From Calditrichota bacterium (GTDB lineage Bacteria; CLD3), in the NCBI GenBank assembly GCA_008501735.1, contig QQUF01000028.1, positions 1 through 64,000 on the forward strand: a stretch of DNA of 64,000 nt, read 5' to 3'. The notes beneath the pieces are model-generated. The model did not search any database and had not been told where the DNA came from. It saw only the letters and a program-made list of their open reading frames with translations. Below are positions 1 to 64,000 of this stretch, piece after piece. How positions within the stretch are numbered: position 1 is the first letter of the stretch; every line of letters begins with the position of its first letter. The translations under genes were made by a program, and so were the position numbers.

Positions 1-303
1 TTAAAAAACAAACTATCCGAAATTGACCCTGTTTTAAATGACATTAGTTCAAAAACTTTAGAAAAAGCTCTTCATCAGTTTAATGTTTTAGGACAAAAGG
101 CTGGGAATTCTTACAAGCGGAAAAACGAAACAAGTGTTTCACAAGCAGAAAAAATTTCATCTGCAATTTACCCGAATTCAACTCCACAAGAAAGAGTTCT
201 TGGTTTACTCACTTTTTTAAACAAATACGGTTTGGATTTGACAGAAAGAATTGCTGAAGAATTAGACCTATTTTGCTTTGAGATGCAGGTTTTTGAAGTT
301 TAG
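1..303 (+). CDS. bshC: BshC, bacillithiol cysteine-adding enzyme (3' end only)
   Basis: Frame 1 is open from the window edge to a TAG at 301-303, giving the last 100 residues of a longer protein. The tail contains a run of charged helix (GQKAGNSYKRKNE) followed by AIYPNSTPQERVLGLL and NKYGLDL, and ends LFCFEMQVFEV. This resembles the C-terminal end of BshC, where a coiled-coil helix precedes a conserved FP-N-x-QER segment and the stop. BshC adds cysteine to glucosaminyl-malate in the last step of bacillithiol synthesis in the cytosol. The start and the catalytic part lie outside the window. The gene is convergent with the Wzi-like gene at 356. Family assignment rests on the tail only, so it is likely but not certain. 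Confidence 0.72.
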   Translation, partial: LKNKLSEIDPVLNDISSKTLEKALHQFNVLGQKAGNSYKRKNETSVSQAEKISSAIYPNSTPQERVLGLLTFLNKYGLDLTERIAEELDLFCFEMQVFEV

Positions 304-317
304 AGTTTTGTAGTGTA

Positions 318-348
318 GTGAGAGCCTGACTGAAAGTCAGAATCTCAC
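318..348. terminator. Hairpin between convergent genes
   Basis: A nested hairpin has outer arms GTGAGA (318-323) and TCTCAC (343-348) and inner arms CTGACT (326-331) and AGTCAG (335-340) around a GAA loop. It fills the short gap between bshC and the opposing Wzi-like gene. No long T-run follows on either strand, so it may act as a weak bidirectional terminator or be a small dispersed palindrome. Confidence 0.45.
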
Positions 349-355
349 AGAGAAA

Positions 356-1933
356 CTACCAATCAAGTTGAAGTTGCATTTTTAAAGATTGAAAAGTTGG
401 GTTTGAATTTTTGTTGAGTCGGTAATTTTTTACTTTTTGGAAATCGTAACTGACTAACAAAAATTGCTTGTAAAATGGCTGAAATTTAATTTCACTACTC
501 CAAGTCAAAGATTTTTCGACAGTGCCTTTTAGAAAATGTTTTGTCAAACCTGTTTCAGGCTGCTTGGGGAAATCAAGATTTCCTTCTCCGTGCCTTCTAA
601 ATTCAATATTAGTTTTGAAATCCCACTGCCAACTTGGTGTGTAAGAAATTTCGGTAAAGTAATAATCCGAGTTAGGTAACAGAAAAGAACCTAAACCATT
701 TGAAAAATGCCTGTAAGTATTCTCTGTTTCATCGCTTGTGTAAAGAAAAGGCTCAACCCTTGAGTACTCAAAGTTCCAAGTAAAATCACCAAAATAAAAA
801 TCGGTTCCAAGAATCACAGCCCATTTACTTCCCCAATGTTTGAATGGATTTTTTGTAAAAGTGAAATCGTCCCAAAACATTTCACCGTAGAATCTTTTGT
901 TCTTAAAACGATTAATTGTCAGATCAAAAGCCATTGTGTTGTTGTCTTTGTCGCCTGCATATTTTTCAGCTATCTGAAAGAAATTTATCGGAATTAAGTA
1001 TTGAGGTTCAAGTTGTCGGTTATCTCCTCTGTCAGAGTAAACGACTGTTTCAGCAAAACCAAAGTAGATTCCTTTGAAAACTTCAAAATCAATTTTGTGA
1101 CCGACGAAGTACTTTGCAGTTTCACCGTTTGCACTTGTTGTTGTAGAATCTCTATTGTTTCCGTGAAGAAATGCGTGAAAGTAATTGAAATTGATTCTTT
1201 CCCAAGACTTATCAATTCGGAAAAGGTCGTAATTTCCAGCGTTATTTGAAACTGTAAGTTGTGAATGTTTCCCGTTTCCATAAAGTAAGGCATTTTTCCC
1301 TGCTTCAAATCTTAGTGAAAATAAATCAAAAGCAATGTGTGCGTTACTTTCAGATTCAAAAACTTGTCCTTGATTAGCTGAAACAGCGATTCCAGAATTG
1401 AAATCGTCTCGCCCTGCTTGGTTAGTTCCCTTAACGAGAGCATTACTTGCGTCAGAATAGAAAGCGAGTTTATCGGCAATTTTTCCTCTGATTTCGCCAC
1501 GAACTCTTGTTTTGCTAATTTTTGCTGAAGAGTCGCCCTTCCAAAACTCAAGATTTTCTTCGAAAATTAAATCGCCAATGACGTAAGTTTTGTCAGATTC
1601 TGATTGCCAAATAAAAAGGTGATTGTCTTTTTTGGCAGACTTGAAAGGTTTTTGAAACCCTTTTGAGTCTAATTTTTCATCAAATTCATTTTTGTAAATT
1701 TCGAGAAGTTGCTTTTCAGAATTGGTCAAGCTTTTTAAGTCAATTTTTTGCAAACACTCAAAAATAAAATCTCTACTGTAAGGTTTGACTCTAAACGAAA
1801 CAGAATTAAGTAAACCTTTGCCTTCCATTTTGTCAAAGAATTCATAAATCGGGTGATTTAGTTTTGTCGAAACCGATTGAGCAAAAGTTGTGGAAGTTAT
1901 AAATAACAGTAAAATTACCTTTAAAATTTTCAT
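356..1933 (-). CDS. Wzi-like capsule assembly outer-membrane beta-barrel
   Basis: The 525-residue protein starts with a signal peptide (MKILKVILLLFITSTTFAQ). An N-terminal helical region of about 80 residues contains HPIYEFFDKMEGKGLL and KPYSRDF, an arrangement I associate with Wzi-family capsule assembly proteins of Bacteroidota-like bacteria. From about residue 110 to the end it alternates polar and aromatic residues in beta-strand fashion and finishes QLQLDW, with a terminal aromatic residue as expected for an outer-membrane barrel. E. coli Wzi is an outer-membrane lectin that anchors capsule. The start codon overlaps the stop of the upstream glycosyltransferase by four bases (ATGA), so the two are translationally coupled. 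This places it as the surface-attachment end of the polysaccharide locus. The family call is good; the sugar bound is unknown. Confidence 0.72.
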   Translation of the reverse strand: MKILKVILLLFITSTTFAQSVSTKLNHPIYEFFDKMEGKGLLNSVSFRVKPYSRDFIFECLQKIDLKSLTNSEKQLLEIYKNEFDEKLDSKGFQKPFKSAKKDNHLFIWQSESDKTYVIGDLIFEENLEFWKGDSSAKISKTRVRGEIRGKIADKLAFYSDASNALVKGTNQAGRDDFNSGIAVSANQGQVFESESNAHIAFDLFSLRFEAGKNALLYGNGKHSQLTVSNNAGNYDLFRIDKSWERINFNYFHAFLHGNNRDSTTTSANGETAKYFVGHKIDFEVFKGIYFGFAETVVYSDRGDNRQLEPQYLIPINFFQIAEKYAGDKDNNTMAFDLTINRFKNKRFYGEMFWDDFTFTKNPFKHWGSKWAVILGTDFYFGDFTWNFEYSRVEPFLYTSDETENTYRHFSNGLGSFLLPNSDYYFTEISYTPSWQWDFKTNIEFRRHGEGNLDFPKQPETGLTKHFLKGTVEKSLTWSSEIKFQPFYKQFLLVSYDFQKVKNYRLNKNSNPTFQSLKMQLQLDW

Positions 1934-3060
1934 TTACTTAAAAGCAGTTTTTTGAAGACATTAAGGGTTTTTGTGTTTACTATTTCTTTAGTATAATTTT
2001 GGAGAATCATTTTTCTACCAATTTTACCCATCTGATTTCTTAAAGCTGGATCTTTCAATAGTTTTTCAAGTGCAATTGCCAAAGATTTGGAGTCATTCCT
2101 TGGAACAAGAAAACCATTTTCTCCTTCAATTATAAAATCAGTACAACCTGGCATATCCGAAGCAACAATTGCTCTTGAAGATGAAGATGCTTCCAAAAGA
2201 TTCGTTGGAACACCTTCGTTGTACATAGTCGGCAGGGTAACAATGTGAGATTTTTGGTAAACTTTATTAATTTCAGCTTGAAATCCCCACCATTCTACAA
2301 GTCCTTCTTTTTCCCACATTCTTAAAGTTGACTCTGGAATACTTCCTGGATTACTTGGGTCAGGTTCTCCAGCAAGAACTGTTATAAAGTCATATTTTTG
2401 CTTTAAAATTTTTGTGGCATCAACTAAAACTCCAACTCCTTTTTCCCAAAGCATTCTCGAAGCCAACAAGATTATTGGTTTTCCTTTTGGTTCTTCTGTT
2501 GGAGCAAAAAGGTTTTCGTCAACCCCAACGCCTTTTATCAAAACGGTTTTTTCAGAAGAGGAAATGAGTTTTTCATCAATGAAATATTTTTGGTCATTTG
2601 CATTTTCGAAAATCAAATTACAATTTGGGTGATTCAAAGCAACTCTGTAGAGAATTTTAACAATCCCTCTCAAAAAATTTGCTTTTTTATCTTGTTCGGA
2701 AAAAACATAACCTCTTCCAGTTATTGAATTTACAACGGAATGAATTCCAACAATTCTTGCAGCCAAAGTTCCGTAAAGGCAGGATTTTATTGTATGATTG
2801 TGTACTAAATCAGGTTTTTCATTTTTGAAAATTTTAGCTAAGTTTTTAAGAGCGATTAACTCTGAAAATGGATTAGTGCTTTTGCGGTTCAATTCCCACT
2901 CAATCCACCTAAAACCTCTTTCGATAATTTTATCAACAAACTTTCCTTTTGGAGAAATGAAAACGACCTCGTAATTCTTTTCTCTCAAGAATTCGGCTAA
3001 AGAAATTCTAAAATTATAAAGGTACCAATCTGTATTAGCTGTTAAAAATATTTTTGTCAT
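1930..3060 (-). CDS. GT4-family glycosyltransferase
   Basis: A GT-B fold retaining glycosyltransferase of 376 residues. The N-terminal acceptor domain starts MTKIFLTANTDWYLYNFR and contains DLVHNHTIKSC. The C-terminal nucleotide-sugar domain shows ASRMLWEKGV and the EX7E motif in NEGVPTNLLEA. It resembles the PglA/WbnH-like GalNAc or hexose transferases that extend lipid-linked oligosaccharides at the cytoplasmic face. An in-frame TTG at 3069 would add three residues, but the ATG at 3060 begins the conserved first beta strand and is preferred. It sits between another glycosyltransferase (upstream, nearly overlapping) and the Wzi-like gene. Donor and acceptor cannot be read from sequence. Confidence 0.85.
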   Translation of the reverse strand: MTKIFLTANTDWYLYNFRISLAEFLREKNYEVVFISPKGKFVDKIIERGFRWIEWELNRKSTNPFSELIALKNLAKIFKNEKPDLVHNHTIKSCLYGTLAARIVGIHSVVNSITGRGYVFSEQDKKANFLRGIVKILYRVALNHPNCNLIFENANDQKYFIDEKLISSSEKTVLIKGVGVDENLFAPTEEPKGKPIILLASRMLWEKGVGVLVDATKILKQKYDFITVLAGEPDPSNPGSIPESTLRMWEKEGLVEWWGFQAEINKVYQKSHIVTLPTMYNEGVPTNLLEASSSSRAIVASDMPGCTDFIIEGENGFLVPRNDSKSLAIALEKLLKDPALRNQMGKIGRKMILQNYTKEIVNTKTLNVFKKLLLSK

Positions 3061-3065
3061 TCGAA

Positions 3066-4289
3066 TCAATTACCATTTTGTAAGTTCAAAATTAAGGTTT
3101 TCCATTTTTCTGTCATCTTTGTAATATCAAAATCCATTGCTCTTGTCAAACCTTTTTTAGAATAACTTTCTCTTAAAGTCTTGTCATTTAAAATTTTTTT
3201 AAGCCCTTCTGTAAATTTAGCTTCTGATGGACTTGGTTCCAAATTTTCAAAATTAATTTCACCTTCAAAAATAGGAGTTAAAATTCCAAATTCTGCAAAT
3301 TCCAAATTTTCGGTCTGTTTACTAAAATCTGTTTTAGGAGCCAAAATTTCCCTCGGTCCTGAAAAACAGTCAACAGAAACAATTGGAGTTCCACAAGCCA
3401 TTGCCTCAACTATTACATTTCCAAACCCTTCTGAAATAGAAGAGAAAGCTAACAAACTTGCCTTCCGATAGAAAGCAAATGGATTTTTTTGAAAGCCCAA
3501 AAAATAAATATCGTAATCGTCGGTAAGTTTTAACCCTCTTTTAAAAACTTTAAGATTTAAGTTTTTACAGAATTCAACTAAGCTTTTATGGAGACTTCCG
3601 TCACCGAGTATCAATAATTTTACATTTTCCTGCTTTTCTTTAAGAAGAGCAAAAGACTTTAATAAATGGTAATGCCCTTTAACTTTCTCTAATCTTCCAG
3701 TGCTAATAATTGTTGGATATTTAAATAGGTTTGTAGTATCCTTGTCCAAAATATGAAACGAATCTTCTATAATTCTTTTCATATCAAAGAAATTATAGAT
3801 TACTGTTAATTTTTTATCATTAATTCCTACATAATTTCTTTTGAATATCCTTTTACCATTTTCGGAATTAAAAACTAGGTAATCAAAATTAGAAAATAAG
3901 AGTCTATTAAATTTTGCAAAAATGGAGTGACTGTAAATATCTAAACTGCTATGCAGCCATAGAATTTTTTTGTGTCTTGTAAAAATGCTACTAAAAATAT
4001 TTACAATATCGCTTCTGTGTAAAGAGCTAATCACAATATCATTTTTAGAAAAAACTTTAGTTAATTTTAGAGTTATCAAAAGAAGAATTAGATATTTAGA
4101 AAGAACCGAGTCTTTTTCTTTTATTGAGGAGAGAATTAAAATTTTTTCTTTTAATAAATTTTTATACGAAATATCTTTTTCAATTATCAAAACTTTTTCT
4201 ATTTCAACTGCATTTGCTAATTCAATATTTAGTTTTTCAGCTCCACCACCAAATAGCGAGTTAATAATTAGGAATATTGATTTTTTCAA
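3066..4289 (-). CDS. GT4-family glycosyltransferase
   Basis: This glycosyltransferase of about 407 residues has the typical N-terminal NSLFGGGAEKLNIELA loop. Its second Rossmann domain carries STGRLEKVKGHYHLLKSF and the EX7E motif SEGFGNVIVEAMACG. There is no ATG near the start. Two in-frame TTG codons, at 4301 and 4289, are possible, and I chose 4289 because it gives the compact start MKKSIFLIINSLFGG that matches the first beta strand of the family. Neither has a strong ribosome site. It is the first gene of the leftward arm of the polysaccharide locus and diverges from the ligase at 4380 across about 90 bases. It is likely to add one sugar to the lipid-linked repeat unit. Confidence 0.83.
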   Translation of the reverse strand: MKKSIFLIINSLFGGGAEKLNIELANAVEIEKVLIIEKDISYKNLLKEKILILSSIKEKDSVLSKYLILLLITLKLTKVFSKNDIVISSLHRSDIVNIFSSIFTRHKKILWLHSSLDIYSHSIFAKFNRLLFSNFDYLVFNSENGKRIFKRNYVGINDKKLTVIYNFFDMKRIIEDSFHILDKDTTNLFKYPTIISTGRLEKVKGHYHLLKSFALLKEKQENVKLLILGDGSLHKSLVEFCKNLNLKVFKRGLKLTDDYDIYFLGFQKNPFAFYRKASLLAFSSISEGFGNVIVEAMACGTPIVSVDCFSGPREILAPKTDFSKQTENLEFAEFGILTPIFEGEINFENLEPSPSEAKFTEGLKKILNDKTLRESYSKKGLTRAMDFDITKMTEKWKTLILNLQNGN

Positions 4290-4379
4290 AGTGATTATCA
4301 ATTTAATTAAGTAACTTTGTAAAATAAAAAACTTAGATGTATTTTTGTAAAAAAACTTGAAATCTTTTTGAAATTATAA

Positions 4380-5699
4380 ATGATGCAAACTATAATTTTT
4401 AGTAAATTTATTTTCCCCATAATTGCTTTTTCTAGTCGAATAAAATTAATTCATTTTTTATTTATTTTAATTTTCATTTCCCCTTTCTCTGAAGGAGTTG
4501 CAAATGATAGTGTTGATATTGGAAGAGCTTTATTGTGGAACTTATTAGGCTGGAGTTCTTTGTTAGTTACAATAACATTAGGTATGAATAAAATTAGATT
4601 TTCTCATCAAGAAAAGTATATTTATTTACTAATAATTTTCCATTTAATTACAATTTATACAAGTAAGTTTCTTACTCCTGTTTTTGGAGACCAAAGAGGG
4701 CTTTCAGATATGACTTTACTAATTCCAGTAAATGTAATTTCTTGTGGTTTAATGGTGTATTACATAAAGGATAAAAGGAAATTAGAACTTTTCGTAAATA
4801 CCCTTGTTACCTTCTTTGTCTTACTAACTATTTTTCATTTCATAATTTGGATATTTGGAATTAATGCTCTTTGGAAAGATAATGCTAGATTTAGTGGTAT
4901 TTTTTGGGACCCAAATATTCACGTAAGGAATGTTTCTATTTTTTTGGCTTTCCTTTTTCTATATAAAATCAAAAATGTAAAATCTCTTATTCAAAAATCA
5001 ATTCTAATTTCTGTATCAATTATGGGTCTTATTTTATCAAATTTTTCCTACTCAAGAAGTGGTGCAGTTTGCTTAGTCGTTGCGATTCTTTGGGCGAGTT
5101 GGAAGAATTTTTCTAAAAAACATTTCACTTGGATATTAGTTGTCGTTAGTATCTTAGGCACCTTGTTTTTGGCATCAACTATCGAAAATAGATTTAAAAA
5201 AGATTCGTTTGTAAAAGGAAGTAAAGTAATTGACTTCTCAACTTTACAAAGAGTCTTAATGATTGACTCAGCTTTTAGAATTCTCGAAGAGCATTGGTTA
5301 CTGGGAGTTGGGTTTGGAAATTTCGACAATAATTATTTAAAACATTACCATTCTCCCTTAGCAAAACCATTCTTAAAAGGGAAAATCGTTGTTACATCAA
5401 TTCACACTTGGTTTCTCAAAATTTGGACTGAACAAGGTCTGCTTGGCTTACTTTCAATAATTGGGTTTACTTTTCTAATCTTGAAAAGGCTTTGGCATAT
5501 CTCAACAAAGGCACGAGATGAAAAACTCGTACAAATTACAAATTGTGTAATTCTAGGATTATTTATGTTCTATTTCTTTGGAATTACTTACCACACATTC
5601 ATTTACGAACATTTCTATTGGGTGATTTTAGGATTTGCCCTTTGTGTAATACGAATTTATTCACAAGAAGAAGAGTCTTTAAATCAAAGTGTCGTCTAA
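4380..5699 (+). CDS. O-antigen ligase / polymerase family membrane protein
   Basis: A 439-residue protein with about ten to twelve hydrophobic segments. The central segment NFSYSRSGAVCLVVAILWAS and the later HTWFLKIWTEQGLLGLLS, preceded by a soluble loop with LLGVGFGNFDNNYLKHYH, are typical of the Wzy_C/O-antigen ligase family. Members either polymerise repeat units or join polysaccharide to a carrier on the periplasmic side of the inner membrane. It opens the rightward arm and overlaps the following flippase gene by 11 bases, so both act on the same glycan. No recognisable Shine-Dalgarno precedes the ATGATG start; either ATG could be used. Polymerase and ligase cannot be told apart here. Confidence 0.8.
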   Translation: MMQTIIFSKFIFPIIAFSSRIKLIHFLFILIFISPFSEGVANDSVDIGRALLWNLLGWSSLLVTITLGMNKIRFSHQEKYIYLLIIFHLITIYTSKFLTPVFGDQRGLSDMTLLIPVNVISCGLMVYYIKDKRKLELFVNTLVTFFVLLTIFHFIIWIFGINALWKDNARFSGIFWDPNIHVRNVSIFLAFLFLYKIKNVKSLIQKSILISVSIMGLILSNFSYSRSGAVCLVVAILWASWKNFSKKHFTWILVVVSILGTLFLASTIENRFKKDSFVKGSKVIDFSTLQRVLMIDSAFRILEEHWLLGVGFGNFDNNYLKHYHSPLAKPFLKGKIVVTSIHTWFLKIWTEQGLLGLLSIIGFTFLILKRLWHISTKARDEKLVQITNCVILGLFMFYFFGITYHTFIYEHFYWVILGFALCVIRIYSQEEESLNQSVV

Positions 5700-7248
5700 T
5701 AGTATTGCTAAATCTACGGGAATAGTTCTCATATTTACTGTTTTTGCAAGAGCATTAGGTTTTGGAAGAGATATTTTATTGACTTCAAAACTTGGGGTTC
5801 TTCCAATTGCAGATGTTTATTCAATTGCTTTTGCAATTCCACCTGTTCTCTTAGCATTTATGGGTATTTCGACATTAAGTGGAACTGTTACTTCTACTTT
5901 TGCTGAACTAATCGAAGCAAAAAACTATGAAAAATTATCTATAACCTTTTCTTCTTTGTTAAACACAATAATTATTTATAGCATTTTTATTTGTTTTTGT
6001 GTTTCATTTTTTCCTTCAATTTTATCAAAAGCCTTTGCTTCAGGATTTGACACAGAGAAATCAAATTTATTAACAAATATCATTTTATTAATTTTAATCC
6101 TTGTCTTTGTAAATGGAATTTCACTTTATCTAAATGCTGTTCTCGTCTCACTGAAAAAATTTTCTGTAACTTCATTCCCTCTTGTAATTCCAAATATCTT
6201 GGTTTGCATTGCTCTTCTAATTTTCCCTTTAAATGAAGAAATCTTAACTAATCTAATTTTAGCAAATATCTTAGGTTTCTTTATTTACATACTATTTTTT
6301 CAGATGCCTCAAATCTTCAAAAGTGGGATTAAATATAAATTTGCTTTGGACATTCAAGACCCAAACATAAAAAAAATTTTGAAACTTACCTTTCCTCTTC
6401 TTTTTACAATGGGCTCAGTTCAGTTAGCGTTAATGGTTGACAAAGTCATTGCTTCCTACTTTGAAGATGGTGCAGTAACTGCTTTACGCGTTTCAGCCAC
6501 AACCACAAAAATGTTTTATAACCTTCTTATTCTACCTTTGTTCGGAGTTTTCCTTTCCTACTGGTCTGAATTTTCTGCAAAAAAAGATTGGAAAGGACTT
6601 GAAAAAAGTTTCTTTGAAATTTCTGAAATGCTAATTTTCGTAGCTTGTTTAATTGCAATTACTTTTATTGCAAGCCGAAATGAGATTTTAAGTGTTCTTT
6701 ACGAAAGAGGGAACTTTGACAAACAAGCAGTATTTTTAACCTCAAAACCTATGATTTATTATTCTTTTGAAATGATTTTCAACTGTGTTTACTTGCTTTA
6801 CAATTATCTTTTTCTTGCAGTCCAAAAGAATAAAATATTAGGGGTTGCAGGCACAGTTGCGTTTTTACTAAATATTGTATTAAGCTTTGCAATTTCAAGA
6901 TTTATGGGTTTTGAAGGAATAGCTCTTGCAACCGCTATCACTTCTTTAATTTATTCTTTTATCTTGTTCAGAACTTCTAAAGGGATTTTGCCAAATGCTT
7001 TTAAAGGATTTATTAATTCTTCAAAAGTAATTCTTTTAGGCTTAGGAGTTGGAATTTTTGCTTCTTGGGTTGCAACACAAGATTTTCAAATTATACATTT
7101 CGAAATAAATTTATTCAACTCTATTTTTGCTGGGATTTTAAAAACCGTTTTAATAGTTTCAGTTTTCTTTGTCCTTACTTACCTTTTTAAGGTTAGTAAA
7201 GTCAACACTGTTTACCAATTTATTAGACAAAAACTATTTGCAAAATGA
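5689..7248 (+). CDS. MurJ/MviN-like lipid-linked glycan flippase
   Basis: A 519-residue polytopic protein with about fourteen membrane segments. It begins KSTGIVLIFTVFARALGFGRDILLTSKLG, matching the R-x-LGF-x-RD opening of the MurJ/MviN branch of the MOP exporters; FAIPPVLLAFMG then corresponds to the RIPN region. MurJ flips lipid II, while relatives inside polysaccharide loci flip other undecaprenyl-linked units. The gene starts with GTG inside the 3' end of the ligase gene and ends in a four-base ATGA overlap with the next glycosyltransferase. That tight packing suggests it serves this locus as a Wzx-like flippase, although it could be the cell's MurJ. Confidence 0.78.
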   Translation: MSSNSIAKSTGIVLIFTVFARALGFGRDILLTSKLGVLPIADVYSIAFAIPPVLLAFMGISTLSGTVTSTFAELIEAKNYEKLSITFSSLLNTIIIYSIFICFCVSFFPSILSKAFASGFDTEKSNLLTNIILLILILVFVNGISLYLNAVLVSLKKFSVTSFPLVIPNILVCIALLIFPLNEEILTNLILANILGFFIYILFFQMPQIFKSGIKYKFALDIQDPNIKKILKLTFPLLFTMGSVQLALMVDKVIASYFEDGAVTALRVSATTTKMFYNLLILPLFGVFLSYWSEFSAKKDWKGLEKSFFEISEMLIFVACLIAITFIASRNEILSVLYERGNFDKQAVFLTSKPMIYYSFEMIFNCVYLLYNYLFLAVQKNKILGVAGTVAFLLNIVLSFAISRFMGFEGIALATAITSLIYSFILFRTSKGILPNAFKGFINSSKVILLGLGVGIFASWVATQDFQIIHFEINLFNSIFAGILKTVLIVSVFFVLTYLFKVSKVNTVYQFIRQKLFAK

Positions 7249-8378
7249 TTAAAATTTTACACATAATTCCAGGCTTAAATCGTGGAGGAGCTGAAACTCT
7301 TTTACTTAATTTTATTTCAAATTCTTCAAAAGAATTTGAACACAAAGTTTGGTATTTTGAAACGGATAAAGAACAGGAATTAGTTACCGAACTCGAATCA
7401 AAAGGTATTGAAGTAATAAATCTTACAACTTTTAAAAATTGGTTCAACTTTAGCGATTTACCCAAAGTAGTAAGTAAAATTAAAAAGATTAATCCTGACA
7501 TTGTTCACCTTCACGTAACATACTTTTGGAAAATGAGTTACGCATTAGCTTCAAAACTTGCAGAAAAAAAAGTTGTTATAACCTTGCATTACTTACCTCA
7601 TACTTTAGGGAAAATAAAAACGCCGATTCTTAAAATATTTGAACGGCTAACCAACTCTTTAGCTGATAAATTTGTAGCAATTTCTACTGAAGTAAAAAAT
7701 GAGCGGAAAAAACTTTTTAAAACCCCCGAAGATAAAATCAAGGTTATCTTCAATGGAATTGATTTTTCCAAACTTAAAATCACTCGAAATTCAGATGAGG
7801 TTTTAAAAGAACTCAAAGTTACAAAAAATGATTTTATAATTGGAACTGTTGGAAATGTTCGTTGGGAAAAAGGAACTGAATTTTTAGTTGAGGTCGCAAA
7901 CCTGTTAAGTAAAGAAATAGAGAATTTTAAAATCATTGTTGTTGGAGCGTTTGGAGGAAACCCTTACTCAAATGAAATCTCAGAAAAGATTCAAAATTAT
8001 TCTTTAAAAGAAAAATTTATTTTTGTTGGGAAAAAATTAGATGTTGCAAACTACATAAATTGTTTTGACACTTTCGTTTTACCTTCAAAAAGTGAGGGTT
8101 TCGGATTAGCTTTAGTAGAAGCAATGTATTTGGGCAAACCTTCAGTTGCTTTTAAAATTGGCGGAGTAAGCGACATAATTTTATCTGAAAGATTTGGACT
8201 TTTAGCAAAGCCTGAGAATTCTTTAGAACTTGCCGAACAACTTTTAAAATTAATAAAAATGGATTCTCAACAAAGAATGGAAATTGGAAAACACGGCAAA
8301 GAATTTGTGAATGAAAATTTTGGAATTAAAACTCTTGTTACCAAATATGAATCTCTTTATTCAGAGTTAATAGGTTAA
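7245..8378 (+). CDS. GT4-family glycosyltransferase
   Basis: A 377-residue GT-B enzyme. It starts MIKILHIIPGLNRGGAETLLLNF, the acceptor-domain glycine loop of GT4 enzymes, and has NPDIVHLHVTYFWKMSY in the first domain. In the donor domain IGTVGNVRWEKGTEFLVE and the EX7E motif SEGFGLALVEAMYLGKP are clear. It overlaps the flippase gene by four bases and is followed after four bases by another glycosyltransferase, so it belongs to the rightward polysaccharide operon. It probably transfers a hexose or N-acetylhexosamine in the cytoplasm to the lipid-linked intermediate. Confidence 0.87.
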   Translation: MIKILHIIPGLNRGGAETLLLNFISNSSKEFEHKVWYFETDKEQELVTELESKGIEVINLTTFKNWFNFSDLPKVVSKIKKINPDIVHLHVTYFWKMSYALASKLAEKKVVITLHYLPHTLGKIKTPILKIFERLTNSLADKFVAISTEVKNERKKLFKTPEDKIKVIFNGIDFSKLKITRNSDEVLKELKVTKNDFIIGTVGNVRWEKGTEFLVEVANLLSKEIENFKIIVVGAFGGNPYSNEISEKIQNYSLKEKFIFVGKKLDVANYINCFDTFVLPSKSEGFGLALVEAMYLGKPSVAFKIGGVSDIILSERFGLLAKPENSLELAEQLLKLIKMDSQQRMEIGKHGKEFVNENFGIKTLVTKYESLYSELIG

Positions 8379-8382
8379 AGTT

Positions 8383-9516
8383 TTGAAGAAGAAAATTATA
8401 TTTTTTATGGATACAATGAATACAGGTGGCTCTGAAAGACAAGTTGCTTCAACCATTTTAGAAATCCGTAAAATTACAAAAGAATTCGAGTTTAAAGTTT
8501 GTGTTTTAAGAAATGTAGATAACTTCAAATGGTATTTTGAAGAAAACAATATCCCTATAGATTTTCTAAATTTAGAAATTAAATCGAATCCAATTTCAAA
8601 GTTTTTAAAGGTTCTAAACTATTTTAGAAGAGAAAAACCGTATTTAGTTCAGGCGAATCAAACTGAAACTATTTTCTTTTTAGGCTTAACCAAATATTTT
8701 TTTAAGGCAAAAGGAATTATTGCTTCAATTTTAATCCACGAGCTTTGGAAAATGCGTAAAGAACTAAAAGTTCTATTAGCTAAAATACCTTGTAAAATTG
8801 CTTTTAGGAATTATGACTCTGTGGTTTGTGTTGCAAATTCAGTTAAAAACTTTGAAGCCAAAGCTAACTTTCACAATCCGTCAAAACTCACTGTAATTCA
8901 CAATGGAATTATTCTTTCAGATTATGAAAACTTAAAACCGACATCAGATTTGCGTAAAGAATTAGGAATTCCACCCGAAACGAAACTAATCTTAAATGTT
9001 GGAAGACTTGACGAAAAAAAAGGTCTTCGATTTCTTGTTGAGGCAATGCCACAGATTTTAAATCAATTTCCGAAGACAAAATTGCTACTTGTCGGTGACG
9101 GAGATTTTAGAACTGAGCTTGAAGCAAGAATTAAAAGGTTAAAACTCGAAGATTCTGTCTTACTTTTAGGACTAAAGAAAGTTAATGAAGTGCAAAACAT
9201 TTACCAAAATTCTGATATTTTTGTGTTCCCAACTTTAACCGAAGCTCTTTCAAATGTTCTACTTGAATCAATGGTTAACGGGCTTCCTGTAATTGCTACG
9301 AATACTGGTGGAAATCCTGAAGTTATCGAAAATGGCAAATCGGGAATTCTAATTCCATTGGAGAACTCAAAGGCAATTGCAGACAATGTTTGTGATTTGC
9401 TTTCAAATCCCCAAAAAATGAAAATACTTTCACAAAGTGCTTCAAAACGAGTCAGAGAAAACTTTTCTTTTAACAAAACAGTTAACGAATATTTAAAACT
9501 TTATAAATCTTTTTAA
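8383..9516 (+). CDS. GT4-family glycosyltransferase
   Basis: A 377-residue glycosyltransferase starting at TTG (KKKIIFFMDTMNTGGSERQV). The TTG is kept because an internal ATG at codon 9 would remove the first beta strand; AGG lies a few bases upstream. The donor-binding half has LNVGRLDEKKGLRFLVEAMP and the EX7E motif TEALSNVLLESMVNGLP, in which the usual EGFG is EALS. The first domain contains an NQTET stretch in the position where several lipid-carrier glycosyltransferases have a HxH or NxT loop. It lies four bases after the preceding glycosyltransferase and four before the epimerase. Substrate unknown. Confidence 0.85.
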   Translation: MKKKIIFFMDTMNTGGSERQVASTILEIRKITKEFEFKVCVLRNVDNFKWYFEENNIPIDFLNLEIKSNPISKFLKVLNYFRREKPYLVQANQTETIFFLGLTKYFFKAKGIIASILIHELWKMRKELKVLLAKIPCKIAFRNYDSVVCVANSVKNFEAKANFHNPSKLTVIHNGIILSDYENLKPTSDLRKELGIPPETKLILNVGRLDEKKGLRFLVEAMPQILNQFPKTKLLLVGDGDFRTELEARIKRLKLEDSVLLLGLKKVNEVQNIYQNSDIFVFPTLTEALSNVLLESMVNGLPVIATNTGGNPEVIENGKSGILIPLENSKAIADNVCDLLSNPQKMKILSQSASKRVRENFSFNKTVNEYLKLYKSF

Positions 9517-9519
9517 AGA

Positions 9520-10443
9520 ATGACAAAAATATTAATAACAGGAGGAGCAGGATTTATCGGAAGTCATCTTGCTGAACTTTGGCTTGAAAAAGGTGCTGAA
9601 GTTCACATTCTCGACGACTTAAGTTCTGGTTCTTTAGAAAACCTCAAACACATTCCACAAGTTATTTTCCACGAAGGAAGCATTACAAACACCAAAATTG
9701 TAAATGAAGTTTGTAAAGGCGTGGATTTTATTCACCATTTTGCGGCAATGGTTTCAGTTGCTGAGTCTATGGAAAATCCTAAAAAATGCGTAGAGGCTAA
9801 CGTAAATGGTTTGCTGAACATTCTTGAAGCAGCAAAACGAAACTCTGTTCAAAAAATTGTTTTAAGTTCCTCTGCTGCTGTTTACGGAGATGAACCCGAA
9901 CTTCCAAAAACAAATCGCTCTAAAGTAAATCCAAAATCACCTTACGGAATTACAAAACTTGACGGAGAATTTTACCTTCAAATGTTCAAAGAGAGTTTTG
10001 GGCTTGATTCAGTTTCACTTCGTTACTTCAATGTCTATGGCGAAAGGCAAAATCCCCAAAGTCAGTACGCTGCTGCAATTCCAATCTTTATAGACAAATC
10101 TGTAAAAAATGAGCCAATTACAATTTATGGAGATGGTAAGCAAACGCGAGATTTCATTCACGTAAAAGATGTCGCAAGAGCTAACTTTATTGCAGCAACG
10201 ACCAAAACCCCACAAAACTTTTACAATATCGCAAGTGGACGTAAAATCGAAATTTTAGAATTAGTTCAAAAAATTATTTTGCTGGCAAAAAGCCAAAGTA
10301 GAATCACCTTTACTGACGAGCGAAAAGGTGAAATTAAATTCAGTTTCGCTTCAGTTAAGGAAGTTCAAAAAGACTTAGGATTTGCTACCGAAATTGATTT
10401 AGAAATTGGTCTTGAATCCCTTATTCAAAATTTTAAGGGTTAA
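9520..10443 (+). CDS. NAD-dependent sugar-nucleotide epimerase/dehydratase (GalE/WbpP-like SDR)
   Basis: A 307-residue extended short-chain dehydrogenase. The NAD site is ITGGAGFIGSH near residue 6; the catalytic residues are seen in LSSSAAVYGD and YGITK (YxxxK). SLRYFNVYGERQNP and YGDGKQTRDFIHVKDVA are characteristic of UDP-hexose 4-epimerases and related UDP-GlcNAc 4-epimerases. It should supply an activated sugar, probably UDP-galactose or UDP-GalNAc type, to the glycosyltransferases encoded just upstream. It is the last gene of the operon: the following intergenic region carries a fresh ribosome site for an unrelated secreted protein. Exact substrate is not decidable from the motifs. Confidence 0.87.
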   Translation: MTKILITGGAGFIGSHLAELWLEKGAEVHILDDLSSGSLENLKHIPQVIFHEGSITNTKIVNEVCKGVDFIHHFAAMVSVAESMENPKKCVEANVNGLLNILEAAKRNSVQKIVLSSSAAVYGDEPELPKTNRSKVNPKSPYGITKLDGEFYLQMFKESFGLDSVSLRYFNVYGERQNPQSQYAAAIPIFIDKSVKNEPITIYGDGKQTRDFIHVKDVARANFIAATTKTPQNFYNIASGRKIEILELVQKIILLAKSQSRITFTDERKGEIKFSFASVKEVQKDLGFATEIDLEIGLESLIQNFKG

Positions 10444-10526
10444 TAATTAGACTTAATTTTTTTATTAAAAACCCTATTTATTTTGTAGATTTAAGGCTTA
10501 TTAATTACAACTTTCAAGGAGAAAAA

Positions 10527-11276
10527 ATGCAAAAAACAATCAAAGCTCTAACACTCGGAATCACTCTTTCTTTAGGAGTAAGCCTTGTTTTTGCTTCTGA
10601 TGAACCAACTTCAATTATTGATAAACAAACTGCTGGCTCTCTACCAAAAGGAACTTATTCAGTCAATGCGAGACTTTTCGGGAATGGTGGTTTACAAAAT
10701 GAAATTAAAGTCGGAATTACAAATAGATTGATGATTGGAATCGGTTACGGAGCAAGTGGAATTATCGGAAGAGAAAATATTGATTGGTTTAATTTACCTG
10801 GGGCTTTCATTTCTTACAGACTTTTTGAAGAGAATAAAGCATTTCCTGCTTTTTCACTCGGTTTCAACAGTCAAGGTTACGGAGCTTATAATGATGATTT
10901 GGAACGTTTTGAAGTTAAATCAATGGGATTCTATGCAGCAGCAAGTAAAAACTACTTTTTCTTAGGGAATTTAGGACTTCACGCAGGAGCAAACTTAAGC
11001 CTTGAAAATAAAGATGAAGACAAAGGAATCAATTTTTTCGGTGGTTTTGATAAAAGCCTAAACAATGAATTAACAATCCTCGCTGAGTACGATTTTGGTT
11101 TGAATGACAACAAAACTAAAGACGGGAATTACTTGAATGCTGGTTTAAAATGGGATTTAGGGAACTCATTTCAGATTGAATTTTTCTTGAAAGACATTCT
11201 TAAAAATGGCGGCGAATTAAACAAAGACGAAATGGTCAGAGAAATTAGATTAACTTTTTATAACTCATACAACTAA
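10527..11276 (+). CDS. Secreted beta-rich protein, probable outer-membrane barrel of unknown role
   Basis: A 249-residue protein with a clear signal peptide (KALTLGITLSLGVSLVFAS) and an excellent ribosome site (AAGGAG, 10516-10521). The mature part is a series of short alternating strands with glycine turns, for example NEIKVGITNRLMIGIGYGAS and NYLNAGLKWDLGNSFQIEFF, ending EIRLTFYNSYN. This fits a small 8-12 stranded outer-membrane barrel. I do not recognise a named family. It is followed after 20 bases by a small cytosolic gene with its own strong ribosome site, and the two may be co-transcribed. Confidence 0.7.
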   Translation: MQKTIKALTLGITLSLGVSLVFASDEPTSIIDKQTAGSLPKGTYSVNARLFGNGGLQNEIKVGITNRLMIGIGYGASGIIGRENIDWFNLPGAFISYRLFEENKAFPAFSLGFNSQGYGAYNDDLERFEVKSMGFYAAASKNYFFLGNLGLHAGANLSLENKDEDKGINFFGGFDKSLNNELTILAEYDFGLNDNKTKDGNYLNAGLKWDLGNSFQIEFFLKDILKNGGELNKDEMVREIRLTFYNSYN

Positions 11277-11296
11277 AAGATTTACGGAGGAAACTA

Positions 11297-11518
11297 ATGT
11301 CATTTTGTAACCACCTCGAAGCTCTTGAAGGCAAAAGTTTTGTCTTTGAACACGAAGAAAAGGACAGTGCAGGAATCAATTTTTGTATCAAAGATTTAGA
11401 TACAACGACACAATTGAAACTTGAAAAAGTCGAAGACGATTGCATTATTGCAAGAGATAGAACTAATCGTTACCACATAATTCCGATATCAAGAGTTCTC
11501 TACATTATTAACGATTAG
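11297..11518 (+). CDS. Small cytosolic protein of unknown function
   Basis: A 73-residue ORF with a near-perfect Shine-Dalgarno (GGAGG at 11286-11290) seven bases before the ATG, which is the main reason to accept it. The product has no signal peptide or membrane segment. It reads as a small all-beta domain: KSFVFEHEEKDSAGINFCI, TTQLKLEKVEDDCIIARD, then IIPISRVLYIIND. The arrangement recalls SH3-like or Hfq-like barrels, but no signature confirms this. It contains two cysteines (C4 and the one in NFCIK) and one more in DDCII. Function unknown. Confidence 0.65.
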   Translation: MSFCNHLEALEGKSFVFEHEEKDSAGINFCIKDLDTTTQLKLEKVEDDCIIARDRTNRYHIIPISRVLYIIND

Positions 11519-11539
11519 GTAAATTTTTTAAATTTGTTT

Positions 11540-11565
11540 AGAGACGTGACAGCAAGTGCGTCTCT
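11540..11565. terminator. Bidirectional terminator hairpin / REP-like palindrome
   Basis: Perfect seven-base arms AGAGACG (11540-11546) and CGTCTCT (11559-11565) stand between the convergent 11297 and 11570 genes, followed by AATTTT on the plus strand. The AGACG/CGTCT arms recur in the larger palindrome at 38656-38683, so this may be a member of a dispersed family used as a terminator. Confidence 0.6.
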
Positions 11566-11569
11566 AATT

Positions 11570-12856
11570 TTAGAATTTATTTCTTTTCCAAGGAGTCTTA
11601 GGAAGGAGTTTAATTTTATCTTGAGGAGATGGAAGGTTATCAGTCTTTTCAATTTGAAAAAGTTCTAAGATTGACAATTTCTCTAAAGACTCTTGAAGCG
11701 TCGAATCTTGGCGAATAAGTTTTCTAAAATGTGCTGTCAAAGCATCTTTCTCATCAACATTTAAAGCAACTAAAGCTGGTTTAAAAAGTTTCAAAATATC
11801 GTAAACAACAATATTTGAAAGCATTTCTTTCAGAATAACTTCATTATTTTCGGTTATTGCAACGTAACCGTTATCTTCTAAATTACTTATTAAAGTCAAA
11901 TAATCAGTTTTATTTAAATCAAGTTTCTCACGTAATTTGTGAGAGCTAATGCTTTGTACTTTCTCTTCCAAAAATATTTTAAAAAGATAAAGAGCCGAAT
12001 TTCCTGGATAAATTAGTCTATATCCTTCTTGAGGGTGTTGAACAGCTATCCAAGTAAATCCGTAAAGAATAATTAGCCAAGCAACCTCAACCCAAAGAAT
12101 CCACAAAATCACAAGTGCAAAACTCTCATAAATCACAGGAAAAGTTGAAATTCCACGAGCAAAAAGGTCAAAAATATATTTGCTTGTAATGTAAAGAATT
12201 GCTGCGAGAAGAGTTCCTTGTATTGTTGTTGAAAGCTTCATTTTTTCAGCAGGAATTCTTCTGAAAGTTAAGAAAAGAACCGTTGTTCCAATTATGAAAG
12301 GGAATAGAATATCGTAAAGTAAACTGAACTGGATAAACATTCCAAGAGCATCTAATTTCGGTTTTACGTAATTAACTGAAAAAAAAGTCGCAATACCGAT
12401 AATCACAATACTAAGTAAAATAGTCTCAAAAAAGTGCCAAAATTTTACACCTACTTTACGTTCTTTGTGCGGTGGAAAAATTGCATTAAATGCAGATTCC
12501 ATATTCCAATAAAAAAGATAAGAACCTATTAAAGTCCAAAAAATACCGAAAAAAGGGATCGAGGAAACATTTCCTGCATATTCAAGAGCATATTTCTCAA
12601 AATTGATTGTCGAAGATGGGAAAAAAAATCGAATTAAGGTAACGATGATGTCATAATTTAACTTACTTGAAAGGAAAATACTGAGAGTTTTAAGCACCAA
12701 AGCGATAAGAGGGACAAAACCGAAAATAGTTGTAATTGTCAGAGATGAAGCTCTGATAAAAACATCTCTTTCGTAGTATCTTTTCGCTGCTCGGAAAAAC
12801 GAATTCTTACGGTTCCTTTGAAAGAAATCATAAATCAATGATTTTAAAACTATCAC
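11570..12856 (-). CDS. YihY/BrkB (UPF0761) family inner-membrane protein
   Basis: A 428-residue protein with a six-helix membrane domain in residues about 30-290, including RDVFIRASSLTITTIFGFVPLIALVL and ILWVEVAWLIILYGFTW, the two best-conserved stretches of the YihY/BrkB family. The C-terminal 130 residues form a soluble winged-helix-like region (LREKLDLNKTDYLTLISNLEDNGYV), a fusion often seen in longer members. Biochemical function of the family is unsettled; it was once mis-annotated as ribonuclease BN. The start is GTG with only a weak GAAGAG upstream; no better start exists before the first conserved helix. It is convergent with the 11297 gene. Confidence 0.82.
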   Translation of the reverse strand: MIVLKSLIYDFFQRNRKNSFFRAAKRYYERDVFIRASSLTITTIFGFVPLIALVLKTLSIFLSSKLNYDIIVTLIRFFFPSSTINFEKYALEYAGNVSSIPFFGIFWTLIGSYLFYWNMESAFNAIFPPHKERKVGVKFWHFFETILLSIVIIGIATFFSVNYVKPKLDALGMFIQFSLLYDILFPFIIGTTVLFLTFRRIPAEKMKLSTTIQGTLLAAILYITSKYIFDLFARGISTFPVIYESFALVILWILWVEVAWLIILYGFTWIAVQHPQEGYRLIYPGNSALYLFKIFLEEKVQSISSHKLREKLDLNKTDYLTLISNLEDNGYVAITENNEVILKEMLSNIVVYDILKLFKPALVALNVDEKDALTAHFRKLIRQDSTLQESLEKLSILELFQIEKTDNLPSPQDKIKLLPKTPWKRNKF

Positions 12857-12939
12857 TCTGCTCTTCGCAACTTTAGTTAAACTTGCTAAAATTAATCAAT
12901 TTTGAATCAAATGCAACAAAACATTAGAATCTTAAAAAC

Positions 12940-13317
12940 TCAAAAATTTTTCCCAAAAGCATTCTCATAATGCTCAAATTCAGTTCCATTTTTCCCAAAA
13001 CTTACGACCAAAGCGTCCATTCTAAATTGGAAATCTGCAAACTCCCCATTCTCAAAAATGAAATTTTCTGCTGCTGAAATTAAGTTTGACATTTTTTTGG
13101 GTGTAATCCTCAAAACAGGATTTCCGAATTTACCACCACCAGACTTAACTTCTACAAAGACAAGAGTCTTATCTTTAACAAAAATCAAATCAATTTCATA
13201 ACGCCCGAACCTGTAATTCTTATCAACGTATTCGTAATTCTGGCTTTCTAAATATTTTAGGGCGAGTTTTTCACCTCGCTCACCAATCTCTTTTTTGCTA
13301 ATTCTTCTTTGTTGCAT
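12940..13317 (-). CDS. YraN/UPF0102 family nuclease-like protein
   Basis: A 125-residue protein showing the family pattern: GERGEKLALKYLESQ, NYRFGRYEIDLIFVKDKTLVFVEVKSG and ITPKKMSNLISAAENF. The E-x-D-L...VEVK arrangement is the PD-(D/E)xK nuclease core, with catalytic candidates D in EIDLI and E/K in VEVK. YraN proteins are widespread in bacteria and resemble Holliday-junction resolvases, though their function is undefined. It stands alone between the BrkB-like gene and a divergent membrane-protein gene. The ATG at 13317 gives the usual family length. Confidence 0.85.
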   Translation of the reverse strand: MQQRRISKKEIGERGEKLALKYLESQNYEYVDKNYRFGRYEIDLIFVKDKTLVFVEVKSGGGKFGNPVLRITPKKMSNLISAAENFIFENGEFADFQFRMDALVVSFGKNGTEFEHYENAFGKNF

Positions 13318-13432
13318 TACTTAAAACTAATTAATAAATTAAAATTACCCCAAAATGCTTACGCAACTTCTTTAAAGTGTTTCCGTTACATTTTTAAATT
13401 AATAATTTCCAATTTCAATTTAAACGAGCAAA

Positions 13433-14116
13433 ATGATAGACAAAATCTTAAAAATTAAAAATATCTCGGGCGTTCTTTTAATTCTTTTAGGTGTTTTAAT
13501 CTTAATCGATAATTTTACAAGTCTGCCATTTGAGTTAGGAAATTTTATGGGAAGTGGAATAATGCTCGCAATTGGCATTTTTCTACAACGCCTTTATGAA
13601 AATTCAAAAAATATTTACCTTACAATTCCCATCTTACTTTTTTATGCCTTAGCAATTTCGATTGCACTTAGTGGATTCTCTTTCATTCCAGAAGATGTTG
13701 TCGGAATCTTTGTTTTAGGCTCCTTAGGTTTAGCATTTTTCAGAATCGCTTACTCAGATTTAGTCAACAGGTATTACTTTATAATTCCCGGCGGAGTTAT
13801 GACTTCGATTTCAATTGTAATTTTTGCAAACTTAATCTTCCCAGAAGAAATCACTCCAGTTGTGATGTTCATTGGATTTACGATTACTTTTTGGTCTTTG
13901 TATTTTCTTTCAACAGTCAATCCCAAAATTAATGCAAATTGGGCAAAATATCCAACCCTTGTCTTCGCAGCTCTTTCTGTAATCATTTTTTTAACTTCAA
14001 TTTCAGAAGTCATTTTCCATTTGATTGTTGCTTTGGGATTAATCGGAGGTGGAATTTACTTAGTTAGAAAACACCTTGTTTCGCAACAATCCGTCAAAGA
14101 TGACGATACTTTTTAG
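13433..14116 (+). CDS. Polytopic membrane protein of unknown function
   Basis: A 227-residue protein with about eight hydrophobic segments and a short charged tail (QQSVKDDDTF). The first part, ISGVLLILLGVLILIDNF, recalls the paired short hairpins of LiaI/LiaF-type or DUF5668 membrane domains, but I cannot assign it. The stop overlaps the 3' end of ftsX by four bases in convergent orientation. The ribosome site is weak (GAGC). Likely an inner-membrane protein with small loops on both sides. Confidence 0.6.
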   Translation: MIDKILKIKNISGVLLILLGVLILIDNFTSLPFELGNFMGSGIMLAIGIFLQRLYENSKNIYLTIPILLFYALAISIALSGFSFIPEDVVGIFVLGSLGLAFFRIAYSDLVNRYYFIIPGGVMTSISIVIFANLIFPEEITPVVMFIGFTITFWSLYFLSTVNPKINANWAKYPTLVFAALSVIIFLTSISEVIFHLIVALGLIGGGIYLVRKHLVSQQSVKDDDTF

Positions 14117-14973
14117 TCTAAATACTTTAAAAATTTTTGCGTTGCAACGAAGCTACCAAAAATTCCAAGCAACAAACCAAAAGCCAAAATCAGAAAGTAA
14201 ATTTCAAAACTTACAACAAATGAAATGTTAAAAGTCTCACTTAAGTAATTCCCCGATAACCAAATCATAAAACTTGTCAAGCAAGCTCCAAGAAAGCCTT
14301 GAAAAGCTCCTTCAAGAATAAACGGAAGTAAAATGAAAGTCTTAGTTGCTCCAAGAAGTTTCATAATTTCAATATTTTTCTGACGGGCAAAAATTGAAAG
14401 ACGAATAGTATTTGTAATCAATAAAATTGCAAATACAGCAATTAAAATTCCAAGATAAAGGCTTACTTTTTCGTAATTATTTTGGAATTCTTCAATTTTT
14501 GAGACCAGAGAAAAATTAAATTCAGCGGACTCAATTCCTTGAATTTTCAAAAGTTCAGACTTAATTTCACTCACAGACTCTTCGTCAGAAAACTCAGATT
14601 TCAGAACTAAAGTAAATTCATCTTGCAAAGGATTGTAGCCAGAAATTTCTTCCAAGTCGGCATTCATTTCTTCATTCAAAATTTTTAATGCTTCTTCTTT
14701 TGGGAGGAATTTGACTTCTGCAATTCCTTCGACTTTATTAATTTGTTTTTCTAAATCTTCGATTTTCTCATTTTCAAAAGTATTTTCTACAAAAGCCTGA
14801 ATTGAAATTTTACTTTTAAGTTCCTCAATAAATTCTTCCGATTTATCATTTAAGACTAAGTAAACTCCACCTAAAAGTAAACAAGCAAAAATTGTCGAAA
14901 TACTTATTAAAGTAGAATAAATCGCCTTTTTCATTCCATCAAAGGCTTCAGAAACTAAAAATATAAAATCCAC
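14113..14973 (-). CDS. ftsX: FtsX, cell-division ABC transporter-like permease
   Basis: The 286-residue protein has the FtsX layout: one N-terminal membrane helix (residues about 15-35), an extracytoplasmic domain (about 40-165) and three C-terminal helices. Conserved pieces include IQAFVENTFENEKIEDLEKQI, ISGYNPLQDEFTLVL (the NPLP-like element) and ARQKNIEIMKLLGAT. With FtsE it forms a type VII ABC complex that transmits a cytoplasmic ATPase cycle across the membrane to regulate peptidoglycan hydrolases during division. The gene follows ftsE with no gap; its GTG start directly after the TAA implies coupled translation. Confidence 0.9.
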   Translation of the reverse strand: MDFIFLVSEAFDGMKKAIYSTLISISTIFACLLLGGVYLVLNDKSEEFIEELKSKISIQAFVENTFENEKIEDLEKQINKVEGIAEVKFLPKEEALKILNEEMNADLEEISGYNPLQDEFTLVLKSEFSDEESVSEIKSELLKIQGIESAEFNFSLVSKIEEFQNNYEKVSLYLGILIAVFAILLITNTIRLSIFARQKNIEIMKLLGATKTFILLPFILEGAFQGFLGACLTSFMIWLSGNYLSETFNISFVVSFEIYFLILAFGLLLGIFGSFVATQKFLKYLD

Positions 14974-15627
14974 TTAATCTACGATTCTTCCATTTGAAAT
15001 TTGAATATTCGTATAATTTTTGTTTTCCTCAATCAACTTTTTCTTGTGAGTTGCCATCAAAATTGCTGTTCCACGAAGATTTATTTTTTTCAAGATTCGC
15101 ATAATTTCTTTTTCAGACTCAAAGTCAAGATTTCCCGTTGGCTCGTCAGCTAATAAAATGTAAGGTTCACTTACGACAGCTCTTGCAATTGCTACTTTTT
15201 GCTTTTCTCCTGCGGACAAATTTTCGCATTTTTTGTAAGCGTGATGCATCAAACCAACTTCACTTAACATTTTCAAAGTTTTCATTTTAACTTGTTTTCT
15301 TGGAACTTCATTTACTCTAAGCCCTAAAGCAACATTTTCAAAAACATTTTTTTCTTCTAGCAATTTAAAGTCATAGAAAATAACACCAACTTTCCTTCTG
15401 ATAAAAGGTAAGTCCAATTTATTAAAGGAATCCGAAGTAAAATCAGCAACTCTTACAGTTCCCAAATCTGGCAATTTCTGAAAAGCAATTGTCTTCAAAA
15501 TTGTGCTTTTACCTGCTCCACTCTCTCCTGATAGAAAAAGAAAATCACCTTTTAAAATTTTCAGATTTACGCCAAAGACACCCGAATTTTTTTCGTATTC
15601 GATTGTAACATTTTTTAATTCTACCAT
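14974..15627 (-). CDS. ftsE: FtsE, ATPase of the FtsEX division complex
   Basis: A 217-residue ABC ATPase. Walker A is GESGAGKST, the signature is LSAGEKQKVAIARA (Ala and Lys in place of the common LSGGEQQR), Walker B is ILLADEPTGNLD, and the switch histidine is in MATHKKKL. The ATG at 15627 is chosen over an upstream in-frame TTG at 15642: it begins MVELKNVTIEYEKN as in the family and has AGG eight bases before it. Immediate linkage to ftsX fixes the identity, as LolD and MacB relatives look similar. The start lies inside the 3' end of the UbiA-like gene, so the three genes form one transcription unit. Confidence 0.9.
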   Translation of the reverse strand: MVELKNVTIEYEKNSGVFGVNLKILKGDFLFLSGESGAGKSTILKTIAFQKLPDLGTVRVADFTSDSFNKLDLPFIRRKVGVIFYDFKLLEEKNVFENVALGLRVNEVPRKQVKMKTLKMLSEVGLMHHAYKKCENLSAGEKQKVAIARAVVSEPYILLADEPTGNLDFESEKEIMRILKKINLRGTAILMATHKKKLIEENKNYTNIQISNGRIVD

Positions 15628-16472
15628 ACTTTGCCTAACCAAATTGAAAAAATTACAAAAAGCATATCGAGTTTCATCATTCTTTGCATTTTACTAAAGT
15701 CTAATTTTGCATTTTTTAATAAATCTAAAATCCATTTTGCTAAAACTAAATCAACAGTAATAAAGATTGAAATCAAATATATTTTTGAGTAAGAATTTAA
15801 GAAATAAGGTAAAAAGCTAAATAAAATTATAAGAGATAAAATCAAAGCAATTATTTTTTGTGCTGTTTGTATTGAATATTTTTTCGGAACAGTCTGACGT
15901 TTCCCAATAGAATCCCCTTCCAAGTCCTCAAGGTCTTTCAAAATCTCTCTTGCTAAATTAAATAAGAAAGCAAAAATAGCTGGAATCGTCGAAAATTGAA
16001 TTACTCCTATTAAAGTAACTTCACCCAAAATGAAACTACTTCCAGTCAAAATCCCAATTGCCAAATTTCCAACTAAGAACTTTTTTTTGAGCCACTTACT
16101 GTAAAAGAATAAAAGTATTGTACTAAATCCAATAAGCAGCTTTGCATAAAATTCTGATAAAAGAAAGCTCATAGCAATTCCTGAAAATGCTAATATAACA
16201 GCCCAGATTAATGCTTCATTTTGAGAAATTAAATTTCGTGGTAAAATTCTTAAAGGGCGATTAATTTTATCAATTTCTAAATCGCAAAAATCATTCCAAA
16301 CATAACCTGCTGCTGCAACTAAAATTAGAGAAATTGTAGCTAAAAGCAATTGCGAATTTCCCAACAAAAGTTTGTTGAAATTTGTAGTTGTCATTCCGCC
16401 AAACCAGACACAGAAACCAATAAAAATCAAATTTAAAGGTCGAATAATTTTCAAAAAATGGGTTAGTTTCAA
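15621..16472 (-). CDS. UbiA-family prenyltransferase, (di)geranylgeranylglyceryl-phosphate synthase-like
   Basis: A 283-residue membrane enzyme with about eight or nine helices and the two Asp-rich motifs of UbiA prenyltransferases: NDFCDLEIDKINRPLR near residue 61 and LKDLEDLEGDSIGKRQTVP in the middle. The NRPLR-x-LP pattern resembles digeranylgeranylglyceryl-phosphate synthases, the archaeal-lipid branch that is also present in many FCB-group bacteria. It would transfer a prenyl chain onto an acceptor in the membrane. The start is TTG with AGAGG five bases upstream; no ATG is available. It overlaps ftsE by seven bases. A menaquinone-type MenA or a chlorophyll-synthase relative is less likely but not excluded. 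Confidence 0.75.
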   Translation of the reverse strand: MKLTHFLKIIRPLNLIFIGFCVWFGGMTTTNFNKLLLGNSQLLLATISLILVAAAGYVWNDFCDLEIDKINRPLRILPRNLISQNEALIWAVILAFSGIAMSFLLSEFYAKLLIGFSTILLFFYSKWLKKKFLVGNLAIGILTGSSFILGEVTLIGVIQFSTIPAIFAFLFNLAREILKDLEDLEGDSIGKRQTVPKKYSIQTAQKIIALILSLIILFSFLPYFLNSYSKIYLISIFITVDLVLAKWILDLLKNAKLDFSKMQRMMKLDMLFVIFSIWLGKVW

Positions 16473-16483
16473 CTTAACCTCTA

Positions 16484-16524
16484 ACTAAAAAAAAAGCCCT
16501 TTCTATTACTCAAGAAAGGGCTTT
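16484..16524 (-). terminator. Rho-independent terminator of the motor cluster
   Basis: A perfect 12-base stem, AAAGCCCTTTCT (16493-16504) with AGAAAGGGCTTT (16513-16524), encloses an eight-base loop. On the minus strand it is followed by a run of nine T (A-run 16487-16495). It lies just after the stop of the AgmX-like gene and ends the long leftward cluster. Confidence 0.88.
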
Positions 16525-16546
16525 GAAATTTTATAAGTTCTAAATC

Positions 16547-17668
16547 TTATTGGAAAATGTAAGTTCTTTCAACAGAAACGGCACCAGAGCCTGAATCAAT
16601 TTCTTCAAATTTCCATTTCTTTACATTTCTTAAGATACAAGATTCAACTTTGCGATTTCGCATACTACTTGATTTAATTCTTGCACCTTTTACTCTACCA
16701 CTTTCGATTATATCAAAAACGATTGAGATTTTTCCTTTAAGTTTTGGATTCACTCTTTTTTCAGTTTCGTAACAGAACTGAACAGCTGCTTGGTAACTAT
16801 TCATTACTGAAGCAATTGCATTTGGGTTTCTATAAGCATTCTTAGCAGCTTTACCTTTGACTCTAGGTGGTTTCAAGTTTCCGATTTTACCTGACCCTTT
16901 TAATGAACCAGCAGCAGTTCCGCCACCAATTCCTTTTCCACCACCAGCTCCGCCACCAAGTGCTCCTAAACCACCAGCTCCACCAAGTGTTCCTCCGCCA
17001 CCGCCGAGAGAACTTGAACCGCTTCCACTTTTTACACCGCCAACTTGACTTAAGACTGCATCAAGTCCACCACCAGCTCCTCCAGCTGCACCAGCTGATA
17101 ATCCACCAGCAGAAGCTGCTCCTCCATAACCACCGCCTTTTCCGACAAGTTCTTTAAAGACACCAACTCCAGCAGCAGCTTCAGCAGCTGCACTACTTGC
17201 AGCAGCAGACGCAGCTGCACGTTGACTTGCTAAACGTTGTTTACGTCTTTCTTGTACTTGTTCAGCAGTTGGTCCAGATTGTTCATTGGCTGCAACTTCT
17301 TGTTCTGATTCAGTTGCTTCTTCTTCACCAGCTTCTTCTTCACCTGTTCCTTCGTCAATTCCAGCAGCTTCTTCAGGTTCCTCTTCAAGAACTTCTGCTG
17401 GTTCAATGTCAAGAACTGTTTCTGTGTATTGAGCCAACAAATCTTCATAATCATCTAAAGAGACCTCAGGAGGACCAATAGTTGATAACCAACCTGTAAT
17501 TGGCATAAAAATTAGAAATAGAATAATAAAAATCAGAATAAAACCTTTATCAAATCTATCACCAAATGTCAACTGAAATTCTTTTGGAAATTGTCCAACA
17601 GCTGCAGCTGAAAATGATGAGGAGTTTGAAGTTTTAACTTCGGATTTTAAAATTTTAGTAATAAACAT
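16547..17668 (-). CDS. AgmX/PglI C-terminal (TonB-like) trans-envelope protein
   Basis: A 373-residue protein in four parts: a 40-residue cytoplasmic head, one membrane helix (FILIFIILFLIFMPITGWL), an acidic then Ala/Gly-rich low-complexity periplasmic stretch from about residue 70 to 265, and a folded C-terminal domain. That domain, with SYQAAVQFCYETEKRVNPKLKG, SIVFDIIESGRVKGARI, SSMRNRKVESCILRNVKKW and two cysteines, is the AgmX/PglI C-terminal family. This is a TonB-like fold found in the Myxococcus gliding protein AgmX/GltJ. With the adjacent ExbB/ExbD-like proteins it probably carries proton-motive energy across the periplasm. A good AGGA ribosome site precedes the ATG. The low-complexity linker is probably the flexible reach across the periplasm. 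Confidence 0.82.
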   Translation of the reverse strand: MFITKILKSEVKTSNSSSFSAAAVGQFPKEFQLTFGDRFDKGFILIFIILFLIFMPITGWLSTIGPPEVSLDDYEDLLAQYTETVLDIEPAEVLEEEPEEAAGIDEGTGEEEAGEEEATESEQEVAANEQSGPTAEQVQERRKQRLASQRAAASAAASSAAAEAAAGVGVFKELVGKGGGYGGAASAGGLSAGAAGGAGGGLDAVLSQVGGVKSGSGSSSLGGGGGTLGGAGGLGALGGGAGGGKGIGGGTAAGSLKGSGKIGNLKPPRVKGKAAKNAYRNPNAIASVMNSYQAAVQFCYETEKRVNPKLKGKISIVFDIIESGRVKGARIKSSSMRNRKVESCILRNVKKWKFEEIDSGSGAVSVERTYIFQ

Positions 17669-17700
17669 TTTATTTTCCTGGCGTTTTATAGAGATTAACT

Positions 17701-18222
17701 CTATTCGTTTCTAATAACCAATAACCGTTGACGACTGTATTCTGCTTGAGCTGAAGTAAAAAGAACTTTTAACAAAGAATCATAATTGACATCTTTATCA
17801 ACCTGAATAGTAACTTCGCCTTTAAAAGGTCTTCCTGTGCTTTGCTCAACTTTCTTTTGTAACTCAGCTTGTTTTTCAAGAAATGTATATAATTTATCAA
17901 TCATCAATTGATCACTGCTATGTACTTCGCTCATTAAAACTACTGGTTTATCGTCAATGAGAATTGCATTTCTAGAAATTGATAAACTCATACTTCTTTC
18001 AGCTTTAATATCTGTATCTGAAATTGCCAATTGCAAATCTTTTGAAGCAGAAACAATGCTTCCTTCAGTAGAAAATGATTTCAGGAGAAACAAAAGAATA
18101 ATTGTCATCGCATCCATCATTGATGTTAATGGTGGAAGCCCTGGCTCAGATTTATTTTTTGAAAAATTTCTTCTCTTAGTTGCTCCACGTTCAAGGCTCG
18201 CACTCGCTGTTTTTGCTGCCAT
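17701..18222 (-). CDS. ExbD/TolR-family motor subunit with the conserved Asp
   Basis: A 173-residue protein with a basic N-terminus, one membrane helix (PPLTSMMDAMTIILLFLLKS) and a periplasmic domain (GEVTIQVDKDVNYDSLLKVL). Asp37, at the start of the helix, is in the place of the proton-carrying aspartate of ExbD, TolR and MotB. It would pair with the ExbB/TolQ-like product at 18785 as the ion-driven rotor or plug. The gene has an AGAGGA ribosome site and lies 15 bases after the second ExbD-like gene, which has Asn at the equivalent site. The ISRNAILIDDKPV segment is typical of the periplasmic TolR-type fold. Confidence 0.88.
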   Translation of the reverse strand: MAAKTASASLERGATKRRNFSKNKSEPGLPPLTSMMDAMTIILLFLLKSFSTEGSIVSASKDLQLAISDTDIKAERSMSLSISRNAILIDDKPVVLMSEVHSSDQLMIDKLYTFLEKQAELQKKVEQSTGRPFKGEVTIQVDKDVNYDSLLKVLFTSAQAEYSRQRLLVIRNE

Positions 18223-18237
18223 AAATTTTCCTCTAAA

Positions 18238-18774
18238 TTATAATCGACCGAAGTTCACTTGTGGAAACATAACAATAGTCTTTCCATTAACTTTTGTAGA
18301 TCTAGCATTATCCATAGTCGTTACTAAAGTTTGAAAAGCTATTGAGCTATCTGCAGCAATCTTTATAGACTTACCATCTTTAAACTTACTGCCATACTTT
18401 TCCGAAATATCTGCAAGTTGGGTATGTAATGACTCAAAATCATATTCACCATTTTTTAATGGGATTGTTGGACCACCGTCCGAAGCAGAATCTTTGATTA
18501 CAACAAAATCATTTGCTAAAGTAAAACCATTTTTAGTAACAAATAATTTAAGTCCTAACTTTTGCTCTACTTCTTGAGGAGTTTCTTCTGAACTTGATCC
18601 ACCTCCACCACCGCTTGTCGGGAGATCGATTTCAAGCATTCCAATCTTGATAAATTCGGCAGCTGATAAGAGAACTGGAATCAATACTACCATAAGATTC
18701 ATCATAGGTAGTAGATTTGGTTCTGAATTACCAGACTGTGTTTTTTTTGTAGAACTCGACGCTAAATAAGGCAT
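18238..18774 (-). CDS. ExbD/TolR-family subunit lacking the membrane Asp (Asn26)
   Basis: A 178-residue ExbD/TolR-like protein. Its membrane helix PNLLPMMNLMVVLIPVLLS aligns without gaps to that of the neighbouring subunit, but the proton-carrying Asp is Asn26 and a proline follows within the helix. The periplasmic part has GLKLFVTKNGFTLANDFVVI and SIKIAADSSIAFQTLVTTMD, the usual TolR/ExbD fold, with a Gly/Ser-rich insertion (TSGGGGGSSSEE) after the helix. It has a strong AAGGAG ribosome site and lies ten bases after the ExbB-like gene. It may serve as an unequal partner in a mixed ExbD dimer inside the ExbB pentamer; this is inference. Confidence 0.86.
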   Translation of the reverse strand: MPYLASSSTKKTQSGNSEPNLLPMMNLMVVLIPVLLSAAEFIKIGMLEIDLPTSGGGGGSSSEETPQEVEQKLGLKLFVTKNGFTLANDFVVIKDSASDGGPTIPLKNGEYDFESLHTQLADISEKYGSKFKDGKSIKIAADSSIAFQTLVTTMDNARSTKVNGKTIVMFPQVNFGRL

Positions 18775-18784
18775 TAATTACTCC

Positions 18785-19435
18785 TTACTCTCCAGTCAGA
18801 AGGTTAACTAATTTCAAAATATTTTCGTCGATATCTTCGATAATCTGACCAGTTTTATTAATGATAATTTGGTGGATGATGATTGCAGGAATCGCAACAG
18901 CCAAACCAAAAAGTGTTGTATTCATCGCAATTGCAATACCTTGAGCAAGCAATTGTGTTTTTTGAGATTGTTCCACCAATGGATTCGCAACAGCCTCAAA
19001 AGATTTAATCAAACCATAGATAGTTCCCATAAGTCCGATAAGAGTAGAAACATTACCTACCATTTGAAGTAAGTTAGTTCTTCTATTAAGTTTTGGGAGA
19101 ATTGCAAGAGTTCCTTCATCTACCGCATTTTGGATAGAGCGAAAATTCTTGTCTTCTTTAGCTCTTTCCAAAGCAGCTAAAACTACGATTGGCAAAGCTT
19201 TTTCACCAGCACTCTTGCAAAGGTTTATAGCTTTTTGAATGTCCCCAGATTTTACAAGCTTCATAACTTCAGCCATAAATCTTTCGGCATTAACGTTTGA
19301 CCTAACATAAATATAGATGTATCTGTCAATGGCGATTGCAAGCATAAAAACTAGTGCTATAAGTAATGCCCACATATAAATCATACCATCACTGTCAGGT
19401 GCGAAACCGTTTGCGAACTTTAAAAGAAAATCCAT
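18785..19435 (-). CDS. ExbB/TolQ/MotA-family proton channel subunit
   Basis: A 216-residue protein with three membrane segments: near residue 20-40, and the paired C-terminal helices STLIGLMGTIYGLIKSF and LAQGIAIAMNTTLFGLAVAIPAI. The latter pair is the most conserved signature of the MotA/TolQ/ExbB family and carries the Thr residues facing the channel. A cytoplasmic domain lies between (KSGDIQKAINLCKSAGE...LAALERAKEDKN). It forms the stator ring around the two ExbD-like subunits encoded just downstream. AAGGAG precedes the start. A gene set of one ExbB, two ExbD and one AgmX recalls AglR-AglQ-AglS and AgmX of Myxococcus. Confidence 0.92.
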   Translation of the reverse strand: MDFLLKFANGFAPDSDGMIYMWALLIALVFMLAIAIDRYIYIYVRSNVNAERFMAEVMKLVKSGDIQKAINLCKSAGEKALPIVVLAALERAKEDKNFRSIQNAVDEGTLAILPKLNRRTNLLQMVGNVSTLIGLMGTIYGLIKSFEAVANPLVEQSQKTQLLAQGIAIAMNTTLFGLAVAIPAIIIHQIIINKTGQIIEDIDENILKLVNLLTGE

Positions 19436-19487
19436 TTACTAATTCTCCTTTGGAATTGTTTTTTTAATTTAATTTTTAATTATTTAA

Positions 19488-19805
19488 TTAATTTCTAATT
19501 TTTTTAGACATATGTTCAATATCACTATTACTAATTTTCTTCGCAGATAATTCCCGTTTTTTTGGTAAAAATAAATCTACTTCAATTTCACCTGCTTTTT
19601 GAAGGAAATCACTTGCTTTTACTTCAAGTAAATTAAAATCTGCTTCTTTTCTTTCTTGGTAGAGTACAACGCTTGGTTCAATCGGAGCTACTTGAATCAC
19701 GATCTCATCAATTCGTATCACCCCGTCTGAATCTTGAGCAAAAACGTTAGTTGAATTTACGACAATTAGGAAGATAAATTGAAACAATAATATAGTTTTT
19801 TTCAT
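19488..19805 (-). CDS. Small secreted protein of the motor cluster, unknown function
   Basis: A 105-residue protein with a signal peptide (MKKTILLFQFIFLIVVNSTNVFAQ) and a mature part of about 80 residues: GVIRIDEIVIQVAPIEPSVV, FNLLEVKASDFLQKAGE and a basic C-terminus. Of two ATG codons six bases apart, the second (19805) is eight bases after AAGGA and is preferred. I recognise no family. It lies eleven bases after the giant TPR gene and 52 before the ExbB-like gene, so it is probably a periplasmic accessory of the same complex. Confidence 0.68.
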   Translation of the reverse strand: MKKTILLFQFIFLIVVNSTNVFAQDSDGVIRIDEIVIQVAPIEPSVVLYQERKEADFNLLEVKASDFLQKAGEIEVDLFLPKKRELSAKKISNSDIEHMSKKIRN

Positions 19806-19816
19806 TTTCATTTTCC

Positions 19817-22800
19817 TTATTCAGGTAATCTGTTTTTATCGAAAATTAAGTTTCTTCGAATCATTACTTTTTCTTGCTCTGGCGTTAAAGCCTCTGCTCC
19901 AGATTCAACTTCTGCTCCAGATTCAATCTGAGCTTCAATTTGTTCAGTTGAAACATCAGGAATAGTTTTCACTTCTAAAATCATTTGAAAACCGTGTCCT
20001 GTAGAATCTAAATCTGTAACAACAGCTGATAAGATATTCTCTCCTGAAATAACTGATTGAGTGACATCAATTTCTTCAACAAACATCCAATCAACAATAT
20101 CCTCTCCTGTTTCTTCATCGTATTTTTCATATCTATCATAACGTCCTCTTGGACCGTTAAAAAATATTGAAGTGTTGTCGTCACCTGTTACAAAAACTTT
20201 TGCCGAAGTTACGACTCCTTCAACGTAGAATTTTTTCCTAAAATAAACGGCATTTTCAAAACTTTCTTCACCTTCTGCCACTGTTTCAATTTCAACGAAG
20301 GAAGTATCATAAACCGTAAAAGATGTATCAATGTAACTTGCAACTGAGTCAAAAACTGTTACAATACTTTCTGCAAATTCTAATCTGTATTTTCTACCAT
20401 CAGTCGATAAGAACTCACCTTCTGCAAGTTCTACGTCACCTTCAACAGGAACGAAAGTTGTATCAAAAACTGCAAAAGAAGTATCAACTGTAACCTGTAT
20501 TGAATCTGTTACTGTTATCAATTGCTCAGAAATTGCTAATTGATAAAATCGTCCATCTTCAGTTGAATAAACATCTTCAGCAAGCGAATCTGCTTCGGAT
20601 AGCCAAAGAGTGTCTGTAACCAACGAAAGCGAATCTTTTTCTTCTAATTGCCACACTGTTAAAGTCGTATCTACAAATCTTTCGGTAATTTGTGGTTCAA
20701 AACTTTCTGTTCCTTCTCCACTTTCTTCAACCCAAACAGTATCAGCAACAGACATCAAAGTATCTTTTTCTTCTAATTGCCACACTGTTAAAATTGTGTC
20801 AACAAATCTTTCATTAATTACTGTCTCAAACCCACCATTACCTGTAATTATTTTTTTCCAAATATTAGTCGTTCCACTCCATAGGTCAGTTGATAATGTC
20901 AAAAGTTCTTTATCGGGAAAAACTAAATCTTGAGACCAATCTGCTCCACTTACTGCTGATGTCCAACTGTAATCATCAAAATCTAAAGATGAATATCCCT
21001 CTGCAAATTTATTGAAAATTTTCCAATCGCCAGAGAGGTCTGTCTCAACGATCATTGTATTTTCTTCAACATCAACTAAATCTTTAAATTCTGAAGGGGA
21101 AATATTAATTAGTTCTTTAATAATTTTACCTGTATAAGTATTCAAAGCTAAATTATTGTCTTGATTTAAGTTATAAGTAGACTCAAGCACATTCCGAGCC
21201 AAATCTTTAACTTGAATTTGCCAGTCTCCAAAATTAATTGAAGCATCAGACCACTCTGGAAAATCATTTTCAAAATATTTACCTTCAGTGTATTTGACTT
21301 GAGATTTGTAATATCTACCAAATTCTTCAAGTTGAACTCCAAGTTCATAAGCATACTTGTTCATTTCTTCTTCCATTTCACGAGCACTCGAAGAAGTAAG
21401 TCCATTTTCATTAAAAATTGTGTATGCGTATTGGTAACTTTCTAAAGCTAATGAGTAATTGTTTTGAATTAGCGTCAAATAAATTGGAATATAAACAGGA
21501 ACCTCAAAAACACCTTTAGGAACATTCTCTTCGCTAACACCATTCAAACTCGTTTCATAAAGTTCAACTTCTTTCTTAACTTCAAGAATAATCTCGTTCG
21601 CTAAGTCAAAATATTCTTTCGGAGAAATTCTTGCAACTTCAATAATTCTATCACGAGATTTTTGATTCCACTCATTTTGAATTTCTAAAGAATCCAAAGT
21701 AGATAAGTTTAGTAAATGCAGCCCAATAACTTGGTCAGATACAGCTCTTATTCCGAAATTCTGCTCTGGAGTGTAGATATAAGCATCTTTTCCAGAAACA
21801 TAACTAATGTATTTATTTCTTTTTCTACTCGATTCAAATTGTTTAACGACATCTTCATATTTTAACAATGTTTCGATTGTTCCATAATTAACTTCTGCTG
21901 TTTGATAAAGCATTCCTGGAAGTCTATCTTCAATCTGTGCTACAAAATTATTCGCATCCACAATTGCCGAATCAATGATTCCAATAGCTTTCATTTGTTC
22001 AGTCGAAGTTGAATCAATAGCTGACATTTGAGTTTCTCTTGATTCTTGATATTGTGGTACTAAATCCTTTAAAATCGTAAGTGTTGATTTATAGTTTTGA
22101 ACTGAAGCATCAAAGAATACAAAAGATTCATTTGAAATAGAAACTTTTTTGGCAGCATAATTTGAAATATTTTCAGGGATTGCTTGTTCAGAGAATTTTA
22201 GTGCAAAATCATCTTGGATTAATGCAATTCCATAAGCTGCTTTTGGTCTTCTACGAATACTTAAAGTATAGAGGTAATTATATTTTTCATTCAACTCGTC
22301 TCTAAGTTCAATCTTTCTACGAATATCAGAATCAACTAAATTTGGATCTTGAAAATCTAATTGCAAGTATTCACTTAGCTCTTTCTCTGTAATTTCATAA
22401 AGAGCTTCACCAGCATAAAATGGATTTCCTGGTAAATTTCTTGATTCTAATTCTTTATTTCTATCAACGGCATTTTGAAATTCGATGAATGCTTGCTGTT
22501 CGTCAAATTTTTGTTCTCTAAAATAAATACCTCTGTCATAATAAACTTTAACTGTCAAAGGGTCATCTGGAAATTGAATTGCAAATGCTTCATAGATTTC
22601 ATTCGCCGCATCGAAATCATTGAGTTTTAAGAAAAATTCTGCATTTCCAAATAAAATAGGATTTGCTCTTTCATCATTAGGATAAGCTTGGACAAACTGA
22701 TTACTTACCCGAATAGCGTCGTCATACTTTTCAGCTTTCTCGTAGTTTGCTCTCGCTTCAATTAAGAAATCTGGAGTTTTCTCATCATCAGGATATTTAT

Positions 22801-25453
22801 TACAATATGCTTCATAAGTTTCGGCACTTAAAACTGATTCTTCCAATCTGTTTGCGTAAATGTAAGCCTTGTTTTGGTAAGCTGTTTTTGTGTTATCATC
22901 TTCTGGATAATTATTTATCAAAATATCATAAGTATCGACAACTTTAAAATAAAGTGAATCAGCACGAGTTTCGAGCGAATCTTTTTCCGATGCTTCTGCT
23001 GCTAAACGATATTTTTCAGCAGCGTTAAGAATGATAATTCCTATTTTGTCGTATTCAGGAAAATCTTCAACTGTTACAAGAAGTTTTTCTGCAGCAGAGA
23101 CATAATTTGAATCAACTCTTGAGTTTTCAACATTTGCATTTACAAGTCTTCCAAGTACGTCAGATTTTTCCTCATCACTTAAAACATTTTCAGCAACCAA
23201 TGCTCTAATTTTATCTCCTGCAATTCCAAATTGCCCAAGCCTGTAATAGCTTTCAATTATATTTTTCTTTGCTGGAATTACATTTGAATCGTAAGGGTGT
23301 TCTAAAATTAACTCATCAAATTTGGCAATTGCTTTTTCATACTCATTTCTGTTATAGAAAAGTAAACCTGAGTTCCATACTAATTTTGGAAGCAATGTGT
23401 CCCCTGGGAAATAAGCAACCAAAGTATCAACCGCACTTAAGAAATCTATTTCCTCCACTAACAAAGGCTCTGGAATATAGACTGGTATTTTAAGGCTATC
23501 AGTTTCTGTTGAATCATTTTCTGCAATTAAACTTGTCGTATCAGGAGGTGAAAGAGAGGTATGGCTTTTTTGGGCTAATTCCATTAATTCCTGCGAATAA
23601 GCAACAGCATCAATCGTAGCCAAATAACGCAAAGAATCTGTCGGGAAGAATCTATATTTTTCTGTATCAAGGTCTTCGATAGATGAATAGTATTTTATAT
23701 CTTCATAATTTTGAAACTTTCCAGCCATCACAACCAAAGTATCAAAAGCTGTTTTCTTTTCACCAAGAGTATTAAGGGTTACACCCATAAACTGTTGAAA
23801 AAGAGGTCCTCGATAACCATCTGGATAACCTGCGAAATAATCTGTAATTGCTTGAATAAGAAATCTCTCATCATCTTCTGAAACATTTTCTTCATCTTTT
23901 GAAACTAAATCAGCAGCAGCTGCAACATTCTCGGCAAGTAATTGTTCAGCAACTTTTCTTCTTTCAGCTCTAATTTCAGGATCTTCAGAATCTTTATAAC
24001 GAATTACCCAAGGAGCATTCTCATTAACATATTTTGCGAAGTAGTCTTTTTTTGCTGCATAAAGTGCTTGATTATCAACTGGGTCTTTTGAAGATTCAAG
24101 AACAATTATGTTTCGCTGAACTTTAGGGGCTTGTTCAAAAAACGGATAATATTCTAATAAATAAGTATAAGAAGTTGAGGCTTCAATTTGAAACCCTTGA
24201 CCAGCTTTTTGATACTCATCACCAATTCTCAGGAAGACATCTGCACCATAAGATTTCCACTCATTTTCATTCTGTGTATTTTTAGCAGTTTCTAAAAACT
24301 CCTTTACACCGTCAGGACCTTTAAATGCGAATTCATTAACATAGTTTGTTCCTGAAATTCTCGTTGAATCATTTGTAAAACTAATTGCTAAATAAGTCAA
24401 AGCATCATCGTAAAAATCATTTGTTGTTACAGAAAGTTTCCTATCACGAGAAACTCTGTCTGGGTAATCTTTGTATTCATTAACATCGTCTAAAAGGATT
24501 GTGAAATAGCCAACAGCTTCTGGCAACTCACGTAATTTGTAATGAGCCCAACCAAGTCTATAAAGTGCTTCAACGTATCTTCTTGAATCTCTGAATTCCA
24601 AAACATTTTCGTAGTAACTAATTGATTGCCTAACTCGATTTTCAATATCTTCTGCTGTCAAGTTCTCGAATGAATCTGGAATTTCAAAATAGTAATTACC
24701 TAAAGCCATCAACGCTTCGATATAATAATCACTTTCCTTGATTGGCAATATTTTTTTGTAATAATCTCTTCCTCTGTCTTTGGAATCAACAAGCGTTGTA
24801 AGATATGCTAAATTGTAATATGCCTTGTCAATATTCTTGCTTTTGGGAAATTCGCGTTCAAATTTTTTCAAAAGTTCAATCGATTTATCGTAACGTTCCT
24901 TTGGAAAAGGTGCATCAAAATTTGGATCTTCATTCAAACGATTCATATACTCTTCACGTCGTTTGAAATTATCATCTTTTTCTTTTTGAATGTAGAGTTC
25001 CGCAAGTCGAATCAAAATATCTTCGCGATAAATTGTGTTCGGATTCTCTTTCCAAAATTTCTCAAGGTTTGTAATTGAAGTCGTTTTTAAAGTATCTTTT
25101 GCGATACGAAGTTCTTCCATTTCTTGAGCTAATTTAACTTTAAGTCTCAAAAGTTTTTTCAAACTTAAACTATCAAGCTTAGTCATTGGCTCTTGAGGCT
25201 CTTCCATAACAACTTCTTGTGAAAAGTCACTACTTTCGACTTCCTCTGAGACACCCTGAGATTGGTTTACAACATCATCACCAGAAGTATCTAAATCTAC
25301 TTCTTCTACAACTTCTTGAAGTGAATTTTCATTTGAAAGAATTGAAGTAGAGTCTTGTTCAACAACCTCATCTTGCGAATAAGCAATATTTTGAACACCG
25401 ATAAAGGCACTAAAAAGAAATGCCCAAAAGAATTTTAAAAATATATTTTTCAT
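19817..25453 (-). CDS. Giant periplasmic TPR protein with a C-terminal galactose-binding-like domain
   Basis: A 1878-residue secreted protein. After a signal peptide (FLFSAFIGVQNIAYSQ) and an acidic region comes a very long array of TPR and TPR-like helices, for example DKAYYNLAYLTTL, VEALYRLGWAHYKLRELPEAVGYF and LFYNRNEYEKAIAKFDELILEHPYD. Near the end, LDFDDYSWTSA and, much later, YFRKKFYVEG, TSAKVFVTGDDNTSIFFNGP and GENILSAVV look like the halves of a galactose-binding-like beta-sandwich, split by about 200 residues of duplicated sequence. Large secreted TPR proteins of this type occur in Myxococcus gliding (Glt) and related clusters. No Shine-Dalgarno is visible and the gene starts 14 bases after the preceding stop, so translation is probably coupled. 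Likely a periplasmic scaffold. Confidence 0.82.
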   Translation of the reverse strand: MKNIFLKFFWAFLFSAFIGVQNIAYSQDEVVEQDSTSILSNENSLQEVVEEVDLDTSGDDVVNQSQGVSEEVESSDFSQEVVMEEPQEPMTKLDSLSLKKLLRLKVKLAQEMEELRIAKDTLKTTSITNLEKFWKENPNTIYREDILIRLAELYIQKEKDDNFKRREEYMNRLNEDPNFDAPFPKERYDKSIELLKKFEREFPKSKNIDKAYYNLAYLTTLVDSKDRGRDYYKKILPIKESDYYIEALMALGNYYFEIPDSFENLTAEDIENRVRQSISYYENVLEFRDSRRYVEALYRLGWAHYKLRELPEAVGYFTILLDDVNEYKDYPDRVSRDRKLSVTTNDFYDDALTYLAISFTNDSTRISGTNYVNEFAFKGPDGVKEFLETAKNTQNENEWKSYGADVFLRIGDEYQKAGQGFQIEASTSYTYLLEYYPFFEQAPKVQRNIIVLESSKDPVDNQALYAAKKDYFAKYVNENAPWVIRYKDSEDPEIRAERRKVAEQLLAENVAAAADLVSKDEENVSEDDERFLIQAITDYFAGYPDGYRGPLFQQFMGVTLNTLGEKKTAFDTLVVMAGKFQNYEDIKYYSSIEDLDTEKYRFFPTDSLRYLATIDAVAYSQELMELAQKSHTSLSPPDTTSLIAENDSTETDSLKIPVYIPEPLLVEEIDFLSAVDTLVAYFPGDTLLPKLVWNSGLLFYNRNEYEKAIAKFDELILEHPYDSNVIPAKKNIIESYYRLGQFGIAGDKIRALVAENVLSDEEKSDVLGRLVNANVENSRVDSNYVSAAEKLLVTVEDFPEYDKIGIIILNAAEKYRLAAEASEKDSLETRADSLYFKVVDTYDILINNYPEDDNTKTAYQNKAYIYANRLEESVLSAETYEAYCNKYPDDEKTPDFLIEARANYEKAEKYDDAIRVSNQFVQAYPNDERANPILFGNAEFFLKLNDFDAANEIYEAFAIQFPDDPLTVKVYYDRGIYFREQKFDEQQAFIEFQNAVDRNKELESRNLPGNPFYAGEALYEITEKELSEYLQLDFQDPNLVDSDIRRKIELRDELNEKYNYLYTLSIRRRPKAAYGIALIQDDFALKFSEQAIPENISNYAAKKVSISNESFVFFDASVQNYKSTLTILKDLVPQYQESRETQMSAIDSTSTEQMKAIGIIDSAIVDANNFVAQIEDRLPGMLYQTAEVNYGTIETLLKYEDVVKQFESSRKRNKYISYVSGKDAYIYTPEQNFGIRAVSDQVIGLHLLNLSTLDSLEIQNEWNQKSRDRIIEVARISPKEYFDLANEIILEVKKEVELYETSLNGVSEENVPKGVFEVPVYIPIYLTLIQNNYSLALESYQYAYTIFNENGLTSSSAREMEEEMNKYAYELGVQLEEFGRYYKSQVKYTEGKYFENDFPEWSDASINFGDWQIQVKDLARNVLESTYNLNQDNNLALNTYTGKIIKELINISPSEFKDLVDVEENTMIVETDLSGDWKIFNKFAEGYSSLDFDDYSWTSAVSGADWSQDLVFPDKELLTLSTDLWSGTTNIWKKIITGNGGFETVINERFVDTILTVWQLEEKDTLMSVADTVWVEESGEGTESFEPQITERFVDTTLTVWQLEEKDSLSLVTDTLWLSEADSLAEDVYSTEDGRFYQLAISEQLITVTDSIQVTVDTSFAVFDTTFVPVEGDVELAEGEFLSTDGRKYRLEFAESIVTVFDSVASYIDTSFTVYDTSFVEIETVAEGEESFENAVYFRKKFYVEGVVTSAKVFVTGDDNTSIFFNGPRGRYDRYEKYDEETGEDIVDWMFVEEIDVTQSVISGENILSAVVTDLDSTGHGFQMILEVKTIPDVSTEQIEAQIESGAEVESGAEALTPEQEKVMIRRNLIFDKNRLPE
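20633..20792. repeat. Tandem duplication (129-base period) inside the giant TPR gene
   Basis: A 31-base stretch is identical at 20633-20663 and 20762-20792, exactly 129 bases (43 codons) apart, and flanking sequence is also similar. Both copies encode FVDTxLTVWQLEEKDxL. A second, more diverged pair lies to its left (about 20290-20420 and 20430-20560), both encoding DGRxYxL...DTSFxVxDTxFV. The identity at DNA level suggests a recent or homogenised duplication. Confidence 0.85.
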
Positions 25454-25467
25454 TTATTATTGCAAAT

Positions 25468-28158
25468 TTATTCTTCTGTGTTGTTTGACTCGTCAGAATT
25501 TTCTTCTGTATTTTCTGTTTCAGAATTTTCAAGAGGTTTTTCTTCTTCAACCACCTCTTCTTCATTAGCCATATTTTCAGGCTCTTCAACTTCATTTGAA
25601 TTTATCGTTTCTGATGAATTCTTTTCAATATTTACTTCATTAATATTTTCTTCTGATGAAGATTCAAGTTCACCATTAGAAGGCACAACTATTTCACTTT
25701 CACCTTGTAAGACATCAAAATCTTTATATTTAGAATTTGCTCTAATTTCATCTACTTCAGGGACTTCAACACCATTATCCTTGAGAACCAAATCAATTTT
25801 GGCCATTTCAGACTCTAGTTCAGCCATTCTAGCAACCAATGCATCTTCATCTTTTGGTACCATCAACTCCTCAAGAACTTGTTCAAGAATTACTATCTCA
25901 TCTTCTCGGTTTTCATTGTAGAAGAAATGTTCAAAATCCGAGCCAGCAAGTTTTGCTTTTGCATAATTCCCCCAGTTACTCATTCCTAAATAATCATCTT
26001 TTTTAATTGAAATATTTTCGTATTCAACTAATGCACTTGATAATTTCAATTTTTCATCAAGCATCTCAATTCTATCTTGATTATTTAAAGCCATTGCAAA
26101 GCTATTCAAATCCCTTACTGATTTTTTCTCTGCCTCAGCAAAAAAAGTTGATTGTCTTTGATAAGATTCAAATACCTCGTCTCTTTTAGACTGTAACTTA
26201 GCAATTTTAGCTTCTTTCTGTTTTGCTTCAGAACGCCTTAAGTTAAGGCTCGATTCAACTGACTTAAGTTCAGATTCTTTCTGAATTCGCAAATCACGAA
26301 CTTCACCTTGAGCGACAGGGTCCGCTTGCTCAGCACTTAACAAGACTCTTTCTTTCTCACTAAGCATTAGAAGAGCATCAGTAACTCTTACTACTTCCAT
26401 ACTATCCGAAAGGATACCTAATGCATCTTGTCCAAGACTTACGACTTCACTATTTATATCTTTTTCAATTTGGACATAAATCCCATAAATTTCATCTCTT
26501 TTTTGACGGGCATTTTTAGCATTAGCATCAGATTTATCAAACTTCTTATCAGTTTCTTTTAGGACTAACCCATTCTTCTGAGCGACTATTTTGACTTTTC
26601 TTTCCTCTTTGATAATTTCATTTTCAAAATAGTTTGATAATTTCTTATTTAAGTCATTTTTAATTTCAAGAGTAAGAGCAGGAAATTTTTTATATATCCT
26701 TAAATAGTTTTTTGTTATTTGTTTTTTAAGATTACCAATATTTCTCAACTGACTTGCTAAAGAATCTGCAAATGCAAAATCATTTTCTGCAATAACTTTT
26801 GGCAGATTAGCCTTTAAGTCAATTCCTATTTCAGTAAGTTTAATGTATTCAGAGTTTAACTCTTTGGCTTCTTCCAAGTTCAAGAAAGCATCAAAAACAT
26901 ACTCAAAAGCTTCCGTTTGCTGATTTGGCCATTCTATCAATTGCTTATGAAAATTCAATAAAGAAAGAATTTCATAAGTTTTATTAGAACCTGAGTATTC
27001 CTTCAAAACCACTTCACCAAGTTCAATCACTTTTGGTGAATCTTGAATAAAATGGGCACACCACATTTGAGTAGTCAAGACCTCGTCATACTTACCAAAA
27101 TCTTTATCAACAGTCATCAGAATTGAATCTGATAAAACAAACTGATTCTGCCCAATTGCAATTTGAGCCAATTTAACTTTAGAGTATTCCTTCAAAAATG
27201 AATTTAGTGGGTTCTCAAGACTTGCCAAATAAGTAAAATGACCAATAGAATCATCAACTTTCCCTTGAAGCAAACTTAATTGCCCCTGAATAAACTTAGA
27301 GTTTTCATATTCTTTAGAATCAAGAGGTACTTTACTAACACTATTAATAGACTTTAAATTATTACCTTTTTTATTCTCAACAATACCTAAGTAAATACTT
27401 GATGTTCCATTCTGACTAGATGAATTTGCTAGATCGGTTAATTTTCTTGAATCAACAGAAGCTAAATAAAGGAGGGAAAGTTTTTCAATAGCTATATTTT
27501 TATCGTTTTCATCTAAAGCCAGTTTAAGGACTTCTTCATAAGACGAAATCGCTTTAGGGTAATTCTTGAGTTCAAAGTAGGATTCAGCTATCAAGAACTT
27601 AACATCTGCAACATCTTTGAAAGGATAATCTTCTACTAAGAATTCAAACCCTTGAACAGCGGCATCATACTTCTTAGCTTTATAAAGTTTTGCAAAGCTC
27701 GTTAAGTCCCTTGAAAACATTTTTTGAATTTGGGAGGAAGAGGAAGAAGATAAGATTCTCTTTCTAATTTCTAGAATTCGCTCATATGCCAATCTGACCT
27801 TCGCCTTACGCAGAAAGAATAATTCTTGCGATAAACTACCCAAAGTAAGAGGAACAGATTCCAACTTAATACTTTCGTAAGAATCCAATTTATCAATTTC
27901 ACCCCAATAAGCTAATGCCTCTGGAGTTGAAAGTTTCTCTGAAAGTCTTGATTTAATTTCACGTGTAGTATTTCGGTATAAAACCGAAATAAACATTTGT
28001 GTGCCCGAAAGTTCAGACTCAGCAACAGCATTTTGACTAGCAATGTAATTTTCGATATTGCTAACTTGCTCACACGAAGCAAAATTAGCAATAGAGACAA
28101 AAAAGACAAAGCAGGCTAACACAAAATATTTTTGAATTAGTTTTAAACTCTTATCCAT
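25468..28158 (-). CDS. Secreted TPR/coiled-coil protein with an acidic tail
   Basis: An 896-residue protein. The N-terminus has a hydrophobic signal followed by ANFASCEQ, which could be a weak lipobox, making it a possible lipoprotein. TPR-like helices fill residues about 140-480 (KKYDAAVQGFEFLVEDYPF, KNYPKAISSYEEVLKLA). A charged helical region follows (LRRSEAKQKEAKIAKLQSKRDEVFESYQRQ is part of a long coiled coil), and the last 60 residues are almost purely Glu, Asn and Ser. The ATG at 28158 is favoured over a GTG at 28173 because it starts directly before the signal peptide. It is followed after 14 bases by the giant TPR gene, so the two probably act together in the periplasm. Confidence 0.78.
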   Translation of the reverse strand: MDKSLKLIQKYFVLACFVFFVSIANFASCEQVSNIENYIASQNAVAESELSGTQMFISVLYRNTTREIKSRLSEKLSTPEALAYWGEIDKLDSYESIKLESVPLTLGSLSQELFFLRKAKVRLAYERILEIRKRILSSSSSSQIQKMFSRDLTSFAKLYKAKKYDAAVQGFEFLVEDYPFKDVADVKFLIAESYFELKNYPKAISSYEEVLKLALDENDKNIAIEKLSLLYLASVDSRKLTDLANSSSQNGTSSIYLGIVENKKGNNLKSINSVSKVPLDSKEYENSKFIQGQLSLLQGKVDDSIGHFTYLASLENPLNSFLKEYSKVKLAQIAIGQNQFVLSDSILMTVDKDFGKYDEVLTTQMWCAHFIQDSPKVIELGEVVLKEYSGSNKTYEILSLLNFHKQLIEWPNQQTEAFEYVFDAFLNLEEAKELNSEYIKLTEIGIDLKANLPKVIAENDFAFADSLASQLRNIGNLKKQITKNYLRIYKKFPALTLEIKNDLNKKLSNYFENEIIKEERKVKIVAQKNGLVLKETDKKFDKSDANAKNARQKRDEIYGIYVQIEKDINSEVVSLGQDALGILSDSMEVVRVTDALLMLSEKERVLLSAEQADPVAQGEVRDLRIQKESELKSVESSLNLRRSEAKQKEAKIAKLQSKRDEVFESYQRQSTFFAEAEKKSVRDLNSFAMALNNQDRIEMLDEKLKLSSALVEYENISIKKDDYLGMSNWGNYAKAKLAGSDFEHFFYNENREDEIVILEQVLEELMVPKDEDALVARMAELESEMAKIDLVLKDNGVEVPEVDEIRANSKYKDFDVLQGESEIVVPSNGELESSSEENINEVNIEKNSSETINSNEVEEPENMANEEEVVEEEKPLENSETENTEENSDESNNTEE

Positions 28159-28185
28159 AAGAGAGATGCTCACTAAAATATTTTA

Positions 28186-29274
28186 CTATTTTTTATTTTT
28201 TTCTTGGAGCAACCTTTTAAGTTCTTCAAGTTCTTTTTCAGCTTTGATTCTTTCTTTACGAATCACTTCGAGTTCTGCCTCAGTTTCACTTATATCTTCA
28301 TCTTTGATAATTTTTTCAATAAGTTGCTCGGAATCAATATATCTAGTCTTACCTCCATAAGAAGGACCAGAAGATATTTCCATACCTAAATTAATCTTCA
28401 ATGCAGGGTAAGTATCAAAAGTTTGAGATGCAGTAGTAAATTCTTTATCTTCACCAATCAGAACACGATAATCAACATTCAAGAAAAATTTTAACCAGTC
28501 ATTAGAGACAAATTCAATGCGAGGAGAGATATAACCGTAACTACCTCTTTGCACTGAAACCCCTCCATAAGTATCTTTAGGTGGAAGTTCAATATAATAA
28601 CTCCCATAATATTCTATCCCAACAGCCCATTTCCTACTAATAAAATAATTAAACCCTATAGAATAAAAAAGTTCCTCAGTACTAACCCCGCCATTCACAC
28701 CACCATCATTATGATTGACATAATTAAGATTAACGTGCAGTTTTGGAGAATTAGGTATATCGTTAGGATCAACATTCCACGTCCCAGCAAATGCTAACTG
28801 ACCACCATAAGCGTCTGCCGCATATGGTTCAAAAACGACATTTTGCACGACTCCAGTTGTAGCCTTTAAGGCAAACCCAACAGAGTAATCAAATTTACCT
28901 TCAGACAACCCTTTAAATGAGTATTTAACACCTACTTGAGTATCACCTGGCAAGTTATAATCATCTTCTAAACGACTAGAAGGTCTTGTCGAAAAATTTA
29001 GATCTTGATAAAAAGTTGGAACAATCGATACTTGCCAATTATCAGTTATACCGTAATCGAAAAGCCATCTACCCATAACGTATGTGTAATCGTTTCCAGC
29101 ATCATAGCCTCTTAGATCCATTCCAAAAGTAAATACTCCATCGTCCAAAGTTCGAGCCGATTGAACATTTCTCATATTGTATGAGCCTACATAATCAACT
29201 TCAGCCGCATTCAGTACACTTAAAGAAGTTAGAGATGCACCAACGAATACAAGCAGTTTCTTAAAGGTGTGCAT
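28186..29274 (-). CDS. Outer-membrane beta-barrel with a C-terminal coiled-coil tail
   Basis: A 362-residue protein with a signal peptide (LLVFVGASLTSLSVLNAA) and about 280 residues of alternating beta strands (LFDYGITDNWQVSIVPTFYQ, GFNYFISRKWAVGIEYYGSY, YGYISPRIEFVSNDWLKFFL) that fit an outer-membrane barrel. Unlike ordinary barrels it does not end in an aromatic strand: about 60 residues follow, finishing in a charged helix (AELEVIRKERIKAEKELEEL). This tail probably projects into the periplasm. It is the first gene of the motor cluster with a good AAGGAG site. Similar secreted barrels (GltA/GltB) belong to the Myxococcus gliding complex, but direct homology is not shown here. Confidence 0.75.
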   Translation of the reverse strand: MHTFKKLLVFVGASLTSLSVLNAAEVDYVGSYNMRNVQSARTLDDGVFTFGMDLRGYDAGNDYTYVMGRWLFDYGITDNWQVSIVPTFYQDLNFSTRPSSRLEDDYNLPGDTQVGVKYSFKGLSEGKFDYSVGFALKATTGVVQNVVFEPYAADAYGGQLAFAGTWNVDPNDIPNSPKLHVNLNYVNHNDGGVNGGVSTEELFYSIGFNYFISRKWAVGIEYYGSYYIELPPKDTYGGVSVQRGSYGYISPRIEFVSNDWLKFFLNVDYRVLIGEDKEFTTASQTFDTYPALKINLGMEISSGPSYGGKTRYIDSEQLIEKIIKDEDISETEAELEVIRKERIKAEKELEELKRLLQEKNKK

Positions 29275-29337
29275 GAAAGAAAACTCCTTGAGTTAATTTA
29301 TTTAATGTTTTTGTTTTTGACGAAATAATAGCCTCTT

Positions 29338-29398
29338 TCTTCTAACAGAAGATGTTTTTTTAGGGTTTCAAATTAAAAGAAACGTTTTTTGAAGTCAA
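29338..29398 (-). promoter_or_regulatory. Candidate promoter and leader hairpin of the motor cluster
   Basis: On the minus strand TTGACT (29398-29393) is followed after 17 bases by TAATTT (29375-29370), a reasonable -35 but poor -10. Downstream in the leader lies a perfect hairpin TCTTCT-AAC-AGAAGA (29338-29352), which could be an operator or RNA hairpin. The first start codon is at 29274. Confidence 0.3.
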
Positions 29399-29416
29399 CC
29401 ATAAATTATCTATAAA

Positions 29417-30151
29417 TCAAATTATTTTCTTCGAAAAATTACTTTTAATTTCTTCTAAAGCTAATTCAATTTTGTTTCTTGTCAAATTCATAATTTCTTC
29501 TTTCGTAAATTCTTTCATTTCCTCTGTGAGAATAGGCTTTAAGATTCTAATTCTTACCTTACCAGAATGAATTTTTAAATTACCTTTTGGCAGAATATCT
29601 TTACTTCCCCAAATTGCCATTGGGATGATAGGTGCTTTTGTGCTAGTAGCTATCACAAAAGCACCTTTTTTAAAAGGAAGTAATGTGCCATCCTCACTAC
29701 GAGTTCCTTCTGCAAAAATGTAAGGGCAAATTTTTTCTTCTTTCATTCGTAACTCAGCATTTCTCATACTTTTAATTGCTTCTCGACGATTTGAACGATT
29801 AATTGTAATGTGTCCAGCACGTTTGATGCAAGTTCCAAAAATTGGAATTTTTGCTAACTCCTCTTTTGCAACCATTCTAACCTGTTTTGGTAGATTTGCG
29901 ATTATTGAAGGAATGTCGAAATGGCTTTGGTGATTCGCAACAAAAACACAAGTTTCAATACTTTCTAAATTTTCTAAGCCTTCGAGTTCAACTTTTACTC
30001 CGCAATGCCAAAGTAAAAATTTAGCCCAAACTACTCCGATTTTATTCAGGAAGTCTTGTGAAGCACCTAAATAACTAATTAAAATCGCAGAAGTGCCAAG
30101 AAAGATTGTCCAAAAAATTACGCCAAACGCACCCCAAACTGCTCTTAACAT
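29417..30151 (-). CDS. PlsC-type 1-acylglycerol-3-phosphate acyltransferase
   Basis: A 244-residue membrane-bound acyltransferase. The catalytic HX4D motif is NHQSHFD near residue 74, the substrate site is FAEGTRSEDG (EGTR) and a third block is KAPIIPMAIWGSKDIL. One N-terminal hydrophobic helix anchors it (IFWTIFLGTSAILISYLG). It makes phosphatidate from lysophosphatidate, or acylates a related lipid. The start overlaps the aldolase gene by seven bases, so it is the last gene of a four-gene unit. Whether it is the housekeeping PlsC or a dedicated enzyme for the operon is open. Confidence 0.9.
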   Translation of the reverse strand: MLRAVWGAFGVIFWTIFLGTSAILISYLGASQDFLNKIGVVWAKFLLWHCGVKVELEGLENLESIETCVFVANHQSHFDIPSIIANLPKQVRMVAKEELAKIPIFGTCIKRAGHITINRSNRREAIKSMRNAELRMKEEKICPYIFAEGTRSEDGTLLPFKKGAFVIATSTKAPIIPMAIWGSKDILPKGNLKIHSGKVRIRILKPILTEEMKEFTKEEIMNLTRNKIELALEEIKSNFSKKII

Positions 30152-30876
30152 AATTCGTTAATAGCTTTTTTTAGAGCCTGTGAATGAGATTTAGTTGGAT
30201 TCTGTGCAGGAATGCATTCGTTAGTTTTGCCAATTACACCGTATTTCCCTTGGATATCGCGAAGTTTACCAACTTCACCACAAGTCAAAAGTTTCTCTCC
30301 ACCGAGCATTTTTGAATAAAAGGTAATTTGTGCGAAATGCTCTACTCTTTCAAGTTTAAAGTAAGCGTCAAAGACATCAAAACCCGCACATACAACTCCG
30401 TGATTAGCAAGCAAAACTGCGTCTGCTTTCCCAATAGGCTCTTTTAAAGAATCAGAAACCTCTTGTGTTGAAGGAGTACTATAATCTGCTAAAGGAACTG
30501 CTCCAAGTGTTGTAACTATCTCAGGAATTGTACATTGGTCAAGCGGAATCCTTGCTAAGGCAAAAGACGTTGCAAAAACTGGGTGAGCGTGAACAATTGC
30601 ATTTACGTCAGGTCTTTCCTTGTAAATCCCCAAGTGCATTTCGACTTCTGTTGAAGGTTTCCCTTTGGAAATAGGTTTCCCATCGGGAGAAACTTTGACA
30701 ATCTCGTCCAAAGTCAAGAAACCTTTGCTTCGACCTGTGTGAGTTGTCAAAAAATTTCCGTCTGGAAGTTTGATGCTTACGTTGCCGTCATTTGCAGCAA
30801 CGTAGCCTTTTGAATAAATTCTTTTACAAACTTCAAGAATATCTTTTTTGTATTGAAGTTCGGTTTTTGTTCTCAT
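30145..30876 (-). CDS. Class II aldolase/adducin-family protein (fuculose-phosphate aldolase-like)
   Basis: A 243-residue protein of the zinc class II aldolase family. It has GNVSIKLPDGNFLTTHTGRSKGFL (phosphate loop region), the catalytic glutamate in PSTEVEMH (E77), zinc ligands in VHAHP (H96, H98) and a third in LLANHGVV. Members cleave L-fuculose-1-phosphate, ribulose-phosphates or similar, or dehydrate methylthioribulose-1-phosphate. The gene follows the radical SAM gene after one base and overlaps plsC. No fucose genes are near, so the substrate is unknown and may be linked to its lipid or radical SAM neighbours. Confidence 0.85.
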   Translation of the reverse strand: MRTKTELQYKKDILEVCKRIYSKGYVAANDGNVSIKLPDGNFLTTHTGRSKGFLTLDEIVKVSPDGKPISKGKPSTEVEMHLGIYKERPDVNAIVHAHPVFATSFALARIPLDQCTIPEIVTTLGAVPLADYSTPSTQEVSDSLKEPIGKADAVLLANHGVVCAGFDVFDAYFKLERVEHFAQITFYSKMLGGEKLLTCGEVGKLRDIQGKYGVIGKTNECIPAQNPTKSHSQALKKAINELC

Positions 30877-30877
30877 C

Positions 30878-31849
30878 TTAGTTCGTGGTAGCTAATTCTA
30901 CAACTCGTTGAACGCTAAAAGGTGCTTGAGATTCACCTCTACAACTGTACCAACATTTATCGCAATCAGGAGAGACAACTTCTTTGTGGTTGTATTCTGA
31001 GTAATGCGTAAAAATTGGAAACTCCGAACAGTGTTTAATGTAACCATCAGGCGTTACTTGAACCCAATCTCTTCCTGCTTGGCAATCTCCGAGACTGCGA
31101 TTCGAGAAGTAATTTGGAATATTTTCCAAGTAGTAGTCAGAACTCATTATATTTTTGAGTTCACGTTTTAATTTGAGAAGTTGGTTAATCACATTTTCCA
31201 AATCTTTTTGACGAGCTTGGTCAATGTAATGAGTGTCATTTCCAACTTTAAGAGAAGTATAACTTGAAAATCCTACTTTTACTCCCCACTCTTTAGCTTT
31301 GTGAACTAAAGGTACGATTTCGTCTAAGTTATCATTCATTATTATAGTGTTAAGAGCGACGTTTTGAAACCCCATCTTTCCAAGTGCTGGAATAAGTTGG
31401 TCCAAATGAGCCCAAAGTCCTTTGAGTCCACGGGATTCCTCGTGTCTCACTCCGAGATAATCAACAGAAATACAGATTTGGTCAAGACCAGCATCAAGCA
31501 GTTTTTGAGCTTTTTGCTCGTTCAGCATATAACCGTGACTAATCATCGAAATATAAATCGTGTCCATATTGTCTTTGATTCGCTTAATTATGTCTGCCAA
31601 ATCTCGTCTTAAAGTTGGTTCTCCACCTGTAATAGCTAAGACTAAAGGATTTATTTTTTGCACAATCGGAAGGTAATCTTCCAATTCATTTTTATCTTTT
31701 GATTTCCAGTAATCACAAAAATCACAACGTGCGTTACAACGTTTTGTAACTTCTAAATTCATTAGAACTGGTCTTTTTTGAAATTTTATCGAAGCATATT
31801 TCATTGCTCCGGTAATTTTTTCGCTCAGACTTAGGTTTCCGATTCCCAA
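30878..31849 (-). CDS. Radical SAM enzyme with a SPASM-like C-terminal cysteine cluster
   Basis: A 323-residue radical SAM protein. The [4Fe-4S] binding CX3CX2C is CNARCDFC (C38, C42, C45), followed by LAITGGEPTLRRDL (the GGEP SAM-binding motif). The C-terminus has DCQAGRDWVQVTPDGYIKHCSEFP and PDCDKCWYSCRGE, a SPASM/twitch-like set of cysteines that probably holds an auxiliary cluster. The start is TTG with AGAAAGG seven bases upstream; an ATG at codon 16 has no such site. It sits between a phosphodiesterase and the aldolase in one operon. The substrate cannot be told; peptide maturation or a small-molecule modification are both possible. Confidence 0.82.
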   Translation of the reverse strand: MGIGNLSLSEKITGAMKYASIKFQKRPVLMNLEVTKRCNARCDFCDYWKSKDKNELEDYLPIVQKINPLVLAITGGEPTLRRDLADIIKRIKDNMDTIYISMISHGYMLNEQKAQKLLDAGLDQICISVDYLGVRHEESRGLKGLWAHLDQLIPALGKMGFQNVALNTIIMNDNLDEIVPLVHKAKEWGVKVGFSSYTSLKVGNDTHYIDQARQKDLENVINQLLKLKRELKNIMSSDYYLENIPNYFSNRSLGDCQAGRDWVQVTPDGYIKHCSEFPIFTHYSEYNHKEVVSPDCDKCWYSCRGESQAPFSVQRVVELATTN

Positions 31850-31888
31850 AGTTGAACCTTTCTTTTTTGTTAAAATAAGTTTGCTAAT

Positions 31889-33337
31889 TTACAAATTGTT
31901 TTCAATTTTTTCTAATTCTTTTATTTCACTGACTAAACTTCTTCCGTCAATTCCACTAGGGACTTCTTCTCCTAGAAGTTCTAAAATCGTCGGAAAGGCA
32001 TCGGCAGTTCGAATAAATCTTCTATTAACTTTGAAATTTGTCAAAAACGGAACTGACATATGATTTTTTGATAAAGCTCCGTGACTTGAAAAATGTTCTG
32101 GTCTTTCGTGAGCCTCTCGCAAGTCAAATCCTTCTTTTGCACTCAAGAGCAAATCGCCTGTTCTTGAAGACTTGAAAATCTGCACGATTTGTGCTAAAGC
32201 GTCAGGAAAATCCGAATCGAAAGTATGCTCCAAACTTTCGTTTAAAGTCATTCTGTTCGGCAAATCCCCAATTCGTAAAGGGTCGTTTCCGCTAAAATTG
32301 TAAGTAATTTCATCCTCACTAATTTTGTCCAAGGAACCAACTCCTTCTTTGCCAGTAATCAAAATTTCATTTTCAGAATTTCTTGTAATCGCAAGTTCGA
32401 TTGGCTCTGAATTTATCAATTCCTCGACGTAACCTTTTAGTTCTTCGTGTGGTGTAAAATCTGCCCAATCTCCACTTTGTGGTTTCACATAAACATTCGC
32501 CATTCCATTTCCTGAGATTGCAACTGTAATTTTTGGATTTCGATTAAAAATTTTCGGGTGGTAAAGTGTTTTAACTTTTCTTTCCATAAAGAATTCAGGT
32601 ATTCCAAAGTGAGTTTCAGTTTTTGAAAGTCCGTGGTCAGCTGTTACCAAAATCCCAGTTGATTCGTAGTTTCCTTGATTTTTTAATTCTTCCGCAAGTC
32701 TTCCGATTCCGCTGTCAAGGTCGTGGTAAGCTTGAATTACTTTTTCTGCTCTCGGGTGTGAGACGTGAGAAATTGCGTCAACTCCAGGAAAAACTACAAA
32801 GGAAAATTTATACTTCCGCTTGGCAACTTCAACTAAATGTTCAATTGCCATTCTATCTATAAAAGTCCAATGATGAGTCCAGTGAGCGTAAAGCCAATAA
32901 AGGAAACGTATTTTTCCGCCAAGTTCATTTTCGGGTTTTACTCCGCGAGTTACTGAATTAAAAACTGAAGCAGAGTTTGGAAAAATTTCAAAGAGTGTCT
33001 TAAAATTTGGATTTAAATCTGAGTTCATCAAAAAACTTTCCACGCCAACGTAACTACGAAATTGCTCAGAATTCCAGCCACTTTTGGCGTATTGCTTTTT
33101 GTCAAACCAACGAATCCCTGGCATATTTGCAGTCCCTGGAAAAAGGCCCATCAAAAGTGGGACGTAAGCAGGACCTGTTGTCGAAGGAAAAACAGAAGTT
33201 GCTTTGGAAAAGTCTCCATTTTCGATTACGTGACGACACAAGTTCGGCATTTCACCTCTTTGAATGAGTTCATTCATTACATCAGGTCTTGCTCCGTCAG
33301 TCAGAATCAAAATGAATCTATCGAATTTTTTTGTCAA
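31889..33337 (-). CDS. Type I phosphodiesterase / nucleotide pyrophosphatase (alkaline phosphatase superfamily)
   Basis: A 482-residue enzyme of the alkaline phosphatase superfamily. Metal and catalytic residues are visible: ILTDGARPD (first Asp), FPSTTGPAYVPLLMG (Thr nucleophile), FPGVDAISHVSHP (Asp and His), TADHGLSKTETHFG (Asp-His) and SSHGAL (last His). These match type I phosphodiesterases and nucleotide pyrophosphatases. There is no signal peptide, so the protein appears cytoplasmic. The start is TTG, with GGAAAA about nine bases before it, and it diverges from the SBBP gene at 33520. As first gene of the operon it probably hydrolyses a phosphodiester or activates a precursor for the downstream enzymes. 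Confidence 0.85.
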   Translation of the reverse strand: MTKKFDRFILILTDGARPDVMNELIQRGEMPNLCRHVIENGDFSKATSVFPSTTGPAYVPLLMGLFPGTANMPGIRWFDKKQYAKSGWNSEQFRSYVGVESFLMNSDLNPNFKTLFEIFPNSASVFNSVTRGVKPENELGGKIRFLYWLYAHWTHHWTFIDRMAIEHLVEVAKRKYKFSFVVFPGVDAISHVSHPRAEKVIQAYHDLDSGIGRLAEELKNQGNYESTGILVTADHGLSKTETHFGIPEFFMERKVKTLYHPKIFNRNPKITVAISGNGMANVYVKPQSGDWADFTPHEELKGYVEELINSEPIELAITRNSENEILITGKEGVGSLDKISEDEITYNFSGNDPLRIGDLPNRMTLNESLEHTFDSDFPDALAQIVQIFKSSRTGDLLLSAKEGFDLREAHERPEHFSSHGALSKNHMSVPFLTNFKVNRRFIRTADAFPTILELLGEEVPSGIDGRSLVSEIKELEKIENNL

Positions 33338-33519
33338 AATTTATTTTCCAAGTTTACTTTTAAGTTAGATAGTTACTTCACAAGCAAAAAAGAAAGCAAA
33401 AGCTAAGTAATATTTTGTTTTTTAGATTTTGTTTAGTTTTTTTTAGGTACAAACTTTGCTTAAATTAATCAATCTGCTAATAAATTTTAAATCTTTAATC
33501 AAAACTAAAGAGTCTCAAA

Positions 33520-35832
33520 ATGAAAAAATTACCTTTAATAGCTCTCTTAGCAATTTTTACAAGCTCTTTTGCAAAAGAAACTCTTGCTGAAAATTTCTTT
33601 GAAACAAACGGGACTAATCTTGAAAATGCCAATTTTTCAACGAAGAATAGTGATTTTGCAATAAATTTTGGCTCAAATTCAATCACTTTTCAAAAAAAAG
33701 AATCCGACCAAAGACTAATTTTAGAATTTTCAAACTCAAATAAAAACTCTAAAATTCAAGGCTTAGAAAAAAAATCAGAGGGATTTGCAAAAGTTGTTTA
33801 TTCCGAAATTTACAACGGAACTGATTTGTTCTACTACTTCAATGAAAACCAAAAACTTAAGTACGATTTCGTAATTAAACCTGGCTACGAACCGAGCCAA
33901 ATTCTTCTAAGCTACAACGGTGCGAGTTCCTTGGCTCTTTCTGAAAATGGAGACTTAGTTGTAAATTCTACTATCGGAAAAATTATTGAGCAAAAGCCTT
34001 ACACTTTTCAATTTGTTGATGGCGAAAGAGTAGAGATTGAGTCAAGTTTTAAAATCCTAAACCACAACACATTTTCATTTCAAATTGGAAAATATAACCA
34101 ATCGAAAACCCTCTACATTGATCCAGTCGTTGAGTTCTCAACTTTTCTTGGTGGGCTAGAAGATGAAAGAGGCTTTGGTGTAAAAATCGACCAAAGTGGT
34201 GAACCTTATACAATCGCAAAAACACAATCTTCAAATTACCCGACAACTTCTGGGGTTGTTGGAAATTCAATAAGTGGAGCTGCTGATGCTTGTGTTAGTA
34301 AATTAACTTCTGATGGAAGTTCTTTGATGTTTTCAACTTTCATTGGAGGAACTGACAACGACGAAGGTTACTCACTTGAGTTAGGTGCAAACGGTTCAAT
34401 TTGGATTACAGGTTACTCGACTTCTTCCGACTTTCCAACTTCTGCAAATGGATTCGATACAATTCAAAATGGCTCACAAGACATTTTTTTGACTCAACTT
34501 GACTCAACTTGCTCAAGCATAATTTTTTCGAGTTACTTAGGTGGAAGTTTTCAGGACATTGGTAGAGCAATGGAAATTGACGCTGAGAATAACGTTTTTT
34601 TAACTGGAATGACATTTTCACAAAATTTCCCTGTCACTGCTGGAGTCGTTGATGGAAGTTTGGCAGGAGGACACGATGTTTTTGTAACAAAAATTGATAC
34701 TACAATTCTTTTTGCAACTTATATCGGAGGCTCAATTGTTGAAAAAGGAAATGATATTGCTTACCAAGAATCAGACGACGAGATTTACCTAATTGGTGAA
34801 ACAGCATCAACTGACTTTCCAATTTCAGGAACTGCTTTTGGAGCATTTTTCAATGGTGGAACTCTAGATGCTTATGTCTTAAAACTTAGTGGAGATGGAA
34901 CAAACTTAGTTTACTCAACTTATTTAGGTGGTGCTTCTGATGATGTCGGAAACGGAATTACACTTGGTGAATTTGGAACAGCTTTCGTTTGTGGAAGTAC
35001 GAGGTCTCCTTTCTTCCCAACTACGATTGACGCATTTGACCAGACCCTAAATAACTCTGGCTCAACAACACCTGGAACTGACGCATTTATCTGCCAAATC
35101 AATGCTGATGCGAGTTATTTAATCTTTTCAACTTTCCTTGGAACTGACTCATCTGAATCGGCAAAAAATATAATTCTTGATGATGAGGGAGCAATTTGGG
35201 TTGGTGGAATTGCGAATGTAACTGAATTGGTTTCGCCAAATTTTTCAAAAGGAGGCAATGGAATTATGCACGGTAATACAGACCTTTTTGCAGGTAAAAT
35301 CAGCCCTGATGCAACAGATTTAATTTACTACGAGCTTTTTGGCGGACAAGATTTGGACGGAATTGATTTTGGAAACCCAATTGACCTTTTGAATGACTCT
35401 TTGTTTGTTTTTGGAACTGCTGAATCAATTGACTTTCCAACGACCCCAAATTCCTTTAGTCCAATGCACAACGGAGGTCACGGAGATTTGGTTTTGATAA
35501 AACTTGACGTTTCAGACTTACCAACTTCTGTAAAAGAAAGCAATTCAAATTTGCCAAAAGGTTTTTCTTTAGCACAAAATTATCCGAATCCGTTTAACCC
35601 CAAAACGACGATTAACTACGAACTGCCAATCAAAAATTCAAACTCAGCTAAATTAAGCATTTTCAATACTCTTGGCGAAACTGTTAGAGAATTTGCTTTG
35701 AGTCAAAAAAGCGGTTCTATTGCTTGGAACGGAACTGATAAATTTGGGAAACAAGTTTCAAGTGGAGTTTACTTTTACAAACTTCAAGCAGGTAAATTTT
35801 CTCAAACTCGCAAAATGTTACTTTTGAAATAA
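33520..35832 (+). CDS. Secreted SBBP-repeat beta-propeller protein with type IX sorting domain
   Basis: A 770-residue exported protein. The signal peptide is MKKLPLIALLAIFTSSFA. Residues about 25-200 resemble the DUF7948-type domain that precedes SBBP repeats (NGTDLFYYFNENQKLKYDFVIKPG, LYIDPVVEFSTFLGG). Seven repeats follow, each with the pattern GG-x-D-x-G...(I/V)-x-G-x-T-x-S-x-(D/N)FP, consistent with a seven-bladed propeller. The C-terminal 85 residues are a type IX secretion sorting domain (LAQNYPNPFNPKTTINYELP ... SGVYFYKLQAGKFSQTRKML). It should be exported through the outer membrane and released or anchored at the surface. A terminator follows directly, so it is transcribed alone. Confidence 0.9.
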   Translation: MKKLPLIALLAIFTSSFAKETLAENFFETNGTNLENANFSTKNSDFAINFGSNSITFQKKESDQRLILEFSNSNKNSKIQGLEKKSEGFAKVVYSEIYNGTDLFYYFNENQKLKYDFVIKPGYEPSQILLSYNGASSLALSENGDLVVNSTIGKIIEQKPYTFQFVDGERVEIESSFKILNHNTFSFQIGKYNQSKTLYIDPVVEFSTFLGGLEDERGFGVKIDQSGEPYTIAKTQSSNYPTTSGVVGNSISGAADACVSKLTSDGSSLMFSTFIGGTDNDEGYSLELGANGSIWITGYSTSSDFPTSANGFDTIQNGSQDIFLTQLDSTCSSIIFSSYLGGSFQDIGRAMEIDAENNVFLTGMTFSQNFPVTAGVVDGSLAGGHDVFVTKIDTTILFATYIGGSIVEKGNDIAYQESDDEIYLIGETASTDFPISGTAFGAFFNGGTLDAYVLKLSGDGTNLVYSTYLGGASDDVGNGITLGEFGTAFVCGSTRSPFFPTTIDAFDQTLNNSGSTTPGTDAFICQINADASYLIFSTFLGTDSSESAKNIILDDEGAIWVGGIANVTELVSPNFSKGGNGIMHGNTDLFAGKISPDATDLIYYELFGGQDLDGIDFGNPIDLLNDSLFVFGTAESIDFPTTPNSFSPMHNGGHGDLVLIKLDVSDLPTSVKESNSNLPKGFSLAQNYPNPFNPKTTINYELPIKNSNSAKLSIFNTLGETVREFALSQKSGSIAWNGTDKFGKQVSSGVYFYKLQAGKFSQTRKMLLLK

Positions 35833-35855
35833 AACTTAACTTCCGATAATTTTTA

Positions 35856-35887
35856 AGCCGAAACAATTTTAGTTTCGGCTTTTTTTT
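35856..35887 (+). terminator. Rho-independent terminator
   Basis: A nine-base stem AGCCGAAAC (35856-35864) and GTTTCGGCT (35872-35880) with a seven-base loop is followed by seven further T. It ends the SBBP gene. Confidence 0.9.
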
Positions 35888-35947
35888 ACATTAAATTCTG
35901 CTTTGAATTTTCCCACGAGAAATAAAAAATAAATTAGGTTTCAAATT

Positions 35948-36631
35948 ATGCTTGTTTCAGTTCATCAACCACAATTTTTCCCTTGGCTCGGATACTTTGA
36001 TAAGATTAATAAAGCTGATATTTTTGTAATTTTGGATAATGTTCAGTACAAAAAAAATGAATGGCAAAACCGTAACAAAATTAAAACTCAAAATGGTTCG
36101 CAGTGGCTGACAGTTCCTGTGAACTACAAATTCCCACAAAAGATGAACGAAGTTACGCTTGACAAAAAGTCAAAATGGCAAAACAAACACTTAAACGGCA
36201 TAAAAACGAACTATTCGAAAACTCCGTATTTTGCAGATTACTTTGAAGTTGTTGAAAAGATTTATTCTGAATCTTCAAACTCAATCGCAGAGTTTAACAC
36301 TTTTTTAGTTAAAGAAATTTGTGGAATTCTTGGAATCCAAACTCCGATTCACATCGCCTCAGAATTAGGCGAATTTACAGAAAGCCCTGATGAAAGACTT
36401 ATCGAAATCTGCCAACATTTTGGGAGCAAAAAATATCTCGCAGGAAGTGGAGGCAAAGGTTATATGAATTTGGAGAAATTCTCAAATTCTGAAATCGAAG
36501 TCATTTTTCAAAGCTACACTCACCCAACTTACCCACAACTTTTTGGAGATTTTTTAAATGGAGTGTGTATTTTGGATTTAATTTTTAATTGTGGGAAAGA
36601 AAGTCTAAAAATTCTTTCTGAAACAAAGTAA
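35948..36631 (+). CDS. WbqC-like family protein
   Basis: A 227-residue protein beginning MLVSVHQPQFFPWLGYFDKI, followed by ADIFVILDNVQYKKNEWQNRNKIK; these are the hallmark blocks of the WbqC family. FGSKKYLAGSGGKGYM and YTHPTYPQLFGDF complete the pattern. The family is found near O-antigen and surface-sugar genes and is thought to help make modified sugars, but no reaction is firmly established. The gene stands between two secreted-protein genes, away from the polysaccharide locus at 1930-10443. No signal peptide, so it is cytoplasmic. Confidence 0.88.
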   Translation: MLVSVHQPQFFPWLGYFDKINKADIFVILDNVQYKKNEWQNRNKIKTQNGSQWLTVPVNYKFPQKMNEVTLDKKSKWQNKHLNGIKTNYSKTPYFADYFEVVEKIYSESSNSIAEFNTFLVKEICGILGIQTPIHIASELGEFTESPDERLIEICQHFGSKKYLAGSGGKGYMNLEKFSNSEIEVIFQSYTHPTYPQLFGDFLNGVCILDLIFNCGKESLKILSETK

Positions 36632-36679
36632 AAACCTAATCGTTAAGAGACTTTGCACAAAATCTCAAAAGGTCAGAAA

Positions 36680-38611
36680 ATGTTTACTAAAAAATTTCTT
36701 ACTCTTTTCTTAATCACTTCAAGCATTTCAATTGCTGTTGGTGATGACTACTTAATCTCAACTCTTTCTCCAAAAAAAGAAGACGATTTTAAATCCGATT
36801 ATTTTTCGCTTTCAGACTCTGCGACTTTAAAAATTCAAGGAACTGGGAGAACCAGAAGCGATAAATTAATTTTTTACGGTTGGATTTTCAACAGAGATTC
36901 AAAAAAATTATCTTGGATTATGAACGAAAAGAATCGTTCCTCAAAACTCCGAAACAACACTTTTAAATACGAAGAAACTATAAAATTTCCGCCAGGTAAC
37001 TACAAAGTCTGCTTTAATACCTTTGGTAAATATTCTTACTGGGTTGATCCAAACGACTTTGACTTCAGTTACAATTTTAAGTTTAATAAACACGACCACG
37101 GCGATTTCGACTTTGACGGAAAAAGTATGGAAGAAATTGAGGAACACTTTGAGGACCTTGAAGAAAAACTCGAGGAAATGAATGAGAATCTCGAAGAAAT
37201 TGAGGAAAATTTTGACGAAGATAAATTCAACAATGAAAATGATGACCTGAGTAATATTTGGAAAATTGACGACTACCTCGAAAGCATCATTCACAAACTA
37301 AAAGGTCTCAAAGAAGACATCATTGAAGAAAAAAAGTATCGAAAAAAATACCACAACGATTACCAGATTTCTGTTTCGATTGACGAAGAATTTGAAGACT
37401 TAGTTGTTGACCATTACGATTTCAAACCTAAAGATTTTACTTTTGTGAACTTCACTCAAGTCGGCAACAATGCTCGTTTAGAAAAGGGTTTTACAGTAAA
37501 AGAACCAACTCAACTTAATATTTATGCTATCGGTGAGATTTTGCAAGACGTGAGAGCTGATTTTGCTTGGATTGTAAATTATGATACAAGAGATTACGTT
37601 TGGCAAATGAAAAAATCGACAACAACACCTTTCGGAGGCTCAAGTAAAAACAGAGGCTTCAAAGGTTTCATCTCACTTCCAAAAGGAAATTATGTAGCTT
37701 ATTTTTCTTCCGACGATTCACACTCAACAGACAGTTGGAACACAAATCCTCCTTATGACACTGACAATTGGGGAATTACGATTTCAGTAAAATCTGAAAA
37801 GAAAGATTTGATTTCAGATTTTAATATAAATCAGAAGAAGCCAATCCTTGACATTACAAAAGTCGGCGACGATGAATTCATCACTCGCGGATTTTCTTTG
37901 AAAAAACCGACTGAACTTTGGATTTACGCAATCGGAGAAATCTCTTACGGTGAACACGATTTTGCTTACATACAAAGAGCTGACATTCGTGAAACAGTTT
38001 GGAAAATGAAAAAATCAAACACAGTTTCTGCAGGTGGTGCTGACAAAAACCGAATTTTTGACGGACTCATCGCTCTTGACAAAGGTGATTACTTAGTAAA
38101 TTATGTTTCAGACGGTTCGCATTCTTACGGAAATGGTTGGAATGATACTCAGCCAAGTGACCCAACTTCTTGGGGAATAAAAATCTACACAGTCGGCGAA
38201 ATAGAAGAAGATTCTGACATTGAGATTTTCTCAGAATATGAACCAGCAAATACAATAGCACGAATAACTAAAGTCCGAGATGATGCTTACGTTCAGACAG
38301 AATTTATTGTAAAAGAAGAAACTTCCGTCAGAGTTTATGCAATTGGTGAAGGGCAAAGTGGCGAAATGTACGATTACGGTTGGATTGAAAATGCAAATGG
38401 ACTTCGTATTTGGTCAATGGAATACAAAGAAACAAGTTGGGCTGGTGGAGCAAGAAAAAATCGTTCCATCAACGAAACAATTACTTTACCTGCAGGTTCA
38501 TACACTTTATTTTACAAATCTGACGACAGTCATTCTTACCGAGATTGGAATGCTTCACCTCCAGATGACCCAAATTCTTGGGGAATAAGTGTAGCTTCTA
38601 TGAAAAAATAA
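36680..38611 (+). CDS. Secreted protein built from four copies of an unfamiliar beta-rich repeat
   Basis: A 643-residue exported protein (signal peptide KKFLTLFLITSSISIAVG). The ATG at 36680 has AAAGG upstream and is preferred to a TTG 27 bases earlier. Three well-conserved repeats of about 120 residues (coded at about 37430-37800, 37840-38190 and 38260-38600) each contain (I/V)YAIGE, a W-x-M-x-x-(S/E) strand, GG(A/S)xKNR and a closing SDDSHSxxxWNxxPPxDPxxWGI block. A degenerate fourth copy lies at the N-terminus and is followed by a highly acidic coiled coil (MEEIEEHFEDLEEKLEEMNE). There is no type IX tail. The repeat looks like a beta-sandwich but I cannot name it. Confidence 0.78.
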   Translation: MFTKKFLTLFLITSSISIAVGDDYLISTLSPKKEDDFKSDYFSLSDSATLKIQGTGRTRSDKLIFYGWIFNRDSKKLSWIMNEKNRSSKLRNNTFKYEETIKFPPGNYKVCFNTFGKYSYWVDPNDFDFSYNFKFNKHDHGDFDFDGKSMEEIEEHFEDLEEKLEEMNENLEEIEENFDEDKFNNENDDLSNIWKIDDYLESIIHKLKGLKEDIIEEKKYRKKYHNDYQISVSIDEEFEDLVVDHYDFKPKDFTFVNFTQVGNNARLEKGFTVKEPTQLNIYAIGEILQDVRADFAWIVNYDTRDYVWQMKKSTTTPFGGSSKNRGFKGFISLPKGNYVAYFSSDDSHSTDSWNTNPPYDTDNWGITISVKSEKKDLISDFNINQKKPILDITKVGDDEFITRGFSLKKPTELWIYAIGEISYGEHDFAYIQRADIRETVWKMKKSNTVSAGGADKNRIFDGLIALDKGDYLVNYVSDGSHSYGNGWNDTQPSDPTSWGIKIYTVGEIEEDSDIEIFSEYEPANTIARITKVRDDAYVQTEFIVKEETSVRVYAIGEGQSGEMYDYGWIENANGLRIWSMEYKETSWAGGARKNRSINETITLPAGSYTLFYKSDDSHSYRDWNASPPDDPNSWGISVASMKK

Positions 38612-38630
38612 TTTGGCACTCAAATTGCCA
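38612..38630 (+). promoter_or_regulatory. Sigma-54-type -24/-12 promoter (consensus match)
   Basis: TGGCAC at 38614-38619 and TTGC at 38625-38628 give GG and GC ten bases apart, matching the sigma-54 consensus TGGCAC-N5-TTGC. It lies just after the stop of the repeat-protein gene and reads towards the 38859 gene, about 230 bases away. Confidence 0.5.
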
Positions 38631-38655
38631 CAAGATTTATGATTTTAAATTTTTT

Positions 38656-38683
38656 GTATAGACGCATTTAAATGCGTCTATAC
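38656..38683. repeat. 28-base perfect palindrome
   Basis: GTATAGACGCATTT (38656-38669) is followed immediately by its exact complement (38670-38683). It could terminate transcription from the repeat-protein gene or be a dispersed REP-like element; its AGACG/CGTCT arms are shared with the hairpin at 11540-11565. Confidence 0.8.
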
Positions 38684-38723
38684 TACAATCCAAATTATAA
38701 AAACTGTTAAAATATTGTCAGAT

Positions 38724-38747
38724 GATATTTCGTCTTGTTGAAATATC
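38724..38747. promoter_or_regulatory. Inverted repeat, candidate activator (enhancer) site
   Basis: GATATTTC (38724-38731) and GAAATATC (38740-38747) form a perfect 8-base inverted repeat with an 8-base spacer. Its centre lies about 75 bases upstream of the second sigma-54-like promoter, the usual distance for a bacterial enhancer-binding protein site. Binding is inference. Confidence 0.45.
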
Positions 38748-38801
38748 GCCACTTGACTTCTTCAAAACCCTTCCTCAAGCACTTTAAACGATACTTTCAG
38801 T

Positions 38802-38818
38802 TTGGCACTACCTTTGAA
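38802..38818 (+). promoter_or_regulatory. Sigma-54-like promoter of the 38859 gene (one-base deviation)
   Basis: TGGCAC (38803-38808), five bases, then TTGA (38814-38817): the -24 element is perfect, and the -12 GC is GA. The predicted start of transcription near 38828 gives a 30-base leader with CAGGAG ahead of the ATG at 38859. Confidence 0.45.
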
Positions 38819-38858
38819 TCTCCTTAAGTAAACAATTTTACTCAAACAGGAGATAGAA

Positions 38859-40658
38859 ATGAAAAATTCTAAAAAAATTTTGATGAATTCTCTTTCGGGA
38901 GCACTCGTTTTATTTGCAAGTTTAGCAAACGGTCAAGCGGTTACTTTTGACTTAAATAATCTTTTTGCAAATCCCTCTTGCGGACCTTTGATGTTCGAGG
39001 ATTTTTTAGGTGTAATTAACACTCAATGTAATTTTCCAAATCCAGCACCTGCAAACGGTTGTCCATTTTATGCTTTTGAAAATTTTGGCTGGCAAGATGG
39101 ACTCGGACCTGGAGGAGAAGCAGCAACAACCGCTCCTGCAACCGTCGAAGAACTCGCTGTTCTTGGTGGAGTTGGAGGAGTTACACTAAGAGTTGACGAT
39201 TTGGAACTCGTTGCTTTCAACTCTGACCTTGCACCAATCCCAGCAAATTATAATGTAGGAAACCTCGGAAACTTCGGAGACACAAGAATTTATGAAAATG
39301 GCAATGCCCAAATAATTGATAACGGAGTTACGGTTTTAGATGTAACTGATGTGATGTTTGATTTATCAGTTGGTTATCCTGCTCCTTATGGAAACGGAAC
39401 TTTTTCAAGTGCTTTTGGAATCGGAACAATTAACGCAGCAGGAAGTAATGCTGCTTGGGTTGCTGAACTTGACCCGAACAACACAGGAACCGTAACTTTT
39501 ACTTTTACTTCTGTTAGCCAAACTGCAATCGTTTTTCCTGATTTAGATTGTAATAATTGGTACGGTTACTACGACGCAACTGTAAAAGTTGAAAACAACG
39601 ACATTGTTCGTCAAGCCTTCGGTGCAAATATTGATAATGGAAACGAATCTGTTACTTTTCCAACAATCGGAATTGATTTTAATTTTTCTTCAGCAACGCA
39701 AGGTGGCGGAGGCGGAAGCAACAACAAACTTTCTGTTCTCCAAGTTGGAACAAATCCTGATGGAGAATTACCAGCAGGAATTAACAATGTGATTGGTCAA
39801 AAATATTGGCACTTTGGAACTTCTTTGAGTGCATTTTCTACTGAAGTAATTTTTGATTTAAGTTTTGCAGGACAAATTAACGACCCAACAAATCTTAGAA
39901 TTATCAGAAGACCAGAAGGCGGAGATTGGGAAATGTATTTGGATTTTGATTTGATTAACGGCGATTCGCAAATGCGTGCAAACAATGTTAGTGAGTTCAG
40001 TGATTGGACAATTGGTTCTGTCGGAGATGACCCTTTGGCTGTTGAGTTAACTTCTTTCCGAGCATTGCAAGTTGAAAAATCTGTCCAGTTAAATTGGCAA
40101 ACTCAATCTGAAAAAGATAACAAAGGTTTCATCGTTCAAAGAGCAACGCAAAATGGAGACTTCGTCAAAATTGCAAGTTACGAATCTCACTCCGAATTAA
40201 TTGGTCAAGGAAACACTTCAAGTTCTACAAATTATTCTTTCACTGATACACAAGTTGAGTTTGGGAAAACTTACCTTTACCAAGTCGTTGACGTTGATTT
40301 TAATGGAATCAAAACTGAAAGTGAAGTTATCGAAATCACTTTAAATGCTGACCAACTTGGAAATTCAGGCGAGAAAGTTCGTTACGAATTAGCACAAAAT
40401 TTCCCGAACCCTTTTAACCCAACAACAACAATCAACTTTACAATTACCAAAAGCTCAAAAGTTGACTTGGAAATTTTTGACTTGAAAGGGAATTTCGTAA
40501 AATCAGTTGCTTCGGAAGTTTACGGAGTTGGCGAACAAAATGCAGTTTGGGACGGAACAGATACAAATGGGAACTTAGTCAGTAGTGGAATTTATTTCTA
40601 TAAACTCACAACTTCCACAGGTTTTACAGACATCAAAAAAATGACTTTTCTCAAATAA
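38859..40658 (+). CDS. Secreted protein with FnIII-like module and type IX sorting domain
   Basis: A 599-residue exported protein (signal peptide LMNSLSGALVLFASLANGQA). The first 380 residues are Gly/Asn/Ala-rich and beta-like, with several cysteines (NPSCGPLMF, NTQCNFPNP, NGCPFYAF, LDCNNWYGYYD); I do not recognise this part. A fibronectin-III-like module follows (PLAVELTSFRALQVEKSVQLNW to TYLYQVVDVDFNGIKTESEVI). The C-terminal 85 residues are a type IX sorting domain (LAQNFPNPFNPTTTINFTI ... SGIYFYKLTTSTGFTDIKKM). It has a good AGGAG site and possible sigma-54 promoters upstream, so expression may be conditional. Confidence 0.86.
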   Translation: MKNSKKILMNSLSGALVLFASLANGQAVTFDLNNLFANPSCGPLMFEDFLGVINTQCNFPNPAPANGCPFYAFENFGWQDGLGPGGEAATTAPATVEELAVLGGVGGVTLRVDDLELVAFNSDLAPIPANYNVGNLGNFGDTRIYENGNAQIIDNGVTVLDVTDVMFDLSVGYPAPYGNGTFSSAFGIGTINAAGSNAAWVAELDPNNTGTVTFTFTSVSQTAIVFPDLDCNNWYGYYDATVKVENNDIVRQAFGANIDNGNESVTFPTIGIDFNFSSATQGGGGGSNNKLSVLQVGTNPDGELPAGINNVIGQKYWHFGTSLSAFSTEVIFDLSFAGQINDPTNLRIIRRPEGGDWEMYLDFDLINGDSQMRANNVSEFSDWTIGSVGDDPLAVELTSFRALQVEKSVQLNWQTQSEKDNKGFIVQRATQNGDFVKIASYESHSELIGQGNTSSSTNYSFTDTQVEFGKTYLYQVVDVDFNGIKTESEVIEITLNADQLGNSGEKVRYELAQNFPNPFNPTTTINFTITKSSKVDLEIFDLKGNFVKSVASEVYGVGEQNAVWDGTDTNGNLVSSGIYFYKLTTSTGFTDIKKMTFLK

Positions 40659-40682
40659 TTTCTTTACTACACACTCGACTTT

Positions 40683-40720
40683 AAAGGGCAAAGGAATCAA
40701 AATTTCCTTTGCCCTTTTTT
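40683..40720 (+). terminator. Rho-independent terminator
   Basis: A 14-base stem, AAAGGGCAAAGGAA (40683-40696) and its complement (40704-40717), with loop TCAAAAT, runs into six T (40715-40720). It terminates the 38859 gene. Confidence 0.92.
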
Positions 40721-40811
40721 ATTTTATCTTTTCAAATAAAATTATTTGGAAACTTTTTTAAGTTTTGAGTTGTTAAAGATTAAACGTAAAAACAAAACCT
40801 GAGAAAAAACT

Positions 40812-42377
40812 ATGCGACAAATCTTGCTAATTACCGCAATCCTTATTATTCATTATTCATTAATCATTAGTCATTGTAACGCTCAGTGGAGTACAACACC
40901 TGACACAGCAATTTATTTGGGTCAAGGAGATCCTGTTGGATTAATAAAAGACGGAAAAGGTGGTGCTTACTTAGGTTATTATTCCGGAGACCTTGTAGTA
41001 AACCGAGTTGATAAGTTCGGTTACTTGCAGTGGAATCCGCCAATTTCAGCAGTGAAACAATCAGTTCCTCCTTATTGGCAATATGAAGGTTCAATAGCTT
41101 CCGGTGATGATGGTAGCATTTTTGCAGCAACAACAGAAGTGCTTCCCGTTACTCAGTTTGATTGGGAAGAGAGAGTTTGGGTAAATAAATTGGATTCAAC
41201 AGGAACAAAGTTATGGGGAAACAATGGAGTTAGAGTCAGTCTTGATAATTTAGACAATAGAATCCCCAGAATAATTTCAGACCAAAACGGTGGTTGTTAC
41301 GTTACCTACAAACAAGGGACAAGCATTTACATTCAACACTTTGATTCACTTGGAACAAGGTTGTTTGGAAACTCCTCACTTCAACTAAATACAATTCCTT
41401 CAAACACATCAACTGATTTAGATTTGATAAAAACAAGTGATGGTTGTATTGTTTTGACAGGTTTGGGTTACAGCAGAATAGATTCAAGTGGTTTAGTTTG
41501 GTTTACTAATGTTCCGAGTGGTTCACAATTTGGTTTGGGAGTAATTGGAGCGACAAGTGATGGAAATGATGGAGTTGTTAGTCTTGGACAAGGTTATGAA
41601 CCATCTACAAATCAATTACAAGCAATTTGTACAAGAATAGACTCAAGTGGTAATTTTGTTTGGAATAATGGATACACTATTCTTGATAGTATTTTACTTG
41701 CTGGTGGAGGGGAAATAGAGACTTGGAAAAAAATTCAGAGAACATTTGAAAATGAGTTTTTAAATTATTGGACTTTTGTTTTCTTAGATACAATTACAAA
41801 TACTCTCACTTACAATTTCAATATTCGAAATGTAAATAATGTTGGTAATACAATTGGTAATACTTATGCACCTTTATCAAATCCATCAGAAAAAACTGCA
41901 TTAACTATTTCTAAAAGTAATAATGACTTAAATATCTTTGTTTGGGGTGATACGAGTGGTGGTTATGTTCAAAAATTAGATTTGTTAGGAACACAACTTT
42001 GGGGAAGTAATGGAGCTAAAATTACTAATAATTTTGGAGTTGCTGAAGTAGTTTCCGACTCACGAGGCGGAGCAATTTTATTTTGGCAAGAAGGTGGAAG
42101 TACAGGTAAAATTTGGTTACAACAGATTAGTCGTCACGGAAATCTTGGAGAAGTTCTGAATGGTTATGGAGATTTAAATGAAGATGGAGTTGTTGATACT
42201 TTAGATTCACAAATCATTTTAAACTCTGTTGTGGGAACAGATACTTTAACCCAAAATCAATTTGAAGTTGGAGATGTTGACGGAGATGGAAAAGTAAAAG
42301 TAAATGATGCAAGTTTGATTTTACAAAAAGTGAAAGGTTTGATTAAAGAATTTCCAATTCACAAGTTGGAAGAGTAA
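40812..42377 (+). CDS. Secreted propeller-like protein with a C-terminal dockerin-like domain
   Basis: A 521-residue protein with a signal peptide (ILIIHYSLIISHCNAQ). The central 400 residues contain repeated DKxGxLQWN / DSSGxxxWxN / LDLLGTQLWGSNGAKI units of the kind that form beta-propellers. The C-terminus has two EF-hand-like calcium loops, DLNEDGVVDTLDSQIILNSV and DVDGDGKVKVNDASLILQKV, spaced like the two halves of a type I dockerin. There is no type IX NYPNPFNP tail, unlike its neighbours. No good ribosome site is visible. The dockerin may mediate attachment to a cohesin-bearing partner outside the window, or act only as a calcium-stabilised cap. Confidence 0.8.
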   Translation: MRQILLITAILIIHYSLIISHCNAQWSTTPDTAIYLGQGDPVGLIKDGKGGAYLGYYSGDLVVNRVDKFGYLQWNPPISAVKQSVPPYWQYEGSIASGDDGSIFAATTEVLPVTQFDWEERVWVNKLDSTGTKLWGNNGVRVSLDNLDNRIPRIISDQNGGCYVTYKQGTSIYIQHFDSLGTRLFGNSSLQLNTIPSNTSTDLDLIKTSDGCIVLTGLGYSRIDSSGLVWFTNVPSGSQFGLGVIGATSDGNDGVVSLGQGYEPSTNQLQAICTRIDSSGNFVWNNGYTILDSILLAGGGEIETWKKIQRTFENEFLNYWTFVFLDTITNTLTYNFNIRNVNNVGNTIGNTYAPLSNPSEKTALTISKSNNDLNIFVWGDTSGGYVQKLDLLGTQLWGSNGAKITNNFGVAEVVSDSRGGAILFWQEGGSTGKIWLQQISRHGNLGEVLNGYGDLNEDGVVDTLDSQIILNSVVGTDTLTQNQFEVGDVDGDGKVKVNDASLILQKVKGLIKEFPIHKLEE

Positions 42378-42479
42378 GATTTAATTTTTACTTAAAAGAT
42401 TCTAATTGAACGGCAAAGAGTAAGTCATTAAATTCCGCTAAAATTTTTTAGTAGAAAAACAAAAAAGGAAAACCATAAG

Positions 42480-43277
42480 ATGAAAAAATTACTCTTACTT
42501 CTAACTTTCTCAATTTTAATTTCTTGCTCAACTTCGCCACTCGGAAGGAAACAATTCGCATTTTTACCTGATGGTCAAATGAACCAAATGGGAATTGCTG
42601 CCTTCGACGATATGAAAAAGAATGTTCCAATTGAAAATGATGCCAAAACAAATGAGTACGTTCGTTGTATCGCAAATGCAATCACTGCCGAACTCACTGG
42701 AGATTTCAAAAAACAAACTTGGGAAGTCGTAGTTTTCAAAGACGAAACTGCAAATGCTTTTGCACTTCCGGGCGGCAAAATCGGAGTTCACACAGGAATG
42801 CTAAAAATTGCAAAAACTGCTGACCAACTCGCCGCAGTAATTGGACACGAAGTAGGTCACGTAATAGCAAAACACGGAAACGAAAGAGTTTCTGCTCAAT
42901 TTGCAACCCAAAGTGGACTTGCATTAATTGATGTTTTGACAAGCGACAAAGACCCGCAAACAAGAGGACTTTTGATGGGAGCTTTAGGACTTGGTGCTCA
43001 AGTTGGAGTTTTACTTCCTCACAGTAGAACTCACGAAACTGAATCCGACAAAATCGGACTTGATTTGATGGCAAAAGCAGGTTTCGACCCAAATCAAAGC
43101 GTTACACTTTGGGAAAATATGAAAAAAGCAAGTGGAGGAAACGCTCCTCCTGAATTCCTTTCAACTCACCCTTCTAACACAACAAGAATTAAAGATTTGA
43201 AAAAAAGAATGCCAAAAGCATTAACTTTCCAAAAAGAAGCAAAAAGTGCAGGAAAACACCCAAACTGCAAACACTAA
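42480..43277 (+). CDS. M48-family zinc metallopeptidase, lipoprotein
   Basis: A 265-residue lipoprotein: the signal peptide ends in the lipobox LISC (Cys16). The zinc motif HEVGH is at residues 123-127 and the third ligand is the Glu in HETESDKIGLDLM, both typical of the LoiP/YcaL/BepA (M48B/C) peptidases. FALPGGKIGVHTGML is another family block. Such proteins act at the periplasmic face of the membranes in quality control of outer-membrane proteins. AAGGAAA lies about ten bases before the start. It is followed by transaldolase and htrA in the same direction, and shares an envelope quality-control theme with htrA. Confidence 0.92.
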   Translation: MKKLLLLLTFSILISCSTSPLGRKQFAFLPDGQMNQMGIAAFDDMKKNVPIENDAKTNEYVRCIANAITAELTGDFKKQTWEVVVFKDETANAFALPGGKIGVHTGMLKIAKTADQLAAVIGHEVGHVIAKHGNERVSAQFATQSGLALIDVLTSDKDPQTRGLLMGALGLGAQVGVLLPHSRTHETESDKIGLDLMAKAGFDPNQSVTLWENMKKASGGNAPPEFLSTHPSNTTRIKDLKKRMPKALTFQKEAKSAGKHPNCKH

Positions 43278-43371
43278 TTCAATTAGAATAATTACTTGTT
43301 TAACAATTGAAAAATTCCTATTTTTCAAGGCTTTAAACAACGAATTTTATATTTAAAACAAGGACATAAAA

Positions 43372-44019
43372 ATGAAATTTTTCATTGATACTGCAAATAT
43401 TGAAGAAATCAAAAAAGCCTCTGAACTTGGAGTTCTTGACGGCGTAACAACAAACCCTTCTTTAATGGCAAGAGAAAAAGGCGACCCAAAACAAATTCTT
43501 AGCACAATTTGTGAAATTGTTGACGGACCAATTAGTGCCGAAGTTCTTTCTCTTGACTACGACGGAATGCTCAAAGAAGCTGCTGAACTTTCGAAAATTC
43601 ACGAAAACATCGTAATCAAACTTCCAATCACAGAAGATGGACTTCGTGCTTGTAAACACCTTGAATCAAAAGGAACTCATTGTAATATGACTTTGTGTTT
43701 CTCTCCAATGCAAGCTCTTTTGGTAGCAAAAGCAGGTGGAACTTACGTTAGTCCTTTTATCGGAAGACTTGATGACATTAGCCACAACGGAATGGAACTT
43801 ATTCAACAAATTGTCCAAATTTATGACAACTACGGTTACGAAACTCAAGTTCTTGCTGCAAGTATTCGTCATCCGCTTCACGTTGTTGATGCAGCTTTAA
43901 TGGGAGCTCACGTTTCAACAATTCCTTTCAAAGTGATTTCACAACTTCTCAAACACCCACTTACTGACATCGGACTTGAAAAATTCTTAAGCGACTGGAA
44001 CAAATCTCAAGGAAAATAA
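43372..44019 (+). CDS. tal: Transaldolase / fructose-6-phosphate aldolase (short type)
   Basis: A 215-residue cytosolic enzyme of the short transaldolase (TalC/FSA/MipB) type. It starts [15 protein letters not shown], continues [10 protein letters not shown], and has the Schiff-base lysine in NIVIKLPIT (K83); [27 protein letters not shown] and [19 protein letters not shown] complete the TIM-barrel. It transfers dihydroxyacetone units in the non-oxidative pentose phosphate pathway, or cleaves fructose 6-phosphate. Length and all motifs are normal. AAGGAC precedes the ATG. It lies 21 bases before htrA, with no functional link obvious. Confidence 0.93.
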
Positions 44020-44040
44020 TTCTTAAGGATTTTGATAGAA

Positions 44041-45141
44041 ATGAAATCTACTTTTTACACGGCTTTTTTAATTTTATTAAATACGGTTTTGCTTTTTGCA
44101 AAACCATTGCCTTCTGCTTCTGAATCTCGTAAGAATGCGATTACTGAAGCCGTTGAAAACGTCTCAAACGCTGTCGTGGGAATTAACATTACTTCTCACA
44201 GAACTTACAGAGCAAGAAGTCCTTTTGCAAACGACCCGTTTTTTAGATTCTTTTACCCTGGCAGACTTTACAACCAAGAAGTCAAAAGTTCAGGTTCAGG
44301 TTTCATAATTTCCAGTGACGGTTACGTTGCAACAAATCAGCACGTCATCGAAAATGCCGATAAAATTGTCGTTACAATGACTGACGGCAAAAAATACGAA
44401 GCAAAACTTGTTGGTGAAGATTTTGTAACTGACCTTGCACTTTTGAAAATCGAACCTGAGAATTCACTCAATTTTATTCAAGAAGGAAACTCAAACGATT
44501 TACTAATCGGTGAATGGGTTATCGCTTTGGGAAATCCTTTTGGACTTTTTGAAATTAACGATAAACCGACTGTTACAGTTGGAGTTGTTTCTGCAATTGA
44601 CAGAGATTTCGGAGTCCAAAACAATGATAGAGTTTACCAAGATATGATTCAAACTGACGCAGCGATTAACAAAGGGAACAGCGGAGGACCTTTGGTAAAT
44701 TCTCAAGGTGAAGTAATTGGAATTAACACTTTTATTTACACAGGCGGAAATTCTGACGGCTCTGTTGGAATCGGGTTCGCAATTCCTTACGCTAAAGCTC
44801 TAAGGATTTTTGAGGAATTAATTTCTGACGGTGAAATTGACAGGACATTTTACACTGGAATTTCAATTAAAAACTTGGACAGACTTACAGCAAAACTTCT
44901 TGGAACGGACAAAGGTGTAATCGTCAACGGAATCGAAAAGGACAGTCCAGCAGAAAATGCAGGAATCATTGTTGGAGATGTAATTCAAAAAGTTAATGGA
45001 AAACCTATTTTTTCGGACTCAGACATTTTTCGAGAAATCAAAGCAGGTGATGTTCGTGCAGGTGATAAATTAAAATTTCAAATTTGGCGAGACGGAAAAT
45101 CTTCTACCAAATCCGTCGTTCTTCAAAAGCCAAAAAAATAA
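44041..45141 (+). CDS. htrA: HtrA/DegP-family periplasmic serine protease
   Basis: A 366-residue secreted protease: signal peptide (STFYTAFLILLNTVLLFA), a trypsin-like domain with catalytic His101 (ATNQHVIENAD), Asp131 (VTDLALLKIE) and Ser214 (NKGNSGGPLVN), and one PDZ domain (GVIVNGIEKDSPAENAGIIVGDVIQKVNG). HtrA proteases degrade or refold misfolded envelope proteins. The single PDZ places it with DegS/HtrA-type members rather than two-PDZ DegP. An upstream in-frame TTG at 44032 would sit too close to the AAGGA at 44025; the ATG at 44041 is used. It is likely functional, as all triad residues are present. Confidence 0.93.
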   Translation: MKSTFYTAFLILLNTVLLFAKPLPSASESRKNAITEAVENVSNAVVGINITSHRTYRARSPFANDPFFRFFYPGRLYNQEVKSSGSGFIISSDGYVATNQHVIENADKIVVTMTDGKKYEAKLVGEDFVTDLALLKIEPENSLNFIQEGNSNDLLIGEWVIALGNPFGLFEINDKPTVTVGVVSAIDRDFGVQNNDRVYQDMIQTDAAINKGNSGGPLVNSQGEVIGINTFIYTGGNSDGSVGIGFAIPYAKALRIFEELISDGEIDRTFYTGISIKNLDRLTAKLLGTDKGVIVNGIEKDSPAENAGIIVGDVIQKVNGKPIFSDSDIFREIKAGDVRAGDKLKFQIWRDGKSSTKSVVLQKPKK

Positions 45142-45208
45142 AATTGCGGGTTGAACGCTTCTTGCGGACATCACGCTAAAACGTAAATTTTTTTTAAAGG
45201 AAATAGAT

Positions 45209-46888
45209 ATGGAACGTGAAATTTTAGAAATGGATGTTGTTTTTGTTGGAGCTGGTCCAGCGAACTTGGTTGGTGCTTTACACCTTTCGAAACTCATTAC
45301 TAAGCACAACGAAGAAATTGATTCGGGCAAAAAAGAAGGCAAAAAGTTAGACGAAGTTTTTATCGGTATTTTGGAGAAAAGTGCCGAAATCGGAGCTCAC
45401 GGACTTTCAGGTGGAGTTCTTGACCCAAAAGCAATGAATGAATTTATGCCAGATTGGAAAGAAAAAGGTGCTCCAATCGAAGCTGCTTGTGGTGAAGAAG
45501 GCATTCTTTTCTTAACAAAAGACGGAAAATTGAAATTTCCAATCACACCTCCTCCTTTAGAAAATCACGGAAACTATGTAATCTCTTTGAACAAATTTAC
45601 AAAGTGGCTTGGCGATTTGTGTGAAGAAAATATGATTGATATTTTCCCAGGTTTTCCTGCTACTGAATTAATTTTTGAAGGAAACAAAGTTGCTGGAGTT
45701 CAAACAGGCGATATGGGAATCGATAAAAATGGCAATAAAAAGCCAAACTTCCAACCCGGAATGGAAATTAAAGCTAAAGTTACAGTTCTTGGTGAAGGTC
45801 CAAGAGGAACTTTGACAAAAGTAATTTCCAACAAACTCAACCTTCAAGGAATGAATCCACAAACTTACGCAACAGGTGTAAAAGAAATTTGGAAATTACC
45901 AAGCGGGAGTTTTCCTGCTGGAAAAGTAATTCACACAATGGGAGCTCCTCTTGATGACCAAGATTACGGAGGCGGATTTATTTATGGAATGGACAATGAT
46001 TTGGTTTCAGTTGGTTTTGTTGTTGGTTTGGATTTCAAAAACCCTCAGTTTGACCCACACAGAAAATTTCAAGAATTCAAGGCTCACCCTGAAATTAGCA
46101 AAATTTTAGAAGGCGGAGAAATCCAAGTTTACGGAGCAAAAACAATTCCGATGGGTGGTTGGTATTCTATCCCTAAAAATTATGGCGACGGATTTTTGAT
46201 TGTTGGAGATTCTGCGAGTTTCTTGAATGCTCAAAGACTCAAAGGAATTCACTTAGCAATGAAATCAGGAATGCTTGCAGCTGAAGCGATTTTTGAAGGA
46301 CTTTTGACAGATAATTATTCTGACGAGCAACTTTCTTCTTACAAAGACAAAATCGAAAAGAGTTGGATTAAAGAAGAAATGTTTGCAACAAGAAATTTCC
46401 ATCAAGGTTTTGAAAAAGGACTTTGGCACGGAATGTTTAACGCAGGAATTCAGATGGTTACAGGCGGAAGAGGTTTGAAAGACAAAATGCGAACTCACGA
46501 AGACCACACGCATATGAAAAAACTCGCTGAAACTTCTACAATGCCAACAACCGTTCCTAAATTTGATGAGAAAATCACTTTTGACAAATTAAAAGACGTT
46601 TACTTTTCGGGTTCACTTCACGAGGAAGATCAACCTTCTCACTTGCAAGTTGCTGACACAGATATTTGTGCAACAAAGTGCAAAGAAGAATACGGAAATC
46701 CTTGTCAATACTTTTGCCCTGCACAAGTTTACGAAATGGAACAAAAGGAAGAAACAGGAAGACTTGAATTGATGATTAATTTCTCAAACTGTGTTCACTG
46801 TAAAACTTGCGACATTGCTGACCCTTACCAAATAATTACTTGGGTTCCACCAGAAGGTGGCGGCGGACCAAATTATGTAAATTGTTAG
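45209..46888 (+). CDS. Electron-transfer flavoprotein:quinone oxidoreductase (ETF-QO)
   Basis: A 559-residue membrane-associated flavoprotein. The FAD site is VVFVGAGPANLVGALHL near the N-terminus; GAHGLSGGVLDP, FIYGMDNDLVSVGFVVGLD and GDSASFLNAQRLKGIHLAMKSG are conserved blocks. The single [4Fe-4S] cluster is held by the C-terminal cysteines (CQYFCPAQVYE and FSNCVHCKTCDIADP), ending in the family's PEGGGGPNYVNC. It passes electrons from reduced ETF, fed by acyl-CoA or other dehydrogenases, to the quinone pool at the inner membrane. AAAGGAAA precedes the ATG. No ETF alpha/beta genes are in the window. A terminator follows. Confidence 0.95.
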   Translation: MEREILEMDVVFVGAGPANLVGALHLSKLITKHNEEIDSGKKEGKKLDEVFIGILEKSAEIGAHGLSGGVLDPKAMNEFMPDWKEKGAPIEAACGEEGILFLTKDGKLKFPITPPPLENHGNYVISLNKFTKWLGDLCEENMIDIFPGFPATELIFEGNKVAGVQTGDMGIDKNGNKKPNFQPGMEIKAKVTVLGEGPRGTLTKVISNKLNLQGMNPQTYATGVKEIWKLPSGSFPAGKVIHTMGAPLDDQDYGGGFIYGMDNDLVSVGFVVGLDFKNPQFDPHRKFQEFKAHPEISKILEGGEIQVYGAKTIPMGGWYSIPKNYGDGFLIVGDSASFLNAQRLKGIHLAMKSGMLAAEAIFEGLLTDNYSDEQLSSYKDKIEKSWIKEEMFATRNFHQGFEKGLWHGMFNAGIQMVTGGRGLKDKMRTHEDHTHMKKLAETSTMPTTVPKFDEKITFDKLKDVYFSGSLHEEDQPSHLQVADTDICATKCKEEYGNPCQYFCPAQVYEMEQKEETGRLELMINFSNCVHCKTCDIADPYQIITWVPPEGGGGPNYVNC

Positions 46889-46899
46889 ATTTTCTATTT

Positions 46900-46928
46900 A
46901 AAGGCAGGTTTCTTAATCTGCCTTTTTT
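46900..46928 (+). terminator. Rho-independent terminator
   Basis: AAAGGCAG (46900-46907) pairs with CTGCCTTT (46918-46925) across a ten-base loop and is followed by further T to 46928. It ends the ETF-QO gene. Confidence 0.85.
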
Positions 46929-46946
46929 ATTTTGTAATCTTATAAC

Positions 46947-46975
46947 TTGACATAAATCACATAAATTTTTATGTT
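46947..46975 (+). promoter_or_regulatory. Candidate sigma-70-type promoter
   Basis: TTGACA at 46947-46952, a 17-base spacer and TATGTT at 46970-46975 (four of six to TATAAT) precede the 47023 gene. The expected start of transcription near 46982 leaves a 40-base leader with AGGAG at 47010-47014. Confidence 0.5.
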
Positions 46976-47022
46976 TTCTCAAGGCTAAGTATCTTAATTT
47001 TCAAACAGTAGGAGAATTTTTA

Positions 47023-48273
47023 ATGAAAAATTGGAATTGCGTGAAATCGCTTTCGATTGGAAGCATCGTTTTATCAACAGCACTTTTACAAGCTCAAGAC
47101 GTAATAATTAATGAGTGGTCACAAGGAAGTGGAGGTTCTAAAGAATGGGTTGAACTTCTTGTTGTAACTGAAGGAACGGATATGAGAAGTTGGGATTTAG
47201 GAGATAACACTGCAGGTGATTTAACTTTTACTACTGATGGAAACTGGAGTTCTTTACCAAGCGGTTCATTAATAGTCATTTACAACGCCAGCGATAAAGA
47301 TACTAATTTAGGTGCAGATGATACAAATTTTGCAGACGGTGTTGTCACAATTCCTCACAATAATTCTACATTCTTTACTGGAACTTGGGGAGCATTTTCA
47401 AATTCAACGTCATCAGATAACCCTCACTTAAGAAATAGCAGTGATGTTACTGTTCACGACTTTAATACAAATCCAGGTTCAACAAGACATCCTGAAGCCA
47501 ATGAATCTACAAATTATACAAGTAACACAGCAGGTGGAATTTCTGACGAAAACAATTGGGCAAATGATGTTGATGCGACTTCTGCAACTCCTGCAGCTGG
47601 AAATGGTGGAGACAATACGACTTGGGTAAATAGCTTAATTTCAGATGGTTCTCTTCCTGTTGAGCTTTCAAAATTTATTGCTGAGTCTCGCAAAAAAGGA
47701 ATTTCACTTAGTTGGGTAACAGAATCTGAAACTCAGAATTTAGGTTTTATCGTGATGCGTTCTGATTCCGAACCGAACTCTTTTGAAGAAGTTGATTCTT
47801 ACGTCTTTAACCCGATTCTTCGTGGGCAAGGAAGCACTCCTTTTTCAACAAATTATTCTTGGTTAGATTCTAAAGTTCAAAATAATTCAAAATATTTTTA
47901 CTACTTAGTTGATGTTGACTACGATGGAAATAAAATTGAACACAAAGACCAAATGGTTTCAGTAATCGCAGAAATTGATGAGAAATTAACGCCTGTTGAA
48001 GATTTTGTTTTGAGACAAAATTATCCAAACCCGTTCAATCCTTCAACGACAATTGATTACAATTTGGAAACAACAAATTTTGACTTCGCAAAAATAGGCA
48101 TTTACAATTCAATCGGTGAAAAGATTAAAGAATTTGAATTGAAAGAGACAAGTGGTTCAGTTACTTGGAATGGCACAAATGAATTAGGAAAGCAAGTTGC
48201 AAGCGGAACTTACTTTTACAAGATTGAAACAGATTCTTTCTCCGAAACTCGTAAAATGCTTTTACTCAAATAA
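47023..48273 (+). CDS. Secreted protein with lamin-tail-like and type IX sorting domains
   Basis: A 416-residue exported protein (signal peptide SIGSIVLSTALLQAQ). The N-terminal part, DVIINEWSQGSGGSKEWVELLV ... SWDLGDN ... LPSGSLIVIYNAS, follows the pattern of bacterial lamin-tail domains. A fibronectin-III-like linker comes next (LPVELSKFIAESRKKGISLSW to YFYYLVDVDYDGNKIEH), and the last 85 residues are a type IX sorting domain (RQNYPNPFNPSTTIDYNLE ... SGTYFYKIETDSFSETRKML). A surface or secreted role is expected. A clear promoter and ribosome site precede it and a hairpin terminator follows, so it is a single-gene unit. Confidence 0.87.
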   Translation: MKNWNCVKSLSIGSIVLSTALLQAQDVIINEWSQGSGGSKEWVELLVVTEGTDMRSWDLGDNTAGDLTFTTDGNWSSLPSGSLIVIYNASDKDTNLGADDTNFADGVVTIPHNNSTFFTGTWGAFSNSTSSDNPHLRNSSDVTVHDFNTNPGSTRHPEANESTNYTSNTAGGISDENNWANDVDATSATPAAGNGGDNTTWVNSLISDGSLPVELSKFIAESRKKGISLSWVTESETQNLGFIVMRSDSEPNSFEEVDSYVFNPILRGQGSTPFSTNYSWLDSKVQNNSKYFYYLVDVDYDGNKIEHKDQMVSVIAEIDEKLTPVEDFVLRQNYPNPFNPSTTIDYNLETTNFDFAKIGIYNSIGEKIKEFELKETSGSVTWNGTNELGKQVASGTYFYKIETDSFSETRKMLLLK

Positions 48274-48298
48274 GCTCCTACTATTTCAAATGAAATTC

Positions 48299-48329
48299 AG
48301 GCATTGCTTCTTTTAGCAGTGCCTTTTTT
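48299..48329. terminator. Terminator hairpin between convergent genes
   Basis: AGGCATTGCT (48299-48308) pairs with AGCAGTGCCT (48315-48324), with one G-T wobble, around a six-base loop; six T follow on the plus strand. It serves the 47023 gene and possibly the opposing DinB gene. Confidence 0.82.
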
Positions 48330-48332
48330 GTT

Positions 48333-48863
48333 TTAAAGAGAATTCAAGATTTCTCGAATTTGCTTTTGGTGGTGTTTTTCGTGGATTGCTAAGAAGTCGC
48401 ACCACTCAAACAAATTCATTTTCCCCAAAAGTGGATGTGAAAATTGAAACGCATTTGCCAAAACATCTTCGAAGCCCAAAAGATGACTTTCCAATCTTTT
48501 TCTCGCACTTGGCATTAGTTCTAAAACCAAATCTTTTGTCATAAATCTTCCTGGTACAATTTCCTTAATTGGAACTTCTACTTTTGGAAATTTTTCCAAA
48601 GGAACTTTAAATTTAGTCCGAGTTTTTCCCGTGATTGCTTTAAGTCGGCTTTTTGGGATTTTATTTTTGAAGTGGATTATGTAAGCGAAAGTGTATTCTT
48701 CAATGAGAGTCAAATGATGAATAATTTCTGCAAGACACCATTTTTCATCCTCTTCTTTGAAAGTAAAATCTTCCTCGTTCACGTCTTTGATTAATTCATA
48801 AGTTTCTTTTCGTGATTCTTGAATTTTGCGAATTGACTCAAGAACTAGTTTTTGTGAATCCAC
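48333..48863 (-). CDS. DinB-superfamily protein
   Basis: A 176-residue four-helix protein of the DinB_2/YfiT-like superfamily: KWCLAEIIHHLTLIEEYTFAYI in the second helix carries the first metal-site His residues, and LFEWCDFLAIHEKHHQKQI at the C-terminus the others. DinB-like proteins bind a divalent metal and many act as thiol-dependent transferases, including with bacillithiol, which would fit the bshC fragment at the window start. The start is GTG with GAGG six bases upstream. It stands alone between two secreted-protein genes. Specific function unknown. Confidence 0.83.
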   Translation of the reverse strand: MDSQKLVLESIRKIQESRKETYELIKDVNEEDFTFKEEDEKWCLAEIIHHLTLIEEYTFAYIIHFKNKIPKSRLKAITGKTRTKFKVPLEKFPKVEVPIKEIVPGRFMTKDLVLELMPSARKRLESHLLGFEDVLANAFQFSHPLLGKMNLFEWCDFLAIHEKHHQKQIREILNSL

Positions 48864-48913
48864 CTTAACCTCAATTTTTCTTAAAAAGTTTAGCCGAATA
48901 TTAGCCTAAAAAT

Positions 48914-48952
48914 AAAAAAAGGCAAACACAAAATTAATCGTGTTTGCCTTTT
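48914..48952 (-). terminator. Rho-independent terminator
   Basis: A 13-base perfect stem, AAAAGGCAAACAC (48917-48929) and its complement (48940-48952), is followed on the minus strand by T-run (A-run 48914-48920). It ends the 48985 gene. Confidence 0.9.
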
Positions 48953-48984
48953 ACAAAGAAAGGGAAAATGAGTTATGAAAAAGT

Positions 48985-51900
48985 CTATTTGAGTAAAATC
49001 ATCTTACGCGTTTTAGTAAACTCAGCTGATTCAATTTTGTAGAAGTAAACTCCAGAAGAAACTTTTTTATCATTGTTGTTAGTTCCATTCCATTCGATTG
49101 AGTAATTTCCTGCTTGTTTGAATTCTTGAACGAGAGTTTTAATTTCTTCACCGAGTAAGTTGTAAATTGTCAACTTAACGTCAGATGCTTTTTTAATTGA
49201 GTAAGCGATGTTAGTAGTTGGGTTAAATGGATTTGGATAGTTTTGAGCTAATCTGTAAGTAATAAATCCATTCACACCTTCTTCAACATCGTCAACTATG
49301 TCAACAGAGAAAGTAAAAGTTCTGATTTCAGCACCACCGTTTGGAGTAGTTGTGTAAGTGTAAGAAGGTTGTGTGCTAATGTCAGAAATTATTGTTCCTG
49401 TTTCCTCGTCAGTCATTGAAATTGTTACACCTTCTGGTAAATCCATTACGTTAGGGAAAGTAAGTGTGAAGTCTGTGCTTGCATTATTCCAAGAATAAAC
49501 TTCAAATTTCCACTCTTTATTCGCATTTGTAAAAGGTGATTTAACATCGTAAGTGTAAACTCCTGCATTGTCTGCCCAATAAGTTGATGGGTCAGAACTA
49601 TCGTTGTGTCTCATAAATCCTAAAACAAAGTTCGATTTTGGTGGCGAATAATCCAATGCGTCATAAGCATCGAAAGCATCACTTGCTAAAGGAGAAACTC
49701 CAATCGCATTGTAAGTATCACGAATTTTGTTTGTTGGGTCAGAAACACTGATTTGTAACAACCAATCATCAAGAGATGAAATTTTGTTAAACATTGCTTT
49801 TGCAGCAGCAGAAGGAGAAGGGCTTGCAATTGTGTTTAATGGTTCTGGTGAGAATGAAAGTGAACAAGCATTCACAGAATCATAAACACAAAGCCAAAAT
49901 CCTTGCCAGCAATCAACTTGACCTCCAAATTGAGAGCTAATTGGAATATATTCATCACCATTCCAAGTACAAATGTAACCATTTACAATACCGAGTTGAG
50001 CTGCTTGAGCTACACTGTAAGTATTTGCTCCAACTATAACTTCTGTATCTTTCCAATCAATTGGATAAGCATAAGGATTAGCCATTTGGTTAATTCCAAG
50101 ATTTCCATTGTTTGGACCTTGAAGCGGAACATTGTAACGACCGACTTGAGTTACTTCAGCTCCAACAACATCAATACAAATATCATTTTGGTATTCTTGG
50201 TAAGCCCAGTAACCGAATCCAGGAGTTACATCTGGAGGATCTCCGAGTTCAGAACCACCTTGTTCAGGTTCGCCGTAACGTAAGTAAAGGTCTTCGTCAA
50301 CGTCCCAACGAGAAACACGCCAATCTTGTCCTGCTCCGCCAATTCCACCGAAATCATCACCGAACACGTCGCCGACATCTGGATTTGCAGGAATCTTTGG
50401 AACACCGATAAGCATATAAGTTGAATCAGGAACATCACAAAGTTCGTCCCCACAAGTTAATTCAGGTAAAGCTCCAGCAGCAAAAGCAAGCCAGTTGTCA
50501 TTCCAGTTACTAACCATTGCATTAATTACTTTATCAGAAGTAATGTGAACATAAGGTTTGCTTCCTAAAGTGTTCAATTCGTTGTGTAAAGACTGACTTA
50601 TTGCCAAATCAAAAGTTTCATCGGCATCAAGATAAAAAGTTGTATCTAAGTTCGCACCATTTGTAAAAACATCTTTCACATTTACCATTGTGCTGTTGTA
50701 AGAAGAATAAATATAAACGTGAGCAGTTTTATCAACAAATAAACTTGATTCATTCGCAGGATAAGGAATGAAAGTCATAAAATCTGTACCAGAAGCTAAA
50801 CCTGATTTAGAAGTAATAAATGACATAATATCAGAGGTTTCAAAACCACCAGTTTCTAACCAAGAAGCAATCATTATCGAAATATCTTCTGTACTTGTAA
50901 GTTTGAAATAACCGTAATCGTCATTTGAAGTTCCAGCATTAAACCAAGCGTAGTCGTAAGCATTCATTGCAACATTATTTTGAATAACGTCCCAAGTAAG
51001 CGTGTTTATGTTCCACCCTTCTAAAGTGTAAGTCAAAGCATTACTGTAAGATGTAAATTTTGCTTCACGTTCTTTAAGTCTTCCAGGGATAAAGAAATAA
51101 AATTCATCGCCAACTGACAAACCTTCGTTGTCTTTAACAAAAGCAGCTCCGTCACGTCCACGAGAATCTTGTCTGATTCCACCAAAAAGAACCGAAGCTC
51201 CTTTGCTTGTTGAAACGTGATAAGTATGTCCACCTTCAAGATAACCAGGAGCATTTCCAACTCCATTTCTGATGAATAAATCTTCACCTTCAGAAAGAGT
51301 AACATTTGTTTTTACAATTCCAGCGTTCACAGAAGTTTTACCGGAAGTCATTTTAGGAACATTTGTAATGTCTGTAATAACTACGTCTGTATTGTTTTCA
51401 TAGGAAAAAACGTCTAATCCAAAGTAACTAATATGTCCACCACCAGGAACCCAAATATAAAAATCCATTCCTCCGTCGTCTTTTTTGTAACCAGGAACAA
51501 AATCATATTCCCAATCAGACAGAGTTCCAGTCATTACATTGACAGGTCTGTTACTTGTTACATTAAAATTGTCGCCCAAATTAGCAGTTGGACCACCTTT
51601 GTCGTCATTAGTCCCATTCTCATTAATGAAAGTAATGTAAGTTTCACCTTTAGTAAGGTAAACAACAGCAGAATCATCGCTATCGCCATCAACATCGGCT
51701 TTATCAACAATGTTCACAACAGTTGTATCGCCAGCAGCACCTTGCATCGCAGTTACTGATACAAAGACTTTTCTTTGGCTATAATTGTTATTTGGAGGAG
51801 TGTAAAGATTGTACCGTGTATCGATACTTGCTCCAATAACCAGTGAAGTTAAAGTTGCTACAGTTAAGCAACTCATCAAAGGGATTCTTAACTTTTTCAT
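48985..51900 (-). CDS. Large secreted protein, IgGFc-binding-like N-terminus and type IX sorting domain
   Basis: A 971-residue exported protein. The ATG at 51900 has AGGGA seven bases upstream and is followed by a signal peptide (KKLRIPLMSCLTVATLTSLVIGAS); a longer ORF start is unlikely. Residues about 40-480 resemble the bacterial IgGFc-binding N-terminal region (SNRPVNVMTGTLSDWEYDF, GHTYHVSTSKGASVLFGGIR, VHITSDKVINAMVSNW). A second half has a cysteine-containing segment (ELTCGDELCDVPDSTY) and beta-rich domains. It ends with a type IX sorting domain (LAQNYPNPFNPTTNIAYSIK ... SGVYFYKIESAEFTKTRKM). Likely a surface adhesin-type protein; the ligand is unknown. Confidence 0.86.
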   Translation of the reverse strand: MKKLRIPLMSCLTVATLTSLVIGASIDTRYNLYTPPNNNYSQRKVFVSVTAMQGAAGDTTVVNIVDKADVDGDSDDSAVVYLTKGETYITFINENGTNDDKGGPTANLGDNFNVTSNRPVNVMTGTLSDWEYDFVPGYKKDDGGMDFYIWVPGGGHISYFGLDVFSYENNTDVVITDITNVPKMTSGKTSVNAGIVKTNVTLSEGEDLFIRNGVGNAPGYLEGGHTYHVSTSKGASVLFGGIRQDSRGRDGAAFVKDNEGLSVGDEFYFFIPGRLKEREAKFTSYSNALTYTLEGWNINTLTWDVIQNNVAMNAYDYAWFNAGTSNDDYGYFKLTSTEDISIMIASWLETGGFETSDIMSFITSKSGLASGTDFMTFIPYPANESSLFVDKTAHVYIYSSYNSTMVNVKDVFTNGANLDTTFYLDADETFDLAISQSLHNELNTLGSKPYVHITSDKVINAMVSNWNDNWLAFAAGALPELTCGDELCDVPDSTYMLIGVPKIPANPDVGDVFGDDFGGIGGAGQDWRVSRWDVDEDLYLRYGEPEQGGSELGDPPDVTPGFGYWAYQEYQNDICIDVVGAEVTQVGRYNVPLQGPNNGNLGINQMANPYAYPIDWKDTEVIVGANTYSVAQAAQLGIVNGYICTWNGDEYIPISSQFGGQVDCWQGFWLCVYDSVNACSLSFSPEPLNTIASPSPSAAAKAMFNKISSLDDWLLQISVSDPTNKIRDTYNAIGVSPLASDAFDAYDALDYSPPKSNFVLGFMRHNDSSDPSTYWADNAGVYTYDVKSPFTNANKEWKFEVYSWNNASTDFTLTFPNVMDLPEGVTISMTDEETGTIISDISTQPSYTYTTTPNGGAEIRTFTFSVDIVDDVEEGVNGFITYRLAQNYPNPFNPTTNIAYSIKKASDVKLTIYNLLGEEIKTLVQEFKQAGNYSIEWNGTNNNDKKVSSGVYFYKIESAEFTKTRKMILLK

Positions 51901-51953
51901 CTTTAATTCCCTAAAGTTTATGTTAATGTTAATTTTATTCATTTCATTAATTC

Positions 51954-52880
51954 CTAATTTGTAACAAATTCTGTATTTCGTTTTAAACCTTCAAACTTAG
52001 CCCGTTTCACAGGATTGTTACGAAAGATTTCAAGAAATTCTTCTTCTCTCAAATTAAGAATTTCCTCTGATTTTGGATTTACCAAAAAATCACGTTCTTT
52101 AAATTCTTCTACTTTTGACTCTTGTGCAAACTTAATGTTCCAAGGGCAAACGTCCTGACAAATATCGCAACCAAAAACCCAGCCTTCCATTTTACCTTCA
52201 AATTCAGCAGGAATCGGATTTTCCGATTTAAGCTCAATTGTCAAATATGGAATACATTTGTTTGAATCAACAACGTAAGGCTCAACAATCGCATCAGTTG
52301 GGCAAGCCGTTAAGCAACGCTCACAAGTTCCACAAAAATCACCAATTTCTTCATCGTAATCAAATTCGTGATTAACAACTAATTCGCCAAGGAAAACCCA
52401 AGAACCAAAATCTCTTGTAATTACATTTGAGTGCTTTCCTAACCAACCAATTCCAGATTTTACAGCCCACATTTTATCAGAAATCGGAGCTGTGTCAACA
52501 AAATATCGTCCTTCAAGTTCAGGAATCAATTCTTGAACTTGTAAGTAAAATGATTTCAATTTTTTCTTCAAAACTTTGTGGTAATCATCGCCCCAAGCGT
52601 AACGAGAGATTTTCACCGAACCGTCTTCTCTTTCAGCTTCACGGTAATAATTCAAGGCGACTGAAATCACTGTCGAACTTCTAGGAACTAACTTTTGCGG
52701 GTTAGTTCGTTTTTCAAAATTTTGTTCCATCCAAGTCATTTGTCCGTGAAAGCCTTTTTCGAGCCAAAGAGCAAGGTAGTTTTTTTCAGGCAATTCTTCT
52801 GCCTTTGCAAAACCAATTTTATCGAAGCCTAATGACATTCCGATTTTCCTTACTTCTTGAGTTAATAGTTTACGATTCAT
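51954..52880 (-). CDS. queG: QueG, epoxyqueuosine reductase
   Basis: A 308-residue enzyme that makes queuosine from epoxyqueuosine in tRNA, using cobalamin and two [4Fe-4S] clusters. The clusters are bound by CGTCERCLTACPTDAI and CDICQDVCPWN. The N-terminal cobalamin and substrate domain shows ALWLEKGFHGQMTWMEQN and VDTAPISDKMWAVKSGIGWLGKH, with the catalytic Asp in DTAPISD. All key residues are present. It lies just upstream of the secreted-protein gene at 48985 with about 50 bases between. No other queuosine genes are in the window. Confidence 0.94.
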   Translation of the reverse strand: MNRKLLTQEVRKIGMSLGFDKIGFAKAEELPEKNYLALWLEKGFHGQMTWMEQNFEKRTNPQKLVPRSSTVISVALNYYREAEREDGSVKISRYAWGDDYHKVLKKKLKSFYLQVQELIPELEGRYFVDTAPISDKMWAVKSGIGWLGKHSNVITRDFGSWVFLGELVVNHEFDYDEEIGDFCGTCERCLTACPTDAIVEPYVVDSNKCIPYLTIELKSENPIPAEFEGKMEGWVFGCDICQDVCPWNIKFAQESKVEEFKERDFLVNPKSEEILNLREEEFLEIFRNNPVKRAKFEGLKRNTEFVTN

Positions 52881-53003
52881 TTAAAGTTAAATTCGGTCTA
52901 AAAATATTTAATTGATGTTAAGTAGCCGTTTCTTTTCGATTAACGATGTTTTTTTTTCGACAAAGCCTTTGAGAGCAAAACCAAGACTAAATCCCGAAAA
53001 AAT

Positions 53004-53048
53004 AAAAGCCACAGATTTAAAGTAAAACTTACTAAACTTGTGGCTTTT
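53004..53048 (-). terminator. Bidirectional-type terminator hairpin
   Basis: AAAAGCCACA (53004-53013) pairs with TGTGGCTTTT (53039-53048), with an inner stem AGTAA (53021-53025) / TTACT (53029-53033). T-rich sequence follows on the minus strand, so it ends the biotin-carrier gene. Confidence 0.75.
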
Positions 53049-53080
53049 TAACAATTTTGTCAAGGAGTTTGTTTCTTTAG

Positions 53081-53587
53081 CTATTTGATGAGAAGCATTT
53101 TCGTGCCTTTTTCGACTGTCTTTCCTTTTTCAACTTCAACCTTTGCAACTTTGCCACTAATTGGAGCTGCGATTTCGTTTTCCATTTTCATTGATTCAAT
53201 AATCAAAACTGTGTCCCCTTTTTGGACTTCGTCGCCAACTGCAAATTTTACTTCAATGACAAGTCCAGGCATTTTAGCTGTGATTTGTCCTTCTGCCTCT
53301 TCGTCAACATTGAATTTGATGTATTTTTTCAGTTCTTTAAGTTTAGCATCTTCTAAAGAAACTGTGATTTCCTTGTGGTCATAAAAAACTGTAAACTTTC
53401 CATTCCCAATTTCTTTGACACCTAAGTCATAAACTTTATTGTTTAGCAAAAAAAATAATTTTTCACCGTCAAAATTTATGAACTCGAAGCTGTCGTTACT
53501 ACCGTCAAAAGCTAAATTTATTTTGTCCAAAACAGAGTGAATACTCAATTCTTTTTCTGTTTTTCCAAGTGTTGCAATTAATTTCAT
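53081..53587 (-). CDS. Biotin/lipoyl carrier protein, free-standing
   Basis: A 168-residue protein. Residues about 100-168 form a biotinyl domain with the ESMKMENE motif (biotinylated K134) between paired hammerhead strands (KMPGLVIEVKFAVGDEVQKGDTV, APISGKVAKVEVEKGKTVEKGT). The first 100 residues are beta-rich and not a standard AccB N-terminus; this matches the carrier subunits or C-terminal pieces of acyl-CoA carboxylases and pyruvate- or oxaloacetate-type decarboxylases. GAGGAAA precedes the ATG. No carboxyltransferase or biotin carboxylase lies next to it. A terminator follows, so it is transcribed alone or with the aldo/keto reductase at most. Confidence 0.88.
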   Translation of the reverse strand: MKLIATLGKTEKELSIHSVLDKINLAFDGSNDSFEFINFDGEKLFFLLNNKVYDLGVKEIGNGKFTVFYDHKEITVSLEDAKLKELKKYIKFNVDEEAEGQITAKMPGLVIEVKFAVGDEVQKGDTVLIIESMKMENEIAAPISGKVAKVEVEKGKTVEKGTKMLLIK

Positions 53588-53635
53588 TTTTTCCTCAAAT
53601 TTGGTTTAAAAAATGACCTTCTAAGCTAATATAGT

Positions 53636-55117
53636 TTATTCTTTAGTCCAAAGTTTTTTCCACTCTGATGGAGGAATCTCATTGATTTTGCTTAGCACAT
53701 CTTCCACATATTTTTGCTGTCTCATTCCAACTAAGACACAACTTACAGAAGGAATTGCTCGAAGGCTCAAAATCGCTTTGTTTGACAACGAAATTTCTTC
53801 ATCACTAAAGAAATCCGTCAAAGTTTTATGCAATTTTTTAGAACGCTCTTGAGCAATTTCAGAGTTGTAATTTGTCATCGAAGAAAGTGCATTTTTTAAT
53901 GCTGAAACATATTTTTTATAAATTTCGATTGAGGTTTCAGAGTCGTCTTTTTCCTGCAAAAGTCGTAAGCCATAATTCACAGTTGGCAAAAGTCTGTACT
54001 GTTCAAAATCATTCCAATTCTCAATACTTCCAAAACTTGCCAAATTCTCCTTAAAAAAATCTGCAAGTGTCAAGTAATCTTTTGCCTCAGGAAGATTGTG
54101 CCTTTCAGCGATTGCGATTACTGCATCTTGACTGTTCCGCAAACCTAAAACTGCCTTACCAAACTCAAGCTCAGAAAATTTTTCTGTTTTAAAATCCGCA
54201 AGCCTAAGAAGAGTGTTTGAAACAATGGCATTGAGAGGTCTGTTAATCAGAACTCCAATGTTGTTTTCAAAACAAAAATCATTTACAGTTTGGTTATTAT
54301 CCATTTGATTTTTTTCTGTAACGATTCCTTTTTCAAGCAAATTCGCTGGGAGTTGGATTACTTTAAAATTATGATTTGGATTAATTACTTGAGCAATCTT
54401 ATAAATTTTATCCAAAGGAGTAAATTTGCGAAAATCCGAACTTGAAGGAAAAGTATTAGAAGAAATTCCGTAAGATTTGATTTTTCCTTCCTTGACCTTC
54501 TCCTCCAAAAATTCAAAAGCCTTTGTAATTCTTTCCAAATAAATTTTTCCTGTTTCTTCAACAGAATTGCCTTGTTTTTTTACAGAAAATTCGATGAAGT
54601 ATTCGGGATTGTGCAAAAGGTAAACGTCAACTGATTCAAGCCCAAGTCTTTCAAGTGAACGGTTGAGTTGGTCTTCCAAAAACTCTGGGTGAATGCAGTG
54701 CCAAAGTCCTTCTTGAACTTCAACAATTTCGGGAAAAGGGTTACCTAATTCTTCACGTTTTTTGCAAATTTCGTAATTTTTCCCTTGAGCATAACCACCT
54801 TTTGTAACAACAACAACTTCATTCCGCCTCAATTTGCCTTTGTTAATCAAATCCTCAAGAACAGTTCCGACAATTGTTTCACTGTTTCCGTCTGTGTAAG
54901 TTGAGGAAGTGTCTATCAAATTAATGCCTGAACTCAAAGCAAGTTCAAGCGATTCTAAATGAGCATTTTGCCCAAAACCGATTCGATAACAACCGAAACC
55001 GACTTCTGAAACTGAAAGCCCTGTTTTACCAAGAACAGAAGTTTGGGTAATTTTATATTTTGCTAAGTAATTTTTAGTTGCTTTGGCTTCTGCAAAACCG
55101 CTTATTTTTTTAGTCAT
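53636..55117 (-). CDS. Aldo/keto reductase with a long C-terminal extension
   Basis: A protein of about 494 residues with an AKR TIM-barrel: GLSVSEVGFGCYRIGFG, INLIDTSSTYTDGNSETIVG (Asp and Tyr of the catalytic tetrad), VVTKGGYAQG (Lys) and DVYLLHNPEYF (His). The barrel ends by about residue 330; the last 150 residues include SVSCVLVGMRQQKYVEDVL, the usual C-terminal helix, with an unusual 100-residue insert before it, so the protein is longer than typical 300-residue members. The ATG at 55117 is used because the preceding 23 codons of the longer ORF look non-coding. Substrate unknown. Confidence 0.85.
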   Translation of the reverse strand: MTKKISGFAEAKATKNYLAKYKITQTSVLGKTGLSVSEVGFGCYRIGFGQNAHLESLELALSSGINLIDTSSTYTDGNSETIVGTVLEDLINKGKLRRNEVVVVTKGGYAQGKNYEICKKREELGNPFPEIVEVQEGLWHCIHPEFLEDQLNRSLERLGLESVDVYLLHNPEYFIEFSVKKQGNSVEETGKIYLERITKAFEFLEEKVKEGKIKSYGISSNTFPSSSDFRKFTPLDKIYKIAQVINPNHNFKVIQLPANLLEKGIVTEKNQMDNNQTVNDFCFENNIGVLINRPLNAIVSNTLLRLADFKTEKFSELEFGKAVLGLRNSQDAVIAIAERHNLPEAKDYLTLADFFKENLASFGSIENWNDFEQYRLLPTVNYGLRLLQEKDDSETSIEIYKKYVSALKNALSSMTNYNSEIAQERSKKLHKTLTDFFSDEEISLSNKAILSLRAIPSVSCVLVGMRQQKYVEDVLSKINEIPPSEWKKLWTKE

Positions 55118-55258
55118 TTTTTCATCAATTTTAGAATTAAAGATTTGGAATTTTATCGAAAAATATCTCCCTAAGCCCAACTTCAAAGAGGAACTTTTAA
55201 TTTTGCAACAAAATTAAGTTCATTTAGCAAAGCAAAAATGAAAAACATTAATGATTAG

Positions 55259-56320
55259 TTACTGGAGTTTCTCCATTCGGTCGGCAACTTTAAGAGAGTC
55301 GATAAATTCTGTGATTTCGCCGTCAACAACTGCATCTAACTTGTAAAGTGTCAAGTTAATTCTGTGGTCAGTTACGCGACCTTGTGGATAGTTGTAAGTT
55401 CTGATTTTCGCACTTCTGTCACCTGTTCCGACCTGAAGTTTTCTTTCTTGTGCAATTTTTGCTTCTTCTTCTGCTTTTTTGACATCATAGATTCTTGAAG
55501 CAAGAACCTTCATCGCTTTAGCTTTATTTTTAATTTGTGATTTTTCATCTTGGCAAGTAACCACAATTCCAGTTGGCTCGTGAGTTAATCGAACTGCTGA
55601 ATAAGTTGTGTTTACACTTTGCCCACCAGGACCTGAAGAACAGAAAGTATCAACTCGAACATCATTTTGATTCAACTGTACATCAAACTCTTCGATTTCT
55701 GGCAAAACGGCAACAGAAGCCGCAGAAGTGTGAACTCGACCTTGAGATTCTGTTTTTGGAACTCGCTGAACTCGGTGAACTCCACTTTCAAATTTTAAAG
55801 TCCCGTAAGCACCTTCACCTTTAACAAGACAAATAATTTCTTTCAAACCTCCACCAACTCCGAATTCGCTACTTGATATTTCTTCCAATTTGAAACTTGA
55901 ATTTTCAACATAACGCGAATACATTCGGAACAAATCACCCGCAAAAATTGCTGCTTCATCACCGCCTGCACCTGCACGAATTTCCAAAATTGCATTTTTT
56001 GAATCCATCGGGTCTTTTGGAACAAGTAAAAGTCTTAGTTCTTCTTCAATTTCTTTGAGCTTTGGCTCTAACTCGGAAAGTTCTTCTTTTGCAAATTCTT
56101 TAAGCTCAGGGTCATCACCTGCCTCAATGACTTCTTTGTCGTCCATAATTTGACCGTGGACTTCAAGGTATTCATTACACTTTGGAATTACAGAATCCAA
56201 TTCCCTGTATTCTCTTCCAGTTTCCTCAGACTTTTTTCTGTCCGAAAAAATATTTGGATCGTTTAACATTTCCTCAAGAGCTTTTCGTCTCTCAAAGATT
56301 TTTTCAATTTTATCTATCAT
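55259..56320 (-). CDS. prfA: Peptide chain release factor 1
   Basis: A 353-residue class I release factor. The GGQ motif that triggers peptidyl-tRNA hydrolysis is in CSSGPGGQSVNTTYSAVRL. The stop-codon reading loop is RVPKTESQGRVHTSAASVAV, whose P-x-T form identifies RF1 (UAA/UAG) rather than RF2 (SPF). IRAGAGGDEAAIFAGDL is another invariant block. It lies in a run with a DUF1385 membrane protein and rpmE, an arrangement seen in many bacteria. Length and motifs are normal. Confidence 0.96.
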   Translation of the reverse strand: MIDKIEKIFERRKALEEMLNDPNIFSDRKKSEETGREYRELDSVIPKCNEYLEVHGQIMDDKEVIEAGDDPELKEFAKEELSELEPKLKEIEEELRLLLVPKDPMDSKNAILEIRAGAGGDEAAIFAGDLFRMYSRYVENSSFKLEEISSSEFGVGGGLKEIICLVKGEGAYGTLKFESGVHRVQRVPKTESQGRVHTSAASVAVLPEIEEFDVQLNQNDVRVDTFCSSGPGGQSVNTTYSAVRLTHEPTGIVVTCQDEKSQIKNKAKAMKVLASRIYDVKKAEEEAKIAQERKLQVGTGDRSAKIRTYNYPQGRVTDHRINLTLYKLDAVVDGEITEFIDSLKVADRMEKLQ

Positions 56321-56350
56321 TTTACTTTACCGTTTTTTGACTTTTAAAAA

Positions 56351-57322
56351 TTAGCCTTCGAAAATAACAACTTTGCTTTTGACTTCAGGACAATTCATAA
56401 ATTCCTCGTCTAAAGAACTTCTAAGTGCAACAATTGCAACTTCCAATTGGTCTTCGTCAGGTTCATTTGTAGTAATTTTTTGTAGCCACAGTCCAGGTTG
56501 AATCAAAACTTTTACAATCGGATTGTCTCGGTATTTTCCTGAAAACTTGAGAAATTCAAAAGAAAATCCTGCAACAACCGGCATAAAAGGAAAATGGACT
56601 AAAAATCTTTCAAAAGCATTTTCGTAAGGATGTCCAAGAACTCCAACAATCACAGAATCAATCACCGAAAAAATCAAAATAATTTGAATTGCAACAACAA
56701 GCAAAAAACTCGTTCCGCAACGTGGGTGAAGTGTTGTGTATCTTTTTGCTGTTTTAACGTCCATCTTTTGTTCGGTCTCAAAAGCATAAATTGACTTGTG
56801 TTCAGCTCCGTGGTATTCAAAAATTCGTTTAATATCTTTGAGCATCGAGATTCCCCAAAGATAAAGCAAAAACAAACTTAGTCTTACTCCACCTGCAAGC
56901 AAGTTGAAAATAAATTGGTTATCAGTTGGAATTAAGTATTCCGAGATTTGAAGAGGCAAAAACATAAAAAGTCCGATTCCAAAGAGAACCGAAAAAATCG
57001 TAATTGCTCCACCAAGAATTTTATCAAAAGTTGTTGGCTCTGAATCGTCTTCCTCAAGCCCAGCGATTTCTGCTGAAAAATTCAGAGCAGAAGTTCCGAT
57101 TTTTAAGGATTCGAAAAGTCCAACCGCTCCACGAATTATCGGAAGACCTAAAATTTTGACTTTTTTGGAAAGCGAAACAAAAGGGTATTTTTTTACAACA
57201 ATTTCATCTTGTGGGTTTCTGACGGCAATCGAAATATTTTTTGAAGAACGCATCATCACGCCTTCAATTAGGGCTTGTCCTCCGACTGCTAAATCTTCTT
57301 TTTGAAACTCTTTTTCAGGCAT
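56351..57322 (-). CDS. DUF1385 family membrane protein
   Basis: A 323-residue protein with about four membrane segments. It shows VGGQALIEGVMMRSSKNISIAVRNP, FEYHGAEHKSIYAFETE and TLHPRCGTSFLLVVAIQIIL, the diagnostic blocks of DUF1385. The family is widespread and often lies, as here, between rpmE and prfA, but has no established function. The conserved His and Cys residues in YHGAEHK and HPRCGTSF hint at metal binding. The gene has a clean ATG and is 30 bases upstream of prfA. Confidence 0.9.
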   Translation of the reverse strand: MPEKEFQKEDLAVGGQALIEGVMMRSSKNISIAVRNPQDEIVVKKYPFVSLSKKVKILGLPIIRGAVGLFESLKIGTSALNFSAEIAGLEEDDSEPTTFDKILGGAITIFSVLFGIGLFMFLPLQISEYLIPTDNQFIFNLLAGGVRLSLFLLYLWGISMLKDIKRIFEYHGAEHKSIYAFETEQKMDVKTAKRYTTLHPRCGTSFLLVVAIQIILIFSVIDSVIVGVLGHPYENAFERFLVHFPFMPVVAGFSFEFLKFSGKYRDNPIVKVLIQPGLWLQKITTNEPDEDQLEVAIVALRSSLDEEFMNCPEVKSKVVIFEG

Positions 57323-57426
57323 AAACTTCTTTCATTTTTAGAACTCACCATAAAATGGCGAGAAAGGTTGTTAGAAAATTTTGAACGTTACTTTCTTAGG
57401 AAATAAAGCACCGAAATCTTACAAAC

Positions 57427-57470
57427 AAAAAAACGGAATCCACAAAGTACACCTTTGCAAATTCCGTTTT
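57427..57470 (-). terminator. Rho-independent terminator after rpmE
   Basis: AAAACGGAAT (57430-57439) pairs with ATTCCGTTTT (57461-57470), with an inner CAAAG/CTTTG stem (57443-57447 and 57453-57457). The minus strand continues into a T-run, so it can separate rpmE from the DUF1385-prfA genes. Confidence 0.8.
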
Positions 57471-57486
57471 ACTCTCGAAAAAGAAG

Positions 57487-57696
57487 CTAATTTTGGCTTG
57501 GTTTTCTGTATTTTCTGTTGAATTTTTCCACACGACCAGCAGTGTCAACAAGTTTAGCTTTACCAGTATAAAATGGGTGGCAAGCAGAACAAATCTCTAC
57601 TGATATTGCATCTTTTGTTGATCTTGTTTCAAATTCGTTTCCACATACGCAGTGGACTTTTGTCATTGTGTATTCAGGATGAATGTCTGTTTTCAT
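57487..57696 (-). CDS. rpmE: 50S ribosomal protein bL31 (zinc-binding form)
   Basis: A 69-residue ribosomal protein. [27 protein letters not shown] and [27 protein letters not shown] are invariant. Cysteines at 16, 18, 36 and 39 make it the zinc-binding (C+) type, which can act as a zinc store. AGGA lies seven bases before the ATG. It stands upstream of DUF1385 and prfA, separated by a terminator. Confidence 0.97.
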
Positions 57697-57812
57697 TTGT
57701 CTATCCTATTTATTTTGAAATAATTAATTTCTAAAGAAAGCCTGCTAATTTAAAATTTTATTCTACTTATGTAAATAGCAATTTTATTTAACTTTACTTT
57801 AGACATAAAGGG

Positions 57813-60800
57813 TCAAGAATTTATTCCTAATTTTTTCATTTTCGAACGCAATGTCGAAAGTGGAAGCCCTAAAATCCTTGCTGCTTCAGATTTATTCCAT
57901 TTAGTTTTTTCTAAGACCTTTCGGATGTAAATTCTTTGGCTTTCGTCAAGTGAAACAAGTTTTTGTGGTAGAAAAGTTTCTGCTGAAACAACTCTTGCTT
58001 TAGGCTTAAGTCTTTTTGGCAAACTTTCAATATCTAAGAAATCATCTTCTTGTCTCAAAACCATTTCACCAACAACTGAACGAAGCTCACGAACGTTCCC
58101 TTTCCATTCAAGATTACTCATTCGGTCAAGCAATTCCTCTGAAATTCCATTGACATTTTTTTTGTAGAGTTCACAAAAATCTTTCACAAAATAATTTACC
58201 AAAAGTTCGAAATCGCCTTTTCGTTCTCGTAAAGGTGGAAGATTAATCGAAAAGTTATTCAACCTGAAGTATAAGTCTTCTCGAAATTTCCCTTTTTCAA
58301 TTTCTTCCAAAACATCCAAATTTGTTGCTGCAACAACTCTTACGTCAATTTTACGATAATTGTTTTCCCCTACTCTTCTGATTTCTTTTTCTTGCAAAAC
58401 CCGCAGAAGTCGAGCTTGGAAAGAATAACTCGTGTTTGTAATTTCGTCCAAGAAAATCGTTCCTCCGTCAGCTTCCTCAAACAAACCTCTTTTGTCTGTT
58501 ACTGCTCCGGAAAAAGCACCTTTTTTGTGCCCGAAAAGCTCGGATTCAATCATCGTTTCAGGAATTGCTCCACAGTCTACCGCGACAAAATTCTGTTCTT
58601 TTCTGTTACTTTGGTAGTGAATTGCTTTTGCTATTAACTCTTTTCCTGTTCCACTTTCACCGTAAATTAGCACCGAAATTTCGGTTTTTGCCACCTCATT
58701 TAGTTCGTTGAAAACACGAAGCATTTTTTCGTCTTTGGAAATGATGTTATGAAAATTGAATTTCTCTTCAACTGTGCTTTGGAGTTCAACAGTTTTTTTA
58801 CGAATTTTTTTGTAATTCTCTGCATTTGACATTGAAACAATTGCCAAATTTGCAATTGCTTCAAGAAAAATTACGTCTTTTTCGCCAAAGCTTTTGTTTG
58901 CACTCAAAGTGTCCAAGTAAATCGTTCCAATGATTTCGTCACCTTTTCGTAAAGGCACACAAACAAGCGAACGAATTTTCAAATTAATTACACTAACACT
59001 TTTAGAAAATCTTTCATCTTCGTCAAGTTTGAAAGAGAAAACAGATTTTTCACCTTGTGTAACGTCTTTTACAATTGTCTGAGAAATTTTTGTAACGTCA
59101 AGAATTGTTTGCTTTTCGATGTTTCTCCCGACCTTAACAGAAAAAGAGTCATTGATTTTATCGTGAAGAATAATTAAACCTCTTTCTGCTTCAAGGTATT
59201 CAATCGCAAGGTCAATCAGGTTGTTAAGAATAATTTGCGGTTCGGAAGACGAGTTCAGAATGTTGCTAATCTTTACGATTTGGTTAAGTTCCAAAATTGA
59301 ACTTTTATTCTTTTCAGCCGAACTTTCGAGCAAATCTTCAATCGGAGTTTTCTTCTCTAAAAGATTTTCAAAGAAATTTTGCCCGATTTCTTCTGCTTCT
59401 TCGCCATAAAAAAATTGAAAGTATTCATCGAAAATTTTTCTGGCAAAAATATTGTTTTCCAAGAAATTCTTTCTGTCAACTTTGGAAGTAACATTAAAAG
59501 CACAGCGAACCACCGAGCTAAAAAGTTCGTTCAAGATTTTTCTTTGCGAAGCAATTTCTTGGTTTGTTTCTTTCGCCAAAACAAAATGATTCCAAAGCAA
59601 GCGCCAACGATCAGACATTGAATTCACCCTAAAATCCTTACTCAAGATAATTCTTTCCGATATCTCAAAATCCTGATTAATTCTTGCAAGATAAGAAATT
59701 GCAAAGTCCTTAAAGTTTTGTGGCAAAATCGAAAACTCCTCTAAAATAGAAGCTTCAAGAACTTCTTTTGCCTTCTCTAATTTCCCCGATTTAAAAAGTA
59801 TAATTCCATAAAAAATCTTTTGTAAAGTGAGCATTTTCGGAAATGGGAAATTTCCTTTTTTATCCTCTTTCAAACATTCTAATGCCTTTTTCTCTTCACC
59901 TTTTTCTAACAAAATTTCCGCTTTTGCACCTTTAACTAAAAGAAATAATCCCAAAGAAATAGGGACAAAGAAATCTGCATTTTCAATTTCTTTAACTAAT
60001 TCCTCTGCAATTTCCAATGCTTCGTCAAGGTAACCAAGGTCTAACTTTTGCCAAAATGAAAGCATATTTATTTGAAAAGGATATCCGTCAACATTTAGCT
60101 CTTTTTCAAATTCCAATAATTCCTTAAAAATTCTTTTCGAGTCGTCAAAAAGATAAAGTTTTCTGTAAACTTGACTCAGTGAAAACCCTGTGTTAAAAGC
60201 GTAGTAAGGAATTCCAATGTTTTGAGCTAAAGCATAAGAATTTTCCAACATTTTCTGAATTATTTCAGGACCAATTCTTTTGTTTACTTGGTCACTGAGG
60301 TTAGATTGCAAAACAATAATCTCGGAAGTGATGTTGTGTTCGTATGCAATTTGTAAAGCACTTACGTAGCTATCAATTGCTCTGTAACCTTTGCCGTCTT
60401 TTTCGTGAACAACTGCAAAAAGGTTGTGAATTGAACACAGAGTTCTTTCGCTGTTTTCGAGTCCTTTTGTGAGTTCAAAGGCTTCTCTCAAAAGCCCATA
60501 AGTTTCGTTAGGTTTTAAAACCGAAATTCCACCGATAACTTTTCGGAGAAGAAAATCAACGTAAAGTTTATCTTTTAGAAAACCTTTTTCATAAAAAGTC
60601 ATTGCTTTGTCAAAGCACTCCAACGGTTCTTTTTCCAAAAGTTTATACTTGTTGTAAAATTTCATAAAATTGTGCAAAGCAACTAAAACTTTTCTATCGT
60701 CTTTTAGTTTCTTCTCACCAATTTCTAACTGTTTTTCAAGTCTTTTTTCCATTCCACTGTACCCGAGGAACTCAGAAAGTTCATTTAAACCTTCAATTAC

Positions 60801-62894
60801 TCTAAATTGAAATTCCAAATTCTCTTTCGTTTCTTTCTGTTTGGCAAGAATTTTCTCGCACTCGAAGTAATAATTTTGAGCGTTTCGGTAAGCAAAAACC
60901 TCAAAGGCATTTTGCCCTGATGTTAGCAAAAATGGAATTGCCTTTTCAGGGTTTTTCCCTCTTGACAAATGAAAAGCCAAAAGTTCGGCAAGACTTTGAT
61001 TTTTCTTTAAAAAGAAATTCGCTATCTCAGAATGCTTTTCAGACTTGTCTTTTGCAGCAATTTTTGAATAAATTATTTCTCTGAATTTTGGGTGCTTGAA
61101 TTCAAAGCGACTTTGCTCTTCGTCTAAAAAATTATTTTCTGCTAAAGAACCAAGTTCTTCTGCTAAATTTTCATTTTTAGGAAAAATATTTTCGACCCAC
61201 TCGACTTCAAAACTGTTTCCAAGAACAGAAAGGTTTTGAACAAGTTCGGTTTCATTTTCTGTAAGACTTTGCAATTTCGCTTCGACAATTTCGCCGAAAG
61301 CATTTGGGATTCCTTCCAAATTTTGTGAAAAATCTGTGTCTGTTTTTTGAGCTAAGAAACTGACAATTTCTACAACAAGAAGCGGATTTCCTTTAGTTTG
61401 TCTGAAGATTTCTAAATAAATCTTAGTAGAAATTTCCTCGCCAATTGCCGAGTTGATAAAATCTTTTACTTCATTTTTCGTGAACTCTTTGAGAGCAAGG
61501 ATTTCATTCAGATTTGCTCTATCAATTTCAGACTCTTCTTCTGACCTTTGAGTAAAAATCAGGAAAATTCCAGCATTTTTTTTCTGTGCAAGTTTTTGCG
61601 TAAAATAATTCCAAACTTCAACTCCACCAGTATCCTCGTTTTGAATGTTATCAACAAGTAAAGTAATCGGCTGAACTCTTGAAACTTCGTAACAAAATTC
61701 GTAAAAGTTTAGAAAGAATTGGCTTTTAAGAATTTCACGGTTTGTTTTTTTTGTTTTCGAAAAATTTTTGAGAACAAGGCTAAACATTTCCTCTTGTTCA
61801 GGTTTTAGCAATTTTTTGAAGTCGTCAACAAAAAGAATTTGCTTGAGAATTTGACTAACTGAATAAAAGTTTTCTTCTTCAAAATTATTGAGTGAGTTAG
61901 CAAAAAAGACGTAAGTTTCTTGTAACTGCAAAAATGACTTAAGTTGTGCAACCAAACGAGACTTCCCGATTCCTGCTTCCCCTTCAACTAAAATTGCTTG
62001 CGGAATGTAACCTTGAGTTTCCTCGAAACATTCTTTGAGTTTTGCAAATTCCTTTTCACGCCCCGTAAACTTTTCTTTGTGAAAATCTTTAGCTTTCACA
62101 AATTCGGTTTTACCTTCTAAGATTCTGAAAAGTTCATCGTAATCTCTGAGCCTTTCAGTTCTTTTTCGCTTCAATAAGCGAAAAATTAAATTGTCAAAAG
62201 GCTTTACTAAATTTTTACACTCAGTTTGAATTTCCTCTGTTTTATAAGAAATCTTCGCTTTTAATAGTTCATCATTTTTTTCGTGATTAAAAGGAGTTTC
62301 CCCTAAAAAACATTTGTAAAGAATCACACCGAGAGCATAAAAATCTTTTTCTTGAGGCTCAAAACTTTTCTTTTCAATCTCTTCTGGTAAAAGGTATTCA
62401 AGAGTTCCTGAAATATTAATTTCAAACTTAAAATTCGACAAACCAAAATCAATCAATTTGACCGAATGGAAACCTTCATTTTCTGTAACAAGAATATTTT
62501 CAGGCTTCAAATCTCCGTGAATCACATCTTGCGAATGCAAATACTGTAAAACCCAAATAATTTGTCGTAAAATCAGAATCTGATTTTCTTGATTTGCCTC
62601 TTTAAAAAATTCGTCAATGTGAGTTCCGTTGATAAAATCCATCGTATAATAAACTTGCCCATCAGAAGTAAAAGCAAAATCGTAAACTTTAACAAGTGCA
62701 GGTGAATTAAGGTTTTTCAGTCTTTCAAACTCAACCTTAAAATCTTCTTTAACTTCTGAGTCCTCAAATTGTTTTAGAACCTTTAGAGCTAAAACTTGCC
62801 CTGTCAAAGTATCTAAAACTTTGTAAACTTCGTTTTGGGATTTGGTTTCAAATTTGGTTAGAGATTTGTAACGATTAAAAAGAATTTTATCCAT
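57813..62894 (-). CDS. Ser/Thr kinase - ATPase - GAF - sigma-54 activator fusion protein
   Basis: A 1693-residue cytosolic regulator. Residues about 10-265 are a Ser/Thr kinase with Lys38 (LALKVLK), HGDLKPEN (D128, N133) and DFG (149-151); HGD replaces HRD and the Gly-rich loop is degenerate. A predicted ATPase follows, with P-loop GEAGIGKS (305-312) after a FTGREKEFAKL lead-in. Then comes a long TPR-like helical region, a GAF domain (about 1190-1340), a sigma-54 AAA+ domain with GESGTGKE, GAFSGA (the sigma-54 contact loop, Ser for Thr) and GGTIFLDEI, and a Fis-type helix-turn-helix (KWNKSEAARILGLPLSTLRSKM) at the end. It probably activates sigma-54 promoters in response to a cytosolic ligand. 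Confidence 0.92.
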   Translation of the reverse strand: MDKILFNRYKSLTKFETKSQNEVYKVLDTLTGQVLALKVLKQFEDSEVKEDFKVEFERLKNLNSPALVKVYDFAFTSDGQVYYTMDFINGTHIDEFFKEANQENQILILRQIIWVLQYLHSQDVIHGDLKPENILVTENEGFHSVKLIDFGLSNFKFEINISGTLEYLLPEEIEKKSFEPQEKDFYALGVILYKCFLGETPFNHEKNDELLKAKISYKTEEIQTECKNLVKPFDNLIFRLLKRKRTERLRDYDELFRILEGKTEFVKAKDFHKEKFTGREKEFAKLKECFEETQGYIPQAILVEGEAGIGKSRLVAQLKSFLQLQETYVFFANSLNNFEEENFYSVSQILKQILFVDDFKKLLKPEQEEMFSLVLKNFSKTKKTNREILKSQFFLNFYEFCYEVSRVQPITLLVDNIQNEDTGGVEVWNYFTQKLAQKKNAGIFLIFTQRSEEESEIDRANLNEILALKEFTKNEVKDFINSAIGEEISTKIYLEIFRQTKGNPLLVVEIVSFLAQKTDTDFSQNLEGIPNAFGEIVEAKLQSLTENETELVQNLSVLGNSFEVEWVENIFPKNENLAEELGSLAENNFLDEEQSRFEFKHPKFREIIYSKIAAKDKSEKHSEIANFFLKKNQSLAELLAFHLSRGKNPEKAIPFLLTSGQNAFEVFAYRNAQNYYFECEKILAKQKETKENLEFQFRVIEGLNELSEFLGYSGMEKRLEKQLEIGEKKLKDDRKVLVALHNFMKFYNKYKLLEKEPLECFDKAMTFYEKGFLKDKLYVDFLLRKVIGGISVLKPNETYGLLREAFELTKGLENSERTLCSIHNLFAVVHEKDGKGYRAIDSYVSALQIAYEHNITSEIIVLQSNLSDQVNKRIGPEIIQKMLENSYALAQNIGIPYYAFNTGFSLSQVYRKLYLFDDSKRIFKELLEFEKELNVDGYPFQINMLSFWQKLDLGYLDEALEIAEELVKEIENADFFVPISLGLFLLVKGAKAEILLEKGEEKKALECLKEDKKGNFPFPKMLTLQKIFYGIILFKSGKLEKAKEVLEASILEEFSILPQNFKDFAISYLARINQDFEISERIILSKDFRVNSMSDRWRLLWNHFVLAKETNQEIASQRKILNELFSSVVRCAFNVTSKVDRKNFLENNIFARKIFDEYFQFFYGEEAEEIGQNFFENLLEKKTPIEDLLESSAEKNKSSILELNQIVKISNILNSSSEPQIILNNLIDLAIEYLEAERGLIILHDKINDSFSVKVGRNIEKQTILDVTKISQTIVKDVTQGEKSVFSFKLDEDERFSKSVSVINLKIRSLVCVPLRKGDEIIGTIYLDTLSANKSFGEKDVIFLEAIANLAIVSMSNAENYKKIRKKTVELQSTVEEKFNFHNIISKDEKMLRVFNELNEVAKTEISVLIYGESGTGKELIAKAIHYQSNRKEQNFVAVDCGAIPETMIESELFGHKKGAFSGAVTDKRGLFEEADGGTIFLDEITNTSYSFQARLLRVLQEKEIRRVGENNYRKIDVRVVAATNLDVLEEIEKGKFREDLYFRLNNFSINLPPLRERKGDFELLVNYFVKDFCELYKKNVNGISEELLDRMSNLEWKGNVRELRSVVGEMVLRQEDDFLDIESLPKRLKPKARVVSAETFLPQKLVSLDESQRIYIRKVLEKTKWNKSEAARILGLPLSTLRSKMKKLGINS

Positions 62895-62922
62895 TTTCTG
62901 TTCCGATTGACTTACTAAAGAC

Positions 62923-62938
62923 TTGCGATATTTCGCAA
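62923..62938. promoter_or_regulatory. Inverted repeat between the cyclase and the kinase-activator gene
   Basis: TTGCGA (62923-62928) and TCGCAA (62933-62938) form a perfect inverted repeat around TATT, 29 bases before the start codon of the kinase-activator gene. It may be an operator, possibly for autoregulation, or a weak hairpin. Confidence 0.35.
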
Positions 62939-62994
62939 TATAATTTACTTATTAGAACTTAAACAAGCGGAAAAGGAATAAATTAAGGTCAGTT

Positions 62995-64000
62995 TTACTT
63001 GGAAATTAATTCTCTACTTCCGTCCCAATCTTTTGGAGGAGGTTTTTTTTGGAGTTCTTTACAAGTCAGAATCATTAACTCAGATGCTAAATCTTCTCTG
63101 AATTTAAGACATTTTGTAAAGCCCAAAATTGCTTCATCAAACTTTTGCCCGAAATAAAATTTGAGTGCATTCTCATAATTTTCAACGAATGCTTTTGTTT
63201 CTTGAGAAAGTGATTCTTCTTTTGAAGAAACAAGTTCAAAAATTTCAACAGGTTTATTTTTCCCTTTAACCCTAACTCTGTCTAATTTCCGAGTAAAGAA
63301 TTTATCCTTAACAATTTCGTTTGTAGCTTCGCCGAGCATAATTTTTGTACCATAAACTTTGTTCGTTCCTTCGAGCCTTGAAGAAAGATTCACAGAATCA
63401 CCCATCACAGTGTAATCAAAAATAATTTCAGAACCCATATTTCCAAGAACCATTTTACCAGAGTTAATCCCGATTCTTGCATTTAGTTCGGGCTTATTTT
63501 CAGCTTTCCATTTTAAGCGAAGTTTCTCAAGTCTTTTTTGCATTTTCAAAGCTGCGAAACAGGATTTTTCGGCGTGTTTTTCATCTTTTAGCGGAGCTCC
63601 AAATTCTGCCATAATTGCATCGCCTTCGTACTTGTCAATTATTCCGTCAAAAGAAAAAATTACCTCTGTCATCGCTGTCAAGAATTCATTCAAAAGTCCG
63701 GTAAGCTCTGTTGGAGAGAGTTTTTCGGAAATCGTTGTAAAACCTGCAACGTCAAGAAACATTACACTCATAAATCTTTCTTCACCACCTAGTTTCAATT
63801 GGTCAGGTTTTGCCAAAAGTTCATTTACAACTTTTTTCGGAATGTATTGAGCAAAAGCCTTAACAGCTTGTTGGCGTTCACGTTTTTCAATTCTGAGCTT
63901 GTAAATCATTACGAGAACGAAATTTAGAGCAACAAGAATAATTGGCTCAACAAATTCAAACAAAAAGTTAGTTTGTAAGAAAACTTCGAGTGCTACAAAG
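62995..64000 (-). CDS. Class III adenylate/guanylate cyclase, 5' end outside the window
   Basis: The frame is open from the stop at 62995 through the window end, so the TTG at 63963 is not the true start; the gene continues beyond. The visible N-terminal part ends in membrane helices (VEPIILVALNFVLVMIYK), often seen after a CHASE2-type sensor domain. The cyclase domain has metal-binding Asp residues in FLDVAGFTTISEKL and EGDAIMAEFG, the Lys of IDKYEGD, and the YTVMGDSVNLSSRLEG block with the catalytic Asn and Arg. Substrate determinants Lys and Thr/Asp suggest ATP. A C-terminal 60-residue TPR-like stretch follows. It makes cAMP, probably in response to an extracytoplasmic signal. Confidence 0.88.
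   Translation of the reverse strand, partial: FVALEVFLQTNFLFEFVEPIILVALNFVLVMIYKLRIEKRERQQAVKAFAQYIPKKVVNELLAKPDQLKLGGEERFMSVMFLDVAGFTTISEKLSPTELTGLLNEFLTAMTEVIFSFDGIIDKYEGDAIMAEFGAPLKDEKHAEKSCFAALKMQKRLEKLRLKWKAENKPELNARIGINSGKMVLGNMGSEIIFDYTVMGDSVNLSSRLEGTNKVYGTKIMLGEATNEIVKDKFFTRKLDRVRVKGKNKPVEIFELVSSKEESLSQETKAFVENYENALKFYFGQKFDEAILGFTKCLKFREDLASELMILTCKELQKKPPPKDWDGSRELISK

Follow-up and report, generated by a model that had tools for sequence, protein, structure and literature searches.

A putative Agl/Glt/Nfs-like envelope machine of a Calditrichota bacterium with one Asp-less and one Asp-bearing ExbD

ExbB/ExbD motors are powered by the proton gradient. In the 64,000-nucleotide stretch of Calditrichota DNA analysed here (the window), genes for such a motor lie among genes for an outer-membrane barrel, TPR proteins and a putative energy transducer, raising the question of which machine the genes specify and how its motor would work when just one of two ExbD subunits retains the essential transmembrane (TM) aspartate. 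Eight ORFs occupy positions 16547–29274 of the minus strand, with intergenic gaps of 5–52 bp, and form a single operon, given here from its first gene to its terminator together with the evidence for each feature.

28186–29274, minus strand: outer-membrane beta-barrel protein, 362 aa, with signal peptide (AF2 and Foldseek)
28372–29133, minus strand: predicted 12-stranded barrel, residues 48–301 (AF2)
28198–28344, minus strand: predicted C-terminal helix of the barrel protein, about 49 residues (311–359), expected to be periplasmic (AF2)
25468–28173, minus strand: mid-size secreted TPR protein, 901 aa (TPR family matches)
19817–25453, minus strand: large secreted TPR protein, 1878 aa (TPR family matches, profile-profile comparison)
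22082–25195, minus strand: GltD-type part of the large TPR protein, residues 87–1124 (profile-profile comparison)
19952–20260, minus strand: galactose-binding-like jelly-roll of the large TPR protein, approximately residues 1732–1834 (AF2, Foldseek, HMM)
19488–19811, minus strand: small secreted protein, 107 aa (HMM built in this analysis)
18785–19435, minus strand: ExbB/TolQ-type channel subunit, 216 aa (PF01618, E = 1e-23; TolQ/ExbB models)
18238–18774, minus strand: ExbD1, 178 aa, with Asn26 at the position of the essential TM Asp and Pro33 at +7 (PF02472, E = 7e-13)
18697–18699, minus strand: AAT codon of ExbD1 Asn26, the canonical Asp position
17701–18222, minus strand: ExbD2, 173 aa, with Asp37 kept, codon GAT at 18112–18114 (PF02472, E = 5e-9)
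16547–17668, minus strand: GltG-type energy transducer, 373 aa (NF033768, C-terminal match to NF033760, weak TonB_C)
16553–16828, minus strand: AgmX/TonB-like C-terminal domain of the transducer, residues 281–372 (NF033768)
16493–16524, minus strand: intrinsic terminator at the operon end (12-bp stem and T run on the minus strand)

An earlier note had described a leftward eight-gene operon closed by a strong terminator, in which an outer-membrane barrel and two TPR proteins accompany an ExbB and two ExbDs in an FCB host, and all of these elements were recovered. The terminator is the sole such site in the region. UbiA-, FtsE- and FtsX-like genes lie downstream of the operon; in a genome of the same family, genes of like lengths also follow it. 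The host RpoB is 60–63% identical to candidate division KSB1/Calditrichota members and 75% identical to the same-family genome, and its nearest relatives therefore support the FCB assignment.

The barrel was modelled by AF2 with a mean pLDDT of 66 from an alignment of eight sequences, and the best Foldseek matches of this model were the outer-membrane barrels FapF and COG4313 (E = 6e-9), while a Pfam scan returned no family. Homologues with the same coiled-coil tail are present in KSB1, Latescibacterota and other loci, mostly directly upstream of TPR genes. In the profile-profile comparison of the large TPR protein, residues 87–1124 were collinear with residues 67–1132 of a GltD-position set (E = 7e-107, score 967), where unrelated TPR pairs score about 80–170. 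That set was defined by position between the matches of the GltC and GltE models, the GltD model itself having given no match. On this profile evidence the large TPR protein is a GltD homologue, and a full-length relative in genome G001 is 54% identical to it. About 750 further C-terminal residues extend beyond the GltD-type part and end in the jelly-roll, which was predicted with pLDDT values mostly of 80–94, matched sugar-binding-type domains of alpha-L-rhamnosidases in Foldseek (E = 3e-4) and the same kind of domain by HMM, and is kept across the FCB set. The length of the protein had prompted its consideration as a GltD–GltE fusion, which was rejected: the alignment is limited to the GltD part, and against the GltE set the scores stay at TPR background. 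Within the operon there is no separate gene for GltE, and neither TPR protein exceeds TPR background against it. Residues 127–429 of the mid-size TPR protein matched a GltC-position set (E = 5e-31, score 266, with TPR-only baselines of about 85–170). This protein resembles GltC at the profile level, with the likeness confined to its N-terminal half, and was not matched by the GltC model in the family model scan. The small secreted protein had no match in Pfam or NCBIfam; the HMM built from it places a relative in the same slot, between the TPR genes and ExbB, in many loci.

The transducer consists of a short N-terminus, one TM helix (approximately residues 43–61), a long linker that is Glu-rich and then Gly/Ala-rich, and the AgmX/TonB-like end. 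The earlier note had staked its reading on an AgmX/PglI C-terminus, and this assignment held, the end of the protein passing the NF033768 cut-off of 40 with 87.5 bits. The same note took the protein for a counterpart of AgmX/GltJ, which had to be revised: the C-terminal part of the GltG model NF033760 was matched at 87 bits, under the full-length cut-off of 650, and GltJ at only 24 bits. The transducer also aligns with relatives in the same operon slot that carry an FHA domain, a TM helix and an AgmX end, which is the architecture of GltG. An FHA domain is absent from the window transducer by family scan and by alignment with these relatives, as is the Ser-x3-His motif of TonB/TolA from its TM helix.

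The family searches and synteny comparison that the earlier note had proposed matched the AgmX, ExbB, ExbD and TPR families and revealed a gene order shared by many phyla. Loci arranged as TPR-TPR-small-ExbB-ExbD-ExbD-GltG are found in Calditrichota, KSB1, LCP-89, Zixibacteria, Latescibacterota, Fibrobacterota and deltaproteobacterial phyla, and with this conservation the association of the genes is beyond chance. Deltaproteobacterial versions contain three TPR genes, the first matched by the GltC model and the third by the GltE model; L092, one of these loci, combines the same motor and GltG with genes matched by both models. Luciano et al. described a comparable set in 2011: beyond the Myxococcales, in Fibrobacter among others, GltC, GltD, GltE and GltG are encoded in a single region together with a motor resembling AglR/Q/S, and this ‘core complex’ was regarded as ancestral and its function as unknown (PMC3169522). 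The same paper lists Geobacter among the bearers of the core complex. The window operon likewise encodes, in one region, an AglR-type ExbB/TolQ channel, two ExbD/TolR subunits, a GltG-type transducer and the GltD-type TPR protein, beside the mid-size TPR protein with its partial likeness to GltC. It differs from that core in lacking the GltE lipoprotein and in the GltG-type protein, which has the TM helix and AgmX/TonB-like end without FHA; because GltE and an FHA-bearing GltG are both missing, the operon is not a strict member of the core complex. Further differences are the additional 750 residues and jelly-roll of the GltD-type protein, the coiled-coil tail of the barrel and the Asp-less ExbD1, the accessible part of the 2011 text being silent on the state of the ExbD Asp. 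The parts and homologies bear out the earlier claim of an Agl/Glt-like, proton-driven trans-envelope device in an FCB host. As judged from sequence, the operon is an FCB variant of the Agl/Glt/Nfs core complex. Its description as an ‘undescribed’ machine stands in part: the 2011 text already describes the core, from which the operon departs in the absence of GltE and FHA and in the jelly-roll and coiled-coil barrel tail. A Glt-type core, functionally known so far only in Myxococcus, would thereby be extended to many uncultured FCB phyla.

For Myxococcus, two papers report binding of AglR to GltG and a movement of the Glt/Nfs proteins driven by proton flow (PMC3169522, PMC3858216). On spores, Wartel et al. 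showed the Nfs complex and glycan strands to be turned by the Agl motor, which stops working when AglQ carries D28N (PMC3858216). The Agl-Glt and Agl-Nfs systems of M. xanthus share with the window a TolQR-type motor, a TonB-like transducer (GltG/NfsG) and TPR and barrel parts, but their components are encoded at separate loci and include many additional Glt proteins, and both AglQ and AglS have been described with a conserved Asp (PMC9389320). Two loci, L173 and L174, were considered as Myxococcus AglRQS and set aside given that their Asp positions do not match D28. A true surface-gliding motor functionally equivalent to Agl-Glt would account for the Glt-type parts, the motor and the large TPR and barrel components. 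It is nonetheless very improbable, given that no homologues of the later, gliding-specific GltI, GltJ and GltK were seen in the operon, that bacteria which do not glide possess the core complex as well, according to the 2011 text (PMC3169522), and that the host possesses SprA of the T9SS, which could serve gliding by another route. The operon was also considered as the T9SS motor itself and rejected: despite SprA in the host genome, its motor proteins are of the ExbB/ExbD family and the T9SS models matched none of the operon proteins in the family model scan.

ExbB-ExbD-TonB and TolQ-TolR-TolA use the same motor families, and the pore residues T148/T181 of ExbB correspond to T138/T174 in the window. 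In those systems ExbD/TolR is a homodimer with two Asp, the C-terminal domain belongs to another subfamily, and the E. coli versions have no large TPR scaffold. The Vibrio TonB2 operon (TtpB2/C2/D2) comes closer, with an ExbB/ExbD/TonB motor and the TPR protein TtpD2 of 425 aa (PMC6957404); it has one ExbD, serves siderophore uptake and lacks a GltD-type protein and a barrel of the window type. This precedent, together with the TonB_C-like C-terminus of the transducer and TPR matches of the tol-pal YbgF type, would fit a TonB/Tol-type importer or envelope-integrity system with extra TPR parts. Such a reading is improbable in view of the specific GltD and AgmX/GltG signatures, and among the neighbouring genes in the window no TonB-dependent receptor, TolB or Pal adjoins the operon. 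Moreover, the host genome contains further ExbB loci, one of which is a separate ExbB-ExbD-ExbD-TonB set beside an S41 peptidase, its ExbD pair being Asp/Asp. A Tol-Pal/TonB variant was rejected on these points, on the AgmX-type C-terminus and on the tandem ExbD genes, and the earlier note's distinction from Tol-Pal, on which its idea of a separate machine hung, was upheld.

The Asp-less ExbD1 is the most unusual feature of the operon and was absent from the earlier reading. In a phmmer alignment to solved TolR structures, Asn26 stands opposite the essential TolR Asp, and the corresponding motifs are PMM[N]LMVVLIP in ExbD1 and TSMM[D]AMTIILLF in ExbD2. A homodimeric 5:2 stator with a TM Asp in each ExbD is therefore at odds with Asn26 of ExbD1. 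The pairing was followed in 118 ExbB-linked ExbD pairs gathered by ExbB peptide patterns, some near-identical records included. At the Asp position the first ExbD has Asn in 67 pairs, Ser in 10, Gly in one, Ala in one and Asp in 39, and Pro at +7 accompanies all 79 Asp-less first ExbDs as opposed to one of the 39 that bear Asp. The second ExbD has Asp in 117/118, the lone exception (L113) being a locus of swapped order. Exactly one member is Asp-less in 80/118 pairs, and both are in none (0/118).

Because this set was sampled by peptide pattern and contained near-identical records, the count was repeated on an unselected sample of 290 genomes across the domain, 92 of which had an ExbB match at E ≤ 1e-40, with 60 further loci added. 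Among the GltG-linked ExbD sets, 33/34 include an Asp-less ExbD (Asn, Ser, Gly or Thr) and 1/34 is Asp/Asp. Where a pair has no GltG gene in reach, 9/13 are Asp/Asp and 4/13 Asn/Asp. Asp/Asp is the rule in the Myxococcales ExbB loci found and occurs in several Bdellovibrionota-type loci. Mapped onto a tree of ExbB, the distribution of Asp-less systems takes 7 changes of state, and shuffled states take 32. A search of the open-licence literature found no paper on Asp-less ExbD subunits; these are likely new to the literature, short of certain because coverage of it was incomplete.

One ExbB position is strongly associated, by count, with the state of the ExbDs. In a blind ranking, position 169 came first of 216 columns for association with the ExbD state, and with duplicates removed Glu occupies it in 0/111 Asp-less systems as opposed to 38/48 Asp/Asp systems. 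The window ExbB has Ile169 at this expected TM3 Glu position. Position 169 lies five residues before Thr174, the spacing of Glu176 to Thr181 in E. coli ExbB. Thr181 is a pore threonine of the E. coli protein (PMC12215075). Thr138 and Thr174, both kept in the window, are invariant in 175 relatives and a proton path is therefore still expected. A joint change of the ExbB Glu and the ExbD Asp is unproven, as the independent-pairs test yielded 3 contrasts on well-supported branches and 8 at most.

Taken as a machine, the operon would specify an inner-membrane ring of ExbB around two different ExbD subunits, paired 1:1 in the pore. Since ExbD1 lacks an acid where protons would be carried, only ExbD2 would serve proton flow through the ring. 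This motor would act on the GltG-type transducer, whose single TM helix, long flexible linker and TonB/AgmX-like end could span the periplasm, and this arm would pull or move the large GltD-/GltC-type TPR scaffolds, themselves presumably joined to the 12-stranded barrel through its periplasmic coiled-coil tail. Its most likely task would be to move cargo of the envelope or surface in a directed way or to position it, and that cargo is perhaps glycan, as for Nfs on Myxococcus spores; the jelly-roll may touch glycan, a link drawn from fold similarity only. We lean, if only slightly, towards this FCB-type Agl/Glt/Nfs-like core machine, with a heterodimeric ExbD stator and a GltG arm moving TPR scaffolds and barrel. 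The heterodimer is supported because every pair keeps one Asp, the +7 Pro tracks the Asp-less state, and the pattern was replicated across the domain. The Asp/Asp state of the Myxococcales relatives, the absence of Ser-x3-His and the missing GltE and FHA were counted against this explanation. The more specific asymmetric proton motor, in which five ExbB surround one Asp-bearing and one Asp-less ExbD with a single proton site, is put forward tentatively. If true, it would be incompatible, for this branch, with a mechanism of strict 36-degree alternation between two Asp.

The main rival to the heterodimer keeps the Glt-type core and assigns the motor to ExbD2 homodimers. ExbD1, no longer requiring an Asp, might then sit outside the pore in an accessory role such as that of a peptidoglycan anchor or plug. 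Its TM helix has indeed drifted, tolerating Asn, Ser, Gly, Ala and Thr, while the ExbD2 Asp is kept throughout. The near-invariant +7 Pro of the Asp-less ExbD1s, however, indicates a helix under constraint, and the ExbBs of Asp-less systems also lack the TM3 Glu. A further argument against an accessory ExbD1 comes from four Fibrobacterota genomes (L085, L088, L089 and L090), in which the Asp-less ExbD1 continues in frame from a second ExbB as one protein of about 430 aa, with a separate ExbB before the fusion and an Asp-bearing ExbD after it. Fusion of ExbB to the Asp-less ExbD places ExbD1 in the ring complex. On balance the accessory role is considered rather unlikely, and the heterodimeric stator is retained as the preferred reading. 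With one of the two ExbDs Asp-less in a widespread machine, and that subunit fused to the ring in one phylum, these systems constitute a natural experiment on how such motors work. If the fusion stays uncut, one axle helix is tied to the ring, and an ExbD covalently joined in this way would stand in the way of endless rotation, so that a back-and-forth or limited-stroke motor pulling the GltG-type arm would be favoured. Direct reading of the L089 and L090 sequences found no Met close to the ExbB-ExbD1 junction at which translation of an independent ExbD1 could begin, and the fusion is therefore likely genuine.

In-frame fusion of ExbB to the Asp-less ExbD1, the first ExbD of the pair, which lacks the transmembrane Asp at the proton site, was found in the Fibrobacterota loci L085, L088, L089 and L090, giving a protein of ~430 aa (for example, L085:10769-12079). 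In each of these loci a second, stand-alone ExbB sits upstream of the fusion and carries a conserved C-terminal extension of ~40 aa. The ExbD order is apparently swapped in loci L113 and L256, with the Asp-bearing subunit first and the Asp-less subunit second. An orphan ExbB-type gene in L047 (G000:C17:55595-55933) carries the TM3 Glu; it adjoins genes for an NAD-binding protein and a WYL regulator, and no ExbD was seen among the adjoining genes.

Within the window, the large TPR protein of the operon and the surrounding genes show the following features:
20000-20900, insert in the large TPR protein (about residues 1550-1720)
14113-16472, FtsX-, FtsE- and UbiA-like genes, immediately downstream of the operon
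1930-10443, surface polysaccharide locus (glycosyltransferase cluster)
33520-35832, 38859-40658, 47023-48273 and 48985-51942, secreted proteins with NYPNPFNPxT...KML(L/F)LK-type tails
57813-62894, 1693-aa multi-part protein, read by eye

The insert contains two pairs of near-repeats, one of the form ERFVDTxLTVWQLEEKDxL and the other a 35-residue unit ending in xDTSFxVxDTxFV; the relatives aligned over the C-terminal region lack it.

The operon of the same-family genome (L035) is likewise followed by genes with lengths matching the FtsX/FtsE/UbiA-like set. In the Calditrichota locus L059 (176-16014), the operon is flanked by ATP synthase beta/epsilon genes and by an aspartyl-tRNA synthetase-type gene with a LysM protein. 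Gene lengths suggest the same ATP synthase/aspartyl-tRNA synthetase-type setting in other Calditrichota loci.

The polysaccharide locus, ~6 kb away from the operon, encodes glycosyltransferases and a sugar epimerase, together with a membrane protein resembling a polymerase and another protein resembling a flippase. The C-terminal tails of these several secreted proteins are typical of type IX secretion cargo, and the host genome encodes a SprA. Judged by eye from sequence, the 1693-aa protein appears to join parts resembling a Ser/Thr kinase, an ATPase, a GAF domain and a sigma-54 activator, and the next gene is adenylate-cyclase-like.
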